DNA of 64,000 nucleotides from Dendrophyllia cribrosa (Eukaryota > Cnidaria > Anthozoa > Scleractinia > Dendrophylliidae): NCBI GenBank assembly GCA_024195265.1, contig JAJLRJ010000004.1, forward strand, positions 28,470,434 to 28,534,433, in the 5' to 3' direction. A program made the position numbers and the translations under genes. Below are positions 1 to 64,000 of the stretch, in pieces. A model generated the notes under the pieces. It saw only the letters and a program-made list of their open reading frames with translations. It ran no database searches and was not told where the DNA came from. How positions within the stretch are numbered: position 1 is the stretch's first letter; each line of letters opens with the position of its first letter.

Positions 1-1039
1 TTTGTACCTGCCTGTTGACAACTGTACTCGCTTTGAATATTTAATTAATTGATTCCCGATGAAATACACTCGTCTTTTTATTTCCCAAACCATGACTTCT
101 TTACGTTACATTTGAAAACACTACTTTTAGAAGCAATGAAATCAGTAAACGACCGGGCTATTTTTTTAATTTTAGCGAGGTGACGCGTGTGAAGTTAGGT
201 TTTGTTTTGTTTACATAATGTAAGATATTATTACGACTGAATTTGAGCACGTTTTATAAACATTTCTCCAAACCTAATGAGAACACAAACAAAAAGTCAA
301 TCATAAATTGATATCAACATAAATTCCCATCGACAAATCTAACTTCTTTTACGGTAAAGTACCTCGGCTTGACTCGGCTGCTTGAAAATTCTTTAAAACT
401 CCGCTTCTTCGAAAGAAACAGCCCCGCATTGAAGAAAAAAATGTATAAAGTTTTCGTCGCTTAAAGCTCTCCTTTTTCTCCACTACAACGGCTTCTGAGT
501 ATTCTTTAAAGCCTTCTCTTTCCATTTTGAATATTTTAAAAGTGTGTTATTACTCCGATAAGACAAAACTATGGTTTTGAAAACCAAGCACATTGCCGAG
601 CGCGGCAGCCATTTCTGTAGAATTTGTATGTCACCTGACGACCCGGTTTGTAATAATATATGCGTGCATAAATTTGCATGCACAAATGTGACCCCCCAAA
701 AAAAAATGACGAAGAAAAACGAAGCCGGAACCTTACCTCATGCCGCTTTGCGTATGAGTAATTAAACCTTTCCCAAATCCGGTTGAAAGTATCGCAAGAA
801 CATCTTTCCCCGCCAACAGTTCCTCCACCGCTTGAGTCTATTCCGGTTTCATCGATGTTATGTTCGGAATTTTTTCCAGACATGCTTGAAATTTGGCAGC
901 CATTGACAGAAACTAAAATTGTGTCGAGTGTTGATAGCGGCTGGCGCGTTTTTGACAGATGTTGACAGATTGCCATGGAAGAGCCAATCAGAATTTTTAA
1001 TTGTGAGAGCAACGCATAAGGTCAAAAGCTTGGGCTTTG

Positions 1040-1162
1040 TCTGTAGTCCCTCCTTTTTCTCTCTCCCCGCCGCGCGTATCGCCTTTCTCGCGTGGGGTGA
1101 TTTTCACGCGCGCTCGCGTTTCGCTCGCTCTACTATCCCTGAGGAAAAAGAAGGGACTACTC
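1040..1162. repeat. Short foldback (MITE-like) element
   Basis: The left end reads TAGTCCCTCCTTTTTCTC and the right end is its near reverse complement, around a G+C-rich centre with many CGCG. Size and structure fit a small non-autonomous DNA element. I could not fix the target duplication. Confidence 0.5.
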
Positions 1163-1318
1163 GTAGTCTATCATCACTGTTGCATCACTGTTACGGAGCA
1201 CGGTAGAGCCATAAGGTTTTGACTTCCCTTGAATACTCAGATTAATCTAATTTTTATGAAATCATTGTGTGTAGACTATGAAAACTTGTACAACAAATTG
1301 AAAAAATGCCAGCTGTTT

Positions 1319-1400
1319 CTAGCGCAGTAGTTTTGATACGCAAGTCGAGTGAATCATGACTTATTTTAAGCCTGTTTGGTGTCGCCAAATCGAATCCGGG
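1319..1400 (+). repeat. Arm of long-range inverted repeat (partner 11770-11852)
   Basis: About 80 bases here, starting CTAGCGCAGTAGTTTTGATA, match the reverse complement of 11770-11852 closely, with some indels. The two copies bracket the first Harbinger element at a distance. They may be ends of an older element or two dispersed copies of one repeat family. Confidence 0.5.
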
Positions 1401-2010
1401 GCTGAAAGCGATAGTTTTCGTTTTTTCTGTAAACAAATAAATTTTTTCAAGGAGAAAACTACACAGCAATTGTATACTTACTAAAGACTACTTGTATGCA
1501 ATAGAAGGGCGAATCTAAGTTTTTTAACTTTGCGGTGTGATGTTTGATTTTTGCACGGATTTGCTCTTGAAATACTAATTTATACAAATTTCCCTAGTAC
1601 GTCTGTAAACAAAGTTACAGTTAATGTTAATTTAATGCTGTTTCAAATGAAACTCATCACCATAACAAGCCAGAGCCCCGGTCTTACGACCAAGCCGACG
1701 TTTAACGTCGCGTTCTTCAAATATTTTTTTGGGGACTATTAGCGCGCTATACCAGGTGTGAATCTTTTGTTTCGAATGAACAGGGATATTCCATCAAAAG
1801 AGGTCGAAACATGTCTTGTAGCTGTCATCAATGTTAAACTTAATGAGCTTTCTTTCATCCCTGCTCAAGATCTATTAATTCTATTAAAGCCGAATAATTG
1901 CGTTACCGTGGCTGAAAACCGGGAACATATCTTGATAAGGAACTCTGTGTAAAATAGCGGTATTTCAGTACAAATTTTTTAAAACGAAAAAAAAAAACCC
2001 GGCGAAGATT

Positions 2011-2074
2011 TTACCTAGTAGACAAAAAGCGACAGAATGATCCTACTCTGTCCATTTGAATATATGTTTCGCTA
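2011..2074 (+). repeat. Direct repeat, copy 1
   Basis: About 64 bases beginning TTACCTAGTAGACAAAAAGC recur in the same orientation at 10784-10847 with only a few changes. The copies lie on either side of Harbinger element 1, so before that insertion they were about 0.6 kb apart. Confidence 0.7.
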
Positions 2075-2755
2075 TTTTAGTTTCACGATTGTTTATTATT
2101 GCTACGTTGTTGATAATTATTTAAGCCGGTTAAGATTTTGTCGTAGTCATTTCAGTAATCAGTAGGACTGTCGCCAGTTCTCGTACGGTTGGATATTAAC
2201 TTCACTCCTCCGATTACATAACGCTCCAATGGCTTCATCAAACCATTCAAAGCACGGCATATCTATCAACAGGTTCTTCATATCGGCAAGAATTTCTTAA
2301 TTAATTTCTTTTATTTTCTCGGCTAGTTGTTGAGTCGACTAAATTCGAGGGCTGTTCGCTAGACCAGAACCACAATGAAAAAATACCTCTCGAATTCGGC
2401 TTTGTTTATCGACTTAAAATATGCTTAAATCCCACACTGCAATTAAAAACTAATTTATCAAACCGCAACTTTCAATGGCACTAGGCTGTTTTAGCAACAG
2501 GACGGGACGTCAGGTGAGGACGTCGCGCTCGGTTAAAGGGACTGGAACTAGCAGTTTTGGCGCGTCCTCATTTTGTCAAGTCGTTTTGAGGACGTGAGAT
2601 CAGCCATTTTGCCGTCGGCGAGAAAACGTCGAAGATAAAGCTAGGTAAGAGGCTTTAAATTAACTTCCTAACAAATAATTTCGATTTGTTTAGCTTACAT
2701 GATCTCGGGGAAGTCTAACAGTATATAGTCCGTGGGCCAGTAGACGAAACCCTCC

Positions 2756-2789
<34 letters not shown>

Positions 2790-3348
2790 ACCTCGGGGAA
2801 TTTTTGGGACATATACCGTTTTGAAGCATAGCCTGAGGGTGTTTCAAATCAGGTTGTTCGCACTTCTCAAGTGGAGGTGTTTGGCCGTACGGCCGCATTC
2901 TTTAGTTGAGGTAAAAACCACAGGGTACCCAAGTCGTTATTTTTGAAAATTACTCTTAAAGCCCCCAGAAAAGGCACATAAAACTCTAAAATGCGTATGC
3001 TAGCTCAATATGTTATAGTGGAGATGCACACATACCAAAGTCTCGCATACAAGCACCCAAGTGCCGTTCTGCGCATGATCAGAAGTAGCCGAGCATCAAT
3101 GCTGTCACTATGTTTCATGAAAATCACATATATAATACTTTCCAACTCGGGAATCTATTAATCGTCATCATCTTCTCCTGCTTGGTGTCCGGACACTGAT
3201 ATTTGCAGTGTTCTTTATCTGAAGCGAAACAAAACAGAAAACACGGTATTGTTTTGATTTTCTTAAAAACCCCTAGAAAAGGCATTGAGTATTCTAATTC
3301 TGCGAATAGATGCATTTGTCATCATGAATACATACTTATGCGCCGTTT

Positions 3349-3924
3349 CTATACTGCATCAAAAATTAAGTCCACAATACTGTCCAGGTCATGAATCTCT
3401 TCGACATCTTCATCGTCTCGTGTATGAGTGTCAACTATGATATCTACCAGCTCTTGAGGCATCATATTGCCCTCCGTCCACTTAATTTCTAGTGCGCCGA
3501 CATCGTTCACTTCCCAACCACGGCCTTGTGGAGGGGGTAGATGAGGAGCTGCCTGGTGAGCATTTCTCCAAATGTAGGCCTGGTAGTTACACCTCTTAAT
3601 GTGCATAGTGAGTGTATCACGACACGGTGGAAGAAAGCTTATATCCACTCCACTGTAGCTTGATAACAGCTTTCCACCATGCTTCAAGTTCAGCCGTTCA
3701 TACACGAGGCCAGTGAAGCTCTCTAGACGTTCCAGTGTTTCTTCAGAGGGGTCCGGATACTTGCCAAGGTCTTGGAATGTCAGAATGAAGGAGGTGTGCT
3801 TCTGAAGGAGTTTAAAAGGCTTTAGCTTGCCTTTCCGGACGAAGGCACTAGTGGTGTCACAACCAGTGTAGCTATGGAATCCAGAAAGCGCTTGACACAT
3901 CCCCTCGCCGAAGAGGAACGTCAA
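3349..3924 (-). pseudogene. C-terminal half of a PIN/XPG-like repeat-associated protein
   Basis: A 191-residue open frame includes GFHSYTGCDTTSAFVRKGK, typical of a protein family multiplied in cnidarian and other invertebrate genomes whose N-terminal part contains an acidic PIN-like motif. The matching N-terminal part lies next to it on the opposite strand (3972-4394). The start called at 3924 is probably internal. Family identity is from memory of the motif; function is unknown. Part of the minus-strand end is acidic, with a DDEDVEEIHDLD stretch. Confidence 0.5.
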
Positions 3925-3971
3925 TACCCCATCTAGTCAGTGGGCCACTGACAAAAGTACCACGAGACTGA

Positions 3972-4394
3972 AAAAAGTTTCTATCGAACGACGAGAACAA
4001 GCGACGCCTCACAAGCTTCCTTCGTGAAGAGTGGAAAAAGGACAAATTTGCCGGGAAGCTGCACAAACGAAAGGTGATCTTTGCCTGCGAAGAGGATGTG
4101 GTTTGTCTCACAAGTACCAATGGCCGAGAAACAGTAGCTGACAAGATATTGGAGCTTCGTTCGACACAAAAAGAAGCAGACACCAAGATAATTCTGCATG
4201 TTCTTCACATCGCACAACAGACGCCCGACACCATCATAGTCAGATCCCCAGACACGGATGTACTTAGCACCGCACCGAGCCTAGCAAAGAGTGTTCTGTT
4301 TGACACGGATGTTGGTGACAAGAGACGGCTGATAGATGTGAAGGCAGCAGCATGTGATCTTTGGTGTATGTGCATCTCCACCATAACATATTGA
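3972..4394 (+). pseudogene. N-terminal/middle part of the same PIN-like protein
   Basis: The frame is open from 3972 (a stop lies just upstream) to 4394. It contains KEADTKIILHVLHIAQ followed by SPDTDV, an acidic pair of motifs typical of PIN/XPG-like nuclease folds. After about residue 125 the frame runs into the right inverted arm and stops. The piece that should follow, with the GCDTTSAF motif, is on the minus strand immediately to the left. An internal inversion has therefore separated the halves. Confidence 0.5.
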
Positions 4395-6375
4395 GCTAGC
4401 ATACTTATTTAGAGTTTTATGTGCCTTTTCTGGGAGCTTTAAGAGTAATTTTCAAAAATAACGACTTGGGTATCCTGTGTTTTTTACCTCAAATAAAGAA
4501 TGCGGCCGTACGGCCAAACACCTCCAGTTGAGAGGTGCGAGCAACCTGATTTGAAACACCCTCGGGCTATGCTTGAAAACGGTTTATGTCCCAAACATTC
4601 CCCGAGGGGGGGAGGGTTTGGTCTACTGGCCACCACGGACTATAACGACTTGGGTACCCTGTGGTTTTTTGCCTCAGATAAAGAATGCGGCCGTACGGCC
4701 AAACGCCTCCACTTGAGAAGTGCGAACAACCTGATTTGAAACACCCTCAGGCTATGCTTCAAAACGGTATATGTCCCAAAAATTCCCCGAGGAGGGGGAG
4801 AGGGTTTCGTCTACTGGCCCACGGACTATTTTTCGCGGCTTTGTTCGTTTAAAATCGCCAAAACATTTTATCACAACAAAGCATATTTTTCGGTGCTCCA
4901 GTGAAGCTTACAGTGTACAAGTGTTTCCTCGCCGTGAATTTTTTAGCAGGCTTTTATGCTAATGAATTGCACTATCTTTCGTATTTCAGGTTGGAAATGG
5001 CTGATGCACATAAGAAGTAAGTAAATTCGAATTTTAAAATGTTTATTCATAACTTGGAGAACCAGTTACAACTTACTACATTGTAAGACCAGACACCCAC
5101 AAGTGGGTTGAAACGTGTAACGCGCATTCACAGCTTCCGAATATTTATTGGGAGATTGGAAGCAAGTTGTTCTAGCGAATTGATTGGTTAATATCTTTAT
5201 CTTGATATTCCAAATATGGCTGTAGCAACTTCTTAGCAAATTGAATAATCGGAAGCTTGTTTTGAAGCGTACAAGAGACAGTTGCACGTTTCAACCCATT
5301 TATGGGTTTCTAATAAGACTTATAAGCTTACTGCTCGTTACTAGAAATCTTAAATTTTTTTAAGCTTATCGAAGTGAAGTTTGTTACATAAGTACCGTAT
5401 ATAGAATATGGCTTTGGATCTGAAAGTCGTAAATGATGCACATAGCTGGAAAATTGTTAAATATTAACTTTCACGTTTATCAGGTAGTTTTTTTTTTACC
5501 AGATTGCAAAAAATATAAGTAAGCTTAACTGAATAAAAATGGTTTAATAAGTTTAAAGTTATTGACATGCGAGTTGTATTCGGTGTTGGTTTCTGTTTGT
5601 TCGCTCGCATTTTACGTGCTAAAAGCTACCACGCTTTCAATAAATCTTAAAATCAAACATGAATGCGAAAACTGTATAGATTTTGGATTTTGGATTTTGC
5701 CAATTACCCTGGCATGTCATTGCTTGATTATTGTTTTGTCAAAGTGAAACTAAAGTAAGCTATTTTTCCTTGCACAGACCTGTGATGAATTGGACAGAGG
5801 AGAAAGACGTTATGTTGTTAAAGGAAATGGGAGGACAAGGGATTTTTCAGTACAAAGCTGGAAGTCGGGAATGAGGTGGCGTTTGGCAAGTAATTGCAAA
5901 CAACTTAAACTGCCGCAAGGATCTGTTTTACGCAGTGGCTGGCAGGGGCGTGAGAGATAGATTTACTTTGCTCTCAAAGAGGTACAAGGCAAGGATGACT
6001 GAAGAGCTGAAAGGCTCAGGGCTTGGAGGCGGAGAACTAACTGAATATGAAATGTTAATGGAGAACTCATAAGCCTGAGTGAAGAGTCTGACAGAAACAC
6101 AGAAACGGAAGTGGTGAGCGCAAAGAAAAGTGTAAATGCTGTACGAGAAAAGACCTCAGAAATAAGAAAACAGGCTATGGAGACCATGGCTGAAAGCAAG
6201 AAACGCGGACAAGCCGAAGTAGAAGAGGAAGTCAAGGAAAAAAGAAGAGAAGATCTGGAGTGGACACTACGTCTTGGCTGGCTGAAAAAAACTGAACTGG
6301 ATGCAAAATTAAAAGAGAAAGAGATGGAAGAACAGAAGGAACAAAGAGAGAAAGAGAGAAGAGAAAGAAATGAGC

Positions 6376-7580
6376 TAGCCTGTGAATACAGCCGCCTCTC
6401 ATCGCTCCCGGCCGCTAGGGGCGTTCGCGCGAGAGAGCGTCTGCGATTTACTTTGAGAAATTCCATACTGATGACGTAAATCACCCGTCGCTAATCTCGT
6501 ATAATTATAATAATGTGCATGCGGTGAAACCAAATGAAATGAATGGTGTTGACAGGCCCATCACAAATCCAACTAGCGCCTGGCGTGTTTGTTGTGACCT
6601 TTGTTCACTGGGTTTTAAGTGTAGTTTGATTTTTACAGTTTAGCCCTGATCAGTATGTCTTTTAAAGATCTACCCCTTTTGTATGAAACAAGGGGAGGTT
6701 CTTTATAGATCCGTCTGAGCAAAGATTGTGATTCATTTGTCCATGAGGATGTAGGCACACAGGGTTGTATTGTGTTACAAAGGAAAACATTTCCTTGCGC
6801 GTAGTGGTTTATTATTTCTGTTTCCATCTTTGCCGTGAAAATATTGGCGAAAGAAACTGCCATTTTCGACCCCGGCCATTGCGGTGCCATGAGTCTAAAG
6901 GTAGTCTTTCCGCTAAAAGCAGACTGATGATGATAATTACGGAATTCTTCTTCCCATGTATCGCCGATAAATGTTCATTCATCCAGACGTGCACGAGTGG
7001 CGCCGTTTGAAATATCAATAACTTGCCATATCCGGTCGGTAAATTGACAAAAGTAGAAAAACCTCTTCATCGCAGATAAAACTATAAAAGCCTGAAACTG
7101 ACTTGCTTGTAACGTCAAAACATTAAACATAGGACAAATAGATTGAACACAGAGTCGTACAGTTTCTAACGACAGACAAGATTAATTATCGCAATAGGCC
7201 ATTTGCACGATGACGTCATATGACTACAACTACCAGAATCCTTCAGTTTTTTGTTTTGTAGTGCAAATTAGGGCTATTGTTATTTAAACCGCACTGGGAT
7301 TACAAAATTTAAATAAGAAAGGAAAAACGAAATGAATTCTGGTAGTTGTAGTCAAATGACGCCATCGTGCAAATGGCCTATTGGCGATTGAGTTAGAACA
7401 CTACATAATTTAAAGCATAGTTATGTTAAATTATTAAGTTGGCCAATCAGCGCTCCTGTCTTGATGCGGGACAGATTTTCGTCATCAGTATGGAATTTCT
7501 CAAAGTAAATCGCAGACGCTCTCTCGCGCGAACGCCTCTTGCGGCCGGGAGCGATGAGAGGCGGCTGGATTCGCAGGCTA
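6376..7580. mobile_element. Foldback element A (long TIR, 9-bp target duplication)
   Basis: The element starts TAGCCTGTGAATACAGCC and ends with the near reverse complement ...CAGGCTA. The terminal inverted repeats are about 100 bases (to 6480 and from 7480). GAAATGAGC flanks both sides (6367-6375 and 7581-7589). A 9-bp duplication with long TIRs fits a Mutator-like non-autonomous element. No transposase is present. It interrupts the Myb gene without otherwise changing the frame. Confidence 0.75.
7193..7382. repeat. MITE nested in foldback element A
   Basis: A palindromic unit starts AATAGGCCATTTGCACGATG and ends with its reverse complement. The arms are about 50 bases around a short centre. 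It is a small non-autonomous DNA element inserted in the middle of the larger foldback element. Confidence 0.7.
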
Positions 7581-7702
7581 GAAATGAGCAGATGGGTCTA
7601 CTTCAAAAGCAACTCCAAATGCAGATAGAAAGTCAACAGCAACAACAGCAGCAACCGAACATGATACAACAGCAACTCATGGCCATGATGCAGCAGCAGC
7701 AA

Positions 7703-9160
7703 TAACCTGCGATCAGGCGCTCTTTTTCTTCGGAGGGAAAGTCGGCGGAGAGCGGGGAGGGAAGAAACGAGGGGAGAAAAAAAAAAGAACGCCTGATACA
7801 TTTATTTAACGACCCGCCTGCCGCCCCCAAATCAAGAAATCTGTCAACAGCGATGTTATCGAAAAATTTAGCCAATCAGATTTAACTGGATATCACGTTG
7901 CTTGTTGTTTACAGTCGGCGCTTGGTAGACTTTGCGACTTGCCGCCTTCGTATAATTTCTCAGTGCTAGTAAATGCAGAGCTAGTAAAAATGTTTGGTTT
8001 TCCGATCAGTGAAAAATGGCAAGTTGAGATGTCGGTAACGAAATCATTGGACAAGCACACCTTCTTTTGCAAAGCCAGTTTAACCGTAGGTGCACTGTGG
8101 AAAGAGCTGTGGAACAGCTGAAAGAATTATTTTATCCGAGATTTGATCAAGAGCGCGAGCGTCGGATTTATAGACCTTGTCACGGTTTTTCCAAATTTTT
8201 ATATTGGCCTGATGGCAAAACTCCATCGACACTGCTGGAAAAAAGTATCTCAAAATTAGTAAGGTGACCGAGTTTAAAAGCGATATCTTTCAAAACAGTG
8301 GAGATATAGCTCCGCAAAGTCGGCAAATTTCACAGACGTTTGAATCGCGCAGCCAATTTGGCTGTGCGATACAAACGTGTGTGCCGACTTTGCGGAGATA
8401 TATCTCCACTATTTTAAAAGATATCGCTTTTAAACTCTGCCACTTTTTACTAATTTTGAGATGCTTTTTCCAGCAGTGTCGATGGATCTTTGCTTTCAGG
8501 CCACTATTGAAATTTGGAAAAACCGCGACAAGGTCTATAATAAACATTAACATTCATTCTACAGCAGCAAGCTCACGAAATTGTGAGAGGATTTCTTCGC
8601 CGAACTGAAGACCGTTTAAGCTCGCAAGGATAAGCAACTGACGTTGCAACAAAACGGTTCCACAATAATTCGCCAAGCAGATTGACTCCAAGTTTAAAAG
8701 AAGCATAGAATATTTTGGGTAAAAGAAAACGCTCTTTGAATTATTAAAGTTCTACCAGGCTGGTCAGAGTGAGAGCGCCTTCTCGCAAACAAATAATTCG
8801 TCCAATACATTCTTTCTGCTTATCCTTCAAGGATTTACGAATAAAATCTCGAAGGGACAAATTGAAAGCCGATGATAATTCACTTTGAACACTTCAACGC
8901 GACAGCCGCCTTGATGTTTCGTGTTTTGGGCATGCTTCAGACTGGAAGTTTTTTTAACCCAGGTACCCAATCAGAATGCAGCTCATTGATTCTTTTGTTT
9001 TACGACCAATCAGAAAAAAGTCAGATTCTGACTTTTTTGCAGAAGGTTCGTTAAATAATTGTATCAGGCTCTCTTTTTTTCCCTCCCCGCGCCCTTCCGC
9101 CAACTTTCGCGCACTCGCGCTCTCCCGCTCCGAAAAAAAAGAGCGCCTAATCGCAGGTTA
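7703..9160. mobile_element. Foldback element B (long TIR, in the CAG repeat of the Myb gene)
   Basis: The left end TAACCTGCGATCAGGCGCTC matches the reverse complement of the right end (9140-9160). The TIRs are about 100 bases, extending to about 7811 and from about 9046. CAGCAGCAG lies on both sides, so the exact target duplication is blurred by the triplet repeat. The first ten bases resemble those of element A, so the two may belong to one superfamily. The centre holds a long palindrome (8169-8539). Confidence 0.65.
8169..8539. repeat. Near-perfect 370-bp palindrome (MITE) nested in element B
   Basis: The unit runs from TATAGACCTTGTC to the reverse complement GACAAGGTCTATA. The arms are about 170 bases each and highly similar, including a GATATCTTTCAAAACAGTGG stretch and its partner. 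TA at each end suggests a Tc1/mariner-type duplication. No coding capacity. Confidence 0.75.
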
Positions 9161-9446
9161 CAGCAGCAGCACAAATGCAGCTTATGTTTGGACAAGTCTT
9201 TCAAAAAGACAAGCAGTGATATTGTTTGGTGAAGCTGTTTTTTAATCTGTAACTTTTAATCAACTTTTGATCAATACATGTTCCTTTTATACAAACTGGC
9301 TACATTATTTGAAACATTCCATGTTTCAGTCCCTTTAATTTTCAGGCGGCTGTTATGTAAATTTAAAAAGTTAATTAATAAACGAGGTTGTTGTTATGAA
9401 ATGCATAATGTATTGCTCAGTTACTATTCCGTGTAGATTACCAGAA

Positions 9447-10480
9447 CTAGTCTTGGAGACTAGGAGGATCAAAATTGAAATATTCACACACAATATTCCC
9501 ATAGATGCATGTATGGGCATTCTGGAGAATACCACAAACTAGGTATATTTTCCCCACTGGACTTAGGCCAATTTTACAAACTTGTAATAGTTTTGAATGT
9601 TTCCGAATATCCACTCCACAGATATCTGACTTCACTCATCGCTTCATTGAATCTCTGCATTTGAGGCGTCAAATGTGCATCTCTAAATGGAGCTTGCAAA
9701 TGAATTCCTAGGGGATAAGCTGGGTCCCCATACAAGCATAAGGGTTGACCATGATCCCAAGCAACCCTTTGCAGTTCCCTTAACATTCCTGATTCGTGTA
9801 GCGTCGTGCTATCGTGTCTTCGTCCTTCAAATGGCCCAGATAAATTAGCGATAAGGCCATTTGGGGTCACAATGCTTTGAAATTTTATAGCATGGACACG
9901 TTTGTGTCCATTGTATACTACGCGTTGATTGTTTTGAGGCCTTGCTATTTTCCAAAGAGTCCCATCAACAAAACCAAAACAGTTATGCAATGGAGCCCCT
10001 CGATTGTGGATGCTTGCTGCATAGCGCCGCAGTATTTGAGGCTGAAGAAATGGCTGATTCCAAGACTCGAGACGATGGTGATGTATGGTGTATACGTAAT
10101 TTAATACTGTGTTGAAAATAAGGCACAATTCCGTCGGATTTCTGCCAAGGCGCGGAACCATGTTAGTATATGTTCCTGCATGGAAAAGCGAGCCGTTTTA
10201 AAAGAATGCACAAGCCTTCAAGTTTAGAACAATCATACAGTTCTCTGTGAACAAATGAACGTGTCTGGTAATCCTAAAACTTCCAATAACGAGTAGATGT
10301 CATCTTTGTTGAATCTTAATTATGTTCTGCACTCGGCATCATTCCAGTTATCGAAGTCAAATTTCTCAAATTTCCAGTAGGGAAACAATTCCCTGGACTT
10401 GTTTTCCTCGTATAATACAGCAAATTCCACGGCAAAAAGTAATGCCTCTCTAACGCTTCGAAGACCTCCGTTCGCTATGA
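9447..10480 (-). pseudogene. PIF/Harbinger DDE transposase (element 1)
   Basis: The N-terminal part (about 10480-10300) has the usual FPYWKFEKFD stretch but contains stops. The central block (10161-9574) is open and carries the first catalytic Asp in FVDGT, followed by VVYNGHKRVHAIKFQS, and the second Asp in YGDPAYP. Near 9620 the frame shifts, and the remaining C-terminal piece (9635-9447) reads KIGLSPVGKIYLVCGILQNA. The SVEW-type segment expected to hold the third catalytic Glu falls at this frameshift. No intron is seen at the place where element 2 has one. Confidence 0.75.
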
Positions 10481-10783
10481 TGAAAACAAGACCAACAACC
10501 GCGTCTTGGATTTCCCGCGCTTTTCACCGGCGCGTTCTGGCCCAGTACTCCCGTCCTCATACGCGGTCAAATGACGCGTCCTCTGGTCGTCGCGTCCTGA
10601 TGCTAAAACAGTCTACTAGTCATTGTAAAGACGCGGTTTGGAAAGTTCAAAGTGCTTCGTAATGCTACCTGCCTTAAGCAAGAGAATGCCGTGAGTTAAA
10701 TTAGATTATTTGTGAATCTCGTTGAGTGAACGTCTCCAATTGGAAGCACCTATTAACTTACTAAGGTGAATTTTATCGACATA

Positions 10784-10847
10784 TTACCTAGTAGACAAAA
10801 AGCGACAGAATGATCTCACTCTGTCCATTTGAATGTATGTTTCGCTA
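10784..10847 (+). repeat. Direct repeat, copy 2
   Basis: Same orientation and nearly the same sequence as 2011-2074; see that entry. Confidence 0.7.
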
Positions 10848-11216
10848 ACGGTAATTATACAGAAAATTTAGCTGTATTTCACTGAAGAATTTCTTAATTT
10901 CTTTTATTTGGCATTCCCTGCAACATCCTTCTCTGGGGTTGTTCTCATAGCCAGAAAACAAGCTGCTTACGAAAATGAAAACGGTCTATAAATAACAAAG
11001 TTGCAGTTTATGATAAGTTATTTCTCGGCTAGTTGTGATTGAACGTGATCCGTATCCAGCTTGTAAGTGGCTACTTTGTTATTCATAGTAAGATCATAAC
11101 TGACCATTCGATTGTATTGTACTACTCTGTGCCAGTCTGACCATGCTGTATATCGCTGGCTTCTGTTAAACACAGAGTGAGCCTATTAATAGTTTTAAGG
11201 CTGTTTTTTTGCCCAC

Positions 11217-11353
11217 AGGAAACGATAACTTTAGACAGATAGGGATAACTGGGTGCGAACAGGAATGTGTGAAAACTAATTAAGATTTATTTGAACATGT
11301 GAATTTCCAAGGCGAATGTGGACACCTAATGCGTTCAATAAAATCGACCCTCT
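11217..11353 (+). repeat. Interspersed repeat (second copy 25151-25286)
   Basis: Starts AGGAAACGATAACTTTAGAC and includes GACACCTAATGCGTTCAATA. A copy in the same orientation lies 14 kb downstream with modest divergence. It is probably one end of an unrecognised element family, since similarity stops abruptly near the CGACCCTCT motif. Confidence 0.65.
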
Positions 11354-11420
11354 TGTTTGTGATGTCAGAAGCTTGGGCGTGCCGCCTGTAAGCTTACATG
11401 AGGGAACGGAAACCTTTATG

Positions 11421-11583
11421 TTTAAAGGCCCAGTATGACCCATTCGGCTTTGCGATCGTTTGTTTTTGTTTTCAAATGACGAGCTCGCTCGTGATTGGCT
11501 CTTTCGGGAATTTTCGACTACGTTAAATTCAGTCGTTGAGGCTTTGGGCGCGCAACGCATTTTGGGTGATACTGGGCCTTTAA
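11421..11583. repeat. MITE (AAAGGCCCAGTAT termini)
   Basis: Left end TTTAAAGGCCCAGTATGACC and right end its reverse complement (GGGTGATACTGGGCCTTTAA). Length about 163 bases, no coding capacity. TTTAA at both ends may include the target duplication. Confidence 0.65.
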
Positions 11584-11769
11584 GAGCAGATCCGTGCAAG
11601 AATCAAGCAAAATCGCAAATCTTTGGCAAAGCTGAATAAATAAAATTCGCTCCTCTTTTGCATATAAAAAGCCTATATAAAGTATACGAATGTTATGTAG
11701 TTTTTTCCTTGAAATATCTATTTACTTACGAGAAAAAAGGATGAAAGCCGTTTTTAGCACAGGGCACAA

Positions 11770-11852
11770 TTTGGCGATCCCAAACACATGCAAATAGGTT
11801 TGAAATAAATCATGATTCACTCGACTCGCGTATCAAAACTACTGCGCTAGAA
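11770..11852 (-). repeat. Partner arm of 1319-1400
   Basis: Reverse complement of 1319-1400 with moderate divergence and small indels. Confidence 0.5.
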
Positions 11853-12154
11853 AAAACTGTCATAGTTCCAATTTGAAGACTGTAACCAGATGACTATCGG
11901 GAAATGCATACATACTAGAGGTTAAATTTTGTTATTTCAAGGTAGATACACGTGTCTGCTGAAAAGTCCGTTTGAAGTCTGCAGATCGGTTTTAATTTTG
12001 CATTAAAAGACTGCGAAACATCTTTAAGCTTATTGTTATTTATATTCGTTTACAACAAATTAGTTATTTTTATCGCTGGATTCATGTTGTTCTTGTTACG
12101 AAACGCATTCGTAATAAAGCATTACTCCACTAAGTTTGCAGATGAGTGATGGAA

Positions 12155-12184
12155 CGAGCGAGCGAGCGAGTGAGTGAGTGAGTG
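12155..12184 (+). repeat. GAGC/GAGT microsatellite
   Basis: Short tetranucleotide run, GAGC units followed by GAGT units. Confidence 0.8.
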
Positions 12185-12243
12185 AATTTGCCATCGTCTC
12201 CGATAACCCGTTCATTACGCTTCGCGTATTCACAGATTAAAAA

Positions 12244-12570
12244 GGTCTTGCGCTGTGAATTTGTGAAATGCCTTCCGAGTTTAAACACAGCTTTTTTTAG
12301 GGTTGTTCAAAATCTTTGTGCACGATCTATCTATTTCTGTACACGTTTCGCGGAATAGGATGTGTAATAAACTGGACAAGGAAATTGAAAAAGTCCTGCT
12401 CTTTGAATTTGCGAAATACTGTCCGTGTTTAAAGGTAGTCCTGTTTGCGCATTTGCGCACGATTTCCTTTAAAAATGACTTGTTATAAAATTCACAGCAA
12501 AAATTAAAAAAAAAATGCTCGTTCTTTGATTTTGAAAGATGCTCTCCAGGTTTAAAAGCAGTCCTGTTTT
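12244..12570. repeat. Three diverged tandem units (about 140 bp)
   Basis: The phrase TTTGAATTTGYGAAATRCY followed by a GTTTAAA-containing block recurs starting near 12244, 12395 and 12518. The units are strongly diverged, so this is an old tandem array. Confidence 0.4.
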
Positions 12571-12640
12571 TAACGTTGATCAAAACATATGGACACGATA
12601 TACGCATTTCGGTACGTATAAGCCAATTTCAAAACAACAA

Positions 12641-14767
12641 ATTATAAACTAGCAGTAATCACAGATTATGGAGACGCGTTCGAAGGAATTTCCGGCGTAA
12701 ATGAGCCCCTCGAAAAAAACAATAGGGGCGGCCATTTGGAAATGTGTGTACGTATTTTTTTAAAATATAGTTGTAAAAAATAATGAGTAAAAATAAAAGT
12801 TTGAAAGTTTGAAGTTTGAAAAAGACCGTCTACCAAAAAATCTCAAATTTTACTGCACATAAACTACAGGACAACCAACACGAAATTAGGATTGCGTTCT
12901 TCGAACGTGATTATTAACTTGTTCATTCAACTAGGCGTTTCGGCCGACTATCGCGGTTTTCATCAGGGGTTTTACAAGTGAATAGTTATATTATAACTTT
13001 GTCTTTATACACAACTTTAACCAGATAAATTTTTTACGGAATTACTCATAAGAAACAAACTAAATGTTTTCACAAAACGTGACTGAGGTGTAGTATTAGT
13101 CTGACATATTTAGCATATTACATCACATATTTATTACACGAGGCGATTAGTTTCCTTTGTATGAACAACTCCATTTCGGCAAAAAAATCTAGTCGCGGCA
13201 ACCAACGTCGCACGATTCAAAACGGGTTTTAAAGTGCCTATCACCCCTAGAAAGTTATTTTTAGAATCAACTCTATGTACATTGAATAGTTAAATGGTAA
13301 AATATTTCTTGTTTTGAACGTCGCGTTTGTGAGTTATAGAGATTTGAATTTACAAAATGCTAATTAGATGACGTCACCCCGGGAATTTGCCATTATTGCT
13401 ATGCCAATTTACAATGCGCAGTTTATAGCTTGAAGATAATTAATTTGATAAATACTAAAAATTAACTGTGGATAGTCAATTGATTCTTAAAAAATATTAC
13501 TTGGAGGAGAAAACAAGTAGTTGTATAATAAATGATTTCCGGGTTGACGTCATCTAATTAGCATTTTGTAAATTCAAATCTCTAAACTCACTAACACGAC
13601 GTTCAAAACAAGAAATATTTTACCATTCAACTATTCAATGTACATAGAATTGATTTTGAAAATAAACTTTCTAGGGGTGATAGGCACTTTAACTAAAACG
13701 ACTAGTCGCGGCAGTCTCGCGGCAGTTTTAGTTCCACAAGAATATTTTTGTTGTTGCTTTCTGTCATTTTTGAAGACACAAAGAATTTACCTTTGTTCGA
13801 ATTTTATCAACACTCACCGAAAAATGTTTCCAAAAATTTGTCGGGACCAGCACCAGCACTAATAAATCTTAAAATTAAGGCGTCAGATCTTAAAGAAACA
13901 TTTTTACACAATTTTTAAAGTCGAATTGCATCCCTATAGCTAAATAAAGAATAATAAATATTCCTTCCAAGTCAATTTTCAAGTTGTTTAACAGGTAGCT
14001 TTTGGATAATAAGTTGATGTTTTGACAGACAACCATGGTAATTTACATAATTTATTCCGTTCAGTCATTTCTGGTCTATCCCATGATATTGGCCGCAGAG
14101 TCTTCTGATAAGATGTTCAAGTTTTAACAAAATGCCACTCATTAAGTACGTCCATTAAAATATGTTTCCGTATTATTAAAATGAAGTCGGTTTTCAGAAA
14201 CTTTCAGCCACCTAATAAATAGTGTTGTAAGTCACATAAATTATAAAAGAGAAGAGGAACTCGTAAGTAATGTTTATGTACTATCTCCATGGCAATTCTA
14301 ATGCAAAATTAATTTTCAATTAAGCCCCAACACCCAGTTTAAAATTAGCTAATGTTCAAACACACACTGTGCCAATTAAATGAGTTGTCTCTTGGTATTA
14401 TCTCCATACACGACAAGCGCTTGTAGATCGTCCCGTTGAAAACATGCTCGGCTTTGCCCAAATCCCGTGAGCAGGTGCTCAAATCGGCCGTGTTTTCTCT
14501 TTTCATCCTGGTTGAACTAGTTCCTTTGTGTTGACTTCATTGATTCCTGAAACAACCAACGCAAAAGGTTAGTTATTCTTTCAGTTGCTCAAGAATAAAC
14601 TGTTTTAGTTTTTATGTCATTCTTGAAGACACGTTGTCTTGGTCGCAATAAACTAATTTCAGCCGTTATTTTAGTTCTCGTAATGAAAGATTTCATGAAC
14701 ATTCCTCGTGTAAATTTTTCTACAGCCGTTTCCATCATTTTTGCGCAATTTCAAAGATACAATGTAT
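12641..14767. other. Gene-free stretch with a 460-bp palindrome
   Basis: Apart from the foldback element at 13231-13690 I see only AT-rich sequence without gene features. Confidence 0.5.
13231..13690. mobile_element. Foldback MITE (AAAGTGCCTATCACCCCTAG termini)
   Basis: The left arm from AAAGTGCCTATCACCCCTAG extends about 150 bases, through AAATGCTAATTAGATGACGTC. The right arm is its reverse complement, ending at 13690. The small centre is AT-rich. No coding capacity. Confidence 0.8.
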
Positions 14768-15702
14768 CTTATTACATGAAATTTTGGCGACACTTAAATT
14801 TAGCGAATTTAGCGATTTTCCTAAAACGCTAAATTTAAATCTTCGCTAAATTAAAGTGAGTACAATATGAAAATCCGCCATCTGGTCAGTTTCACCCGAT
14901 CATGCTGTTTGACGGTCGATTTATGACGACACAGTAAAAGAAGCATTGACTCAGTAAAAGGAGCATTGACTTTGTGTGAAAATGTAAATATGAGTGTGGA
15001 CAGCATTAAGATATGACATTACAGTTGCAGTTTCGTTTGCTTCCTTCAAAATTAAGTTTCAGATGCTGATGAGTCCTAACCAGGACGAAACAGCTGTCCA
15101 TGGCCGCCACTGCCAGGGTGATATGGCTGTGCGCATGCGTAAGGTACTGGCCAGACCGCGGGGTTGGTGTTTCAGTGTCACTTGTTTTTTCGTTTTTTTT
15201 TTTGAGAACGTTGTATGATTTTGTTTTTATCGCATTAAAGTGATTTAAATGAAGCTATTGACGTTTATGATTTGATCACATAAATGTCCTATTTTCGTCG
15301 TAAAAGTTTCGAATAAATTCACCAAAGTTACAGCTCGTGAAATCGCGAAAATTAAATGACTTACGTTTAAAAATTTACGAAAAATCGCTAAATTAAAGTG
15401 CCGCTAAGGGACTGTGTAATAATTATCGGGGAGGGGAGGTTGGAAAACCAGAGGGGGGGGATAAAGTAAAATCAAAGCAAGGATTGGGGGTGGGGGTGGG
15501 CTCAAAGTAAAATAAGTCACTCAAGAGGACGATGGGCTTAACATTTTATTTCAAGTGTTTATAGTTCTCATTGAAAGGCTTGATGATCTGTTCTGTGGCT
15601 GAACTGCAATTTTAATCTGTTGCAATACGATTAACTATTCTTCTCTATCTCTATAATAGAGAGAAAATATTGTGATAAAGCGTTTCTGGCTTTTTAAATT
15701 TG

Positions 15703-15842
15703 AATAGCCCAATTTCGATATACATGTACTAAAATTCAACTTGAAACAAAAGACATCACTGCGAGACTTAATGAATGATAGTAAGGATTTATATGGTCTT
15801 TTGCTTCAAGTTGAATTTTAATATATCGAAATTGGGCTATTG
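15703..15842. repeat. MITE (AATAGCCCAATTTCGATAT termini)
   Basis: About 140 bases with arms of about 45 bases. Left AATAGCCCAATTTCGATAT, right its reverse complement. Nested in 15408-16797. Confidence 0.75.
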
Positions 15843-16023
15843 TCAACAACATTTGAACAGTAGAATAAAGTTATACACCATGCAAATATTTTGCCGTGGT
15901 GAAAATACTTTGCTCCAGTTCAAATATTTTGCACTGGTTTAAAATATAAATTTGAACCAATGCAGACAAAATTGCACCAAAATCATAATTTCACTACAAT
16001 GTAGATAATCGTATTGCAACAGA

Positions 16024-16236
16024 TTGAAGATGTACCTCAACCAGCATGGTCTTAAGATCAGTGGAGGTAAAGTGGCACTGGTTGCACGAGTTCTCCAGTA
16101 CGCACGTGGTGATCATTCCTGCATGGAAATGAGTTCCAGTGCAAGCAACGAAGTGATTCAGAAGTGGAATCGGATGGCTTTGTTGAACACTGCTTCGAGG
16201 TCATGTTTGTTCCAGATACGGATGTCCAACAAGTAA
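16024..16236 (+). pseudogene. SAP-domain fragment
   Basis: A 70-residue open frame begins with YLNQHGLKISGGKVALVARV, which fits the SAP consensus (hydrophobic-Gly-Leu ... Gly-x-Lys-x-x-Leu-Val-x-Arg). SAP domains bind DNA and occur in genes carried by several invertebrate DNA transposons. Only the SAP helix pair is preserved; the rest shows no domain. It lies inside the TAA-flanked element, so it is probably a remnant of transposon cargo rather than a host gene. Confidence 0.55.
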
Positions 16237-16252
16237 ACAATGTAGTAATGCT

Positions 16253-16440
16253 GTTTAGTATATACTGAAACAGTGGATAGCATTGTTGGCGCGCTCTGAT
16301 TGGCTACTGAAACTCGGAATAGCAAGTGCTATTCACCTCCCAGCAATTTGCGCGCGAAAATTGTAATCGTAGACAAGAATAAATGAGTTAAAAAGCATCA
16401 TTTTTGTTATATTATATAACTGTTTCAGTATATACTAAAA
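16253..16440. repeat. MITE (TTTAGTATATACTGAAAC termini)
   Basis: Left TTTAGTATATACTGAAACAG, right its reverse complement ending TATACTAAA. Length about 190 bases, nested in 15408-16797. Confidence 0.65.
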
Positions 16441-16611
16441 CAACTATTCACCTCAGTGTAGGTGGGCAGTGGTGGATATTTACCCACCTCCACTTCGGTA
16501 AATAGTTGTTAAATATCCACGTCTGGAACAAACATTACCTCGTAGCAATAACAGGTGGGTGTATATTAAGAAAATGCTGGGTATTTGTATATAAAAGAAG
16601 TGTGAAGGTGG

Positions 16612-16772
16612 GGGGGGGGGGGGGGAGGGGGGTCATACAAAATTTCTGACTGATCAGAGAGGGGGGGGGGGGGGGGGCAATAACTAAATTCAGTCCTTTA
16701 GAAGGGGGAGGGGGGGTATTACCTAATATTTTCCTACCTGAAGCCCAATTTCCACCCCCCCCCCCCCCCCCC
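16612..16772. repeat. Cluster of homopolymer G and C runs
   Basis: G-runs around 16612-16632 and 16660-16678 and a C-run at 16755-16772 lie within 160 bases, separated by short ordinary sequence. Confidence 0.85.
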
Positions 16773-16856
16773 TTCCTGATAATTTTTGCACAGTCCCTAA
16801 ATATGGATTTTTCAAAATCGCTTAATTAACGTGTCGCCAAAATTTCATGTAATAAG

Positions 16857-18295
16857 GTAGTCAGGGAATGTAATTTCTGACGACTAAATGACGTAGGAAC
16901 GAATTTGGCAGAAATTATTATTTTGACGCCACGGCATAGAGGCTGGCGTGTCCTCATGGCGCAGTTCAGGGCTATTTAAGGTTTTGGCAGGAGATATGTA
17001 TCATTCTACGTCGGCCAGTCTTCTGCAACGTTATCTCTTTTCTTTTTCTTTTTCGATTAAGTTTCAGTCTTTCAAATAGGTTTGATACTGTATTATAGCA
17101 AACGTATTTGGAAATGTTATCATTTGTCAGTTGTACCTGTGCCTCCGAGGTCCAGTGCCACTGCACTTTTATAGGGGGTTTTCGTTTGCACAATTTTTGG
17201 CCACTGCTAAAGGGTGGTTTTCAGAGGTTTTTCGTATCTGGCGTTGCACAATTTTCTGTAATTTAAATGTAAATTAAAATCTAATTTACAAGGTCAGGAG
17301 AATGTAAAGAATATGTTAGCAGGATACATACATCAGATGACTGACTGGCTCATCCTCAATAAAAACTCATTTCACATTGAATATCTCGTCTTAGTCGGGA
17401 GTCAGAATCCAGCCTTTACGAGTTGTAAACTAACGAATTTTAACGGGTGTGTACATGTTAAGCTGAATTAACAGTTTTGCGATAAGTATTTGATGTTTTC
17501 CCACTAGTCTATTTACACTAGTCTATTTACAGCTAATAAACCGTAGACACGGTTTTGTTTTAGTCTGGATATTTAGAGAACGGACCTCTGGAGCCAGGGA
17601 ATATATTTAGCGCCTTTAATTTTTTTCTTAATATTAACTGACTTTTAAGCTGCTTCCAGCTTTCAGTAAAGGTTACCGTGTACCTTCGGGGGTGTCTCTA
17701 GTATAACAGCTCTAGCGTCTTAAGATTACGCTTCATATACCTAAAACCAGATATCAAATTAAAGCTTATAGAGCTGGCTATCTAAATATGGAAATAAAAC
17801 GAATTGTCGAATTTTTTACGGCGTCTAAATTCGAACGTCCGAAACACGAGAAAAACTTGTAAATCAATCGCCTGCGGCTCGTGATTTACAAGCTTTTCCA
17901 AGGTTCTCTTAACGTCCCAAGTAGGGCTCCCAAGTGGGTTTATAACGCCGGTAAACCCATATGAAAATGTGTTGTATTGCTTTTATGAAATAACTATGAA
18001 ACGCGTTTGTAAAAAGAGAACTTTGTTGTAATTTTGTGCCGATCAAGTAGTAGTCCGGGAGCTAGGGTCTCAACTGACGCTTCGCAAAACCCAGAGTACT
18101 GAAAAGATTTGACGACGGATTTCAATAGATTGAAGCCTCCTCGTTTTCGCTAGGTAGTTAGTGGTTTCATATTGTGGTATACGCTTTGAGTTATAGCTAT
18201 GTTTTTGTGAGTTCGTAAGAGTCAAACTGAGTTCAACATGAGAACGAGGTTGAAAATTGCTACTTAATATCTTCTGAGAACTTTTATCAATTAGA
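16857..18295. other. Gene-free stretch
   Basis: No gene, domain or clear element ends recognised. Confidence 0.5.
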
Positions 18296-20543
18296 AAACA
18301 AATTAGCCCGAATATCTCGTAAGATTCTGTGAAAGTCAATTTTGACAAAAACACCAATGGCTTGTAAAGAAGTCACGTGACCTATACCCTCGTCTTATGT
18401 GACGTGTCACAGCATCTTCGTTCATCGCTGAATAGGAAATAAACTTTTTGCTGACGAAAATCTGCAAAGCGTTCGCATGTTTATTTTATACTTTCAAAAC
18501 TAAAAAGGGGCAAATTTTTTAAATTCATTGTTTGCTGAGGTAAAAAGCTCAACCAAAGCTGTTAAACAAGCGCCTTTCAGTGGAGCCTCGATTTGATGTG
18601 AAAGGAAAGAGGAACAGTCATAGTGGAATACGCGAAGGAAACATCCTTTTTTGATGCAGGTTGATCTACAGAAAATGTCTTAAAACTACGTTGTTGTCTA
18701 CTGTATTTGAAAATAAAGTTAAATAATAACAATTTGCTTTTAACTATAATTATTCTTCAAGGACCGAAAAGGCCTAAATCCAAAAGGAAAAATTGGAAAG
18801 TTCCTACCTAACATTACATTTTAATATACATGTACCTTGTCCTTCATTTAGCTAATGATATACGGACATATGATCACGTATAGAATATTAAAATAAGCAA
18901 GTCACAAATAATACAAAATACTGTAATACCATATTTAAAGCATAACTTGCCACATCTTGCCGTACAGGTGGACCATTAATAACATTCCATGCATATTTCC
19001 TGACAAAGTGTTCTTTGTAAATATAAAACTATCCCAAAGTCAACAAGACAGGTACAACGTTTGCAATCACGTCTATGTACATAAAGACATTTATTTGTAA
19101 ATAACTTTCATAACAAATCAAGTTCAAAACAAATACAACATTTCTATTCTGAATCTGACTCATCCGAGTCGCTTTTCGGGTTTTGCATTGACACTCATCA
19201 TCCCATTCAGAAGCAGGCCTCAGTGTATGCTAGCCTAGCATTTTTGCATGAGCAGTTGCCTCTGCATTGAAAACTACAATAGCGACAACTTTTTAACTCC
19301 ACGTGTGCTGGTTTGTGCCGGCACAATGGCTACCAAGATTCTTATCCAAACATATTTCTGGTAATTGCATTCCTCGATGTGGAGGAGACAACTGTCTGGT
19401 ATAACGTTGGTGATACTAGGACTCACTGGGTCAAGGGCTTTAATGGTTTACTTTTGATAACTTTAACAAATGAAATGAAACTAACTTGAAACTTGGTGCA
19501 GAGAAGCTTTTATCGTTCTCAATATTTAAAAGCATAATAAGCTTTCCAATAGATTACGTGACACCATACGCGACCTTTTTTCTGAAAATAGCAACATGTC
19601 CAGACCTTCACGTTTGAAATGACCGTCCATTGTTCTCTTAAAAAAATTATGAAGTCATTTTTCAGTCCAAAATTCAACCTTTGATTATTTATGACTCTAA
19701 ATTTAAAACTCGAGGACACTGACAACAAACGTAAAAGTTTAAATAATTTATATGTTAACCCTCGAAAAAATAAATAAAACGCTACCAAAAGCAGAAAATG
19801 TTAAATTGTGTCATATTTTACAACTCTAGCAAAACATATTTGCAATTTCCGCATTTTTTCCGACAAATTTGAATTTTTAGTAAACATCCAAGATGGTGGC
19901 CATGTTGGCGCCCATGTTGGATGACGTCACGGAACCCTTACCTTGCAGAGTACATCACAGGCTATCTATTAAAGGGTAAAATATTTCCAACATATTGTAA
20001 CACTGCAAAAACCCAAGGGAGGGGTTGCAAACACCCACCCCCTTGTACCACGGTGGGTGTATACGTTTGCGTGTATTACCTCGGAAATTTTTTCTATACA
20101 AAGATAATTCGCTATAAACATAAGGCAAATTTGCGTGGTCAAAGGTATGCGTTAAGACAAAGGAAAACATCACGATTAACAGTCAGGGAACATTTGTTCC
20201 TGTTCTATGGAATCTAGCCGACAATATTGTGGATCGACCAAATTTTCCGAACATATTTTAAACCCTGGCCTTAAACTGCTTGAGTACATCTGCCGTTTGC
20301 CTCAACTGTCCTAAGCTTTGTTGATGTGTTTTGTTTTTCTTTTAAACTTTCCAAGCATTTCGCTTCCAAATCCACATTGCATAAGTCTCATTCTGTCAAT
20401 GCGTGAAAAGGAGGATTTGCTTTACACAGCTGTCTCTCAAGTCTTGCAGCAATTTTGTGCATCGGGATGTATCTTAGGTGAACCTAGTCCGGAAGCACAA
20501 CTCTTGACAACCAATTTCTTCACAGTACACAGAGGAAAGTACA

Positions 20544-20860
20544 TCAGTATCAGTATCAGTATCAGTATCAGTATCAGTATCAGTATCAGTATCACTCAGT
20601 ATCAGTAGCAGTATCAGTAGCAGTATCAGTATCAGTATCAGTATCACTCAGTATCGGTATCAGTGTCAGTATCAGTATCAGTATCAGTGTCAGTATCAGT
20701 ATCAGTATCAGTATCAGTATCACTCAGTATCAGTATCAGTATCAGTATCAGTAGCAGTAGCAGTAGCAGTATCAGTATCAGTATCAGTATCAGTATCAGT
20801 GTCAGTATCAGTATCAGTATCAGTATCAGTATCAGTATCAGTATCAGTATCAGTATCAGT
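20544..20860 (+). repeat. CAGTAT hexanucleotide microsatellite
   Basis: About 317 bases of (CAGTAT)n with interruptions such as CACTCAGTAT, CAGTAG and CAGTGT. Open frames reading Ser-Ile or Ser-Val repeats here are products of the repeat, not genes. Confidence 0.95.
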
Positions 20861-22381
20861 GCTACATGTGCTAGTCTTGCGCCAAGATTCGGATAGGAAT
20901 TAAGGAGACGACTGGGAGGTTAGCCTTGTTTAGCGGGTTGGAAATGTATTTCTTCCACTGCATAGGAACTTGGGTCGACGGGCTCTCACTAATTTTCTTT
21001 CGTTTTGCACTATAACTAATTAATAGATACTGGCCAATACTGGAGAGGTGACAATCTCAAAGTACGTTGAGAAAGGTAACCACATGTTGCTTATCTGAAA
21101 ACCTTTTTTTTGCTTGAATTAGTGCCATACCGTCATTAAATGTGCAACTGGCTGTATTGGAAGCTTTGGTTTCAACGTCAGCTTCTAAGATCGAAAGGTG
21201 GATACTTTTAACAGTTTCACGTAAAGTGCCATCAGGGTGCGCAAGGGAGATAGGGACGACAGTTTAGCAACGAACAAAATATGTAAAAACAAGTCTCTGT
21301 CTCCGCCGATCGTGAACATTTCCTCGCCTGCTGCTATAACGGTGACTTTCTTCATTGATAATCGAATGTTTTAAACTTGAGGGTTGGAATTGGCTCCCAG
21401 AAAGTAATCTCATTGCGATTTAAACGCTTGTGGATGAATTTATTTATGCGCGCACGATCCGATGCTGTGCGTTTCACTAAACACTCAGCGATGTCAACTG
21501 GCAAGACAGCACCACTTGCAATGTTGAAAATTTTGTCGAAAATGGATTTGTGATCAATCCATAATTAAAATATCTAACGAGTTTCACTCTCATCACGTCA
21601 CGACATATATCCTCTTGCCTATACATCAGTATCTCTTTAAAGGCTTGTCGATTCTGACCCATTCAAGTGATAACGTCTTTGGACGATTTACGGATACCAG
21701 TGAAAATGTTGGAGAATGCATGGTGCGAACGGCTCAAAGAATGATTTACATCGCTTGCAAGCATCATCCCATCAATCCAGTCGAACAGACCTAAAGATTC
21801 AAGATTCATATTGCTTTCCTAAAAGAGCTAAAACAATTTCAAAGCAATATGGAATCCCACAATGGAATAAAAATATCCTTTAACTCACGATGTAAACATA
21901 ATTGAATTTGCTTTGCTTTTGACTTACATGGCCAAATCAAACGTGATGACTGCGCAGATACTTTCTGAACTTTTTGCGGCACGGGGTAAATGAGTTCTGT
22001 TGATGAGCCAGGTTGGCCATTTGACATTACGCAGTTACCCACAACGGAGGAGCATGGGACTTTAGGAAACACTAACGCATAGAAGCCACTCCAACTTGGA
22101 AAAGAGTGCTATTTTTAACAGCTTCCTCAGGCTCAGCTCTCGTAGTAAGGATCGTGCGCATTCATGTAAAAGCCGAACACTGAAACGAGGAAACCCTTTA
22201 TGGAAAGACAACCACGCACGCGATCATCTTTGCTTTGTTCCAAAGAAAGCCAACCAAACTAAGTCGGTAAATTTTTTAATAAGTTATCAATGTTTGCAAA
22301 CACGTTCGTGTTCGCTCTCAGTGGTTTTTCTATACACATGATACTGTCTTAAAATTTTGATAATATTATTTATGTAAGGGT

Positions 22382-22500
22382 TATTGACCTGGAGCGAGGG
22401 GATATGTGATATATTCCCCTCGTGGCGGACCCGAGGGCGTAGTCCGAGGGAACGCCACGAGGGAAATATATATCACATATCCCTGAGGAACAGGTCAATA
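22382..22500. repeat. MITE (TATTGACCTG termini)
   Basis: Left TATTGACCTGGAGCGAGGGG with downstream TATGTGATATATTCCC; right arm is the reverse complement ending CAGGTCAATA. About 119 bases, flanked by TA. Confidence 0.75.
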
Positions 22501-23389
22501 TACATGCTTATTTTTCACCTTGTGAGGTTTTCTAAAACAAAGAAACTATTAATTTTTGGGAGAGTAACATTCCGTTCAATTCAAATGCAAAAAGGCATGA
22601 TTCCGCAAGGCCGCATTGAGATAACGGCAAATGACGGTAAACATGTTTTGCCTTTGCTAAAATTGCATTGAGCACGTTGCTTCGTTATGAGCAGAAGAAG
22701 GGAGAGAGAGAAGAAAATGTATGAACAGTACTCGTGGTCTCGCCATGGCCCAACTGCCCGCCTTGCTCTATATAGAGCATACTAATTAGGCTTTTAGACA
22801 AAGGAAAACAAAAGAATTCATTAGTATGTTCTATATAGAATGGTCAGGGGCTATTGAATATATTCACCCGAAAAGAATAAAGAAAACCGAGCCAACTGAA
22901 AAATAAGGTTGGCTCAACCTTGTGAATAAATATATAATTACGCGTGCAAGACAACGTGTTTCCACCTCCCTTTTTAATGTGTGAAAATTAGCTATTGAAA
23001 CTATTGCTAGGCGAAATCATAAAAGCAACAACAATAAGACATTAATATTGCCACAGCAGTGTTGTTCTAGTCTCTTATAATTTACAGTTTTGCTAACATT
23101 TTTGGCTCCTTTTGTCTCAAAAGCAGTCCATCAACGACTGTTTTGTGAAGCATGAAAGCGAGGCTTCATAAAAAAGCATGTTTGACAGCTTTTCCTAAAG
23201 CTTCCAACTCCGAAAAGTGATCAATTTGAGAAAATCACCATAAATAAACTTAACAATGCTTTCCAGATTTTCGTCGGCAAAAAGGTTTTAGTTCCTATTC
23301 GACGACGAACAAAGATGCTGTGATACGTCACGTAGGAGTAGGGTATATATATATATACCGTGGAGTTGTGTTTTGTGACTTCCTCTCAC

Positions 23390-23394
<5 letters not shown>

Positions 23395-23431
<37 letters not shown>

Positions 23432-23600
23432 TGATTTTCAAAAACGTAGCTATTTGAAAAATATATATCTTATATATATACCTTTTGTATTCCCATCAAA
23501 AACGACATCTATTACATGGGAATACAAAAGGTATATATAGTTATATATATTTCTGAAACGTCAATCTTTTTGAAAACGAGTATATATATATATATATTAA
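23395..23600. repeat. AT-rich microsatellites with an embedded inverted repeat
   Basis: (TA)n runs at 23395-23430, 23460-23480 and 23580-23600. Between them TACCTTTTGTATTCCCAT and its reverse complement face each other around 23480-23535. Confidence 0.85.
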
Positions 23601-23699
23601 AAGTGGTGTTGCTTTTGTTAAAATTTACTTTCGTAGAGTCTCACGAGATATCTGGGCTAATTTGTTTTCTTATCGCGTTCGAAGAACGCAATCCTAATT

Positions 23700-23895
23700 T
23701 CGCAACGACGATTTTTAGCGCAACAATGTTGCGCTAAAAGTTGATGTCGTGTAACATGGGTGCGCGGACGATTTTCTTTCAAATTTTTGCGTTGCGAGTT
23801 TTTTAATCAGCTTCAAAAACATGCAACGCAAACATTTCGAAGAAATCGTCTTCGCAACCAAGTTACACGGCATTAACTTTTAGCGCAACATTAAA
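23700..23895. repeat. Foldback element (TTTTAGCGCAACATT arms)
   Basis: TTTAGCGCAAC motifs with reverse-complement partners occur at both ends, together with GTGTAAC/GTTACAC and AAGAAATCGTC partners. About 195 bases, no coding capacity. Confidence 0.55.
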
Positions 23896-24009
23896 ACATT
23901 TTTTGCTTGCGTGGTTTTGGTTTAAAAAGTTTTTTTTAAATTATTATTCGTGGAAAATTATTGTAATAAGTTTGAGCAGCAACTTATTATTTACTGTTTA
24001 ACTTTTGGA

Positions 24010-24236
24010 TAGAGCGGTTTTCAATTGAGTGTGATTGGCTAAAACGTCCCGTGCCACTTTTTTCTCAACCAATCAGAAGTAAAAACTTGTTCGCACGTGA
24101 TTTTCCGCGCTCAGCAACGACTGCATGTATTTGCTACGAGTTCTGATTGGTTCACTGGATTTTCTGCGTCTGTTGTGATCAGCCAGAGTGATTACTTTGG
24201 TTTTGGTTTTACGACACTCAATTGAAAACTGCTCTA
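24010..24236. repeat. MITE (TAGAGCGGTTTTCAATTGAG termini)
   Basis: Left TAGAGCGGTTTTCAATTGAG, right its near reverse complement (CTCAATTGAAAACTGCTCTA). TA at the ends suggests a Tc1/mariner-type site. Confidence 0.75.
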
Positions 24237-25627
24237 ATGTGCTGATCGATTAGGTAATATATATAGATAGGCTGAGCCTAACAGCGTTGCTCTCTGAACG
24301 AGCTTAACTAAGGTGAAAGGTCGGTTCAAGAATTAAGATTGACGACCGGGCTATTTTTCAAATTTAGCAATTCTCAAAAACAGTATTATGCGACGGTCTG
24401 CACAGTACATTTAGACCGTACAAAAGTTCACAAAAACAACTGTTTCTCCATCTAGAATAAATAGTAGGACTACTTTCCGAATAAAATACACTTGTTGCTT
24501 GTCAAAACCTGCCCGAGAAATTGATTTGGAAATCAAAATGGCAAAAATACATATTTGCAAATGATTCTTTATATAAAATCGAATACTAAGATCTTACAGG
24601 ATTTCTCTTCACTTATTCGCGGACTTGAAGCATCATTACAATGATGTTTGTGCGAATTTTTAAAAAGCTTACACGTATTCCAACGTAATGTTTATCTGTC
24701 GTCCGCCCGCATGGCAGAATTGATTGTGCCTGATATAAAATTCCCTGCGGCAGAGTCATTCGCCTTAAATCTAATTAAATTGCCGACCATCACCAAAACA
24801 ATAAATAAAGCATCACCTATACCTTCCCTTGAAGCCTCGGTTTTATTTCTTAGTCGGTCACTTACCACTGCGGTCCGCCGTTTTCCTCGTTTGCATCGCT
24901 AGTCATAAGATTACACATTGCATTTCTTTGCGAAACAGAGCAAAGACACTTTCACCTGATGGATCGATCGACGCACAAGTGACCAATAAAAGCATATCAA
25001 GTCAATTGGAACCCAATAATGGCGATAAAACGCGCTAAATATCGACAAATCCATTGCTAAACAGCGCTAAAGTTAAGCAGCAAAATAATATTTCCCATGG
25101 TTTCGAAATGTATGTCTAGTCTGCCGCAAAGATATCAAATTTACTATTACAGGAAAAGATAACTTTAGACAGGTTGGGATTATTGGGTGCGAAAAGGAAT
25201 GTATGAAAACTAATTAAGATTTATACAAACGCGTGAATTTCCAGGGCGAATTTGGACCCCTAATGCGTGCAATAAAATCGACCCTCTGGCTAGCTTGTGA
25301 TGGTCTGTAATAAAACAAGAAAAATATAATACCTTCTTTGTATTAACTAAGATTAAAAACATAAGATGATTTGAAGGGGTAATAAACACTAAAACGTACA
25401 AGAATTTCAAAAATTTAAATATAAAATGTAAAATCGGACATCTTCTTAGGCACCGACTGAACAGATAAACTGTTAAACGAAATGAGAGATCTAATTTCAC
25501 TTTTCTGGAAAATTGTTTAAAAATTACAAGAGTCATTGAAATAATCCGAAACAAAGTTCCACAGTTCAGCGCCGCTATAACGTATAGAGTTTTTCATAAA
25601 ATATGTGGAAAATCGCGGGACGACGGC
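24237..25627. other. Gene-free stretch
   Basis: No gene recognised. Contains copy 2 of the interspersed repeat (25151-25286), and a phrase near 24338 shared with position 140. Confidence 0.5.
25151..25286 (+). repeat. Interspersed repeat (first copy 11217-11353)
   Basis: Same orientation as the copy at 11217; see that entry. Confidence 0.65.
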
Positions 25628-27456
25628 CTTATTAAGAGCGCATGTTACCAAAAATCAAACAATTTCAAAAATTTCTGGCAATCGAAAAAAAATGGATTTC
25701 GCTTATATTCTCAACTTAGGTAGGCCCTTATGTGAAACAAATCACTGCATAGTCACTTTGGCTAAATATCGATTTGTTTCAGAGAAAATCAATAATAACT
25801 GAATACCGCCAAAATGCCACTTTAGGAACTAAAAATTTATGCCGAGTTTGGAAGCTTCGCGTGAAAAAATAAAGCACTCTAAAGGGACAATACCTGTCAA
25901 ATCTTAGAGAATGACATCGAAAAGGTACATTGAAGGTGATTTTAGCGCTTTGTGTCCTTTAATTTACAAAGTGTAATTAATTTTACTTGACACACTTTTA
26001 ACTCGTTTAAAAATAGGTCAAACTCATCGCTGAATTTATACATGAGCGAAGCGAAATAATTGGTCAAAAATTTGGTATTTGAAAGATGAAGGGATGCTCT
26101 TTTGGATCCCAGAAGGAATTTTTGGGGAAATGAACCAGCGCGATGCTTTCGAATTTCAAAGTTGCTTAAAATTCGTTAATTCAACTGAGCACGCAGAATC
26201 GATCTTATCAGCGTTACGTAAATATCTCGCGCTAAGGTTTAATTCTTCCCCATTTAAAGTTCAAATATTTCAAATTTAAAACATATAATGCTTACCTTGA
26301 TGCTGCTGAAACATTTTTATGAGTGTTGAAGTCTTTGTAATCTTCCTTCATGAAAAAACTCAAACCCGCCGCGAGATTTATTTTCTGTGAAGCGATTTCT
26401 CGTGTACAAATCAAGTAATTTACCCGTTTTGAAGTGACGATTTTTTTCACCCGTTTTTAAATACAGGCCAGTGTCAAGTGCTTAACCCAAGTAGGTTTTA
26501 CTTCTTAACAGTTTGGAATTGAAAAGCAGAAGGCGATCGATCGATTATTTAGGTAAGCGAAAAGTCGTTATCACAAAATCATCTGTTTGTTGCCTTGTGG
26601 AATGTAGCTAATTAATTCAGAAGAGCGCCAATTTGCGGTTAAAACTTTAAGTCTGAAGCTTCGAAATTTAAAACTATAAAGGACAAGAAAATGCTCAGCC
26701 GATCTTTTGGCACGTTGGTCGAAGTGTTAATGTTTTTTATCATTGTAATATTGACGTTAAATAGCAGCCTGTTAACCTGACAGCTAAAAAATATAGTTGC
26801 GTGACAGAGTATATCACTTCCGGGCCGGAAGCATTTATGTTCAGTTTGCTTTTGTTTTCTTTGTACTTTAATTTCCCTATTCTTGTCTTGTTATTCTTAT
26901 TTTTAAGGAAACACAAAATCATATGAAAACAAAATTCATGCCATATAAAACAACTGCACTCTTGTTCTGCAATCTGAACACAGTGTGTAGTCTGGCTGGA
27001 ATGGTGGAAGGGTGTGGCGGGGGGGGGGGGGGGGGGGGGGGGGGGTTGTTGGCTCGAAGATTGACCAAGGCAAGGAGCGAAAATATTGCGAGGGCCCGCG
27101 CACTTCCGGTGTTTTGCTTCCCCCCTGTAAACTTATTAATAAAAATAGTGATTACGAATAGGGATTAAAAATTATAGTAATAACTTTATTATAGTCATAA
27201 ACGATAACTACTGATTTTTTTAAATAAAAAATAGGGTTGAGCAACTTTTATATATAGGGGTATCGAATGGTCCCTTAAAATTTTCAAGTGCTCGCAAAAT
27301 GTGGCCTTTGCTCAATTTGCTCGCAAAATTTAGACCAGTGCTCGCTTGCTTGTGCTCGCAAAGTTTTGCAATTGCTCGCATTCTCGTTAAAATTTGCCGA
27401 TTGCTCGAAATTTCATAAATCGTCATTTGTAGGTTTCTTGGTGCAGAAATAAATGT
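25628..27456 (+). repeat. Left arm of giant inverted duplication
   Basis: About 1.83 kb that matches the reverse complement of 29369-31208 almost throughout. Open frames in one arm have counterparts in the other: the 66-residue frame at 26079 (plus) and that at 30564 (minus) differ at only four residues. The arm contains a G-run at about 27019-27045 and part of the foldback unit at 27247-27786. None of the shared frames looks like a real protein. Confidence 0.85.
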
Positions 27457-27786
27457 TCTGTCAAATGCCATCAAATATACTATTCAATAGGAAGACTTAC
27501 AGAGAGCAATAGATCACAGGGCGTCGAGAGATTGAAAGGATGGGGCATATAAATTCTGATTTGAATAACGTGGGAGATGCCCGGGGGAGAGGTGGCTCTC
27601 AGAAATGAAATTTGTCATTATAATGATACAAGCTAATAAAGTATTGCAAATTTACGAAGTGCTCGCTGCTCGCTTGTTGCTTTTTCTAAAGTGCTCGTTG
27701 CTCGCAAGAGAAATTTGATGACTGCTCGTGCTCGCAAGAAAAAACAATGCTCGCATGCTCGCAAAGACCATTCGATATCCCTGTAT
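27247..27786. repeat. Foldback unit with GCTCGCA-rich interior
   Basis: Left AGGGGTATCGAATGGTC and right its near reverse complement (GACCATTCGATATCCCT). The interior has many copies of GCTCGCA. The inner boundary of the giant inverted repeat falls inside this unit, so the right arm holds only part of it. Confidence 0.6.
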
Positions 27787-28271
27787 ATCATTGGTGATTC
27801 TTTATTTCTCATTATCTATTGTTGCGCTAGAACCGTTTCGGGCTGTCATGGATGCAAAAAACCGTACTCTTCTCTAGGCTAGGCTGCGAGCAGTCTTTTT
27901 CTCATGCTGCCTTTTTTGGCACGAGAAGTCCGCGAGACGAAGCAAACCGTTTTCGTTTTTTTCGTAATTTGCATATTAATTTTATAATTCGCGCATTATC
28001 GGATGTGAGGGAAAAGGAGCGATAGCTCGCAGTCTAGCTCTAGACTGTAAAACGGGTTCAAAACATGCTTTTTTTTTTCAGAAAATCGCCTAGAGAGGTG
28101 ATAAACATGAATCCTCGTGCATAAGCCATGCACGCCCTGAAACACCCTCACTCACTTCACATTTACATTTGCTTAACGCTTCTACTATATGGCGGCGCGA
28201 GGTTAGTCGCACGCAGATACAGTGTATACATATTTCTATATTCAATGTATCCAAACTGCCTTTTTGTGTAT

Positions 28272-28490
28272 TACAGTGCTGCTACTGTTACCGGGGCCAC
28301 CTAGACAACCTTAACCAATCACAAAACAGAACGGGAACAATAGATTCCAAAATTTGCGACTTGAATAATGAAATGTCGAGCACACAACAAAGAAATTTTA
28401 ACTTAAAAATGTTGGAATATATTGTTCCCGTTTTGCTTTGTGATTGATTAACTTTGTCGAGGTGGCCCCGGTAACAGTAGCAGCACTGTA
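28272..28490. repeat. Tc1-like MITE (TACAGTGCTGCTACTGTTAC termini)
   Basis: Arms of about 70 bases in inverted orientation, flanked by TA. The CAGTGCTG start resembles Tc1 family termini. About 219 bases, no transposase. Confidence 0.75.
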
Positions 28491-28745
28491 AATAAATTAC
28501 GTTTATCACTAGCCGGCCTGCTAGAGGCAGTGTCGACGAGTCTCGGGCGCAACTATCTGAGTCATCTTATACAGAGAAATATTGATAAAGTTCTAAAATA
28601 ACGCAACTTTTTTCTCTGGAATACCGTAATTTGTCGTATTTAACATACTACAGGACGTTTCACACCCATTCCCACGCAGTAATTAGAGCGGTAGTTTTCT
28701 ATTCGGGTACTCCGTTATCGCGGGAAACTGATCTCTGGCGGTAGG

Positions 28746-28896
28746 GTCGCAGCTCTTAGAAGCCTCTATTTTCATTGGCCTTGTAAAACACAGCTGTAAT
28801 TGTTTTTAGGGTAAGGGTCCATTGTTGTGTTGTTTGTCCTATTGTTAGGTCTAAGTGTATCAAGCCAATGGTGTGAGACCTTCTAAGAGCTGCGAC
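28746..28896. repeat. Short inverted-repeat element
   Basis: GTCGCAGCTCTTAGAAG at the left and its reverse complement at the right, about 150 bases apart. Confidence 0.55.
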
Positions 28897-29368
28897 ATCA
28901 CCCATCTCTGGGCTGCAAATAGTTATACAAAGTACATGCAAAAAAATTAAAAAAGTATCGGTGCTACTTACATCAGGTCACGTACTAAAGTTTGTTCTTT
29001 TGCCGAGAAAAAAGGAAAGATCTGGACGTTTTTTTATTTCACAGCAGTATGTGCGCGTATAACCGTATGCACGCTGGTTATTCGAAATTTCTTATTGGAT
29101 AAACAGATGTTTTTGTACCTATTTCACGAAAAGTTTAAGATCAAGTACCTGCCAAATATATATTGCTCGAAGGGGTGGTGAAATTTGAATTCACGGTACC
29201 GCTGGAAAATTGCCGGTTTAGACTTGCCGTAGAAATTTACCTCACTTATTCTCTCTGCACTGACTACATGTACATCTGCCTACCAAATCCTCTAGAAGGT
29301 GAATATATGGTTGCTTTCGCTTCCTTGAAATGGCGGATACATCCATTTCCATTTATTTCTTTTATTTT

Positions 29369-29774
29369 ACATTTATTTCTGCACCAAGAAACCGTGCTAC
29401 AAATGACGATTTATGAAATTTCGAGCAATCAGCAAATTTTAACGAGAATGCGAGCAATTGCAAAAATTTTGCGAGCACAAGCAAGCGAGCACTGGTCTAA
29501 ATTTTGCGAACAAATTGAGCAAAGGCCACATTTTACGAAAATTTTAAGGGACCATTCAATACCCCTATATATAAAAGTTGCTCAACCCTATTTTTTATTA
29601 AAAAAAATCAATAATTATCGTTTATGACTATAATAAAGTTATTAATCTAATATTTAATCCCTATTCGTAATCACTATTTTTATTAATAAGTTTACTAGGG
29701 GGAAGTAAAACACCGGAAGTGCGCGGCCCTCGCAATATTTTCGCTCCTTGCCTTGGTCAATCTTCGAGCCAACG

Positions 29775-29825
<51 letters not shown>

Positions 29826-31208
29826 CCACACCCTTCCACCATTCCAGCCAGACTACACACTGTGTTCAGATTGCAGAATAATAGTGCAGTTTTATATGGC
29901 ATGAATTTTGTTTTCATATGATTTTGTGTTTCCTTAAAAACAACAATAACAAGACAAGAATAGGGAAATTTAAAAAGTACAAAGAAAACAAAAGCAAACT
30001 GAACATAAATGCTTCCGGCCCGGAAGTGATATACTCTGTCACGCAACTATATTTTTTAGCTGTCAGGTTAACAGGCTGCTATTTAACGTCAATATTACAA
30101 TGATAAAAAACATTAACACTTCGACCAACGTGCCAAAAGATCGGCTGAGCATTTTCTTGTCCTTTATAGTTTTAAATTTCGAAGCTTCAGACTTAAAGTT
30201 TTAACCGCAAATTGGCGCTCTTCTGAATTAATTAGCTACATTCCACAAGGCAACAAACAGATGATTTTGTGATAACGACTTTTCGCTTACCTAAATAATC
30301 GATCGATCGCCTTCTGCTTTTCAATTCCAAACTGTTAAGAAGTAAAACCTACTTAAGTTAAGCACTTGACACTGGCCTGTATTTAAAAACGGGTGAAAAA
30401 AATCGTCACTTCAAAACGGGTAAATTACTTGATTTGTACACGAGAAATCGCTTCACAGTATATAAATCTCGCGGCGGGCTTGAGTTTTTTCATGAAGGAA
30501 GATTACAAAGACTTCAACACTCATAAAAATGTTTCAGCAGCATCAAGGTAAGCATTACATGTTTTAAATTTGAAATATTTGAACTTTAAATGGGGAAGAA
30601 TTAAACCTTAGCGCGAGATATTTACATAACGCTGATAAAATCGATTCTGCGTGCTCAGTTGAATTAACGAATTTTAAGCAACTTTGAAATTCGAAAGCAT
30701 CGCGCTTGATCATTTCCCCAAAAATTCCTTCTGGGATCCAAAAGAACATCCCTTCATCTTTCAAATACCAAATTTTTGACCAATTATTTCACTTCGCTCA
30801 TGTTTAAATTCAACGATGAGTTTGACCTATTTTTAAACGAGTTAAAAGTGTGTCAAGTAAAATTAATTACACTTTGTAAATTAAAGGACACAAAGCGCTA
30901 AAATCACCTTCAATGTACCTTTTTTATGTCATTCTCTACGATTTGACAGGTATTGTCCCTTTAGAGTGCTTTATTTTTTCACGCGAAGCTTCCAAACTCG
31001 GCATAAATTTTTAGTCCCTAAAGTGGCATTTTGACGGTATTCAGTTATTATCGATTTTCTCTGAAAAAATCGATATTTAGCCAAACTGACTACGCAGTGA
31101 TTTGTTTCACATAAGGGCCTACCTAAGTTGAGAATATAAGCGAAATCCATTTTTCGCCAGTTGCCGGCGAATGTTTGACCGTTGGTAACATTGGCTCTTA
31201 ACTCCTTC
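29369..31208 (-). repeat. Right arm of giant inverted duplication
   Basis: Reverse complement of 25628-27456. It contains a pure C-run of about 48 bases (29776-29823), against a shorter G-run in the left arm, so the homopolymer has changed length since duplication. Confidence 0.85.
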
Positions 31209-31990
31209 TCCATACAGCTAAATCTGATATCAACGAGGGCATATTATCGCTAACTATGTTGTAAAATAATTAACGAGACTTAATTTGTACATATCATAAA
31301 TCGAGTCCCACTGGGCAACTTCCATGACTGTTTTCGATGGTGTATCCCATGCCATGGTAAATTAAAAATTAGTCTTCCAGCCCTACAGTGTAGGGCCAAG
31401 GTATTGCAATTTCCACAGATGCTGATACCGTATGTCACAGAAGGGAGGATCATCTTGAAATATAAGTCAAGAAAGATATTTTGTTTTTAGAAAAGAGTAC
31501 TTTTTCAGCAACTTTAGTTTGTTGACAAAGTTGATCTTTAAATCTGTGAGATGCTTCGTCCACGTAAGTTTTTGGTCTTAATCGTTTCGTTACCAGTTGC
31601 TTGTAACACTTGTGAACATATCTTATATTCTTTAGAGTTTCAGTCTTGTTCTGGATAGTTACTCCGCTTTTTCCATACACCCAGTTTCCATGTAAAAAGT
31701 GAAATCTATTTAACTTAAGTTATTTCTAAATTGTAACTGATATGTTACGATCAAAACATTCCTTGTAATCTTTCTGTGGTTTATAGCGCTGTGCTTTGGG
31801 AAAGATGTTGAGTGCTCAAATGAGCATACGAGCATTACCTGTCGTGCATCCAAAAATGGTTATAGGCTTGATATCTAGCCGGTATAATCTTAATTATTGA
31901 TTGGCTAAACATAGCAAATGTTTTTTATTAAACCTATTCTAGGTCGCTATATGAAGAACCATTAAAACTACAGCATCGATACATGTCGAC
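31209..31990. promoter_or_regulatory. Upstream region of the galactosyltransferase gene
   Basis: About 780 bases of unique-looking AT-rich sequence between the inverted repeat and the ATG. The promoter is presumably here, but I see no decisive TATA box or splice acceptor close to the ATG. Confidence 0.3.
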
Positions 31991-33031
31991 ATGGTCTACA
32001 GGATAAGCAGAACAAGACTCAAACACCTTTTTTCTGCCGCTGTAATACTTGGAGTAGCGTGGTGTTGTTGGGCTTCCTTTGTTTACTACAAGTCGGTTCT
32101 GTCTTCCAATCCACAGGATTTGGAAAGACTCCATACAGAGCTGGCGAACGAAGCAAGGCTTTTCACAACTGTCAAATCGCCGATAAATTCATTTCAACAC
32201 AACAAAACCTACGTTGATGCGAAAGCAACGCAACTTCCCACAACACTAATACAAAGTGCATCCTTCATTAACAAGCACAAATCAACTCTTGTCACCAGCA
32301 CAACTTGTGGGCAACATTACTTTCTTCTTATTGCAGTCTCCACGGCGCCTTCTAATGTGCAAAGAAGGAAAGACATCCGCCAAACTTGGGGAGTTGACAC
32401 TGCTATAAAACCGCGATGGAAGACTGTCTTTCTTGTTGCTCGAACTCGAATGCAAAACGAGTCCGATTCATTGTTGCAAGAGAATGACGCTTTCGGAGAT
32501 TTAGTGCGAGCGAACTATTTTGAGGATTACTGGAATCAGACCCTCAAGATACAAATGGGCTTTGAATGGGCTGCAAGATACTGCAATTTCACATATCTTC
32601 TAAAAGCCGATGACGATGTTTTTGTTAACCCCAAAGGGTTAATTTCCCTTTTGAATGACCCTAACACGCCTCGAGTAAAGCTGTACATGGGACAGCGTTA
32701 CACAAATATGCAGCCTCACAGAAAGGGGAAATGGAAATTTTGCTACGAAGAGTATAACAAGACAGACTACCCGGATTTTTGCCCTGGTTTTGGAATTGTC
32801 CTGTCAAATGATGTTGTGCATTTGTTTGTAGATTTATTTGAAGTTGTACCAAAGTTCAGACTTGATGATGTTTACATTGCCATGCTCGCAGAGAAAGCGG
32901 GGATAAAACCTGTGAACAACGCCAGATTTTGTGTATATGAGCCGTCGCCCTCCTGTGTCCCAAATAAACAACATTTGGTATGGCATGGCGTAACAGGAGA
33001 ATGTCTATTTAAACTTTTTAAAGACATATAG
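31991..33031 (+). CDS. Beta-1,3-galactosyltransferase-like, GT31 family
   Basis: A 346-residue uninterrupted single-exon frame, normal length for the family. These are Golgi type II membrane enzymes that transfer a sugar from a UDP donor in beta-1,3 linkage. Residues 14-33 form the signal anchor. Residues 113-134 carry the first family block ending RRKDIRQTWG. The DxD metal/UDP-binding motif is KADDDVFVN at 205-213, and PDFCPGFG at 261-268 is the third block. LDDVYIAMLA at 291-300 corresponds to the usual EDVY block, with Leu-Asp in place of Glu. Five N-glycosylation sequons occur (about 71, 156, 182, 199, 256). Exact donor and acceptor cannot be told from sequence. It is the only convincing intact cellular gene here; single-exon members of this family are common in animals. 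Confidence 0.9.
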   Translation: MVYRISRTRLKHLFSAAVILGVAWCCWASFVYYKSVLSSNPQDLERLHTELANEARLFTTVKSPINSFQHNKTYVDAKATQLPTTLIQSASFINKHKSTLVTSTTCGQHYFLLIAVSTAPSNVQRRKDIRQTWGVDTAIKPRWKTVFLVARTRMQNESDSLLQENDAFGDLVRANYFEDYWNQTLKIQMGFEWAARYCNFTYLLKADDDVFVNPKGLISLLNDPNTPRVKLYMGQRYTNMQPHRKGKWKFCYEEYNKTDYPDFCPGFGIVLSNDVVHLFVDLFEVVPKFRLDDVYIAMLAEKAGIKPVNNARFCVYEPSPSCVPNKQHLVWHGVTGECLFKLFKDI

Positions 33032-33108
33032 AAAGCGACAACATTAACTTATCCTTTCATACATGTACATACATACATGCACACAGACAAATGCATAGAC
33101 ACAAACAA

Positions 33109-33148
<40 letters not shown>
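33109..33148 (+). repeat. ACAG microsatellite
   Basis: About ten ACAG units just downstream of the galactosyltransferase stop, preceded by a short ACAT-rich run. Confidence 0.95.
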
Positions 33149-33149
<1 letters not shown>

Positions 33150-34401
33150 AAAACACAGATAGTACACACCTGTTTACGTTTTACTGAAAAAAAAAACGAC
33201 TTTCACTTCATTTTTTTCATTTTTCATTTATTTGTTTTCTCCAAACCTTTACAGATGAATAATTAAATTAAGTCACATTATATAAGGAAGGAGAGGAGAG
33301 GGGCACGTCTAGATAAACTAATATTGTGCCCCCTAAAGTTATATAAGTACAGTATAAACAAAAAACTTGTAATTTTTTACTTGCCTTAAGGACGGCGCCT
33401 CCTAATACCAAGGTATTTTTCCCGGTTTTTGACTATGCGGGAAAAGTAGATCTAACCAGAGGCTATTGGAATCCAAAGAGAAAATTGGGGGGTACCGTGC
33501 ATTTTTCAGAGATAATTGAGCTATGCTGATATCAGCATTTTTTTTGAAAAAAGGAAAAGTAGATTTTTTTCGCGGATTTCCTTAGAATTCGCCTTTACAT
33601 ATACAAAAGCAACAATAATTCTAAACGTCTTTAAAATACATAACGAATGGTAACATAACAACTACTGTTTATATGTTTTTTATTACAAAATTATCGCAAC
33701 GGGAGCCATCATCGTCCCTGACAGCTTTCCCACGTTTGCCAAAAATACGGTCTTAATAACGTTTTCCCACAACCAAAAATTGTGTGCTTGTAAGACTTAC
33801 CACTTCCATTTTATAAGATAAAAAGTACGGGTCACCACGCGTTTTTACAAGTTATATAAGTTGTTTTCAACTTTTACGGAATGGCTTTCGGGGTCCGCGA
33901 CATTTTTTTCTATGCCATCCCTAATAAGTTAAATATTGTGCGTGTCTTTTTCGGGGGCATGCTGGGATTTCCACTCGACGGCTTACCGTTAAAAACTTTT
34001 ACTTTCAGGTACAATAAAAAGACAAACATTGTAGAATTCAAAGTTAATTCCATTTGTAGCTGTAAGTTGCTCTTTGCTCTTTTCAGAAACATTCTTCGGA
34101 GATTTCAAAGTCAAGCAGCACAGTAAAGGAGTAAAAACGCAAAATTGGTTCACTTCCATTGATCTACAGTGGATCTACGGATTTAAGTTAAGGTGGTTCG
34201 ATACAGTTTTCTGGAGACCGTACCAACATTTTTCAATCGGCTTTTAAGCGGTCTTCTCCAAGTCAGATCAACGTGAAATTTTCACCACTAACTGGTTTTG
34301 AATTGAAGTTTGGCAAGATATATTTTCTGGTAAAATCGATATTACCATGACAATGATAAACAAGAAACTTAGAAATCAGTAAAAGTGAAATTGAGCCCGT
34401 T

Positions 34402-35767
34402 TAAGATTTCGCATTGAAAATCCCACATAGGCATCTTAAAATATGGTATATGGCATATATATTTTGCAAGAATAAAAAAATTCTGTATGTTTGAATTAAA
34501 ATAAATCGCAATAACATTTCAAACCTTACTATTTGTGTACTGGTATTAAATTGATCGAGAGATTAACACTGGTTTTGTGAAATTACTTAATGATAATGTC
34601 AAAAAGTAGCTTGATGTTATGTTTGTAAACCCTGAAAGTTTTGTTTACTTTCTCTTTTGCGATCTTGAGAACTACCTTTTTTCCTAACATCGCATCATGT
34701 GCAATTTTTGGGTATTTTTCGATTTTAATGACTTTTGCAAAAATCTGAGAAACGGCTCGATGGATTTTTTTAAAACATTCACTGTGCATGCTTACCGATG
34801 TGCAAAATATTATCTGAAAGTTTCATTAGCATTGATTCACTGGAACGCCTTTAAATTTAAAGATGAAGACGACGTACGAACCGGCCGAAAAAATGGCGTT
34901 ACAAATTTACTTTTTTAAGTTATTCTCAGTAATGATTTCAAATCAATGCGCACTACATTCTTCCGTGATTAAAACATTGCAATGTACGCTCTTTGATGCA
35001 AATTTCTTTGCATCTGTTTTCTTTTGCGTTCAAAACGCCTGCTGTAAAAACGTTTTCAAAACGCAAAAGGGCATTTATTGCTCAAAATAATCCTAAAAAG
35101 AGACTTAAGGGAATCTGGAAAGTAGCAAGGAGAGTAATAAGGTACAATCATGCTCGAATATAGATAATAATAGATGCACAGCAGATCACAACGAAAGTAT
35201 AAATCACGGAGGAATGCAGTGTGCATTGATTTGAAATCATTATTAAGCATAACTTAAAAAAGTAAATTTGTAACGCCATTTTTTCGGCCGGTTCGAACGT
35301 CGTTTTCATCTTTAAATTTAAAGGCGTTCCAGTGAATCAATGGCAATGAAACTTTCAGATAATATTTTGCACATCGGTAAGCATGCACAGTGAATGTTTT
35401 AAAAAAATCCATCGAGCCGTTTCTCAGATTTTTGCAAAAGCCATTAAAACTACCCAAAAATTGCACATGAAGTGATGTTAGGAAAACAGGTAGTTCTCAA
35501 GATCGCAAAAGAGAAAGTAAACAAAACTTTCAGGGTTTACAAACATAACATCAAGCTACTTTTTGACATTATCATTAAGTAGTAATTTCACAAAACCAGT
35601 GTTAATCTCTCGATCAATTTAATACCAGTACACAAATAGTAAGGTTTGAAATGTTATTGCGATTTATTTTAATTCAAACATACAGAATTTTTTTATTCTT
35701 GCAAAATATAATGCCGTATACCATATTTTAAGATGCCTATGTGGGATTTTCAATGCGAAATCTTAAG
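34402..35767. repeat. Long palindrome (arms about 570 bp, spacer about 230 bp)
   Basis: 34402-34970 matches the reverse complement of 35202-35767, with few differences. The frame at 34697 (plus) and that at 35254 (minus) translate almost identically for this reason. Not coding. Confidence 0.85.
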
Positions 35768-36103
35768 AGTGGCTTTCCCTAAATACCAACTATAGCCGTG
35801 CAAGATAGAAAAATCGAAATCGCCCAAACTTTGCCACAATAAAGACCTTAGAAAACTATTTTAGAAAATATAGGTTTCAGCTGTTTTGGATTTATATATT
35901 CCAAGCATGACAATATTTTGATATTTACCCTTGCCAGGGGCCTCAGACAGGCAAAAAATGCCCTTTTTAGTTGGCATCGTGTGCAAAATTTAAAACAGGC
36001 TGGATCACTATTTCACTACTTTAGAATCCAGCGATCCTTTCTTTACCTTTTTCCGTTATTAGAATGTAATAATATTTCAACTGCAATTTTTGGGAATTTT
36101 TTT

Positions 36104-36130
36104 TAAGTTACCGTTACAAACGGTAACTTA
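36104..36130. repeat. Perfect hairpin
   Basis: TAAGTTACCGTT, a 3-base loop, then AACGGTAACTTA. Stem of 12 pairs in AT-rich surroundings. Confidence 0.8.
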
Positions 36131-37482
36131 AAAGTGTCAAAATTGGCTAACTTTAGAAACAAAAATCACTACCTGGTACATGGATTTTGAACTCAAGTTA
36201 ACATTCTAATAAAACAGCAACTCTAGTTCTATTGAAATATGAAATAAAATTTTGGGGCAATTAAAACTGCGAAGTTTGACAGCCGAAAACATTCACGCTA
36301 CTTGATCGAAATTGGAGAATGTTAACCATCAACAACAGTCGCATCGCCCGCCGATAAAATTGAATTGCCCTGGTGTTTTATTATATTTTCTTCAAGGAGA
36401 CCTTTCTCGTACCACTTTATGGCCATATTTAGGTTTTGCTGGTAAAATGCATCCTCTGTAGCTTCGAAAAAGTTATATTCCTTTAGTCGTTTCTCAGGCA
36501 AATTAAGACAAGTCGCTTTATACTCTGTTTACAACCAAGAATTATCGTCGATAAACCCTTGTGAATCTCTTCATCTTCACTACTTTCTTAGGGCATCTTC
36601 TTATATGATAACATAAGACATAAAAATAAAACAAAACGAAAGTAAAGCGGGACTCACCTTTGATTTCTTTGGGTCAAGAACGATACAAGAACGTCGAGAA
36701 AACAAAGTCCGTTCATCGCCGTGCCGAGCGTGACAGCATTGCGAGGCACCGTGACAAGTTTTACTAAGTCCCAGGTCACCAGCTCTGTCACGTCAACAGG
36801 CGGAAAACGAGTAGTCTCCTGAGCTACTGTCTAAACATTTATTAGTAAAATTCATGGCAACGTAATTTTGTTTAAAGCTGATGTAACATTGAATTCATTG
36901 CAATAACTGTGAGTCATTCTTACAACTGTGAGTTTTGTGGTGCTGCACTTGTCTTACAATTCGTTTCTGGTATTGTACCCCTACAAGTTTAGGAACATCT
37001 TTGTTTCGGAATTTCGTCTGCAGCCAGGGTTCTCAATATCAAAAAAAGTTGAGGATAAACACACTAGGCTGTGGTTTGACTTGAAATTTTGTTGAAATTT
37101 TGAATGGAGAAAAGGAGCCAATGTAAACAATCTTCGTAAAGAAAGGCAAAACGTACGCGTTCTGCTGATCGAGGCGGCATCGCCAATTAGCTCAAAATAG
37201 TTTCATTACCGAGGCTCTGTCGTTTGCAAAATAGAGAAAGAATTTAGCACTTTTAAGCTGCAGAAGGCCTATAAACACATTTTCATAGATCTTTGAGAAC
37301 TCTATTTATCTTGTAAGTTTAGAAACTGACTCAGGGAGTTGACAGTTTGACATGAAAAGTGGGCGGAACTTAGCCTTTACCTCGCGCGTTCGCGTTTAAA
37401 AAATAACCAGTGTCTCGCGCGACTATCGCGCAATGCATGCGCAGAACGTATGCGCAATAACGATAGGAGGCGCCGTCCTTAA

Positions 37483-38107
37483 CCTAGACGCAATCTGGGC
37501 AAGAGAACTTTTATATTCCCAGGATCAATATTATTTTAGTTATAATTGTAATTTTAAAACCGCCTAGAATAGTATTATCATCCTGATAATTAAGCATTTT
37601 TATTTACGTTTTTTGTTAACGTGATACTGTTCTTTTATGTGTAAATTTTTAATGTAAATAGGCAGGACAAGGCAAGAGGAGATAATATCAAATATCCGAT
37701 GTCGCTTAAACTTGACACAAACATTGAGGGTCATGAGTAGACACATTTACAGGACATAAGTTCAAGATGTTTTTTTCTCTCCAAGTTGGAGGAAATCCCC
37801 CCCCCCCCCCCCCCCACCCCCCCGAAAAAAATTTTTTTTTTCACAAATTTATGAATATTAATCATCTAAATTTAGTTTAATGGTAAGACAACAAGAATAG
37901 CAGCCTGGAAACATAAACTACTAAATCGTATTCTATATTGATCAGTCTTGTTTGCTTTGAGTTTTCCTTTCCCGATGCCGCAAGTGAAAGGCATGTTAAA
38001 TCATTTTCAAAAGACCCCAAAATTTGATCATTTTTATCTCGTGAATACGCGAAGCGTTGAACGAGATATAGTATACAGAGGACAGTCACCCCTTCCATCC
38101 AGGTCCT
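37483..38107. other. Gene-free stretch
   Basis: No gene. Contains a C-run near 37797-37823. Confidence 0.5.
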
Positions 38108-39062
38108 GTTTTTTTTTTTTTTTTTTTTTTTTTTTTGTAATGTAATCTTTATTTCCAATAACAAAAAATACAACAATCTACATTTAAGTTATAATTATTA
38201 CATTATTACTAGTATTTTTTATTTAAGAGATTGATTACACTACATTTTATTATTATTACGATATATTTATGAAAAGGTATTTATACACTGTTGTATGATA
38301 CACCATAAATTAATAACCAATAGATTGACATTAAGGATTTAAAAGATTGTTTTCATACACATTCCACTTGTTTTTAAAAAATTGATATTTGTTTTGCTTT
38401 TTTGCAACATACTTTTCTGTGTCGTATTTATTGTTCAAAATTTGTTTAAAGTGTGCAATTGCAGGCTTGTATTCTTTGCGTCTGCAGTCCCAAATATAAA
38501 TCTTTCCTATAAGTAAGACATAGTTGACCAGATCCATCTCCTCCCTTAAAAAACCAATAATTACATCTCGAAGTAAGAGACTTCTGCAACTACTGAGTTT
38601 ACTTAAAATAAGAAAGATTACATCATTCCAAAAGGATTTTGAAAAAGAGCACTCAAACAAGATATGGTGAATAGTTTCAGGAGTCTCTTTACAAAAGGTA
38701 CAATTCGAGTCTGTAATGTACCCTATTTTACAAAGAAGTTTATTAGTGTATAAAATGTAGTTTAACACCTTGTACTGAAAGGAACGCACATAAGGCTCAG
38801 AAGCAACTCTCAAAGGTAACAGGTATGCTTCAGAAAGTTGTTCGTCTGTTAAATTAAATTCGTTAGCTAGCGTAACCCATTTTTTGGGGTGTTCATGAGT
38901 AAGTTGTATTAAGGTGCTGTAGTAGTAGTTCCGACATTTATAGTTTTCTAAATCAAAGACCATTTTAAAAGAAGGCGGCCTTATGCGTAAATGATCAGGA
39001 ACCGATTTCCTCAAACCAGTCCAAGTCAAAAAGTTCGAGTTAATTGGTCCTTTTTGATTCAC
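38108..39062 (-). pseudogene. 5'-truncated LINE, C-terminal end of ORF2 with poly(A) tail
   Basis: A 243-residue minus-strand frame (39062-38331) ends a non-LTR retrotransposon ORF2. It has the zf-RVT-type cysteine block (CTFCKETPETIHHILFECSF) that follows the reverse transcriptase in Tx1/L1-like elements. Downstream is about 200 bases of 3' UTR, then a T-run (38109-38136) that is the poly(A) tail seen from plus. The reverse transcriptase and endonuclease are missing, so it is a typical dead insertion. Exact clade not determined. Confidence 0.75.
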
Positions 39063-39227
39063 CGTGTCAAAAGACTTTAATTAACTTCCTCTTTTCATAG
39101 TAAAGTAACTATTAGAGAACAATAACAACAACTTGTTTTGTGGGTGCCAATGGGGAAGTGGGTAATGAAATGCTCAGAAATAATACTTTTTTCCGCAGTA
39201 CTGCTAGGTAAACATGTATCGGATAAA

Positions 39228-39526
39228 GCCTACAGCCCATGGAGATACAGACCGTGGATGGGTGAGGTAGTTGGGCCTCAGGTTGCACCCACGCGAAAGC
39301 ACTCCTGGGTAGAGAGGAGGTAGTTGGGCCTCCTCTCTGATTGGAGGTAGTAGGGCCTCCTCTAACCTAGATCCTAACCTACAGCCCATGGAGATACAGA
39401 CCGTGGATGAGGTAGTTGGGCCTCAGGTTGCACCCACGCGAAAGCACTCCTGGGTAGAGAGGAGGGAGTTGGGCCTCCTCTCTGATTGGAGGGAGTATGG
39501 CCTCCTCTAACCTAGATTCGAGCAGT
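39228..39526 (+). repeat. Two tandem copies of a 149-bp unit
   Basis: The unit beginning CCTACAGCCCATGGAGATAC occurs at about 39228 and 39377 with a few differences. Each copy itself contains shorter repeats of TTGGGCCTCCTCT. Open frames across it are by-products. Confidence 0.85.
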
Positions 39527-42303
39527 ACAGAAAAACTGGAGGGAGTTGGGCCTCGAGAAACGAGTCTATGGGGGCAAAAGTGTGACGAGAGGAGCACTTC
39601 ATCCCCACAAAATGCAAAGCATTCCCCCATCGACGAGCCACAGGAAAAAATAGAGCTAGCGGTACCAGAAATAATGTCAATGCAAGCGTAAGAATAATAT
39701 GCCTTCTATTTTGTAATAATACAATGCCTTGCATTTGTGAGGGTTGAAGAAGTTGAAAACATCATCAGTAAAGTAATAATGAAAAAAGGGGCTTGAGACA
39801 GTAAAAATAAACTGAAAAAAAAAGGGGGGCGGGGAGGGGAGAGGGAATCCCAGAATAAATGTTTTGAAGCCTTTGGTGACATGTGAACGTGCAAACCTCC
39901 CAAAGTAAAAAGGCATTGGTGTCACTTTGATTAGGTAATTACACCATGTACAGAGTTCACACAGAAGCTTTGGAATAAATGTGGTTACTTGCAGAGAATC
40001 AAACCGCTCTACGTTCGAAATAGATAGAGATCACTACGGTCTCAGAGCTAGTGGGAGAACTAGGTCACGTGTACCAATAGTCAAAATTGGTCGCTGAAAT
40101 ATGGAGTGTTTACTCAAGAAAAAGAATTTCCGAGTTGAGTGTGAAATAAAAAAAGGCACGAGGTAAGCTCCAAAGTTGTGTGAACCTTGCAATGGGCTGG
40201 TACTGATTGAAATGCTCGCCCGCCTGTCACGAAAAAACCCTTAAAAAACCCAGTTGGAAAAAATAAGGGAACGTGTACTCCCAGAAAAAATGCAGGCTCA
40301 CCACCCCTAGAGCTCGGGGCAATCAGGTACCAGAAGATACGAAAATATGCCTAGTTACTGTAAGAAAACGGTAGAAAAAGAAGGTCCGTGCAGGATCCAA
40401 GGCAAGGTGACCACTTCTGACTGTTGATGGACAGCTACATCTTGTTGGCATGGTCAGTGTTGCAAACTAATTTCCAGCTTGTATGTGCCAGCCAGTGACA
40501 CAGTGCTGTTGGGCATGGGAGATGTCCACCGGACAACAAGGACCAGACTTTTCGAATTGTAGGCCCCATGGGCAGATTTTTGAATGGCAGACATTTGCAA
40601 ACAAAAAATAGTATTAGACACTGTGAGATAACAGGGACATGTAAACGAAAAAAAAAAACGACGAATAAATGAGGTTAATGGAGGTCACAGGTGAAATAAT
40701 GGTTGGCTGCGATTTCTTTTCTGTTTGGATCCAGCAATCTCCCCCGACACTTATGACCGCCCGTTTATGTTCGCCGTTGTTGCTGTTATCAGCGATTAAA
40801 ATATAGATGGCTGCGTCACGGTATTCCTTGGTTTGCTTTATTGTTGCAAGGGTCTCACGACAGTGTAAGTTTATGTGTTGTTTTTCTAGGATTGTTCAGA
40901 TTTATTGGAGATCGAGTAAGCATATGTTTTAATCACGTCATCGTTTTAACAGCTGTGCTGCTAGCTTGTCCTCTCTCTGTGACAAATATTCGATGTTATT
41001 CGCTAATGACTTCAGTCGAATTTTTCGCAATTTCCGTATATATGCAAACCGGAATACGTCGCTGTAAGTAACGCAGCTGTCACGCTTAGCCTGTTTCTTT
41101 CGTATCACAACAAAGCAACCAGCAAAATGTTTTAGTGTTGATTGCACTCTCAAGTGGCGGCTAAGTATGAACAAATAGATTTTTGGCAGGGCATAAATCG
41201 ACATCATACTGCTTCTTTAGCCGTTAAATGGGGAAAAATTGAAAAGAGACATAACAACAGACAAAATTAAAAACATATAAAAGACACAGGACCTGGCTTT
41301 CGAGGAAATGGACCATGTCATCGTGAAGAGCTGGAACGGGACTTTGGGCGGTGATCCAGACTGGTTTTAAGGAGCTGGCGGGATCCTCGGGGATGGTTGT
41401 CATTGTGTTTTCTGCTTGGGTTGTGCGAATCCGTTTTGGGGCAGAGTCAGCTAATTATAGAGCAGCGCTGCGTGTTCGAGGCTGCGAGTTAGGCACTTTT
41501 AAGCGATCGAGGAGTACGGCTCGATTCCCAGTAGAAATGAGGCCTTGCTCGTTGCATAGATTCCTCAACTCGAAGACTCTCAGGAGGGCTAAAACGTTTT
41601 TTGGCGGGATATGTGCTCGTCTGGTTGTGTAATCCGCTGAATCCGGTGCGAGTCTTTTCCTTTGCTGTGCGCGTCGAGTTGGCGGAGAGATTAATCGCTT
41701 TCTTGCAGCTTTTTGGCACGCTAATCCCCGGGCAATATTGAATACAATAACTCGGTGTCCGATCAGTCGTTTTTGAGTTCTTGAAGGAGTCAGCGTGAAG
41801 ATTTGTTGGCACGATTTAGGAACTTGTGGCTAAACGAGCACGAGGAATACAAGAATGAACGAGCATGCTCCGATCATGCCAAGAGATGACAGCACTAAAA
41901 TTTCATTGGATGAGAGACACCACGTGGGGTGTGACTGGTTGTGTCACGCAAACCGGAAGGCACGTACGCCCCAGGCTTAACCGCGCGATACAAGAGTTGT
42001 TAATTAACTATAATTTATTGCAGTGCTCCAATAAATTAGGATTAATAGTATTCTTGTCAAATAACAGGTCCTGTGCTTCCATCCAGGTCCTGTCCTTCTT
42101 TCCAGGTCCGGTCCTTCCTTCCAGGTCGTGTCCTTCCTTCCAGGTCCGGTCCTTCCTTCCATGGACTGTAAACGTTTTTGTAATTCCCCAGTGTATTACG
42201 TCATCCACGAGCATAACTTAGAACTCAAAGAAACAAATGTTAATTATTTGTTTTTCGGTTATTTATATTCACCTTTTCCTTCTGTCACTTTCTACTTGAT
42301 AAT
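39527..42303. other. Gene-free stretch with a short minisatellite
   Basis: No gene recognised. At 42066-42165 a unit of about 20 bases, (T)CCTTCCTTCCAGGTCCGG with variants, repeats about five times. Its CCATCCAGGTCCTG phrase also occurs next to the LINE tail at 38096. Confidence 0.5.
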
Positions 42304-42639
42304 AGGGACCTTAAGATTCAAGGACGGGAGGAATGAAGACGGCTACCGGAAGTAAATTTGCACTACTAAGCATGCGCACGAGAACTTCCAACTCGCGTGC
42401 TTGCCGTCCTAGTCTCGTCGAGAACGCTATTTCGTAGGTTTTGCTGTCCTGTCGAGAACGTGAGTATTTTCGTCGTGTTTTCACTTGTAAACTATTTCAA
42501 TCGATTCCATTTTCAGATATACTAACGATATTGCTTTTAAAGATCACATTTTTGCGATTGTAGTGTAAATGACTTGAAACAGGTAAAAATTTTTTATAAA
42601 TATACTGACTGTGTATTTGTTTGTGTTTCAGTCGTCGCC

Positions 42640-43676
42640 ATGAATTTTCCCGCGCAGTCAACAACAGGATCCACGGCCAAAAAGAAACTAAATCATTGTA
42701 AGTAAAGTTGAAGACGTCTGGTAGAAATGGGGTATCAATCGAGTAAAGAAAGCACAACAAAAGGATACTTCGATCTTTAGTTATGATTTTATTCGATATT
42801 TTAATTTGTTATGTTTTTAGTTTGAGGTCGATGTTTACCTTCTGCTCAGTTATGGCAAATGATAAATTGAATGTTTCAGCGAGAATTCGCAAATGAATTT
42901 AGTCTTATTCAAGGGCTTAATTTTGATTATAATTTTCAGGAAGCCAATGGTTTGGAGCACTCTACACGACGAGATGTTATGCAGAGAAATATTGGTAGCA
43001 GATCCCTTTACTGGCACAAAAAAAGAGTACGGTGGCAAGAGGAACAAAGTGGGAACAGGTCGCCGAAAATTTAAACAAAATTCAGGCTGTGTACTTCAAA
43101 GTTGACAAGAGGGCAGTCCGAGATCGTTACAACCACCTTTCAAAGGAGCTGAGAAGCAAATTGAAAAAAGAAGAAAAAGAAAGTGGAATCGAAACTCATA
43201 TGACAGAAGTCGAAGTGGCAGTAGAGGAACTGATTGAGAAAGAAGATGCAGCTGAGACAGAACAAAGAGTTGTTGACAACCAGAAGAAAATGAAGGACAG
43301 CCAAGACAGGGAAAATGCCGAGAACATTCGAAAGAAGGCTATGGAAAGACTTGGGCAAACGAAGAAAAGAAAAGCAGACGATGGAAAAAGCGAAGGAAGA
43401 AAAAAGAAGAAAAGATCAAGCGGCAGCGACACATTGAACTTTCTAAGAGAGAAAAATGAACAGGTTCAGGCAATGCAAAGAGAGGAATTCGGCCTGAGGA
43501 GACAGCAGCTTGAGAGTAAATCAAAGAAGCAAGATATCTTCATGCAAGTGATGCTGCATCAGCAGCAACAAAAACAAAAACACATGCAGGACTTTCAGGC
43601 CATGATGAGTATGCAAGCAAAACAGCAAAACGATTTGATGCTAGCCCTTGTTTCTAAGTTAGTAGAAAAGAAGTAA
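42640..43676 (+). pseudogene. Harbinger Myb/SANT-like protein (element 2)
   Basis: A probable first exon (about 42640-42697, donor GTAAGT) is followed by an intron to the acceptor TTTTCAG at 42939. Exon 2 starts KPMVWSTLHDEMLCREI, the trihelix/Myb-like helix start. Splicing phase with the ATG at 42640 is inconsistent, so either the start differs or an indel lies in exon 1. Near 43030 the frame shifts. The rest (43032-43676) is open: it completes the DNA-binding fold (WEQVAENLN), then a Lys/Glu-rich coiled coil with a basic RKKKKRS patch, and a Gln/Met-rich tail ending at TAA. Role: partner of the Harbinger transposase. Better preserved than the copy in element 1. Confidence 0.7.
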
Positions 43677-44006
43677 AATGTTCACTCGTTATGTAATAAA
43701 CAACTAGGGCACAAGTGGTTGCACCGGCAACATTTGGGTTTTTAAAACTTGGTTTTTACCTGTTTTTGATGTTATTGTTTGTCTATATTTCACACAGAGA
43801 ACAAATTAAATAAGTTTATTTATTGTTGGCTTAGTTGACAGTAAACTGGAATTTAATAGTTGACATTGAAATTATACGCTTTAAAATACACTTTTTTTTA
43901 ACCTTGACATGTTACACTTTAAACTTTGTATACATGTCATTAAAGAATATTCTGATTTGGGTCAGTGTAGATCTACCCATATTCCTTATAGTCACTTGAA
44001 GAAATC
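43677..44006. other. Spacer between convergent Harbinger genes
   Basis: About 330 AT-rich bases without a frame. Presumably holds the 3' ends of both transcripts. Confidence 0.5.
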
Positions 44007-45727
44007 TTAAATAAAATAGTCTTGTAGGGTTGGAGGATCCAAATTAAAAAAGTCTGAAGTTTGATTTCCATTGAAGCAGGTATGGGCATTGCGAAGTATT
44101 GCACTGACAATATACATTTTCCCCACAGAACTTAGACCAATTTTTAAATTCTTATGGAAATCCATAAATTTAAAATAGTTGATAATGTCCCCAAAAAGCC
44201 ACTCTACTGATTTACGCACAGTACTCATGGAGGAGTTGAAGGCTTGCATGGCAAGAGTTAGAACTGTATTCCTGAATTCGAAGGGAGCCTAGAGGTGGAT
44301 GCGAAGAGGGTAGGCAGGGTCACCATAAAGGCACATGGGTTGACCAGTGGAAGAAAATGCATACTGCTGCAGATCATTAAGCAGTCCAGAATCTGCCAAC
44401 ATACCAGCATCGTGCTTTCTTCCTTCTGGATTGAAATTGAGAACCAAAATAGTGAACGTTAGGATTAGTCAGGAACTCGAGAGGTGCTCCTCAAACGTTT
44501 GGCTTGGGGTGTGTGCTGCAATTCTTAACACCCTTAACCTACCCTGATTCAGACCTGACCTAGCCTGAAATGTCAGTCTCCTTACTTACCTCGAGGGTTA
44601 GGCTAAAGGGTCAGATATGACTGGTATTTTAGTCTAAACCTGACCATATTTTAAATCAGACTCCACCCAGGGGTCAGAAACCTTTGAAGCCTTGAAACAG
44701 ATTACAAAGGCATCCTTGGGTTTTGAACAAATTTCAATTGGGGTTGTAGAAATTAACTGTTATGAACCACAGAAAATAAATCTTACCTACAGGACCGTAC
44801 ATATTTGCGATCATAATCTTTAATCTTTTAATCTTTAATAATTATTTATACACGGTAAAAAAAATCATCAGGTATAAAAATTCCTATACAATAACTAACG
44901 TACTAAAACCTTAAAATCCTAATCTTAACATTAAATATTAACTTAAAACAATAAGCCACGCAAAAACCTGATTTCCATGAATGCCGTGTTTAAAAATTAT
45001 AGTAGAGAAGGCGTTTAAATTCACTTAATGAATAAGACTCTCTAATGTTACAGGGTAAGCTGTTCCAAACGGTTGCCCCGCTGTAACTAACCATTAGGCA
45101 AGGTGACAGATTGAAATTTGAGCGCGTGGACCCGCTTGTGTCCATTGTAGACAACTCTTTGTAATTCTCCGGGACGACATATTGCTCTTACGGTTCCATC
45201 TATGAACCATATGCAGTTATCCAGTGCTGCACCTTTGTCAGAGATAGCATCCGCATATCTCTTAAGGCTCACAGGATCACGAATTGTGTTGTTCCACTGG
45301 GTTATTCTGTGGCCGTGTGTATTGTAAATAAAATCCAAAGCGATGTTGTAAATCATGCTCAGTTCCGGTACTGGTCGGCCGAAACGAGGGATTAAATCGG
45401 AGTAGCGACAAGGGTAGGTCAGTCGTCTTTAGAGCACACAAAGACCTTCAATTCCAGGAGCTGTTGTACCTTGGTGGCATTAAAACGTTTCGGGAATATC
45501 CAGTGCCTCTACAAGTACTGGAATTTCAGTTTTCCCAAAGCGAAATTCGGCTTTGCATTCCGTTTCATCCATCGCGTCCAAGTCAAATAGTTCGTACTGT
45601 TCATATATGGAAATTCTGGATTCTTGGAGAAATGTTCTTCATACAACACGAAAAACTCATGGTCGTCTATAGTACCTTCGTTGTAGCTTTCTAAAAGAAG
45701 ATTTCTGGCATCTTTAAAGGACGTCAT
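44007..45727 (-). pseudogene. PIF/Harbinger DDE transposase (element 2)
   Basis: The N-terminal part (45727-45509) starts MTSFKDARNLLLESYNEGTI and then frameshifts. The middle (45356-45087) holds the first catalytic Asp in FIDGTV. Reading stops at 45085, where a LINE 3' fragment is inserted. Beyond it, coding resumes near 44815, then an intron (44786-44426; GTAAG donor, CCAG acceptor) joins GPV to EGRKHDAG in frame. The last part has the second Asp in YGDPAYP and the third catalytic Glu in KSVEW, and ends at 44007. All three catalytic residues remain, but the insertion and frameshifts make it non-functional. Confidence 0.8.
44815..45085 (-). mobile_element. LINE 3' fragment inserted in the transposase gene
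   Basis: In the minus frame it reads SGATVWNSLPCNIRESYSL and then KRLLYYNF plus stop. This is the characteristic C-terminal end of a reverse transcriptase in a common invertebrate LINE group. It is followed by 3' UTR and a tail of TTTAATC-like repeats (44815-44840). It interrupts the transposase just after a TLPNG stretch. Target duplication not determined. Confidence 0.7.
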
Positions 45728-45794
45728 TGCTGGTATTAAAAGAAAAGTATCGGCGTCGCCGTCCTACGCGAAATTACACATTCTTAAGTATTAT

Positions 45795-46019
45795 GGGACT
45801 TTAGATCGGACGACGAGTACGAGATTGAGTACGAGTACGACTTTTAAAACTTAGTTCGCGTACTCTAAATAACCATTTACCACACAAATTTATACCTAGA
45901 GTCTTCTTATCTTCTGGTTTGCAACAGGAAGGACCGACAGCTCTGGGGACGTGACTGGCTTTAAATTCAAAAGTCATACTCGTACTCAATCTCGTACTCG
46001 TCGTCCGATCTAAAGTCCC
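45795..46019. repeat. Harbinger-like MITE (GGGACTTTAGATCGGA termini)
   Basis: Arms of about 55 bases, GGGACTTTAGATCGGACGAC and its reverse complement, with GAGTACGAG repeats. About 225 bases, close to the right end of element 2. Confidence 0.75.
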
Positions 46020-46120
46020 CTAATTTGTCTTTGGCGGGAACGACGGGATTGGTCCCAGTCTCACTCGTCCAGTGCCGTCCCCGTCGTAGCTTCCCGACCT
46101 TGTATCTTAAGGTCCCTAAT

Positions 46121-49031
46121 GACGGTAGATACATCGAAACATCGTATCGCGATAATTTTTGTTTACTTTGATAATTTTTTTTAATTTAAAAGAGGGTGGT
46201 CGTTTAAAGTGGCTGGTACCAGTTTTCGGCTTGTTGACTGTATAAACTTTGGAAATTATAAAAGTACATTAAATTATAACCTAAATTATAACAGCATTGG
46301 CGCTCTTTGGTGACGGCCGTGTGTGTTTAACCACGAAGAGGAATAAGTAAGTTAAGTATTCTAAGTAAACTACAAGAAACCAGGGAAAAGAAACCAAATT
46401 GCACTCGCCGAAGCGGATCGTGCAATTTGAGCTTTTTGAAAACTTAACTCACTCGTACAAATGAATCCCAAATTGAACTCGAAACCGTAGTAGACAAATA
46501 ACACATAGCTAATCGATAAGATTATAAATGTGTAAATCTGCAGTTTCCTTTTTGGTAATTTTCCCCGAATGGGATAGACAAGACCGCAGGTAAATTATAC
46601 AGGACAAGTTGTACTGTTTAATTTAGGAAAACTACAAGACGCACATCACGCTGTCAAATCGCTCTTAAATTTTGAAGCTTGAAAATATCACTTGAGGTGA
46701 TATCGCGTGACTGCAATATATATTTTTTTGCAATAGAAACATCGCAATATGCAAATACAAGAATATATATGTCCCCTTCAGGGCACTGTAAAGCCAACAT
46801 CACTCAACAAAGCTGGCATAGAAAAACTATTTCAAAGTAGCTTGTTCTTAAACTATTGTGAAGCTCAACGATTTGTTTCAGGGTCTAAAGGCAAGGCACA
46901 CCCGAGACTATATCAGGTACGTTTTTATTCCCTTAAATAATTTACGTATGGTTTTGGGGTCTGTTTTTAAGTTCTTGATATTAATTCAACTGATTAAATT
47001 GAAGCTCTATAAAAATATGTCTCCTGTATGTCTCAGTGATGTGCAAAACGGCTCTTTAATGGCCCTTATAAACGAGCAGTTAACATTTCAATAAAACGTA
47101 AAGCTGCATTGAACAGTTACGACCTGTTTCACTTTCATGATGGCAACACTAAATTGCGATGAAGTAATCGAAGCGCAGATCGTTTATTTATACGTCGTTC
47201 CTCTTTAATATTAATGATAAATTTTGTCATAACATTGTCAAAGTGTTGCTGTGGATCCACGAGCCCGGCTTCGGCTACTATAACAAAAATCCAAAACTGA
47301 TGTTCAAACGAAAGGAGAAAATGCAAGATGCGATCGCCATAAATGTTTTTAAGTTTTTAAGTTTTAAGTTTTAAGTTTGAGTGGAGCAAGTCAGAAACAT
47401 ATGGAAAACTTGGAATTTCGAAACTAGCCTTTATTCCGGTTATAATTGTTCTCAAATAATCCGCTGAAACACGGCTTTGTTCACCTCCGGCCGGTAAAGT
47501 TTATTTCAGCGACAGCCGACTAATGTCCTGCTCGCCACCAATTTTCCGGTATCGATTCTCAACAAACATTTTCGACTCTCCGCTTTGAAGTTGTGTTTTT
47601 CAGCTTTTTGAAGTTCATCAGACCTATTTGGACGATTTTCTCATTGAATAATTTCACCACGTCAAGAACACAGCGCAGAAAAGTTTGGCAAAACTTTCGC
47701 TGATGGCGTCTGTACTCTTTTTGACAATAAAAATTTGCCAATGGGCGCGCGAAAATTCGCACGTTATGGTAATAAAGATCGAATAAAACTTGTTTATACT
47801 TCTTGGAAGACTTGAAACATCTATTGGAACTTTTTGCGACAAAACGAGTTTGCTTGATACAATATATATCTAAAGTTTCTAAGATGACTTGTTTACTTGT
47901 GAACAAAAAAAAAACATTATTGGTTCCTGACACTCTTTAGTATATCAGAACACCGTTCCGGCGCTTTCCATGAGGTTTTCATGAGGGCTGTGAACTTTGC
48001 TGTCTAGATCTCTATGTTGATTCTGTACAACCCAAGTCCTTTTCTTTAGTCAGTAGTTGTGGAGTCTTCATACTACATAAAGGTACTTTCATAAATATTC
48101 CAATAGATTTGTCTATGCAGTCTATGCAGGCTTTGTAACTCACGGACCAATCTGTTTTGTAATTAGTTTAAACTCCAACTTCCCTAACGTCTTCTACAAT
48201 TTGGCGCTTTAGAGATCAAATTCGATACGGCGGACACTGCTTTCAAAGAGGAACTGTCTGAGATAACCCCACTGTCGACAGTTCTGGAATGCGCTGACCA
48301 CGGAAACATAATACAGCGGGTAATTAAACGTTTACAGGGATCCACATGTTACCATTTTCCCTTAGAGTTAATTTCTTTAATTTGGTAAAGCATAAAGCTT
48401 TTAAGATAAACGTTTTGATTGCGGTTTGGTTGAAGGAATGTTACAGCCGCGAGGGCGAATGTGTTCAATTATCTTCGTTTAGAATTGTGATGATTAATGA
48501 TCATTATATATATAGTTTTAGCACCAGGTTTGGTTCGCACAAAGACTGTTGTTTATCATTTCAATTCCTTACTCTACTCCCCAAAAAACCTAACAATAAA
48601 ATTTGGAAGTTAACATTAAAAAAGTGACAAACAGCACAGACGAAAAGTACCCTTCTTTCAGTGTTTATCCAGACACGCAAATGTTAGAACCAATAACACT
48701 TCCATGTGAACCAGGGCAAATATAATGCTATAAGAATACTATCAAGTACACCGCTAAATATAAGCAAATGAGTACTTGAATATCCCTAGAGAGCGAATAA
48801 ATTTACTTCGGCCGAATAAATTTAAGAGTCAGGTTCTGATCAATGTAGATTTCCCGAATACAGTGCTACTCAAAAAGGACAGCGCGAATCTTTTGAGATA
48901 CACAAACTAAATTACTTAGTATCACAAAAAAGAAGACAGCTGCTAGCGCTATGCTGTTGTTAATGAATGGAAACCTAAAACTACATATCATTTTACGATA
49001 ATTATGATTTATGGCTTGTTTTTCGTGCAGA
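46121..49031. other. Gene-free stretch
   Basis: About 2.9 kb of AT-rich sequence. The open frames (up to 124 residues at 47559-47933, minus) show no domain or motif. Short TTTTAAG repeats at 47345-47380. Confidence 0.5.
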
Positions 49032-49164
49032 GCACGAGTGGTGGGTGGGGGATGGCTCAAATGCGGTTTTTTGAGCCGATTTCCAATTTGTCCTCACTTC
49101 GTTCGGAAAAATTGGAAATCGTCTCAAAAAATCGCATTTGAGACCCTCCCCCACCCACTACTCG
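49032..49164. repeat. 133-bp inverted repeat at the left edge of the virus-like cluster
   Basis: GAGTGGTGGGTGGGGGATGG at the left is matched by the reverse complement at the right. Arms of about 52 bases around a short TTCG-containing centre. It ends about 38 bases before the first virus-like ATG. It could be an element terminus, a hairpin or an unrelated MITE. Confidence 0.6.
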
Positions 49165-49201
49165 GGATTCCCGTTCTCAAAAACCCGTAAGAGGGAGTCA
49201 A

Positions 49202-49721
49202 ATGTGTTTTTCCCCGAGCCCACCCGCAACGGCAAGCGAGGCACCACCAATTGAAGAAACCACATTACCCCCTATAAACGTGACAATGCCATTCGCCAAC
49301 GAAGCAATGACTGCTGTTGCGTTTTTGAAAATGAGGGGGATTGAGGTGAAAGAACGATGACTTATATGCAAAGAACAAAGGGACGTTCGAATACAACCCT
49401 TGCAGACGTTGTGGTTTAAACTTCACCCAAGGCCATTCTCTTGTTGAGCATCAAAAATACGCTTGCAAGAAACTGCGAACAGAACCACGCCCGAAAGAGA
49501 TTTGTCCCGGCTGCAATCGAAGATTGTGTAGACAAACGGTTTCCAGACACTTAAGAAATGGTTGCCCTCCCCCGAAAAACACCCCTTGTGATATAAACCT
49601 TAGCCAGTATGAACGGGCATTGTTTGACTCTAAATGGCTAAGCCAGGAGTATATGTCAATTGGACAAATCTCTCCCCTGTATATACCAAACCAACATGGC
49701 AATGGTGGCTCAAGGACTTGA
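49202..49721 (+). pseudogene. C2HC zinc-finger protein, frameshifted
   Basis: From ATG 49202 the frame runs to a TGA at 49358-49360. The continuation in the next frame starts just before that point and is open to 49721. The second part has two Cys-x2-Cys-x(11,12)-His-x4-Cys motifs (starting CRRCGLNF and CPGCNRRL). I read this as one gene with a single frameshift near 49355. Zinc-finger domains of this kind bind nucleic acid or mediate contacts; the role here is unknown. The 3' end overlaps the promoter and start of the next gene. Confidence 0.55.
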
Positions 49722-50154
49722 CTTCAATTCAAAGAATCAAGACTACTTCGGCGAATGGTTGCTGTCTTTTGGTGAATCTCATTGGGACTACTTACCAGAC
49801 ATGATCAAGGATTACATCCTTGAACTGGTTGAAAGGAGTATCCAGCGTGACTTGGCTGCCAGGACCCTTCATCAACGCAGGATGAAATCTGTATGCCTTT
49901 CAATAAAAAATCATTATCACTGGGAACACCTTTGCCATTTCCGTTTATTCACTTCACAAACATGTGATGAATGTCAAGAACACTTCTCGCCAGAAGTGGA
50001 CATGGGCAGGCACAGAGCCATTTGTCCTGGCATGCCGCTTTATAGAGCTTTTCAGGGGGCATTGATGTTTACAGGCATCGACAGTGATGACGAGGAAGAT
50101 TATGATGGCCCAAGTGCTCACGAAAGTTTCTATGGCAGTGCTCACTCAACGTGA
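49696..50154 (+). CDS. Small C2HC zinc-finger protein of the virus-like element
   Basis: 152 residues from the ATG at 49696, chosen because TATATACC lies 8 bases upstream (49680-49687). An upstream ATG at 49660 would place the start before this element. The middle is helical and acidic. Near the C-terminus is one finger, Cys-x2-Cys-x12-His-x3-Cys (CDECQEHF ... HRAIC), and the tail is Asp/Glu-rich (DSDDEEDYD). It overlaps the end of the preceding gene in another frame and meets the next gene tail-to-tail, overlapping by about 13 bases. Function not recognised. Confidence 0.6.
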   Translation: MAMVAQGLDFNSKNQDYFGEWLLSFGESHWDYLPDMIKDYILELVERSIQRDLAARTLHQRRMKSVCLSIKNHYHWEHLCHFRLFTSQTCDECQEHFSPEVDMGRHRAICPGMPLYRAFQGALMFTGIDSDDEEDYDGPSAHESFYGSAHST

Positions 50155-50553
50155 CCCATCTTTTCAAGCATGATCTTCCAGTTTTGTTCGTGCTTCCACA
50201 TTGATTTTTCTGGGACTTGCAGCCAGAAGTAATTGACAAGCCGTTGTGGCCCTTTTATCGCATCCAAGATTTTGTGGGCCACAAAGGGCATGGAGATTCT
50301 TTTCGGCAGATATTCTTCGATGAAATTGAAAGAATCATTTGCATGTTGTATTTCATCATAGGACAAGCAGAAGTAGGGTTCACAAATTTTCAGATGTTTG
50401 TTGAGATAGGTTTTGAAGTTGTAGCGTTTGGTGGGCCTTCTTTTTTTTGGTAATTTTGTAATCACCACCATAGAGTTCGTTATAATCGAAGGTCACACCA
50501 TCCAGAGGCTCTAAGAGCCCGCAGTCCTCACAGCAAAGTTCTGATGAAAACAT
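50142..50553 (-). pseudogene. Possible late-transcription-factor-like protein, frameshifted
   Basis: An ATG at 50553 opens a frame with the zinc-ribbon-like start CCEDCG. It runs to a homopolymer of eight A (about 50450), where it must shift to the frame of 50471-50142 to continue. The second part has a helix with YNFKTYLNKHLKI, then KILDAIKGPQRLVNYFW. A Cys-rich start followed by a compact helical domain resembles poxvirus VLTF3-like late transcription factors found in large DNA viruses and relatives. That is a weak inference. It lies 27 bases downstream of the preceding minus-strand gene. Confidence 0.4.
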
Positions 50554-50580
50554 CCTGAGGTTTAATTTGCCTTTGCAGTT

Positions 50581-50889
50581 TTAGCAATTTTTTGTCCTTT
50601 CATTCACAAGGGTGAAAGGTGAGTGTTGGGGGTATTGTGCCTCGTGAGAAAGATACTCCTTGATGATATGAAGGCGTTCTGACAGGTTTGAACGCCGTAT
50701 TTCCTTGGTGTAGCTTTCGAGTGAGCGCAGGAGGATAAATTTGTATTCTTTATCAAGCTCATCTAGTTTGGCTTTGTATTCGCCTTTAGTGTCCAAGGAC
50801 CGAACATCAGACAGTTGTTTAGCGAACTTCTCCATAGTTGTACACAGCCGGGTTATGTATTCAATTGGGCGCAAATGATTTATCCTTAG
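50581..50889 (-). pseudogene. Small helical protein of the virus-like element, start codon lost
   Basis: The frame is open from just after the upstream stop to 50581. The region from about residue 5 is helical and charged (KLDELDKEYKFILL). No ATG lies in the expected place. An ATA at about 50889 could be a mutated ATG, or translation could begin at an internal ATG. About 97-103 residues. No family recognised. Confidence 0.4.
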
Positions 50890-50913
50890 AAATGTAGAGG
50901 TTAAAACCTGAAT

Positions 50914-51599
50914 TTAATCTCTCAACTCGGACTTGGATGCTGCGGTGAGAAGACTTATCTTTTTTTGAAACTCTTGTTTGACTTCCTTGCGAAGTTCGTT
51001 TTTGAGTTTCTCGAGGTCTGGCGCTTGTGTTTGAGTGCCAACGTTTTTTTAGCCTTAACACTATCCCTGATTGCAGCTTTGAGTTCGTGATATTTTTCCA
51101 CCTCACGAGTAATTATGGTGAATTCTGCATCACTGATCCTCTTGTCTTCCAGAGCCTTTGAGACCAGTTCATAGACAGAGTTGCGTTTAGCCAGGGCCAG
51201 TGTGTAGATATTCTCGTGTTTGGTCACTTTACGCTCTAATCGCTTGTTAGCAGCTGTGAAGCCAACTGATGACAGCCCACAGAGGGTCGCGATGCCGGCA
51301 AGTGCTGGGCTTGCAACAATTCCGAACCCAGTCAATGCAGTGGCAATGGCCCCTGATGACAGCCCGACAGAAAGTGACCCAAGGCCAACCGCCGAGTAAT
51401 GAACTAAGGCTTGGGTTCGTTTATATTTTTTTGCGACCTGACGGTAATGCTCGGCTTCGTCAGACAGCTCTTTAAGCAAGTCAGAGATTTTTTTGAGCCG
51501 GAAATCTTCTGCATTGATTTGAGTGATCTCACGCATAGGGTATAGCTGTTGTGTCTCGCTGTATTCGGGGGCCGATGGAAGCACATTGGCAGAACTTAT
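50914..51599 (-). pseudogene. Protein with a glycine-rich membrane hairpin; start lost, one frameshift
   Basis: A TATATA-type promoter (51607-51618) precedes an ATA codon at 51597-51599, exactly where ATG is expected. The frame then runs through a helical region (about 50 residues), a Gly/Ala/Leu-rich hydrophobic double segment (SLSVGLSSGAIATALTGFG and following), then a second charged helical region. Near 51020 the frame must shift once; the continuation ends at TAA 50914. Two adjacent membrane-spanning segments suggest a virion or virus-membrane protein. Related frames occur in other invertebrate genomes by recollection only. Confidence 0.5.
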
Positions 51600-51622
51600 G
51601 GCGTGGGGTATATATATGCTTT

Positions 51623-52288
51623 TTAATTGATCTCAACTTCAAATTCCAAAGGCGCGTCATTGAAGTTGAAGAGGTTATTGTTTTCATCCCTCGCTGACAG
51701 TGTTCTGTTGTTTACATAATCACCAGACGATACGTCACGCAAGACGTTCTGTTGTGTTGTCTCGTAGAGAATTTTCTCAAAAGCTTTTCCACGAATATCA
51801 AACCGAGCCAAAACTGTTGAAGGCTTACCATTGAGGAGGTTTTGTTCTTTATCGACCAGATCACAGTGGATGAAGTAAGCGCTTGGTGCCCTTAAACGCT
51901 TGACGAATGTTATAAACATCAATACGGGGTTTATGCCAAGCAATGCTGCCAGATTGTTACTAAGCGTTACACTGCCGCCGTTATTATGAATGACCATGGC
52001 TCCGTATGGCGCCTTTGTTTCGATTGTTAGATTTAAATTGCTGTTATAGGTTTTTAGGTTTTCAAATTCTTTCGCTAAACTCTCAAGGGTGTGATGCCCT
52101 GGAAGTAAGGTTGCCCCGTGTGAACTACTAGTGGGTGTTGTTGGTGAAATCTGTGCTTCTTCTTTCAAAGTATGCCACGAGTTGAAAATTGAGCAAGAGA
52201 CAAGCCGGATGTAATTTGGTCTCGGAAGTGCGTGGTCGAAATAGATCGTGTAAGGGTTCGAAGTCGTGACGATTGTTAACATAACCAT
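51623..52288 (-). CDS. Candidate minor capsid (jelly-roll-like) protein
   Basis: 221 residues from the ATG at 52288, chosen because GGTATATAAT (52300-52308) lies just upstream; an ATG farther upstream overlaps the divergent gene. Beta-rich, with the segment YFIHCDLVDKEQNLLNGKPS and a C-terminal PLEFEVEIN. This pattern occurs in a group of capsid-associated proteins of Polinton-like elements as I recall; the assignment is inference. The frame is intact. It is divergent from the gene starting at 52341, with about 50 bases between the two starts. Confidence 0.5.
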   Translation of the reverse strand: MVMLTIVTTSNPYTIYFDHALPRPNYIRLVSCSIFNSWHTLKEEAQISPTTPTSSSHGATLLPGHHTLESLAKEFENLKTYNSNLNLTIETKAPYGAMVIHNNGGSVTLSNNLAALLGINPVLMFITFVKRLRAPSAYFIHCDLVDKEQNLLNGKPSTVLARFDIRGKAFEKILYETTQQNVLRDVSSGDYVNNRTLSARDENNNLFNFNDAPLEFEVEIN

Positions 52289-52298
52289 GACAGATGCG

Positions 52299-52340
52299 AG
52301 GTATATAATTAACATTTTATAATCATAATTATATACAATC
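52299..52340. promoter_or_regulatory. Bidirectional promoter with two TATATA elements
   Basis: GGTATATAAT (52300-52308) faces the minus-strand gene and TATATAC (52330-52336) faces the plus-strand gene whose ATG is at 52341. Confidence 0.6.
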
Positions 52341-52501
52341 ATGTTTGGCGGACGGCCTGGTGGATTTAATCCTAATTCAAATCTTGGTATAAACATCGGC
52401 GGGCACAATTACGGCCCCCACCCCCTTTTTATTCGCCTCCAAATGCCTATACCCATGTGGCGCCAAAGCCACCACCCCCTGATCCTCAAATTGCTTGGAT
52501 T
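52341..52501 (+). pseudogene. 5' part of the virus-like gene interrupted by the DIRS element
   Basis: The ATG at 52341 follows TATATAC at 52330-52336. The reading starts Gly/Asn-rich (MFGGRPGG). A one-base change of frame within a C-run near 52415-52425 is needed to read a natural Pro-rich segment up to the DIRS left end at 52502. The remainder of the gene continues at 57391 on the other side. The gene is therefore both frameshifted and split. Confidence 0.6.
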
Positions 52502-52614
52502 AATTGAAAATTAAACAAGACTTACCTGTAAGTTGAAGTTTGATGATAATTCTGCCAAATCATTAGTAGTACAGAAGGGTTAACATGAGATGCGCACGCA
52601 CCGCCGCAGGTCAG
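52502..52614. repeat. DIRS left terminal repeat
   Basis: Starts AATTGAAAATTAAACAAGAC; its end (GCACGCACCGCCGCAGGTCA) is the inverse of the right terminal repeat. Confidence 0.85.
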
Positions 52615-52735
52615 TTTTTAAAGACATTTTGTGATCACCTCAGCACAGCCTGACTGGCGCAGGAAATCAATAATGCTGAAGTGACAGGAAGGCATAAAGC
52701 CATGATAGGGTGGGTTCATATAAGGGTGTAATGGG

Positions 52736-52859
52736 CATGTTAACCCTTCTGTACTACTAATGATTTGGCAGAATTATCATCAAACTTCAACTTACAGGTA
52801 AGTCTTGTTTAATTTTCAATTCTACCAAATCATTATGTACATCCGGGTTACCATGAGAT
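52736..52859. repeat. DIRS internal complementary region
   Basis: 52736-52821 is the reverse complement of the left terminus and 52818-52859 that of the right terminus, meeting at AATT. This serves as template to complete both ends. Confidence 0.9.
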
Positions 52860-52959
52860 TTTAACGCAGAGAGCACAAAATGACAAAGTGCCCAATCAGT
52901 CTATGTCATAGCATAGTTTAATTCCACACAGCTGCAATACACATTCTACATGTATAAGC

Positions 52960-54183
52960 CTATTTGAGAACTGATACACTCATCTGGTTTGTCACAGCAA
53001 CTGGTTTGTTGTAGAATTTACGAAATGTGGACTCTTCAGTCCAACCAGCTGTAGCTAGGATTACATCAGTAGAAACAGACGTAAGTGCTTTACTCGTTGA
53101 AGCACATCTAGTACTATGAGCAGAGAATAACTCTGTATCAATGCCTGCCTGACCTAACATGGTTTTGATCCAGCGTCCAATAGTGGACGAGGTCACTGCC
53201 CTATGTGGTTTGATGAATGATACAAGCAATTTAGTGGAATCCCTTAATTTCTCAGTAACACTCATATAGTAATCTAAAGTTTCATACACACACAGTTCCT
53301 TAACTGGGTACTTGTACAAGCGGACATTTCCAAACACTTTGCCAGGCTTGTCCTGCTTGAGGTGTTCCGTTAAGGCAAAATTAAAACATTGCTCATTTCT
53401 CTGCATATACTCTGCTGATATATCCAAAAATGTCAGTGTCTGACACCTTTGCCCTGTGGTCAGTGCAATCAACATGACTAATTTCAAGGTGAGTTCTTTC
53501 AAATTGATCTTATCCAGAGGCCAAAATAAACTCAGGTAATCAAGAACAGTGTCCACAGGCCAAATGTTGTTGTACTTTGGCACAGGCTTGAGTTTGTTGA
53601 ACACTCCTTTAAGGTATCTGCACACAAGGAAATGCTTCCCTACTGGTGTACGATCCTGATCATCACTGCCATTCATGTCAATGTTGGAGATTGCTGAACG
53701 GGCTGTATTCAGAGCAGAGTAGCTTAAACCTTTCTCGAAGAGGCTGTGCAGGAACAAGAGCACGGCCCTTACAGAGGGATGCAGGGGATCATGTGACCCT
53801 TCACTACAAAATTGCAACCACTTGTTGATATACACCTTGTATTGTTTGTGTGTACTATCTCGCCAGGAATGCATGATGATCTCAACAATGTCTGGCGAAA
53901 GTTCCGACTTCTGCAAGGATTGCCTGATAATTTGCATACCAGTAACTCCAGACGTCGGTGTAGTGGATGTGGACCGTCCAGAGTTGGATGAATGAGATTC
54001 TGAGCAGAAGCCTTCAGAACCCGTGGTGTGTCTATCAATAGACTCAGCACAGCTGTAAAGTATGGCTGTGTTGTCCATAGAGGTATTATCATGATTCCCG
54101 TTGCCTGACTGTGAATTATTTGTTGCACACATCTGGAAATAAGACAAAAGGGGGGAAATGCGTAAAAGAAAAAATTTGACCAA
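52960..54183 (-). CDS. DIRS tyrosine recombinase (YR)
   Basis: 407 residues as called, or 390 from the second Met at 54132. The N-terminal SAM-like core-binding domain includes the WRDSTHKQYKVYINKWLQF region. The catalytic domain has the first Arg in ALTTGQRCQTL, then HSTRCAS (His-x-x-Arg) and the nucleophile Tyr in FRKFYNKP. It integrates the circular DNA copy without a DDE integrase. The ATG at 54132 is directly preceded on this strand by a pyrimidine tract and CAG, a good splice acceptor, so the YR may be made from a spliced message. It overlaps the end of the RT frame by about 415 bases in another frame, as is usual for DIRS. Confidence 0.9.
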   Translation of the reverse strand: MVKFFLLRISPLLSYFQMCATNNSQSGNGNHDNTSMDNTAILYSCAESIDRHTTGSEGFCSESHSSNSGRSTSTTPTSGVTGMQIIRQSLQKSELSPDIVEIIMHSWRDSTHKQYKVYINKWLQFCSEGSHDPLHPSVRAVLLFLHSLFEKGLSYSALNTARSAISNIDMNGSDDQDRTPVGKHFLVCRYLKGVFNKLKPVPKYNNIWPVDTVLDYLSLFWPLDKINLKELTLKLVMLIALTTGQRCQTLTFLDISAEYMQRNEQCFNFALTEHLKQDKPGKVFGNVRLYKYPVKELCVYETLDYYMSVTEKLRDSTKLLVSFIKPHRAVTSSTIGRWIKTMLGQAGIDTELFSAHSTRCASTSKALTSVSTDVILATAGWTEESTFRKFYNKPVAVTNQMSVSVLK

Positions 54184-55856
54184 TCAATGGAAAAAGCATC
54201 TACATACTTTGCCATTGGATGTGGTTTCCACGATACATAGGTCTCTACTTGCGCATTAAGTCTACTAGCAAAGAGATCTATGTCTGGTTGTCCAAACAAC
54301 AAGGTAATTTTCTTGAATACGGGAGCTGAAAGCATCCATTCAAGATCCAAATTCAAATTGCGAGATAACTGATCAGCATCAACATTGCTAGATCCTGGAA
54401 TATGGGCAGCTGAAAGCCAAATATTCTTGGCAATGGCCCAATCCCAAATTTCTCGTGCAAGGGAGTTACAATCTAATGACTTGCATCCCCCCATGGCATT
54501 AATGTAGGAAACAGCAGTAGTGTTGTCCGACATAATCCTAACATGAATGTTACTTCTGTCATCGCACAAAGATGACAATGAAAGTTTAACAGCTAATAAC
54601 TCTAGATAATTAATGTGCTTGGCTGATTCAAGTTTGGACCATATACCACAAGTATGGTTGCCATGTTCAATTTGAGCACCCCAGCCTTTTAGAGAAGCAT
54701 CAGTGTAAATTACTACGTCAGGACTGGAGTGGTGGATCTTCCTTGAAGCCGAATGAACATTAGCAGACCACCAGTGAACCTCTGTCAAGCACTCATTAGA
54801 TAAGACCATGAATGCATCGAAATTCCCCTGATTCAATTTTAAGTTTCTCTCTTTATCAGCCTCGATGTGACGATAATGGAGGGGCCCAAAATCCACCCCA
54901 GGGAAGCTTGAGACTAGTGTGCCAAGAAAAGATGCAACCTCACGGATTGTAAACTGTCTATTTGGCTGAGAAAACTTATGGCACAACTGCAAGAGCTTAT
55001 CAGCTTTCTTAGTTGTAAGAGTCACCATCATGTGAATGGAATCCAAAACGAATCCTAGAAACTCTAAAGTTTGAGTCGGTATGATAACTGACTTATCAGG
55101 ATGGATTGTAAAACCTAAGCTGATAATAAATTGCACTGCATGTAATGTGGCTTCCTCGCATTCCACATAATTATCTTCAAGGTAGAAAGAGTCATCAATA
55201 TAACCTAAACAAGTGTGACCAAGCTGACCTCTCAGAAATGCAAAGACAGGTTTCATAATTTTGGTAAAAATTCTAGGACTACTAGACAAGCCCATAGGCA
55301 AGCTAGTAAAGGCATATAACTGGTCTCTCCAAACAAATTTCAAATATTTCTGATGCTCCGATGCAATTGGTATAGAGTAATATGCATCTTTGAGGTCAAT
55401 GGAGGTCATAAAGCATAATGGTCTCATAAGCTTAATAGCTGTCTCTAATGTGTCCATTTTGAAATGATGATAAGACACTGACTCATTCAGTTTCTTAAGG
55501 TTAAAAATTACTCTATGAGACCCATCTTTTTTAGGTCGTGTGAAGATGGGGGATACTACCTGACCATCCTCAGGTGTGGAGAGCCTGATTATTCCTTTTT
55601 GGAGGAATTTCTCTATTTCATTGTCAATGACTGTTCGTTCAAATGCAGTAAAAAACTGTGTTCTCGTGGCATAAATGTGAGACTCAGGTACCAGGTTAAA
55701 TTCAATGTGACAGTGGGAAACTGCATCCAAGATGAATGGATCAGTTGTTATTTTCTCCCACACATGGAGGAAATCTCGTAGCCCTCCTGCCTTAAAAGGG
55801 GGCTGATTTGAAAGAATATTAGCAATAGCACTCTGACTTACCTCTGCAGAAACTAT
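53769..55856 (-). CDS. DIRS reverse transcriptase-RNase H
   Basis: The frame is open from the gag stop region (about 55856) to 53769. The start called at 55763 is only a GTG, and reading continues upstream in the minus-one frame relative to gag, so expression by frameshift or re-initiation is likely. RT motifs in order: VIFNLKKLN, SIDLKDAYYSIP, LPMGLSSSPRIFTKIM, and the catalytic YIDD in CLGYIDDSF. RNase H follows: VVIYTDASLKGWGA, LELLAVKL, SDNTTAVSYINAMGG, and a final IPGSSNVDADQLSR. The C-terminal tail overlaps the YR frame. No frameshift or stop is seen. No methylase-like domain was noticed. Confidence 0.85.
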   Translation of the reverse strand: MVSAEVSQSAIANILSNQPPFKAGGLRDFLHVWEKITTDPFILDAVSHCHIEFNLVPESHIYATRTQFFTAFERTVIDNEIEKFLQKGIIRLSTPEDGQVVSPIFTRPKKDGSHRVIFNLKKLNESVSYHHFKMDTLETAIKLMRPLCFMTSIDLKDAYYSIPIASEHQKYLKFVWRDQLYAFTSLPMGLSSSPRIFTKIMKPVFAFLRGQLGHTCLGYIDDSFYLEDNYVECEEATLHAVQFIISLGFTIHPDKSVIIPTQTLEFLGFVLDSIHMMVTLTTKKADKLLQLCHKFSQPNRQFTIREVASFLGTLVSSFPGVDFGPLHYRHIEADKERNLKLNQGNFDAFMVLSNECLTEVHWWSANVHSASRKIHHSSPDVVIYTDASLKGWGAQIEHGNHTCGIWSKLESAKHINYLELLAVKLSLSSLCDDRSNIHVRIMSDNTTAVSYINAMGGCKSLDCNSLAREIWDWAIAKNIWLSAAHIPGSSNVDADQLSRNLNLDLEWMLSAPVFKKITLLFGQPDIDLFASRLNAQVETYVSWKPHPMAKYVDAFSIDWSNFFFYAFPPFCLISRCVQQIIHSQATGIMIIPLWTTQPYFTAVLSLLIDTPRVLKASAQNLIHPTLDGPHPLHRRLELLVCKLSGNPCRSRNFRQTLLRSSCIPGEIVHTNNTRCISTSGCNFVVKGHMIPCIPL

Positions 55857-56860
55857 TGGGTCTTGGATGATGGGGTCTTGGGATTCTGATGGGACCGTAC
55901 TTGGCCCCGGCCTGGTGCTAAAAAAGGACGACTTGTAAACCTTGATCCCCTTCCCCTGCCATTACTCTGGCTAAAGCGGCCACGACCACGCATGCCTCTA
56001 CCAGATGGGACCTTATAAGGCTCCATGCGTTGCTTTGGAGTAACTTTATTGCTGAGCTTGTTAGATTTGGTAAGCTCTTCTACCTCCTTGTTAAGGTCAT
56101 CCCCAAACAGAAAAGTTGACACAGCAGTAGACGGATTGCACAGTGAGACATATTGTTTGTTCAGATCAGGGCGAATGAGATCCCTGCGTTTCAGGTTGAG
56201 ATCCCTATTTGCTGATAACAATAGGACTGCTGCATGAGTCAGGGCATTTTTATGATCCCCACTAGAACTGTTGCACACCTGGAGGACTGCATATAAACCT
56301 GAAATCAGCAATGCCTGTGTCTTCTGGAACGCAGAATCAGTGTTTCTGGTTTCCTGATGTAATTGTTGCCAAATTTGTTTATTTATCTTGGGAGCCACCA
56401 AATTGGTGCAGTTTTCAGGTCTCAGGTACTTTCCCTGTACCTCACTTAGCTTTTCTTTCGAGAGCTTTTCTGCAAGTAGACTTTTCACTATATCCGCCAA
56501 ATTTGTATTTATGGCTGGAGATGTCTTTTCACCAATACTGAACTCTTGCGCAAGTGATTCGAATGAATCATTGCTTGAACCTTGACCGGCGTCAGGGTCT
56601 TTTGGCTGAATAAACTCATTAATGTTGCTTTCCACCACAGCATCTGGGCTATTCTCTGTGCTGATTTGAGAACCCTCAGGCTCAGCTTCAACAGCTTCGA
56701 AGTCGATATAGACTTGATCAATAGAGTCTTTAACTTGAGCTAAGATATCCTTCTTAGCATCATCGAGAAGTTCAGTAAACATAGCCTTAAACTCTGCAGA
56801 CGTGGGGGGTCCAGAATGGCCTGGCTTTCCAGACGGATCAGGCTTAGTCTTGTCACCCAT
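55853..56860 (-). CDS. DIRS gag-like protein
   Basis: 335 residues. First frame of the element, starting MGDKTKPDPSGKPGHSG. The N-terminal third is acidic with a helical segment, the middle is helical, and the C-terminus is Arg/Gly-rich (RGRGRFSQSNGRGRGSRF), fitting RNA binding. No zinc knuckle. Assigned as gag from its position before RT and its basic tail. Confidence 0.75.
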   Translation of the reverse strand: MGDKTKPDPSGKPGHSGPPTSAEFKAMFTELLDDAKKDILAQVKDSIDQVYIDFEAVEAEPEGSQISTENSPDAVVESNINEFIQPKDPDAGQGSSNDSFESLAQEFSIGEKTSPAINTNLADIVKSLLAEKLSKEKLSEVQGKYLRPENCTNLVAPKINKQIWQQLHQETRNTDSAFQKTQALLISGLYAVLQVCNSSSGDHKNALTHAAVLLLSANRDLNLKRRDLIRPDLNKQYVSLCNPSTAVSTFLFGDDLNKEVEELTKSNKLSNKVTPKQRMEPYKVPSGRGMRGRGRFSQSNGRGRGSRFTSRPFLAPGRGQVRSHQNPKTPSSKTQ

Positions 56861-57325
56861 CGTCTATAACACAAAACGAAGAGGTGAAGACAGGATTAGA
56901 TAACTTGAAATCCAAAATGGCGGACACGTCCGCCACGTGTTTCGAAGCCGGTTTCAACAAACGGCTGAACTTCGCTTACAATCTCGTTGTAAACGGATAT
57001 AAAAGTAATGGGCCGTAAAATCCCAAATAACTTTAAGAGTGAACAGGTATAAAGCGCGTTATACCTCGTTAGTTCGACTCAGGACACGTCCTGCAGTCAC
57101 TAATTTTGCCAAGTCGAGCACTGTAACACGTAACAAGACTCGCGAAATGAATAAACAGAAATGCAGGCCATTTATGACCGAAACAGTAGTGGAACGCGTC
57201 CACTGCAAGCGAAAGACAAAATAATAAATAGAAACCAGGTAAACTTACCGTGAAATAACGGTACAGGAACCCAAATAACAGCACGATGACAAACACGTCC
57301 GAACCTACGGCGATCGATAAGTGCA

Positions 57326-57390
57326 CTGACCTGCGGCGGTGCGTGCGCATCTCATGGTAACCCGGATGTACATAATGATTTGGTAGAATT
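57326..57390. repeat. DIRS right terminal repeat
   Basis: From CTGACCTGCGGCGGTGCGTG to TTGGTAGAATT. The virus-like sequence resumes at 57391. Confidence 0.85.
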
Positions 57391-59036
57391 CGCCGGAGGC
57401 TGCCAAGATCTCTGCTGCGGCCAGGGTCAAGGCGATCTCAGACTTCAAAAAGCGTTTCCCGCGCGCCGATATGTCTCACTTTGAACTGCAAGTAGAGTTT
57501 GGCGACGACCACAAAACCGCCACAGGGGAAGTGCTTTACAAAGAGGGCCAAGGCTCATTGGCACTTATCACAGAAATACCCCACAAAGATTGGACTTACG
57601 CCGAAAGAGACGCTCTTGGCCTTCATTATTACGGTGGTTTCCCTTATCAGTTATCATTGGGACAACAAATGTTATCAATCCCGGCTGTTGCTTTCACCGC
57701 AACAATAGACAAAGACATGATGATTGGCGCAATCTTAAATGACAAAGAGCAAAAGATTTACGTCACGCCAACTGATTATTTCACAACGAAATACAGAAAT
57801 ATCTTCAGGGACACGCAGATTTCATTCACAACCGCGAAATACGGCCGAAAGTGGATGGGTGGGCCGCACATGAGTTTTTGGCCGCAACAACTCTCCTTCG
57901 CCCTGTGGTGTGCAACAACCGGCTGTGGAATCTCGCGCGACATTCTCTTCGATAAGAACTCCAGTCTATCCCTAACACCACAGTTAAGGTCGTTTTACCG
58001 GTTTCACGTTTATTTCACAACAAGGCGAATACTCTACCAGATGGGTGGGGAACAAAGCGTGAGTGCTTTGCCAGACGACCCTCCATTCAACCAGAAAGAC
58101 AACAAGTACAACATCGACGCGTACAAGAAGCTTTGCATAGAGTTCGGTATCGACCCCAGTTCTGACTTCCGTTACACATATGGCAAGAACCACGGTCTTG
58201 GAAATGTCTACATTTGGGCTTATGGAGAGGGCCCCACATCTACCGATTATGAGTACCCCGATCCCGATCTAGCTCTGTTCGATGATGAGCGAGTGACTGA
58301 CAGAAAAGACCCCAATTATCGAGCCAATGGTATATCTTTCGTTCGCAACGATCAAGGGGCGGACACCCAGTTTGAGCGCTTTGTGCCAAATTACGCACAG
58401 GGGCTAACACAGCCAGGGCTCGCGCGTATGAACCAATCAATCGAGGCCTTTGTGTACTGCATTCTTGGTTCACAAGCCAAAACCCGCAGCAGCATCATTG
58501 GAAGAGGAGGTCGGGCCTTCGAAACGCAGAGAGTATTCCTCACCCATCTAGAGGAGGCCATAATACTGAACGACATTGCAACAAGCGTACAGCGTTACCA
58601 GCTTGCCATCCAAGCAACGAAAGTGCGCTTAGACTTTGCGACAGCACCCGGAAGCTGGCTCATGCCATCGCGCATGATTATCAACACAGAGAGCGTGATC
58701 GGGTATAACAACAATCTACAGGAGGCAACGCAAGGGATGAAGCTGGGCGTGAACAGTGGTGTTAATCTGGGCACAAAAAAAGCCTCCCTTCGCCACATGG
58801 ACGGTGGCCCGACAAAGATTAATCCACCAAACAGCCACCCATCAAACCCGATACATCTCCAGGCCACACAGGCACAGGGCATCGCCACAGCCCCACCCGC
58901 ACCCACACCACAACCAGCCCCAACACCCACACCACAGCCCAAACCCACACCACAGCCCCACCCGCATCACGTAAACAAGACACTCATTGGAGTGGGTGCG
59001 ATTGCTTTGGCAGGGCTTTTCGTTTGGTTGAGGTAG
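57391..59036 (+). pseudogene. Main part of the interrupted virus-like gene (C-terminal membrane anchor)
   Basis: The frame is open immediately after the DIRS element, about 27 codons before the first Met at 57471, and runs 521 more residues to TAG at 59034-59036. The upstream codons and 52341-52501 are the missing N-terminal end. The folded part (about 1-430 of the Met-started frame) shows no family I can name. It has FPYQLSLGQQMLSIP and an Arg/Gly-rich IIGRGGRAFETQ. A Pro/Gln/His-rich linker follows (about 465-500), then one hydrophobic span (LIGVGAIALAGLFVWLR) at the very C-terminus. A large soluble head on a tail anchor suggests a virion surface or vertex protein. Function unproven. Confidence 0.6.
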
Positions 59037-59130
59037 TCGAAAATCAATGTAGCCTGACAAATTTTTTCGCTCCACTGAGTGCTCCCAATTTTAGCGATCA
59101 AAAAAGGTAGCCGAAAAATGGCGGTAGCCC

Positions 59131-60528
59131 TCAAGACCTCGCACGCTTGGTGATCCTTTCAACAAGGAAGGCCACCACGGCAAGGATGAGCAGCCAGGCG
59201 TGTTTACCCAGAAAGGAGATGACCGACCCGGCCGCTTTGAAGATGAAGCTCACAATTGAGCCAATGAGGCCAGGCAAGGCGCTGGCTGCCTTTTTACCAA
59301 GCTCTTTAAGCCCATTTCCAATAGCCTTGGTGGCCCTTGCCAGGCCGTTCAAGGTGGCTAGTACAACAGCGCTGATGGTGATGCCAGCTGCCAGAACAAT
59401 CGCTTGCAGGGTCCATCCGTATTTCTTGAAGATTTCTCTGACCCTCTCTCTCAAAGACAGTGCTTGTTCACGCACCTCAACCTGTGTTCTGAGCCTTGCC
59501 AGTTCTTCTTCTCGCTCAGCAACTCGGGCTTCCGCTGCTTCTCTTTCAGAGAGAGACGTGTTCTCATCCTCTATGACGCGCTTGTCTTCCTCGTTCTGCT
59601 GTTCAAGCTCGACTTCTCTTTCGTTTAACTCATCAAGTGGTTTAGTTGAGTTTAGCCTTGCTTCACGTTCATTTCTTTCCTTCTCTTTGGCAGCAAGGCG
59701 TGTTCTGGATTTGTCCGCCTTTGCTTGTTCTTGGGTTCGTTGTTTGTCTATTCGTTTTTTGTTTTTTGTTTTATATTCTGCTTCTTCTTTTTCCAGTTTT
59801 TCTATATCTATTTCATAATTTTTATTTAGATGTTTTAGGCGGTCTAGCTCGGCTTGTTGTTCAAGGATTGAACCACCTTCAGCCATTATAGCGTCAATCC
59901 GCGCTTGATTTTGTTCTTTTTTGTTTCTGAGGGCTTGCAGCTCATTTTGTGTTTGTTGCCTTTTCACAGCAATACTTTCAATCTCCTTAAGTTTTTCTTC
60001 CGACACCTCAAATCTTTGTCTTTCTTCCCTTATCGATGCGTTATCTTCATAGATAAGCTCTTCAGCGCTTGGGCCAAGGGATGTTTTGAACTTGTCTGTG
60101 AACGATTTAAGAAAGCTCCCATCTTGCTTGAAAATGAGAGTTTCCCCGCCTTTTGGTCCAAAGGAAACAAATTTGTCATCATTTGCTGGTTTTTTACCAA
60201 AACCAATTGGGCCTAATTTCGGGAAGTTTACTTTTGGAAACTTCTTTTTGATCCAGTCCATGGCTTTATCGATTCTCTCTGCTTTTTCATTTCCGTCTAT
60301 GATTTCTCCAAGCATAGGGACGGTTTCAGGGGCACCTGGCAAACCACTTTCTTCGCTAGGCAATGTATGCATTGGAATATGCTCGCCAGGACGATATGGG
60401 GTGGATGTACCGCCTGGTTGAAAGGGTGTTGTTGTGTCAACTTCTTGTTCGTCCTCGTTGTCGTCATCATCGTGGTCAACCCAAGGATTATCGGGCATAT
60501 CTCCTGGATCAAAACCGCCTTCAGCCAT
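59131..60528 (-). CDS. Coiled-coil protein with C-terminal membrane segments
   Basis: 465 residues from the ATG at 60528, chosen because the promoter GGGTATATA (60532-60540) lies directly upstream; a longer call from 60624 would run through the promoter. The N-terminus is acidic (DDDDNEDEQEVD) and Pro-rich. A short region reads FPKVNFPKLGPIGFGKKP. Residues about 170-375 form a long Glu/Arg/Lys coiled coil. The last 100 residues hold two or three hydrophobic segments (IVLAAGITISAVVLATLNG; GLIGSIVSFIFKAAGSVISF; WLLILAVVAFLVERI). The layout suggests a structural or membrane-acting virion protein. No family recognised. The frame is intact. Confidence 0.6.
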   Translation of the reverse strand: MAEGGFDPGDMPDNPWVDHDDDDNEDEQEVDTTTPFQPGGTSTPYRPGEHIPMHTLPSEESGLPGAPETVPMLGEIIDGNEKAERIDKAMDWIKKKFPKVNFPKLGPIGFGKKPANDDKFVSFGPKGGETLIFKQDGSFLKSFTDKFKTSLGPSAEELIYEDNASIREERQRFEVSEEKLKEIESIAVKRQQTQNELQALRNKKEQNQARIDAIMAEGGSILEQQAELDRLKHLNKNYEIDIEKLEKEEAEYKTKNKKRIDKQRTQEQAKADKSRTRLAAKEKERNEREARLNSTKPLDELNEREVELEQQNEEDKRVIEDENTSLSEREAAEARVAEREEELARLRTQVEVREQALSLRERVREIFKKYGWTLQAIVLAAGITISAVVLATLNGLARATKAIGNGLKELGKKAASALPGLIGSIVSFIFKAAGSVISFLGKHAWLLILAVVAFLVERITKRARS

Positions 60529-60578
60529 CGTGGGTATATAAATATAAAATATAAATTTTAAAAACACAAATATATACC
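60529..60578. promoter_or_regulatory. 50-bp bidirectional promoter
   Basis: GGGTATATA (60532-60540) faces the minus gene and TATATACC (60571-60578) abuts the ATG of the capsid candidate. The rest is almost pure A/T. Confidence 0.7.
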
Positions 60579-61829
60579 ATGGCTGTGCAACCGAATCTAC
60601 TTCCATCTCACAGTGTAAAGACACTGGGCGCCATGAAGGCAGAGCGAACCGTCAAGCACATCACATTCACCCCCTCTAAGGCTGATCCCGGTGAGACACT
60701 GTACGTCTCGGTGCCCAAGCTAGGCACTGACGTTGTCATTGTGCCCGGCTCGCTGGCCCTGGTGTTTAACCTTTCCCTAGCCGGCGGCCATGCAAACAAC
60801 TATCTCGTACAAAATGTTTCTCGGGCCCTGGTGGACAAATTCGTTGTAAAGTTTGCCGCCACAACTGTCCAGGACACGTCTGGGTACGACATCTACAAGA
60901 TCTTCGAAGACCTCTTCCGATCAACCGATGAGCGGGAAAATATGCTTATGGAGGGCATCCAGAGTGTGGATTTGTGCAAGATCCGCTCTGGTGCTGGCGA
61001 CAAGAAGCCCTCCAGCGTGGATGCTGAAACCAAGCTTGAGACAATATACAAGAATAATTATCGCATCAATCTTGATCACCAAATATTAACTGGCCACGGT
61101 GTTATATATCCTCAAGCACTGTATAACGATCTGGTCTTCGAACTAACCCTCGCCCCCGCAAACCAAGTTGTCCGAGGCTCAAACACAAGCAAGCTCGTGT
61201 ACAAGTTGGAAAACATCCAGCTGGAGTATGAGACGATCAGAAGTAAGAGGCTGGCCGACGAGGCAACAAGCACTTACACAAGTGGCAAGGAGTTCGCCTA
61301 TGACTACGTAATGAGAGAGAGGGTGGTTCCCTTCTCAAAAAGTGGTGACACTCTGCTGAATCTTAAGGTTAACCCACAGCGCCGGTCTCTCAAGGGCATC
61401 CTCTTGCTGTTCATCAACCCCTACACGGCTGGTGTCAGGGACTCTGAGCACTATTTCAATCCCGACATCACCAAAGTGAAGGTCACAGTCAACGGTACCA
61501 CAAGCAGGGTCTACAACGAGGGCATCAGTGGTACAGACATGTGGAGAGAGATAACCCGGCATTTTACCCCACACACGTACGGCAGGCCTAACATGAACCT
61601 GATAAAATATCTCACAGGCAACAAGTTTGGTCTCTGGATTGACCTGCGGTCAATGGCTGACATAGCCCTGCACGGCAACGGCCAACGTCTCGTCAACACA
61701 CAGGATGGCGTGCAACTCGAGATCGAACGAAACGGCACAGGCTCGGGAAACTCAAACTGCCACATCTTCACCATCTCAGACTCACAGATGAACATCATGG
61801 GCAGACAGCTGGAATCTGTACAGTACTAA
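60579..61829 (+). CDS. Candidate double-jelly-roll major capsid protein
   Basis: 416 residues, intact. The N-terminal part has the strand pattern VVIVPGSLALVFNLSL followed by ANNYLVQNVSRALVDKFVVK and then YDIYKIFEDLFRS. This order (strand at the membrane-distal edge, NN-x-L segment, strand, then tyrosine-containing helix) matches the first jelly roll of Polinton and adintovirus hexon-type proteins. The second half is also beta-rich (LKGILLLFINPYTAG). The length is a little short for the family. It sits directly before the packaging ATPase, a neighbour often seen in this virus group. Assignment is inference from pattern and context, not from a search. Confidence 0.6.
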   Translation: MAVQPNLLPSHSVKTLGAMKAERTVKHITFTPSKADPGETLYVSVPKLGTDVVIVPGSLALVFNLSLAGGHANNYLVQNVSRALVDKFVVKFAATTVQDTSGYDIYKIFEDLFRSTDERENMLMEGIQSVDLCKIRSGAGDKKPSSVDAETKLETIYKNNYRINLDHQILTGHGVIYPQALYNDLVFELTLAPANQVVRGSNTSKLVYKLENIQLEYETIRSKRLADEATSTYTSGKEFAYDYVMRERVVPFSKSGDTLLNLKVNPQRRSLKGILLLFINPYTAGVRDSEHYFNPDITKVKVTVNGTTSRVYNEGISGTDMWREITRHFTPHTYGRPNMNLIKYLTGNKFGLWIDLRSMADIALHGNGQRLVNTQDGVQLEIERNGTGSGNSNCHIFTISDSQMNIMGRQLESVQY

Positions 61830-61863
61830 GTAAACACACAACACATGCATACGAACAACACAC

Positions 61864-61877
61864 ATATATATATACCC
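61864..61877 (+). promoter_or_regulatory. TATATACC promoter element of the packaging-ATPase gene
   Basis: TATATATATACCC ten bases upstream of ATG 61887. The same element is found at 49680-49687, 51607-51618 (minus), 52300-52308 (minus), 52330-52336, 60532-60540 (minus), 60571-60578, 62636-62643, 62895-62905 and 63583-63590. Confidence 0.7.
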
Positions 61878-61886
61878 ACCAGCCCC

Positions 61887-62628
61887 ATGACCACAAACAA
61901 GATCAACTTCTATCCCAAACCGGCTCCCCTGCCATCCACCGGACAATTATCACACAATGAAATACAAAGACTTCTAGCAAAGGCCCCCTCCCCACCAGTT
62001 TACAAACCAACTAATATAGCGGTTGGTTATGGACCCAAGAAAGCTGCCATTCAACGCACTAATCGTGGGCCCCACTAACTCTGGCAAGACACAGTATCTT
62101 CTCTCCCAACTGCGAGGCCCCTTTAGGGGTTGTTTTGATTACATCGTTTTATTCTGCCCCACATTTGTTAAGAACAAGACATACGATGGCTTCGTGGACC
62201 GCGATCCGCACATCTTCGTCATCGTCTGCCAGCAGCATGAAATCGAAGACTGGTTGAGACTGGCGAGCTTCTTTTTCACATGCACCAACACTTTATTCAT
62301 TCTCGATGACTGCGCCGCCTCCAAAGATGTCAAAGGCCGCACGGGCTAGCTGGTCAATCTGGGGTTCAGTGCAAGGCATGACGGCATATCCGTGTGGGTC
62401 TTGACCCAGCAGATCACCAGCATTGCCAAGCCATATCGTGACAACATTGCAGCGATCGTGCTCTTTTACACACCATCCAGCAAGACAACCAAAGCCATAT
62501 TCGAAGATTATGCCGGCGAGCTCTCCCACGAGGAGTACAAAGAGTTTATTGCAAGGCTCAAATCCAGCAAGTTTTCCCACCTGGTTTTCTCTCTGAGACA
62601 CCCGTATGGAATTGAGTACAAGATTTAA
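61887..62628 (+). pseudogene. FtsK/A32-type genome-packaging ATPase, broken
   Basis: Start chosen at ATG 61887, ten bases after TATATACCC (61869-61877). The N-terminal Pro-rich part is in one frame and the frame shifts near 62040. The P-loop GPTNSGKT (Walker A) follows in the new frame, then the Walker B strand LFILDD. A TAG stop at 62347-62349 cuts the protein after Walker B. The same frame continues beyond it with VWVLTQQITSIAKPYR (sensor/glutamine motif) to TAA at 62628. This is the A32-like/HerA-FtsK ATPase that pumps viral DNA into capsids; about 245 residues when the two lesions are counted, normal for the family. With a frameshift and a nonsense codon it cannot work. Confidence 0.8.
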
Positions 62629-62643
62629 ACACACATATATACC

Positions 62644-62883
62644 ATGAATGCGCCAACAAGGCTACACAAGCTCACTGTGCTTTCACAGCTTTTGGATGAA
62701 TTGCACAAACACACACTTGAGGTGCAAAACAAAATTATCAAAGCCGCTGGTGAGGAAGATCTGCGCCTCATGCTTCTCAACAGATATCCCTTGCGGTTGA
62801 ATTCTATGCCAGACACCATAGCGGGGGTGGTACGAGAGCTTGAAGCCCTTTTGCCAGACATCAAGAGAATTATTGAAAATTAA
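62644..62883 (+). CDS. Small helical protein of the virus-like element
   Basis: 79 residues. TATATACC (62636-62643) abuts the ATG. The sequence is nearly all amphipathic helix with Leu/Glu-rich heptads (LLDELHKHTLEVQNKI). It could be a small capsid-assembly or accessory protein. No family recognised; frame intact. Confidence 0.6.
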   Translation: MNAPTRLHKLTVLSQLLDELHKHTLEVQNKIIKAAGEEDLRLMLLNRYPLRLNSMPDTIAGVVRELEALLPDIKRIIEN

Positions 62884-62908
62884 AAAAAAACACATATGTA
62901 TACCCCTG

Positions 62909-63574
62909 ATGGCTGAAGCAGCAGAAGACCAGGTCGCCTTGAACGAAGTAATGCAGATGCTGGAGGCCACCCCTGGTGCCGCACCTCCCACAGGGCTAGT
63001 TGGAGACAATGACATTCCTGCCAAACGTGAGAAGCTTGCAATCCTTGTTTCAACTGGCAAGGCAAAAGAAGCTATCGGCGTACAGCTCACACACGATCGT
63101 GTGGCGCGGCTGTCAGACAAGGACGTTGAGAAGTACTGCAAAAGGTACGAGGCCTACGTCGGCAGCAAGACGACCGAATCCCTAATTGATTCAACTATCA
63201 CGCTCGCGACCAAAGGCATTGGCCTAGTGGCCACGATTGATGACGCCAATGAGTTGCAGCAAGAAATCAAGAACAACTACATCATCAACCATGAGCTGGC
63301 AAATCTTGCTGGGGATCTTGCCCTGCGATGCGGACGATGGCTGGCGCTTGCCTTTGCTGCTCTCATCACAACAAAACACATCAAGTTTGAACGAGAGCCT
63401 GATTTGATAGAATTAGAACCCCAGCCCCCACCCACACATCCAACCAGAGACAGTGAAGGCTATCCACTTGAGGGCCTTGATGAAGTTGGGTTGGGCCCTG
63501 TGGCGACCTCGCAGGAACCTGTCAGCAACCTGACAGCAACCTGGCAGCAACCTGACACATCTTGTAAAAAATAA
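62909..63574 (+). CDS. Unrecognised virus-like element protein
   Basis: 221 residues from ATG 62909, four bases after TATGTATACCC (62895-62905); an in-frame ATG at 62840 would overlap the preceding gene. Acidic N-terminus, a helical middle, and one weak hydrophobic segment (WLALAFAALITT at about 147-158), then a Pro/Gln-rich tail. Frame intact. Not recognised. Confidence 0.6.
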   Translation: MAEAAEDQVALNEVMQMLEATPGAAPPTGLVGDNDIPAKREKLAILVSTGKAKEAIGVQLTHDRVARLSDKDVEKYCKRYEAYVGSKTTESLIDSTITLATKGIGLVATIDDANELQQEIKNNYIINHELANLAGDLALRCGRWLALAFAALITTKHIKFEREPDLIELEPQPPPTHPTRDSEGYPLEGLDEVGLGPVATSQEPVSNLTATWQQPDTSCKK

Positions 63575-63592
63575 AACTCACATATATACAGG

Positions 63593-64000
63593 ATGACCAC
63601 ACCACTCGAGACGATCCCTGAAGAAACTCAAACCCCAACTCCAACACCTTCCCGTGTTACCTCTGAGATCCCGAAAACAAAGCCTGCAACAGAAAAGAAC
63701 CCCGGCCGCGTTGCTTCTGGCAAAAGGCTAGCAGAACGCAACCGCCTGGCCCGCGAAGCAAAGAAAAAGGCCGAAGAACAAAAGCCTGCACCATCAAGAA
63801 GTGGGGCAACAAGCGGCACAACAAGTGGCACAACAAGTGACACAACAAGTGGCACAACGAGTGACAGCAACAGCTACTCAATCTTTTATATTCTGGGGTT
63901 TGGAGGGTTGGCTGTCTCTCTTGCTGGTGTTTATTACCAACGCGAAGCCATAATGCAAAGGTTTGGACGCAAATCAAACACCACACCGGCAACACCAGCA
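63593..64000 (+). CDS. Membrane protein with Thr/Ser-Gly repeat, cut by the window edge
   Basis: The frame is open from ATG 63593 (two bases after TATATACA at 63583-63590) to the end of the window, 136 codons, incomplete. Order: Thr/Pro-rich start, basic helical region with RLAERNRLAREAKKKAEEQ, a short repeat of SGTT-like units, one transmembrane segment (FYILGFGGLAVSLAGVYY), then a basic, Thr/Pro-rich continuation. Probably a virion membrane or anchor protein. Not recognised. Confidence 0.6.
   Translation, partial: MTTPLETIPEETQTPTPTPSRVTSEIPKTKPATEKNPGRVASGKRLAERNRLAREAKKKAEEQKPAPSRSGATSGTTSGTTSDTTSGTTSDSNSYSIFYILGFGGLAVSLAGVYYQREAIMQRFGRKSNTTPATPA

What the first reader, a model, noticed from the sequence alone, without database searches (positions are those of the whole stretch)
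49032..64000. A virus-like gene cluster with packaging ATPase and capsid candidates in an animal genome
The sequence shows a P-loop, Walker B and LTQQ segment of an A32/FtsK packaging ATPase next to a beta-rich protein with capsid-like pattern, plus small zinc-finger, coiled-coil and membrane proteins, all compact and on both strands. Established knowledge: these two proteins are hallmark genes of Polinton, adintovirus and related double-jelly-roll DNA viruses. Inference: this is an endogenous copy of such a virus, perhaps a poorly described lineage, because several of its proteins match no family I can name.
Basis: partly seen in the sequence, partly recalled or inferred. Interest (0 to 1): 0.9.

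Follow-up and report, generated by a model that had tools for sequence, protein, structure and literature searches.

The report
Polinton viruses with hairpin genome ends
A coral-like animal genome carries hundreds of copies of a virus-type capsid gene, and nearly all examined ends of the elements that bear it hold an inverted sequence predicted to fold into a long hairpin; the pairing is kept while the letters change, which likely points to a way of copying DNA ends not yet described for this virus group.

Summary
It runs from window 49037 to 6,104 bases past the window (21,068 bp, including a ~4.9-kb DIRS-like retroelement), with 226-bp inverted repeats and a 5-bp target duplication. Beyond 64,000 lie an rve integrase and a family-B DNA polymerase. 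The 60579 product models, with modest confidence, as a double-jelly-roll capsid. A 36-base capsid mark occurs at 681 places in the 627-Mb genome (control 0).

The unreported part is the ends. In 69 of 70 fetched ends the outermost 110-167 nt form a hairpin (41-75 bp) next to the target duplication. In 34 of 34 ends chosen by polymerase similarity the hairpin is also there (control windows 0 of 20). Between elements the stem often changes on both sides (29 of 57 pairs; 97.5% of cells paired). Between the two ends of one insertion, stem changes in 25 comparable elements are one-sided (27 versus 0). No reversed loop was seen in 70. Likely reading: a cis-acting hairpin telomere that re-forms a duplex (AGT)2 origin on single strands. 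Seen in one genome; mechanism inferred. New variant of a known kind.

The parts
49032..49036 (.). 5-bp target-site duplication GCACG (second copy at L009:6105-6109, past the window)
49037..49162 (.). terminal hairpin, 126 nt, 54 bp stem, 5'-AGTGGT...ACTACT-3' (twin at the other end: L009:5979-6104)
49037..49262 (.). left terminal inverted repeat, 98.2% identical to L009:5878-6104
49660..50154 (+). 164-aa ORF, no family
50142..50471 (-). 109-aa ORF, sub-threshold VLTF3-like match (E 0.026)
50581..50874 (-). 97-aa ORF, no family
50955..51584 (-). 209-aa ORF, unknown
51623..52288 (-). 221-aa conserved protein, candidate penton/minor capsid (unproven); 879 relatives
52495..57390 (-). DIRS-like retroelement (approximate bounds; RT-RH, tyrosine recombinase, a further ORF, split inverted repeats), inferred to sit in the 5' part of the 57471 gene
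57471..59036 (+). 521-aa conserved protein; its 5' part appears cut off by the retroelement; model unusable (pLDDT 45)
59131..60624 (-). 497-aa ORF (start uncertain), coiled-coil-like by eye
60579..61829 (+). major capsid protein, predicted double jelly-roll
62029..62628 (+). A32/FtsK-type packaging ATPase, interrupted by TAG at 62347
62644..62862 (+). small ORF, 73 codons translated, no family
62840..63574 (+). ORF of unknown function (start uncertain)
63593..64000 (+). ORF of unknown function reaching the window end; past it in L009: small ORFs, rve integrase (1064-2053 +), PolB in two overlapping frames (2029-5939 -)

Best explanation
This is an integrated Polinton/Maverick-type DNA virus whose capsid gene is present at hundreds of places in the genome, and the last 110-167 bases at nearly all of the ends examined are an inverted repeat predicted to fold into a hairpin that likely serves as a replication telomere. 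Shown: the hairpin sits at the very end of the integrated unit, its two arms stay largely complementary across 16 groups of arm sequence, its outer arm mostly begins with (AGT)2 and its inner arm ends with (ACT)2, and no reversed loop was found. Inferred: when protein-primed PolB copies one strand and displaces the other, each end of the displaced single strand folds on itself, so that its ACTACT-3' end pairs with the inner AGTAGT and re-forms a double-stranded (AGT)2 origin in cis, without needing the far end as in the classical panhandle; replication can then restart from either end. Also inferred: arms are kept in register partly by fold-back copying of one arm from the other, then frozen by integrase-mediated insertion with a 5-bp stagger.
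For: Window end: dG -53.1 against shuffles -14.2 (sd 2.8), z -13.9, 0 of 200 shuffles as good. 69 of 70 fetched ends are hairpins and 31 of 33 two-ended elements have a 5-bp target duplication touching the hairpin. Ends chosen by PolB similarity, not by end sequence: 20 of 20 (19, L092 through L051) and 14 of 14 hand-picked from the lower part of the same list; equal windows inside the PolB gene 0 of 20. Covariation on 20 distinct 126-nt hairpins: 29 of 57 pairs changed on both sides, 97.5% of cells paired, score 0.321 versus 0.108 shuffled (0 of 500) and 0.04-0.06 slid; by my count from that table 69 of 120 double changes have no wobble intermediate. Left/right differences within one insertion, 25 of 33 elements: 27 one-sided stem changes, 0 two-sided; between elements 1,758 two-sided and 1,307 one-sided over 194 comparisons, so pairing is largely kept while replicating and lost after insertion. 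Own-arm complementarity averages 0.913 versus 0.727 identity to other elements' arms. Hairpin core at 51 places: by my count 23 inward-facing pairs 8-24 kb apart and 5 singles; 22 pairs and the 5 singles have an element gene listed, one pair was not checked. Capsid dN/dS 0.21 in 8 copies.
Against: No replication intermediate, terminal protein or virion was seen; the priming domain was not identified (0 Pfam matches to the PolB N-terminal part). Some stem mismatches are shared by several copies (6 of 20 cells each at columns 17/111 and 54/72), so arms are not corrected every round. Covariation counts cells, not events, related copies are not independent, and one 126-nt hairpin with a poorer stem (L083) was left out. 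Own-arm complementarity goes down to 0.604. In one element (L029/L030, unequal lengths, so not among the 25) the two ends carry different middles. A hairpin could instead serve integrase, packaging or gene control. Only one host genome could be searched for ends.
Confidence: 0.55

Rival explanations
1. The ends work as in adeno-associated virus: the 3' hairpin primes synthesis itself and is resolved by nicking and hairpin transfer.
For: Same overall design (recalled): a terminal palindrome of about 125 nt with a 3' end that could prime; one loop has become a perfect palindrome (L081), a possible trace of self-templating.
Against: Hairpin transfer should give both loop orientations (recalled); 69 of 70 ends have one orientation (67 by motif, 2 by eye), 1 is symmetric, 0 reversed; the 23 pairs all face inward. 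No Rep/NS1-type endonuclease match among the ORFs scanned, though not every small ORF was scanned.
Confidence: 0.15
2. The pairing is kept by selection on a folded end for another task, such as recognition by the integrase, packaging ATPase or terminal protein.
For: Constant position and a nearly constant (AGT)2/(ACT)2 base (96 of 102 records have both); shared mismatches persist.
Against: Few wobble intermediates: 7 one-side-changed cells against 120 double, while stepwise selection should pass through them.
Confidence: 0.2
3. The hairpin is an unrelated foldback repeat (MITE) of this genome that happens to sit in the inverted repeats.
For: Short palindromic repeats are common in such genomes (recalled).
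Against: One hairpin core at 51 places, 46 of them in inward-facing pairs and no solo copy recognised; 1 match to the loop in the 64-kb window, at the element end; unlike arm sequences sit at the same place.
Confidence: 0.03
4. These are dead transposon copies with no virus-like propagation.
For: This copy is damaged: ATPase stop, polymerase frame broken, one gene apparently split by a retroelement.
Against: 93 of the 100 scored capsid copies (of 1,544 candidates) have no stop; capsid dN/dS 0.21 at dS 0.17 (the 8 best hits, so biased towards low dN); left and right hairpins differ by 34 of 3,284 nt, so insertions look recent relative to capsid divergence.
Confidence: 0.12

Closest known systems
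Polintons/Mavericks, vertebrate type (PMC8097293, passages and the first part of the Discussion read)
   Same: PolB, rve integrase, ATPase, capsid, inverted repeats, about 16 kb without the inserted retroelement, and the (AGT)2//(ACT)2 end motif that paper reports
   Different: 5-bp instead of 6-bp target duplication; terminal hairpin in nearly all ends examined; no protease recognised; 681 capsid marks, where that paper gives 38 as the largest number of intact copies in one vertebrate genome (it also mentions hundreds of defective copies in two species, and PMC7845603, passage, gives about 5,000 Maverick copies in Trichomonas, so high copy number as such is known)
Adintoviruses, including Stylophora coral adintovirus StCAV (PMC11071308, sections 9 and 11 and passages; PMC11071296, passages)
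   Same: anthozoan-like host, PolB plus integrase plus DJR capsid
   Different: N-terminal OTU domain and integrase chromodomain not confirmed; no reference sequence compared
Parvovirus (AAV) terminal hairpins (recalled)
   Same: palindromic termini of about 125 nt able to fold on a single strand
   Different: no flip/flop seen, no Rep-type nickase recognised, B-family polymerase, about 16-kb element
Bidnaviruses (PMC4061559, passages)
   Same: protein-primed PolB thought to come from polintons
   Different: that paper states that their inverted repeats do not form the hairpins characteristic of parvoviruses
Kalilo linear plasmid derivative forming hairpin DNA (title only, in the reference list of PMC11071308)
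   Same: linear plasmid of a protein-primed kind with a hairpin form
   Different: a deletion derivative in mitochondria; nothing more was read

Membership tests
Polinton/Maverick | protein-primed family-B polymerase | tested here: met
   DNA_pol_B_2 E 1.9e-11, over the cut-off; protein priming itself not tested
Polinton/Maverick | retrovirus-like (rve) integrase | tested here: met
   rve E 4.1e-5, 24.2 bits, below the curated cut-off of 32.6; 122 close copies among those scored
Polinton/Maverick | A32-type packaging ATPase | tested here: met
   Pox_A32 E 4.8e-10
Polinton/Maverick | double-jelly-roll major capsid | tested here: met
   predicted only, model of modest confidence
Polinton/Maverick | terminal inverted repeats with (AGT)2 ends | tested here: met
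   motif from PMC8097293
Polinton/Maverick | 6-bp target duplication (usual, not hallmark) | tested here: not met
   5 bp in 31 of 33 elements (in one, L053/L054, only 5 flank bases were held), none recognised in 2
Polinton/Maverick | adenain/Ulp1-type protease (in most) | tested here: inconclusive
   no Pfam match among the ORFs scanned; not every small ORF was scanned
Polinton/Maverick | minor capsid/penton | tested here: inconclusive
   51623-52288 conserved, no family and no significant PDB match
Adintovirus | PolB with N-terminal OTU-like domain | tested here: inconclusive
   no Pfam match; OTU-like motifs seen by eye only (recalled)
Adintovirus | integrase with C-terminal chromodomain | tested here: inconclusive
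   no chromodomain match by Pfam; not filed as an adintovirus
Adintovirus | hexon recognisable by BLASTp | not tested
   no reference sequence fetched
Parvovirus-type telomere | terminal fold-back palindrome | tested here: met
   by sequence and predicted folding:
Parvovirus-type telomere | both loop orientations from hairpin transfer | tested here: not met
   0 reversed of 70
Parvovirus-type telomere | Rep/NS1 HUH endonuclease | tested here: inconclusive
   no such match in the ORFs scanned; not every small ORF was scanned

The most novel reading that the evidence does not exclude
A new kind of viral telomere: a protein-primed, integrase-bearing DNA virus whose every end is a self-templating hairpin that carries an inverted copy of its own replication origin, so each single-strand end rebuilds its origin alone. 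It combines the hairpin design of parvoviruses with the polymerase design of adenoviruses and Polintons.
Probability: 0.35. Interest if true: 0.85.

Novelty: new variant of a known kind. Interest (0 to 1): 0.72.

Why it matters
Protein priming and hairpin telomeres are usually thought of as alternative answers to the end-replication problem (recalled); bidnaviruses are described as having a polinton-derived polymerase and no parvovirus hairpins (PMC4061559, passages). A Polinton family that has both would make that divide testable and offer a stepping stone between them. The family also gives dozens of natural variants of one DNA hairpin, with post-insertion drift as a built-in neutral control, in an anthozoan-like genome that carries at least 681 capsid-gene marks of one virus lineage.

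Tried and rejected
Relatives in the viral-contig collection: 4 scans found none, so hairpins could not be checked outside this genome. PDB sequence searches with the capsid, 57471 and 51623 proteins or profiles and with the polymerase gave nothing or only chance-level matches. The 57471 model has pLDDT 45 and was not searched. The solo-foldback-repeat idea was set aside; the AAV-type mechanism was downgraded by loop orientation. A first end pattern of 47 bases found only 6 places, because end sequences differ between subfamilies. The script missed L043 and that picked a neighbouring AT-rich palindrome for L092; both were read by other means. L048 is a damaged end and counts as the one miss among 70. 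Of the 100 places listed (126 counted), 70 were fetched. In one search only 25 of 33 element pairs (equal hairpin length) were compared. L083, one of 21 distinct length-126 hairpins, was left out because it looked out of register; it has 51 bp and would have lowered the paired share.

Papers: listings; passages or sections read. That hairpin ends of Polintons are not in print rests on the searches in open-licence papers only; most of the listed papers were not opened, and one listing showed 20 of 44.
Full report
WHAT IS THERE. The window is G000:C17:28470434-28534433 of a 627-Mb genome in 22 contigs. An element runs from window 49037 to L009:6104, that is C17:28519470-28540537, 21,068 bp. Its 226-bp inverted repeats are 98.2% identical and it is flanked by GCACG on both sides. 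About 4.9 kb of it (roughly 52495-57390) is a DIRS-like retroelement with reverse transcriptase, RNase H and tyrosine recombinase and the inverted repeats. It appears to lie in the 5' part of the 57471 gene, because relatives have an N-terminal stretch that the remaining ORF lacks. Past the window come an rve integrase and a family-B polymerase, the latter in two overlapping frames here, whereas many of the 111 scored copies have no stop in the matched part and an open frame above 1,200 aa. The ATPase has an in-frame stop.

CAPSID. The 416-aa product has 1,787 relatives at E<=0.001 in the protein collection and no significant Pfam or PHROG match. The AlphaFold2 model from 116 sequences has pLDDT 61.5 and pTM 0.54. 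The 50 listed PDB matches (109 at E<=0.001) are capsid chains of PBCV-1, Singapore grouper iridovirus, PR772/PRD1, STIV, faustovirus and EhV-201, with E from 4.1e-9 and TM-scores of 0.32-0.44; that these viruses have double-jelly-roll capsids is recalled. The names listed from the viral library include many major capsid proteins, a MELD virus protein and adomavirus LO7.

COPY NUMBER AND SELECTION. 100 of 1,544 candidate places were scored; these 100 match the capsid at 87% identity or more and 93 have no stop. A 36-base capsid piece occurs at 681 places with up to 3 mismatches, control 0. If most of these belonged to full-length elements of about 16 kb they would fill about 11 Mb; that was not tested. 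For the 8 best copies mean dN is 0.036 and mean dS 0.17, ratio 0.21; for the N-terminal polymerase part of 20 copies the ratio is 0.45. The copies were picked by protein similarity, which biases dN down.

THE ENDS. The outermost 126 nt of the window copy fold as one stem (on 125 of them). I fetched 70 ends by a 23-base pattern that covers only the innermost 12 bases of the hairpin and 11 beyond (126 places in all, control 0). 69 of 70 have a stem of 41-75 bp at the end of the element (at most 2 mismatches in the outermost 12 pairs); the other is damaged. Of 33 elements seen at both ends, 31 have a 5-bp target duplication, one of them with only 5 flank bases held, and 2 have none that I could recognise. 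To avoid choosing by end sequence I took the 20 best loci of a search with the polymerase N-terminal part: all have the hairpin (19, L092 through L051), and none of 20 equal windows inside the gene has one. 14 loci picked by hand from the lower part of the same list (75-83% identity) also all have it, in two size classes near 126 and 166 nt. Together 102 end records gave 86 distinct hairpins; some ends were reached by both routes.

PAIRING IS KEPT. In 20 distinct 126-nt hairpins 29 of 57 pairs are changed on both sides, 22 never vary, 2 vary on one side only, 4 depart only by unpaired cells, and 97.5% of 1,140 cells pair; the shuffled and slid controls are far lower on the score, while one measure, further pair types, is not (38 observed, 35.6 shuffled, 86 of 500 as high). 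Five-prime arms fall in 16 groups at 85% identity, yet own-arm complementarity averages 0.913 (lowest 0.604), and 85 of 86 ends match their own partner arm better than the average other arm. The two ends of one insertion differ by 34 of 3,284 nt in 25 elements of equal hairpin length: 27 differences lie on the stem and change one side, none is compensated, 7 lie off the stem; between elements 1,758 stem pairs differ on both sides and 1,307 on one. So compensation arises in the replicating stage and not in the chromosome. One of the 8 elements of unequal hairpin length carries different middles at its two ends, each self-complementary (L029/L030), which suggests that pairing is kept within an end and not only by copying one end from the other.

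ORIENTATION AND MOTIF. The asymmetric loop runs the same way in 69 of 70 ends, is symmetric in one, and is reversed in none (the strict motif matched 67 and two more, L020 and L044, were classed by eye; the damaged L048 is among the 67). A genome-wide core pattern hits 51 places, which I count as 23 inward-facing pairs and 5 singles; 22 pairs and the 5 singles have an element gene in the listings, and the pair at C21:10961086/10969538 was not checked for genes. The outer arm starts AGTAGT and the inner arm ends ACTACT in 96 of 102 records, partly by choice of pattern for the inner arm. (AGT)2//(ACT)2 is an end motif that PMC8097293 reports for vertebrate Mavericks; that paper links end-motif repeats to jumping-back in protein-primed replication.

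HOW IT LIKELY WORKS. Shown: position, predicted pairing, covariation, post-insertion decay, fixed loop direction. Inferred: a displaced single strand folds at each end so that the 3' ACTACT pairs with the inner AGTAGT, re-forming a duplex origin in cis. Fixed loop direction speaks against AAV-type hairpin transfer. Scarcity of wobble intermediates (7 cells against 120) speaks for arm-to-arm copying, although shared mismatches show that it is not done in every round.

FILING. By hallmark genes this is a Polinton/Maverick-type virus; it departs in the 5-bp duplication, in the hairpin ends, and in that no protease was recognised. I do not file it as an adintovirus: the OTU domain and chromodomain were not confirmed and no reference was compared. 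It resembles a parvovirus telomere in form only.

HOST. 14 GFP-family exon matches lie in two clusters; one exon matches fluorescent proteins and chromoproteins such as amilCP and Azami-Green (that these come from corals is recalled). The species is unknown to me.

Noticed in passing
window 31991-33031 and L010:3953-4993: Two 346-aa intronless galactosyltransferase-like genes, identical at 321 of 347 positions, stop included, lie on either side of the virus insertion; the family label is recalled.
   Followed up: partly
window 52495-57390: DIRS-like retroelement with tyrosine recombinase inserted in the virus, with inverted repeats 52495-52587/52736-52828.
   Followed up: partly
window 50142-50471: Sub-threshold VLTF3-like match (E 0.026) in a small virus ORF, which would be a poxvirus-type late factor if real.
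   Followed up: no
L081 (C6:10628048-10628238): One hairpin loop has become a perfect palindrome while the other end of the same element (L082) keeps the asymmetric loop, a possible trace of fold-back self-copying.
   Followed up: no
window 20543-20860: Array of 54 ATCAGT hexamers.
   Followed up: no
window 29775-29824 and 2757-2789: Uninterrupted runs of 50 and 33 C.
   Followed up: no
window 9574-10161 and 43032-43676: Transposase-like and Myb/SANT-like ORFs that look like parts of Harbinger-type elements (recalled, not tested).
   Followed up: no
window 45790-46024: 59-nt inverted repeat, 95% complementary, 117 nt between the arms.
   Followed up: no
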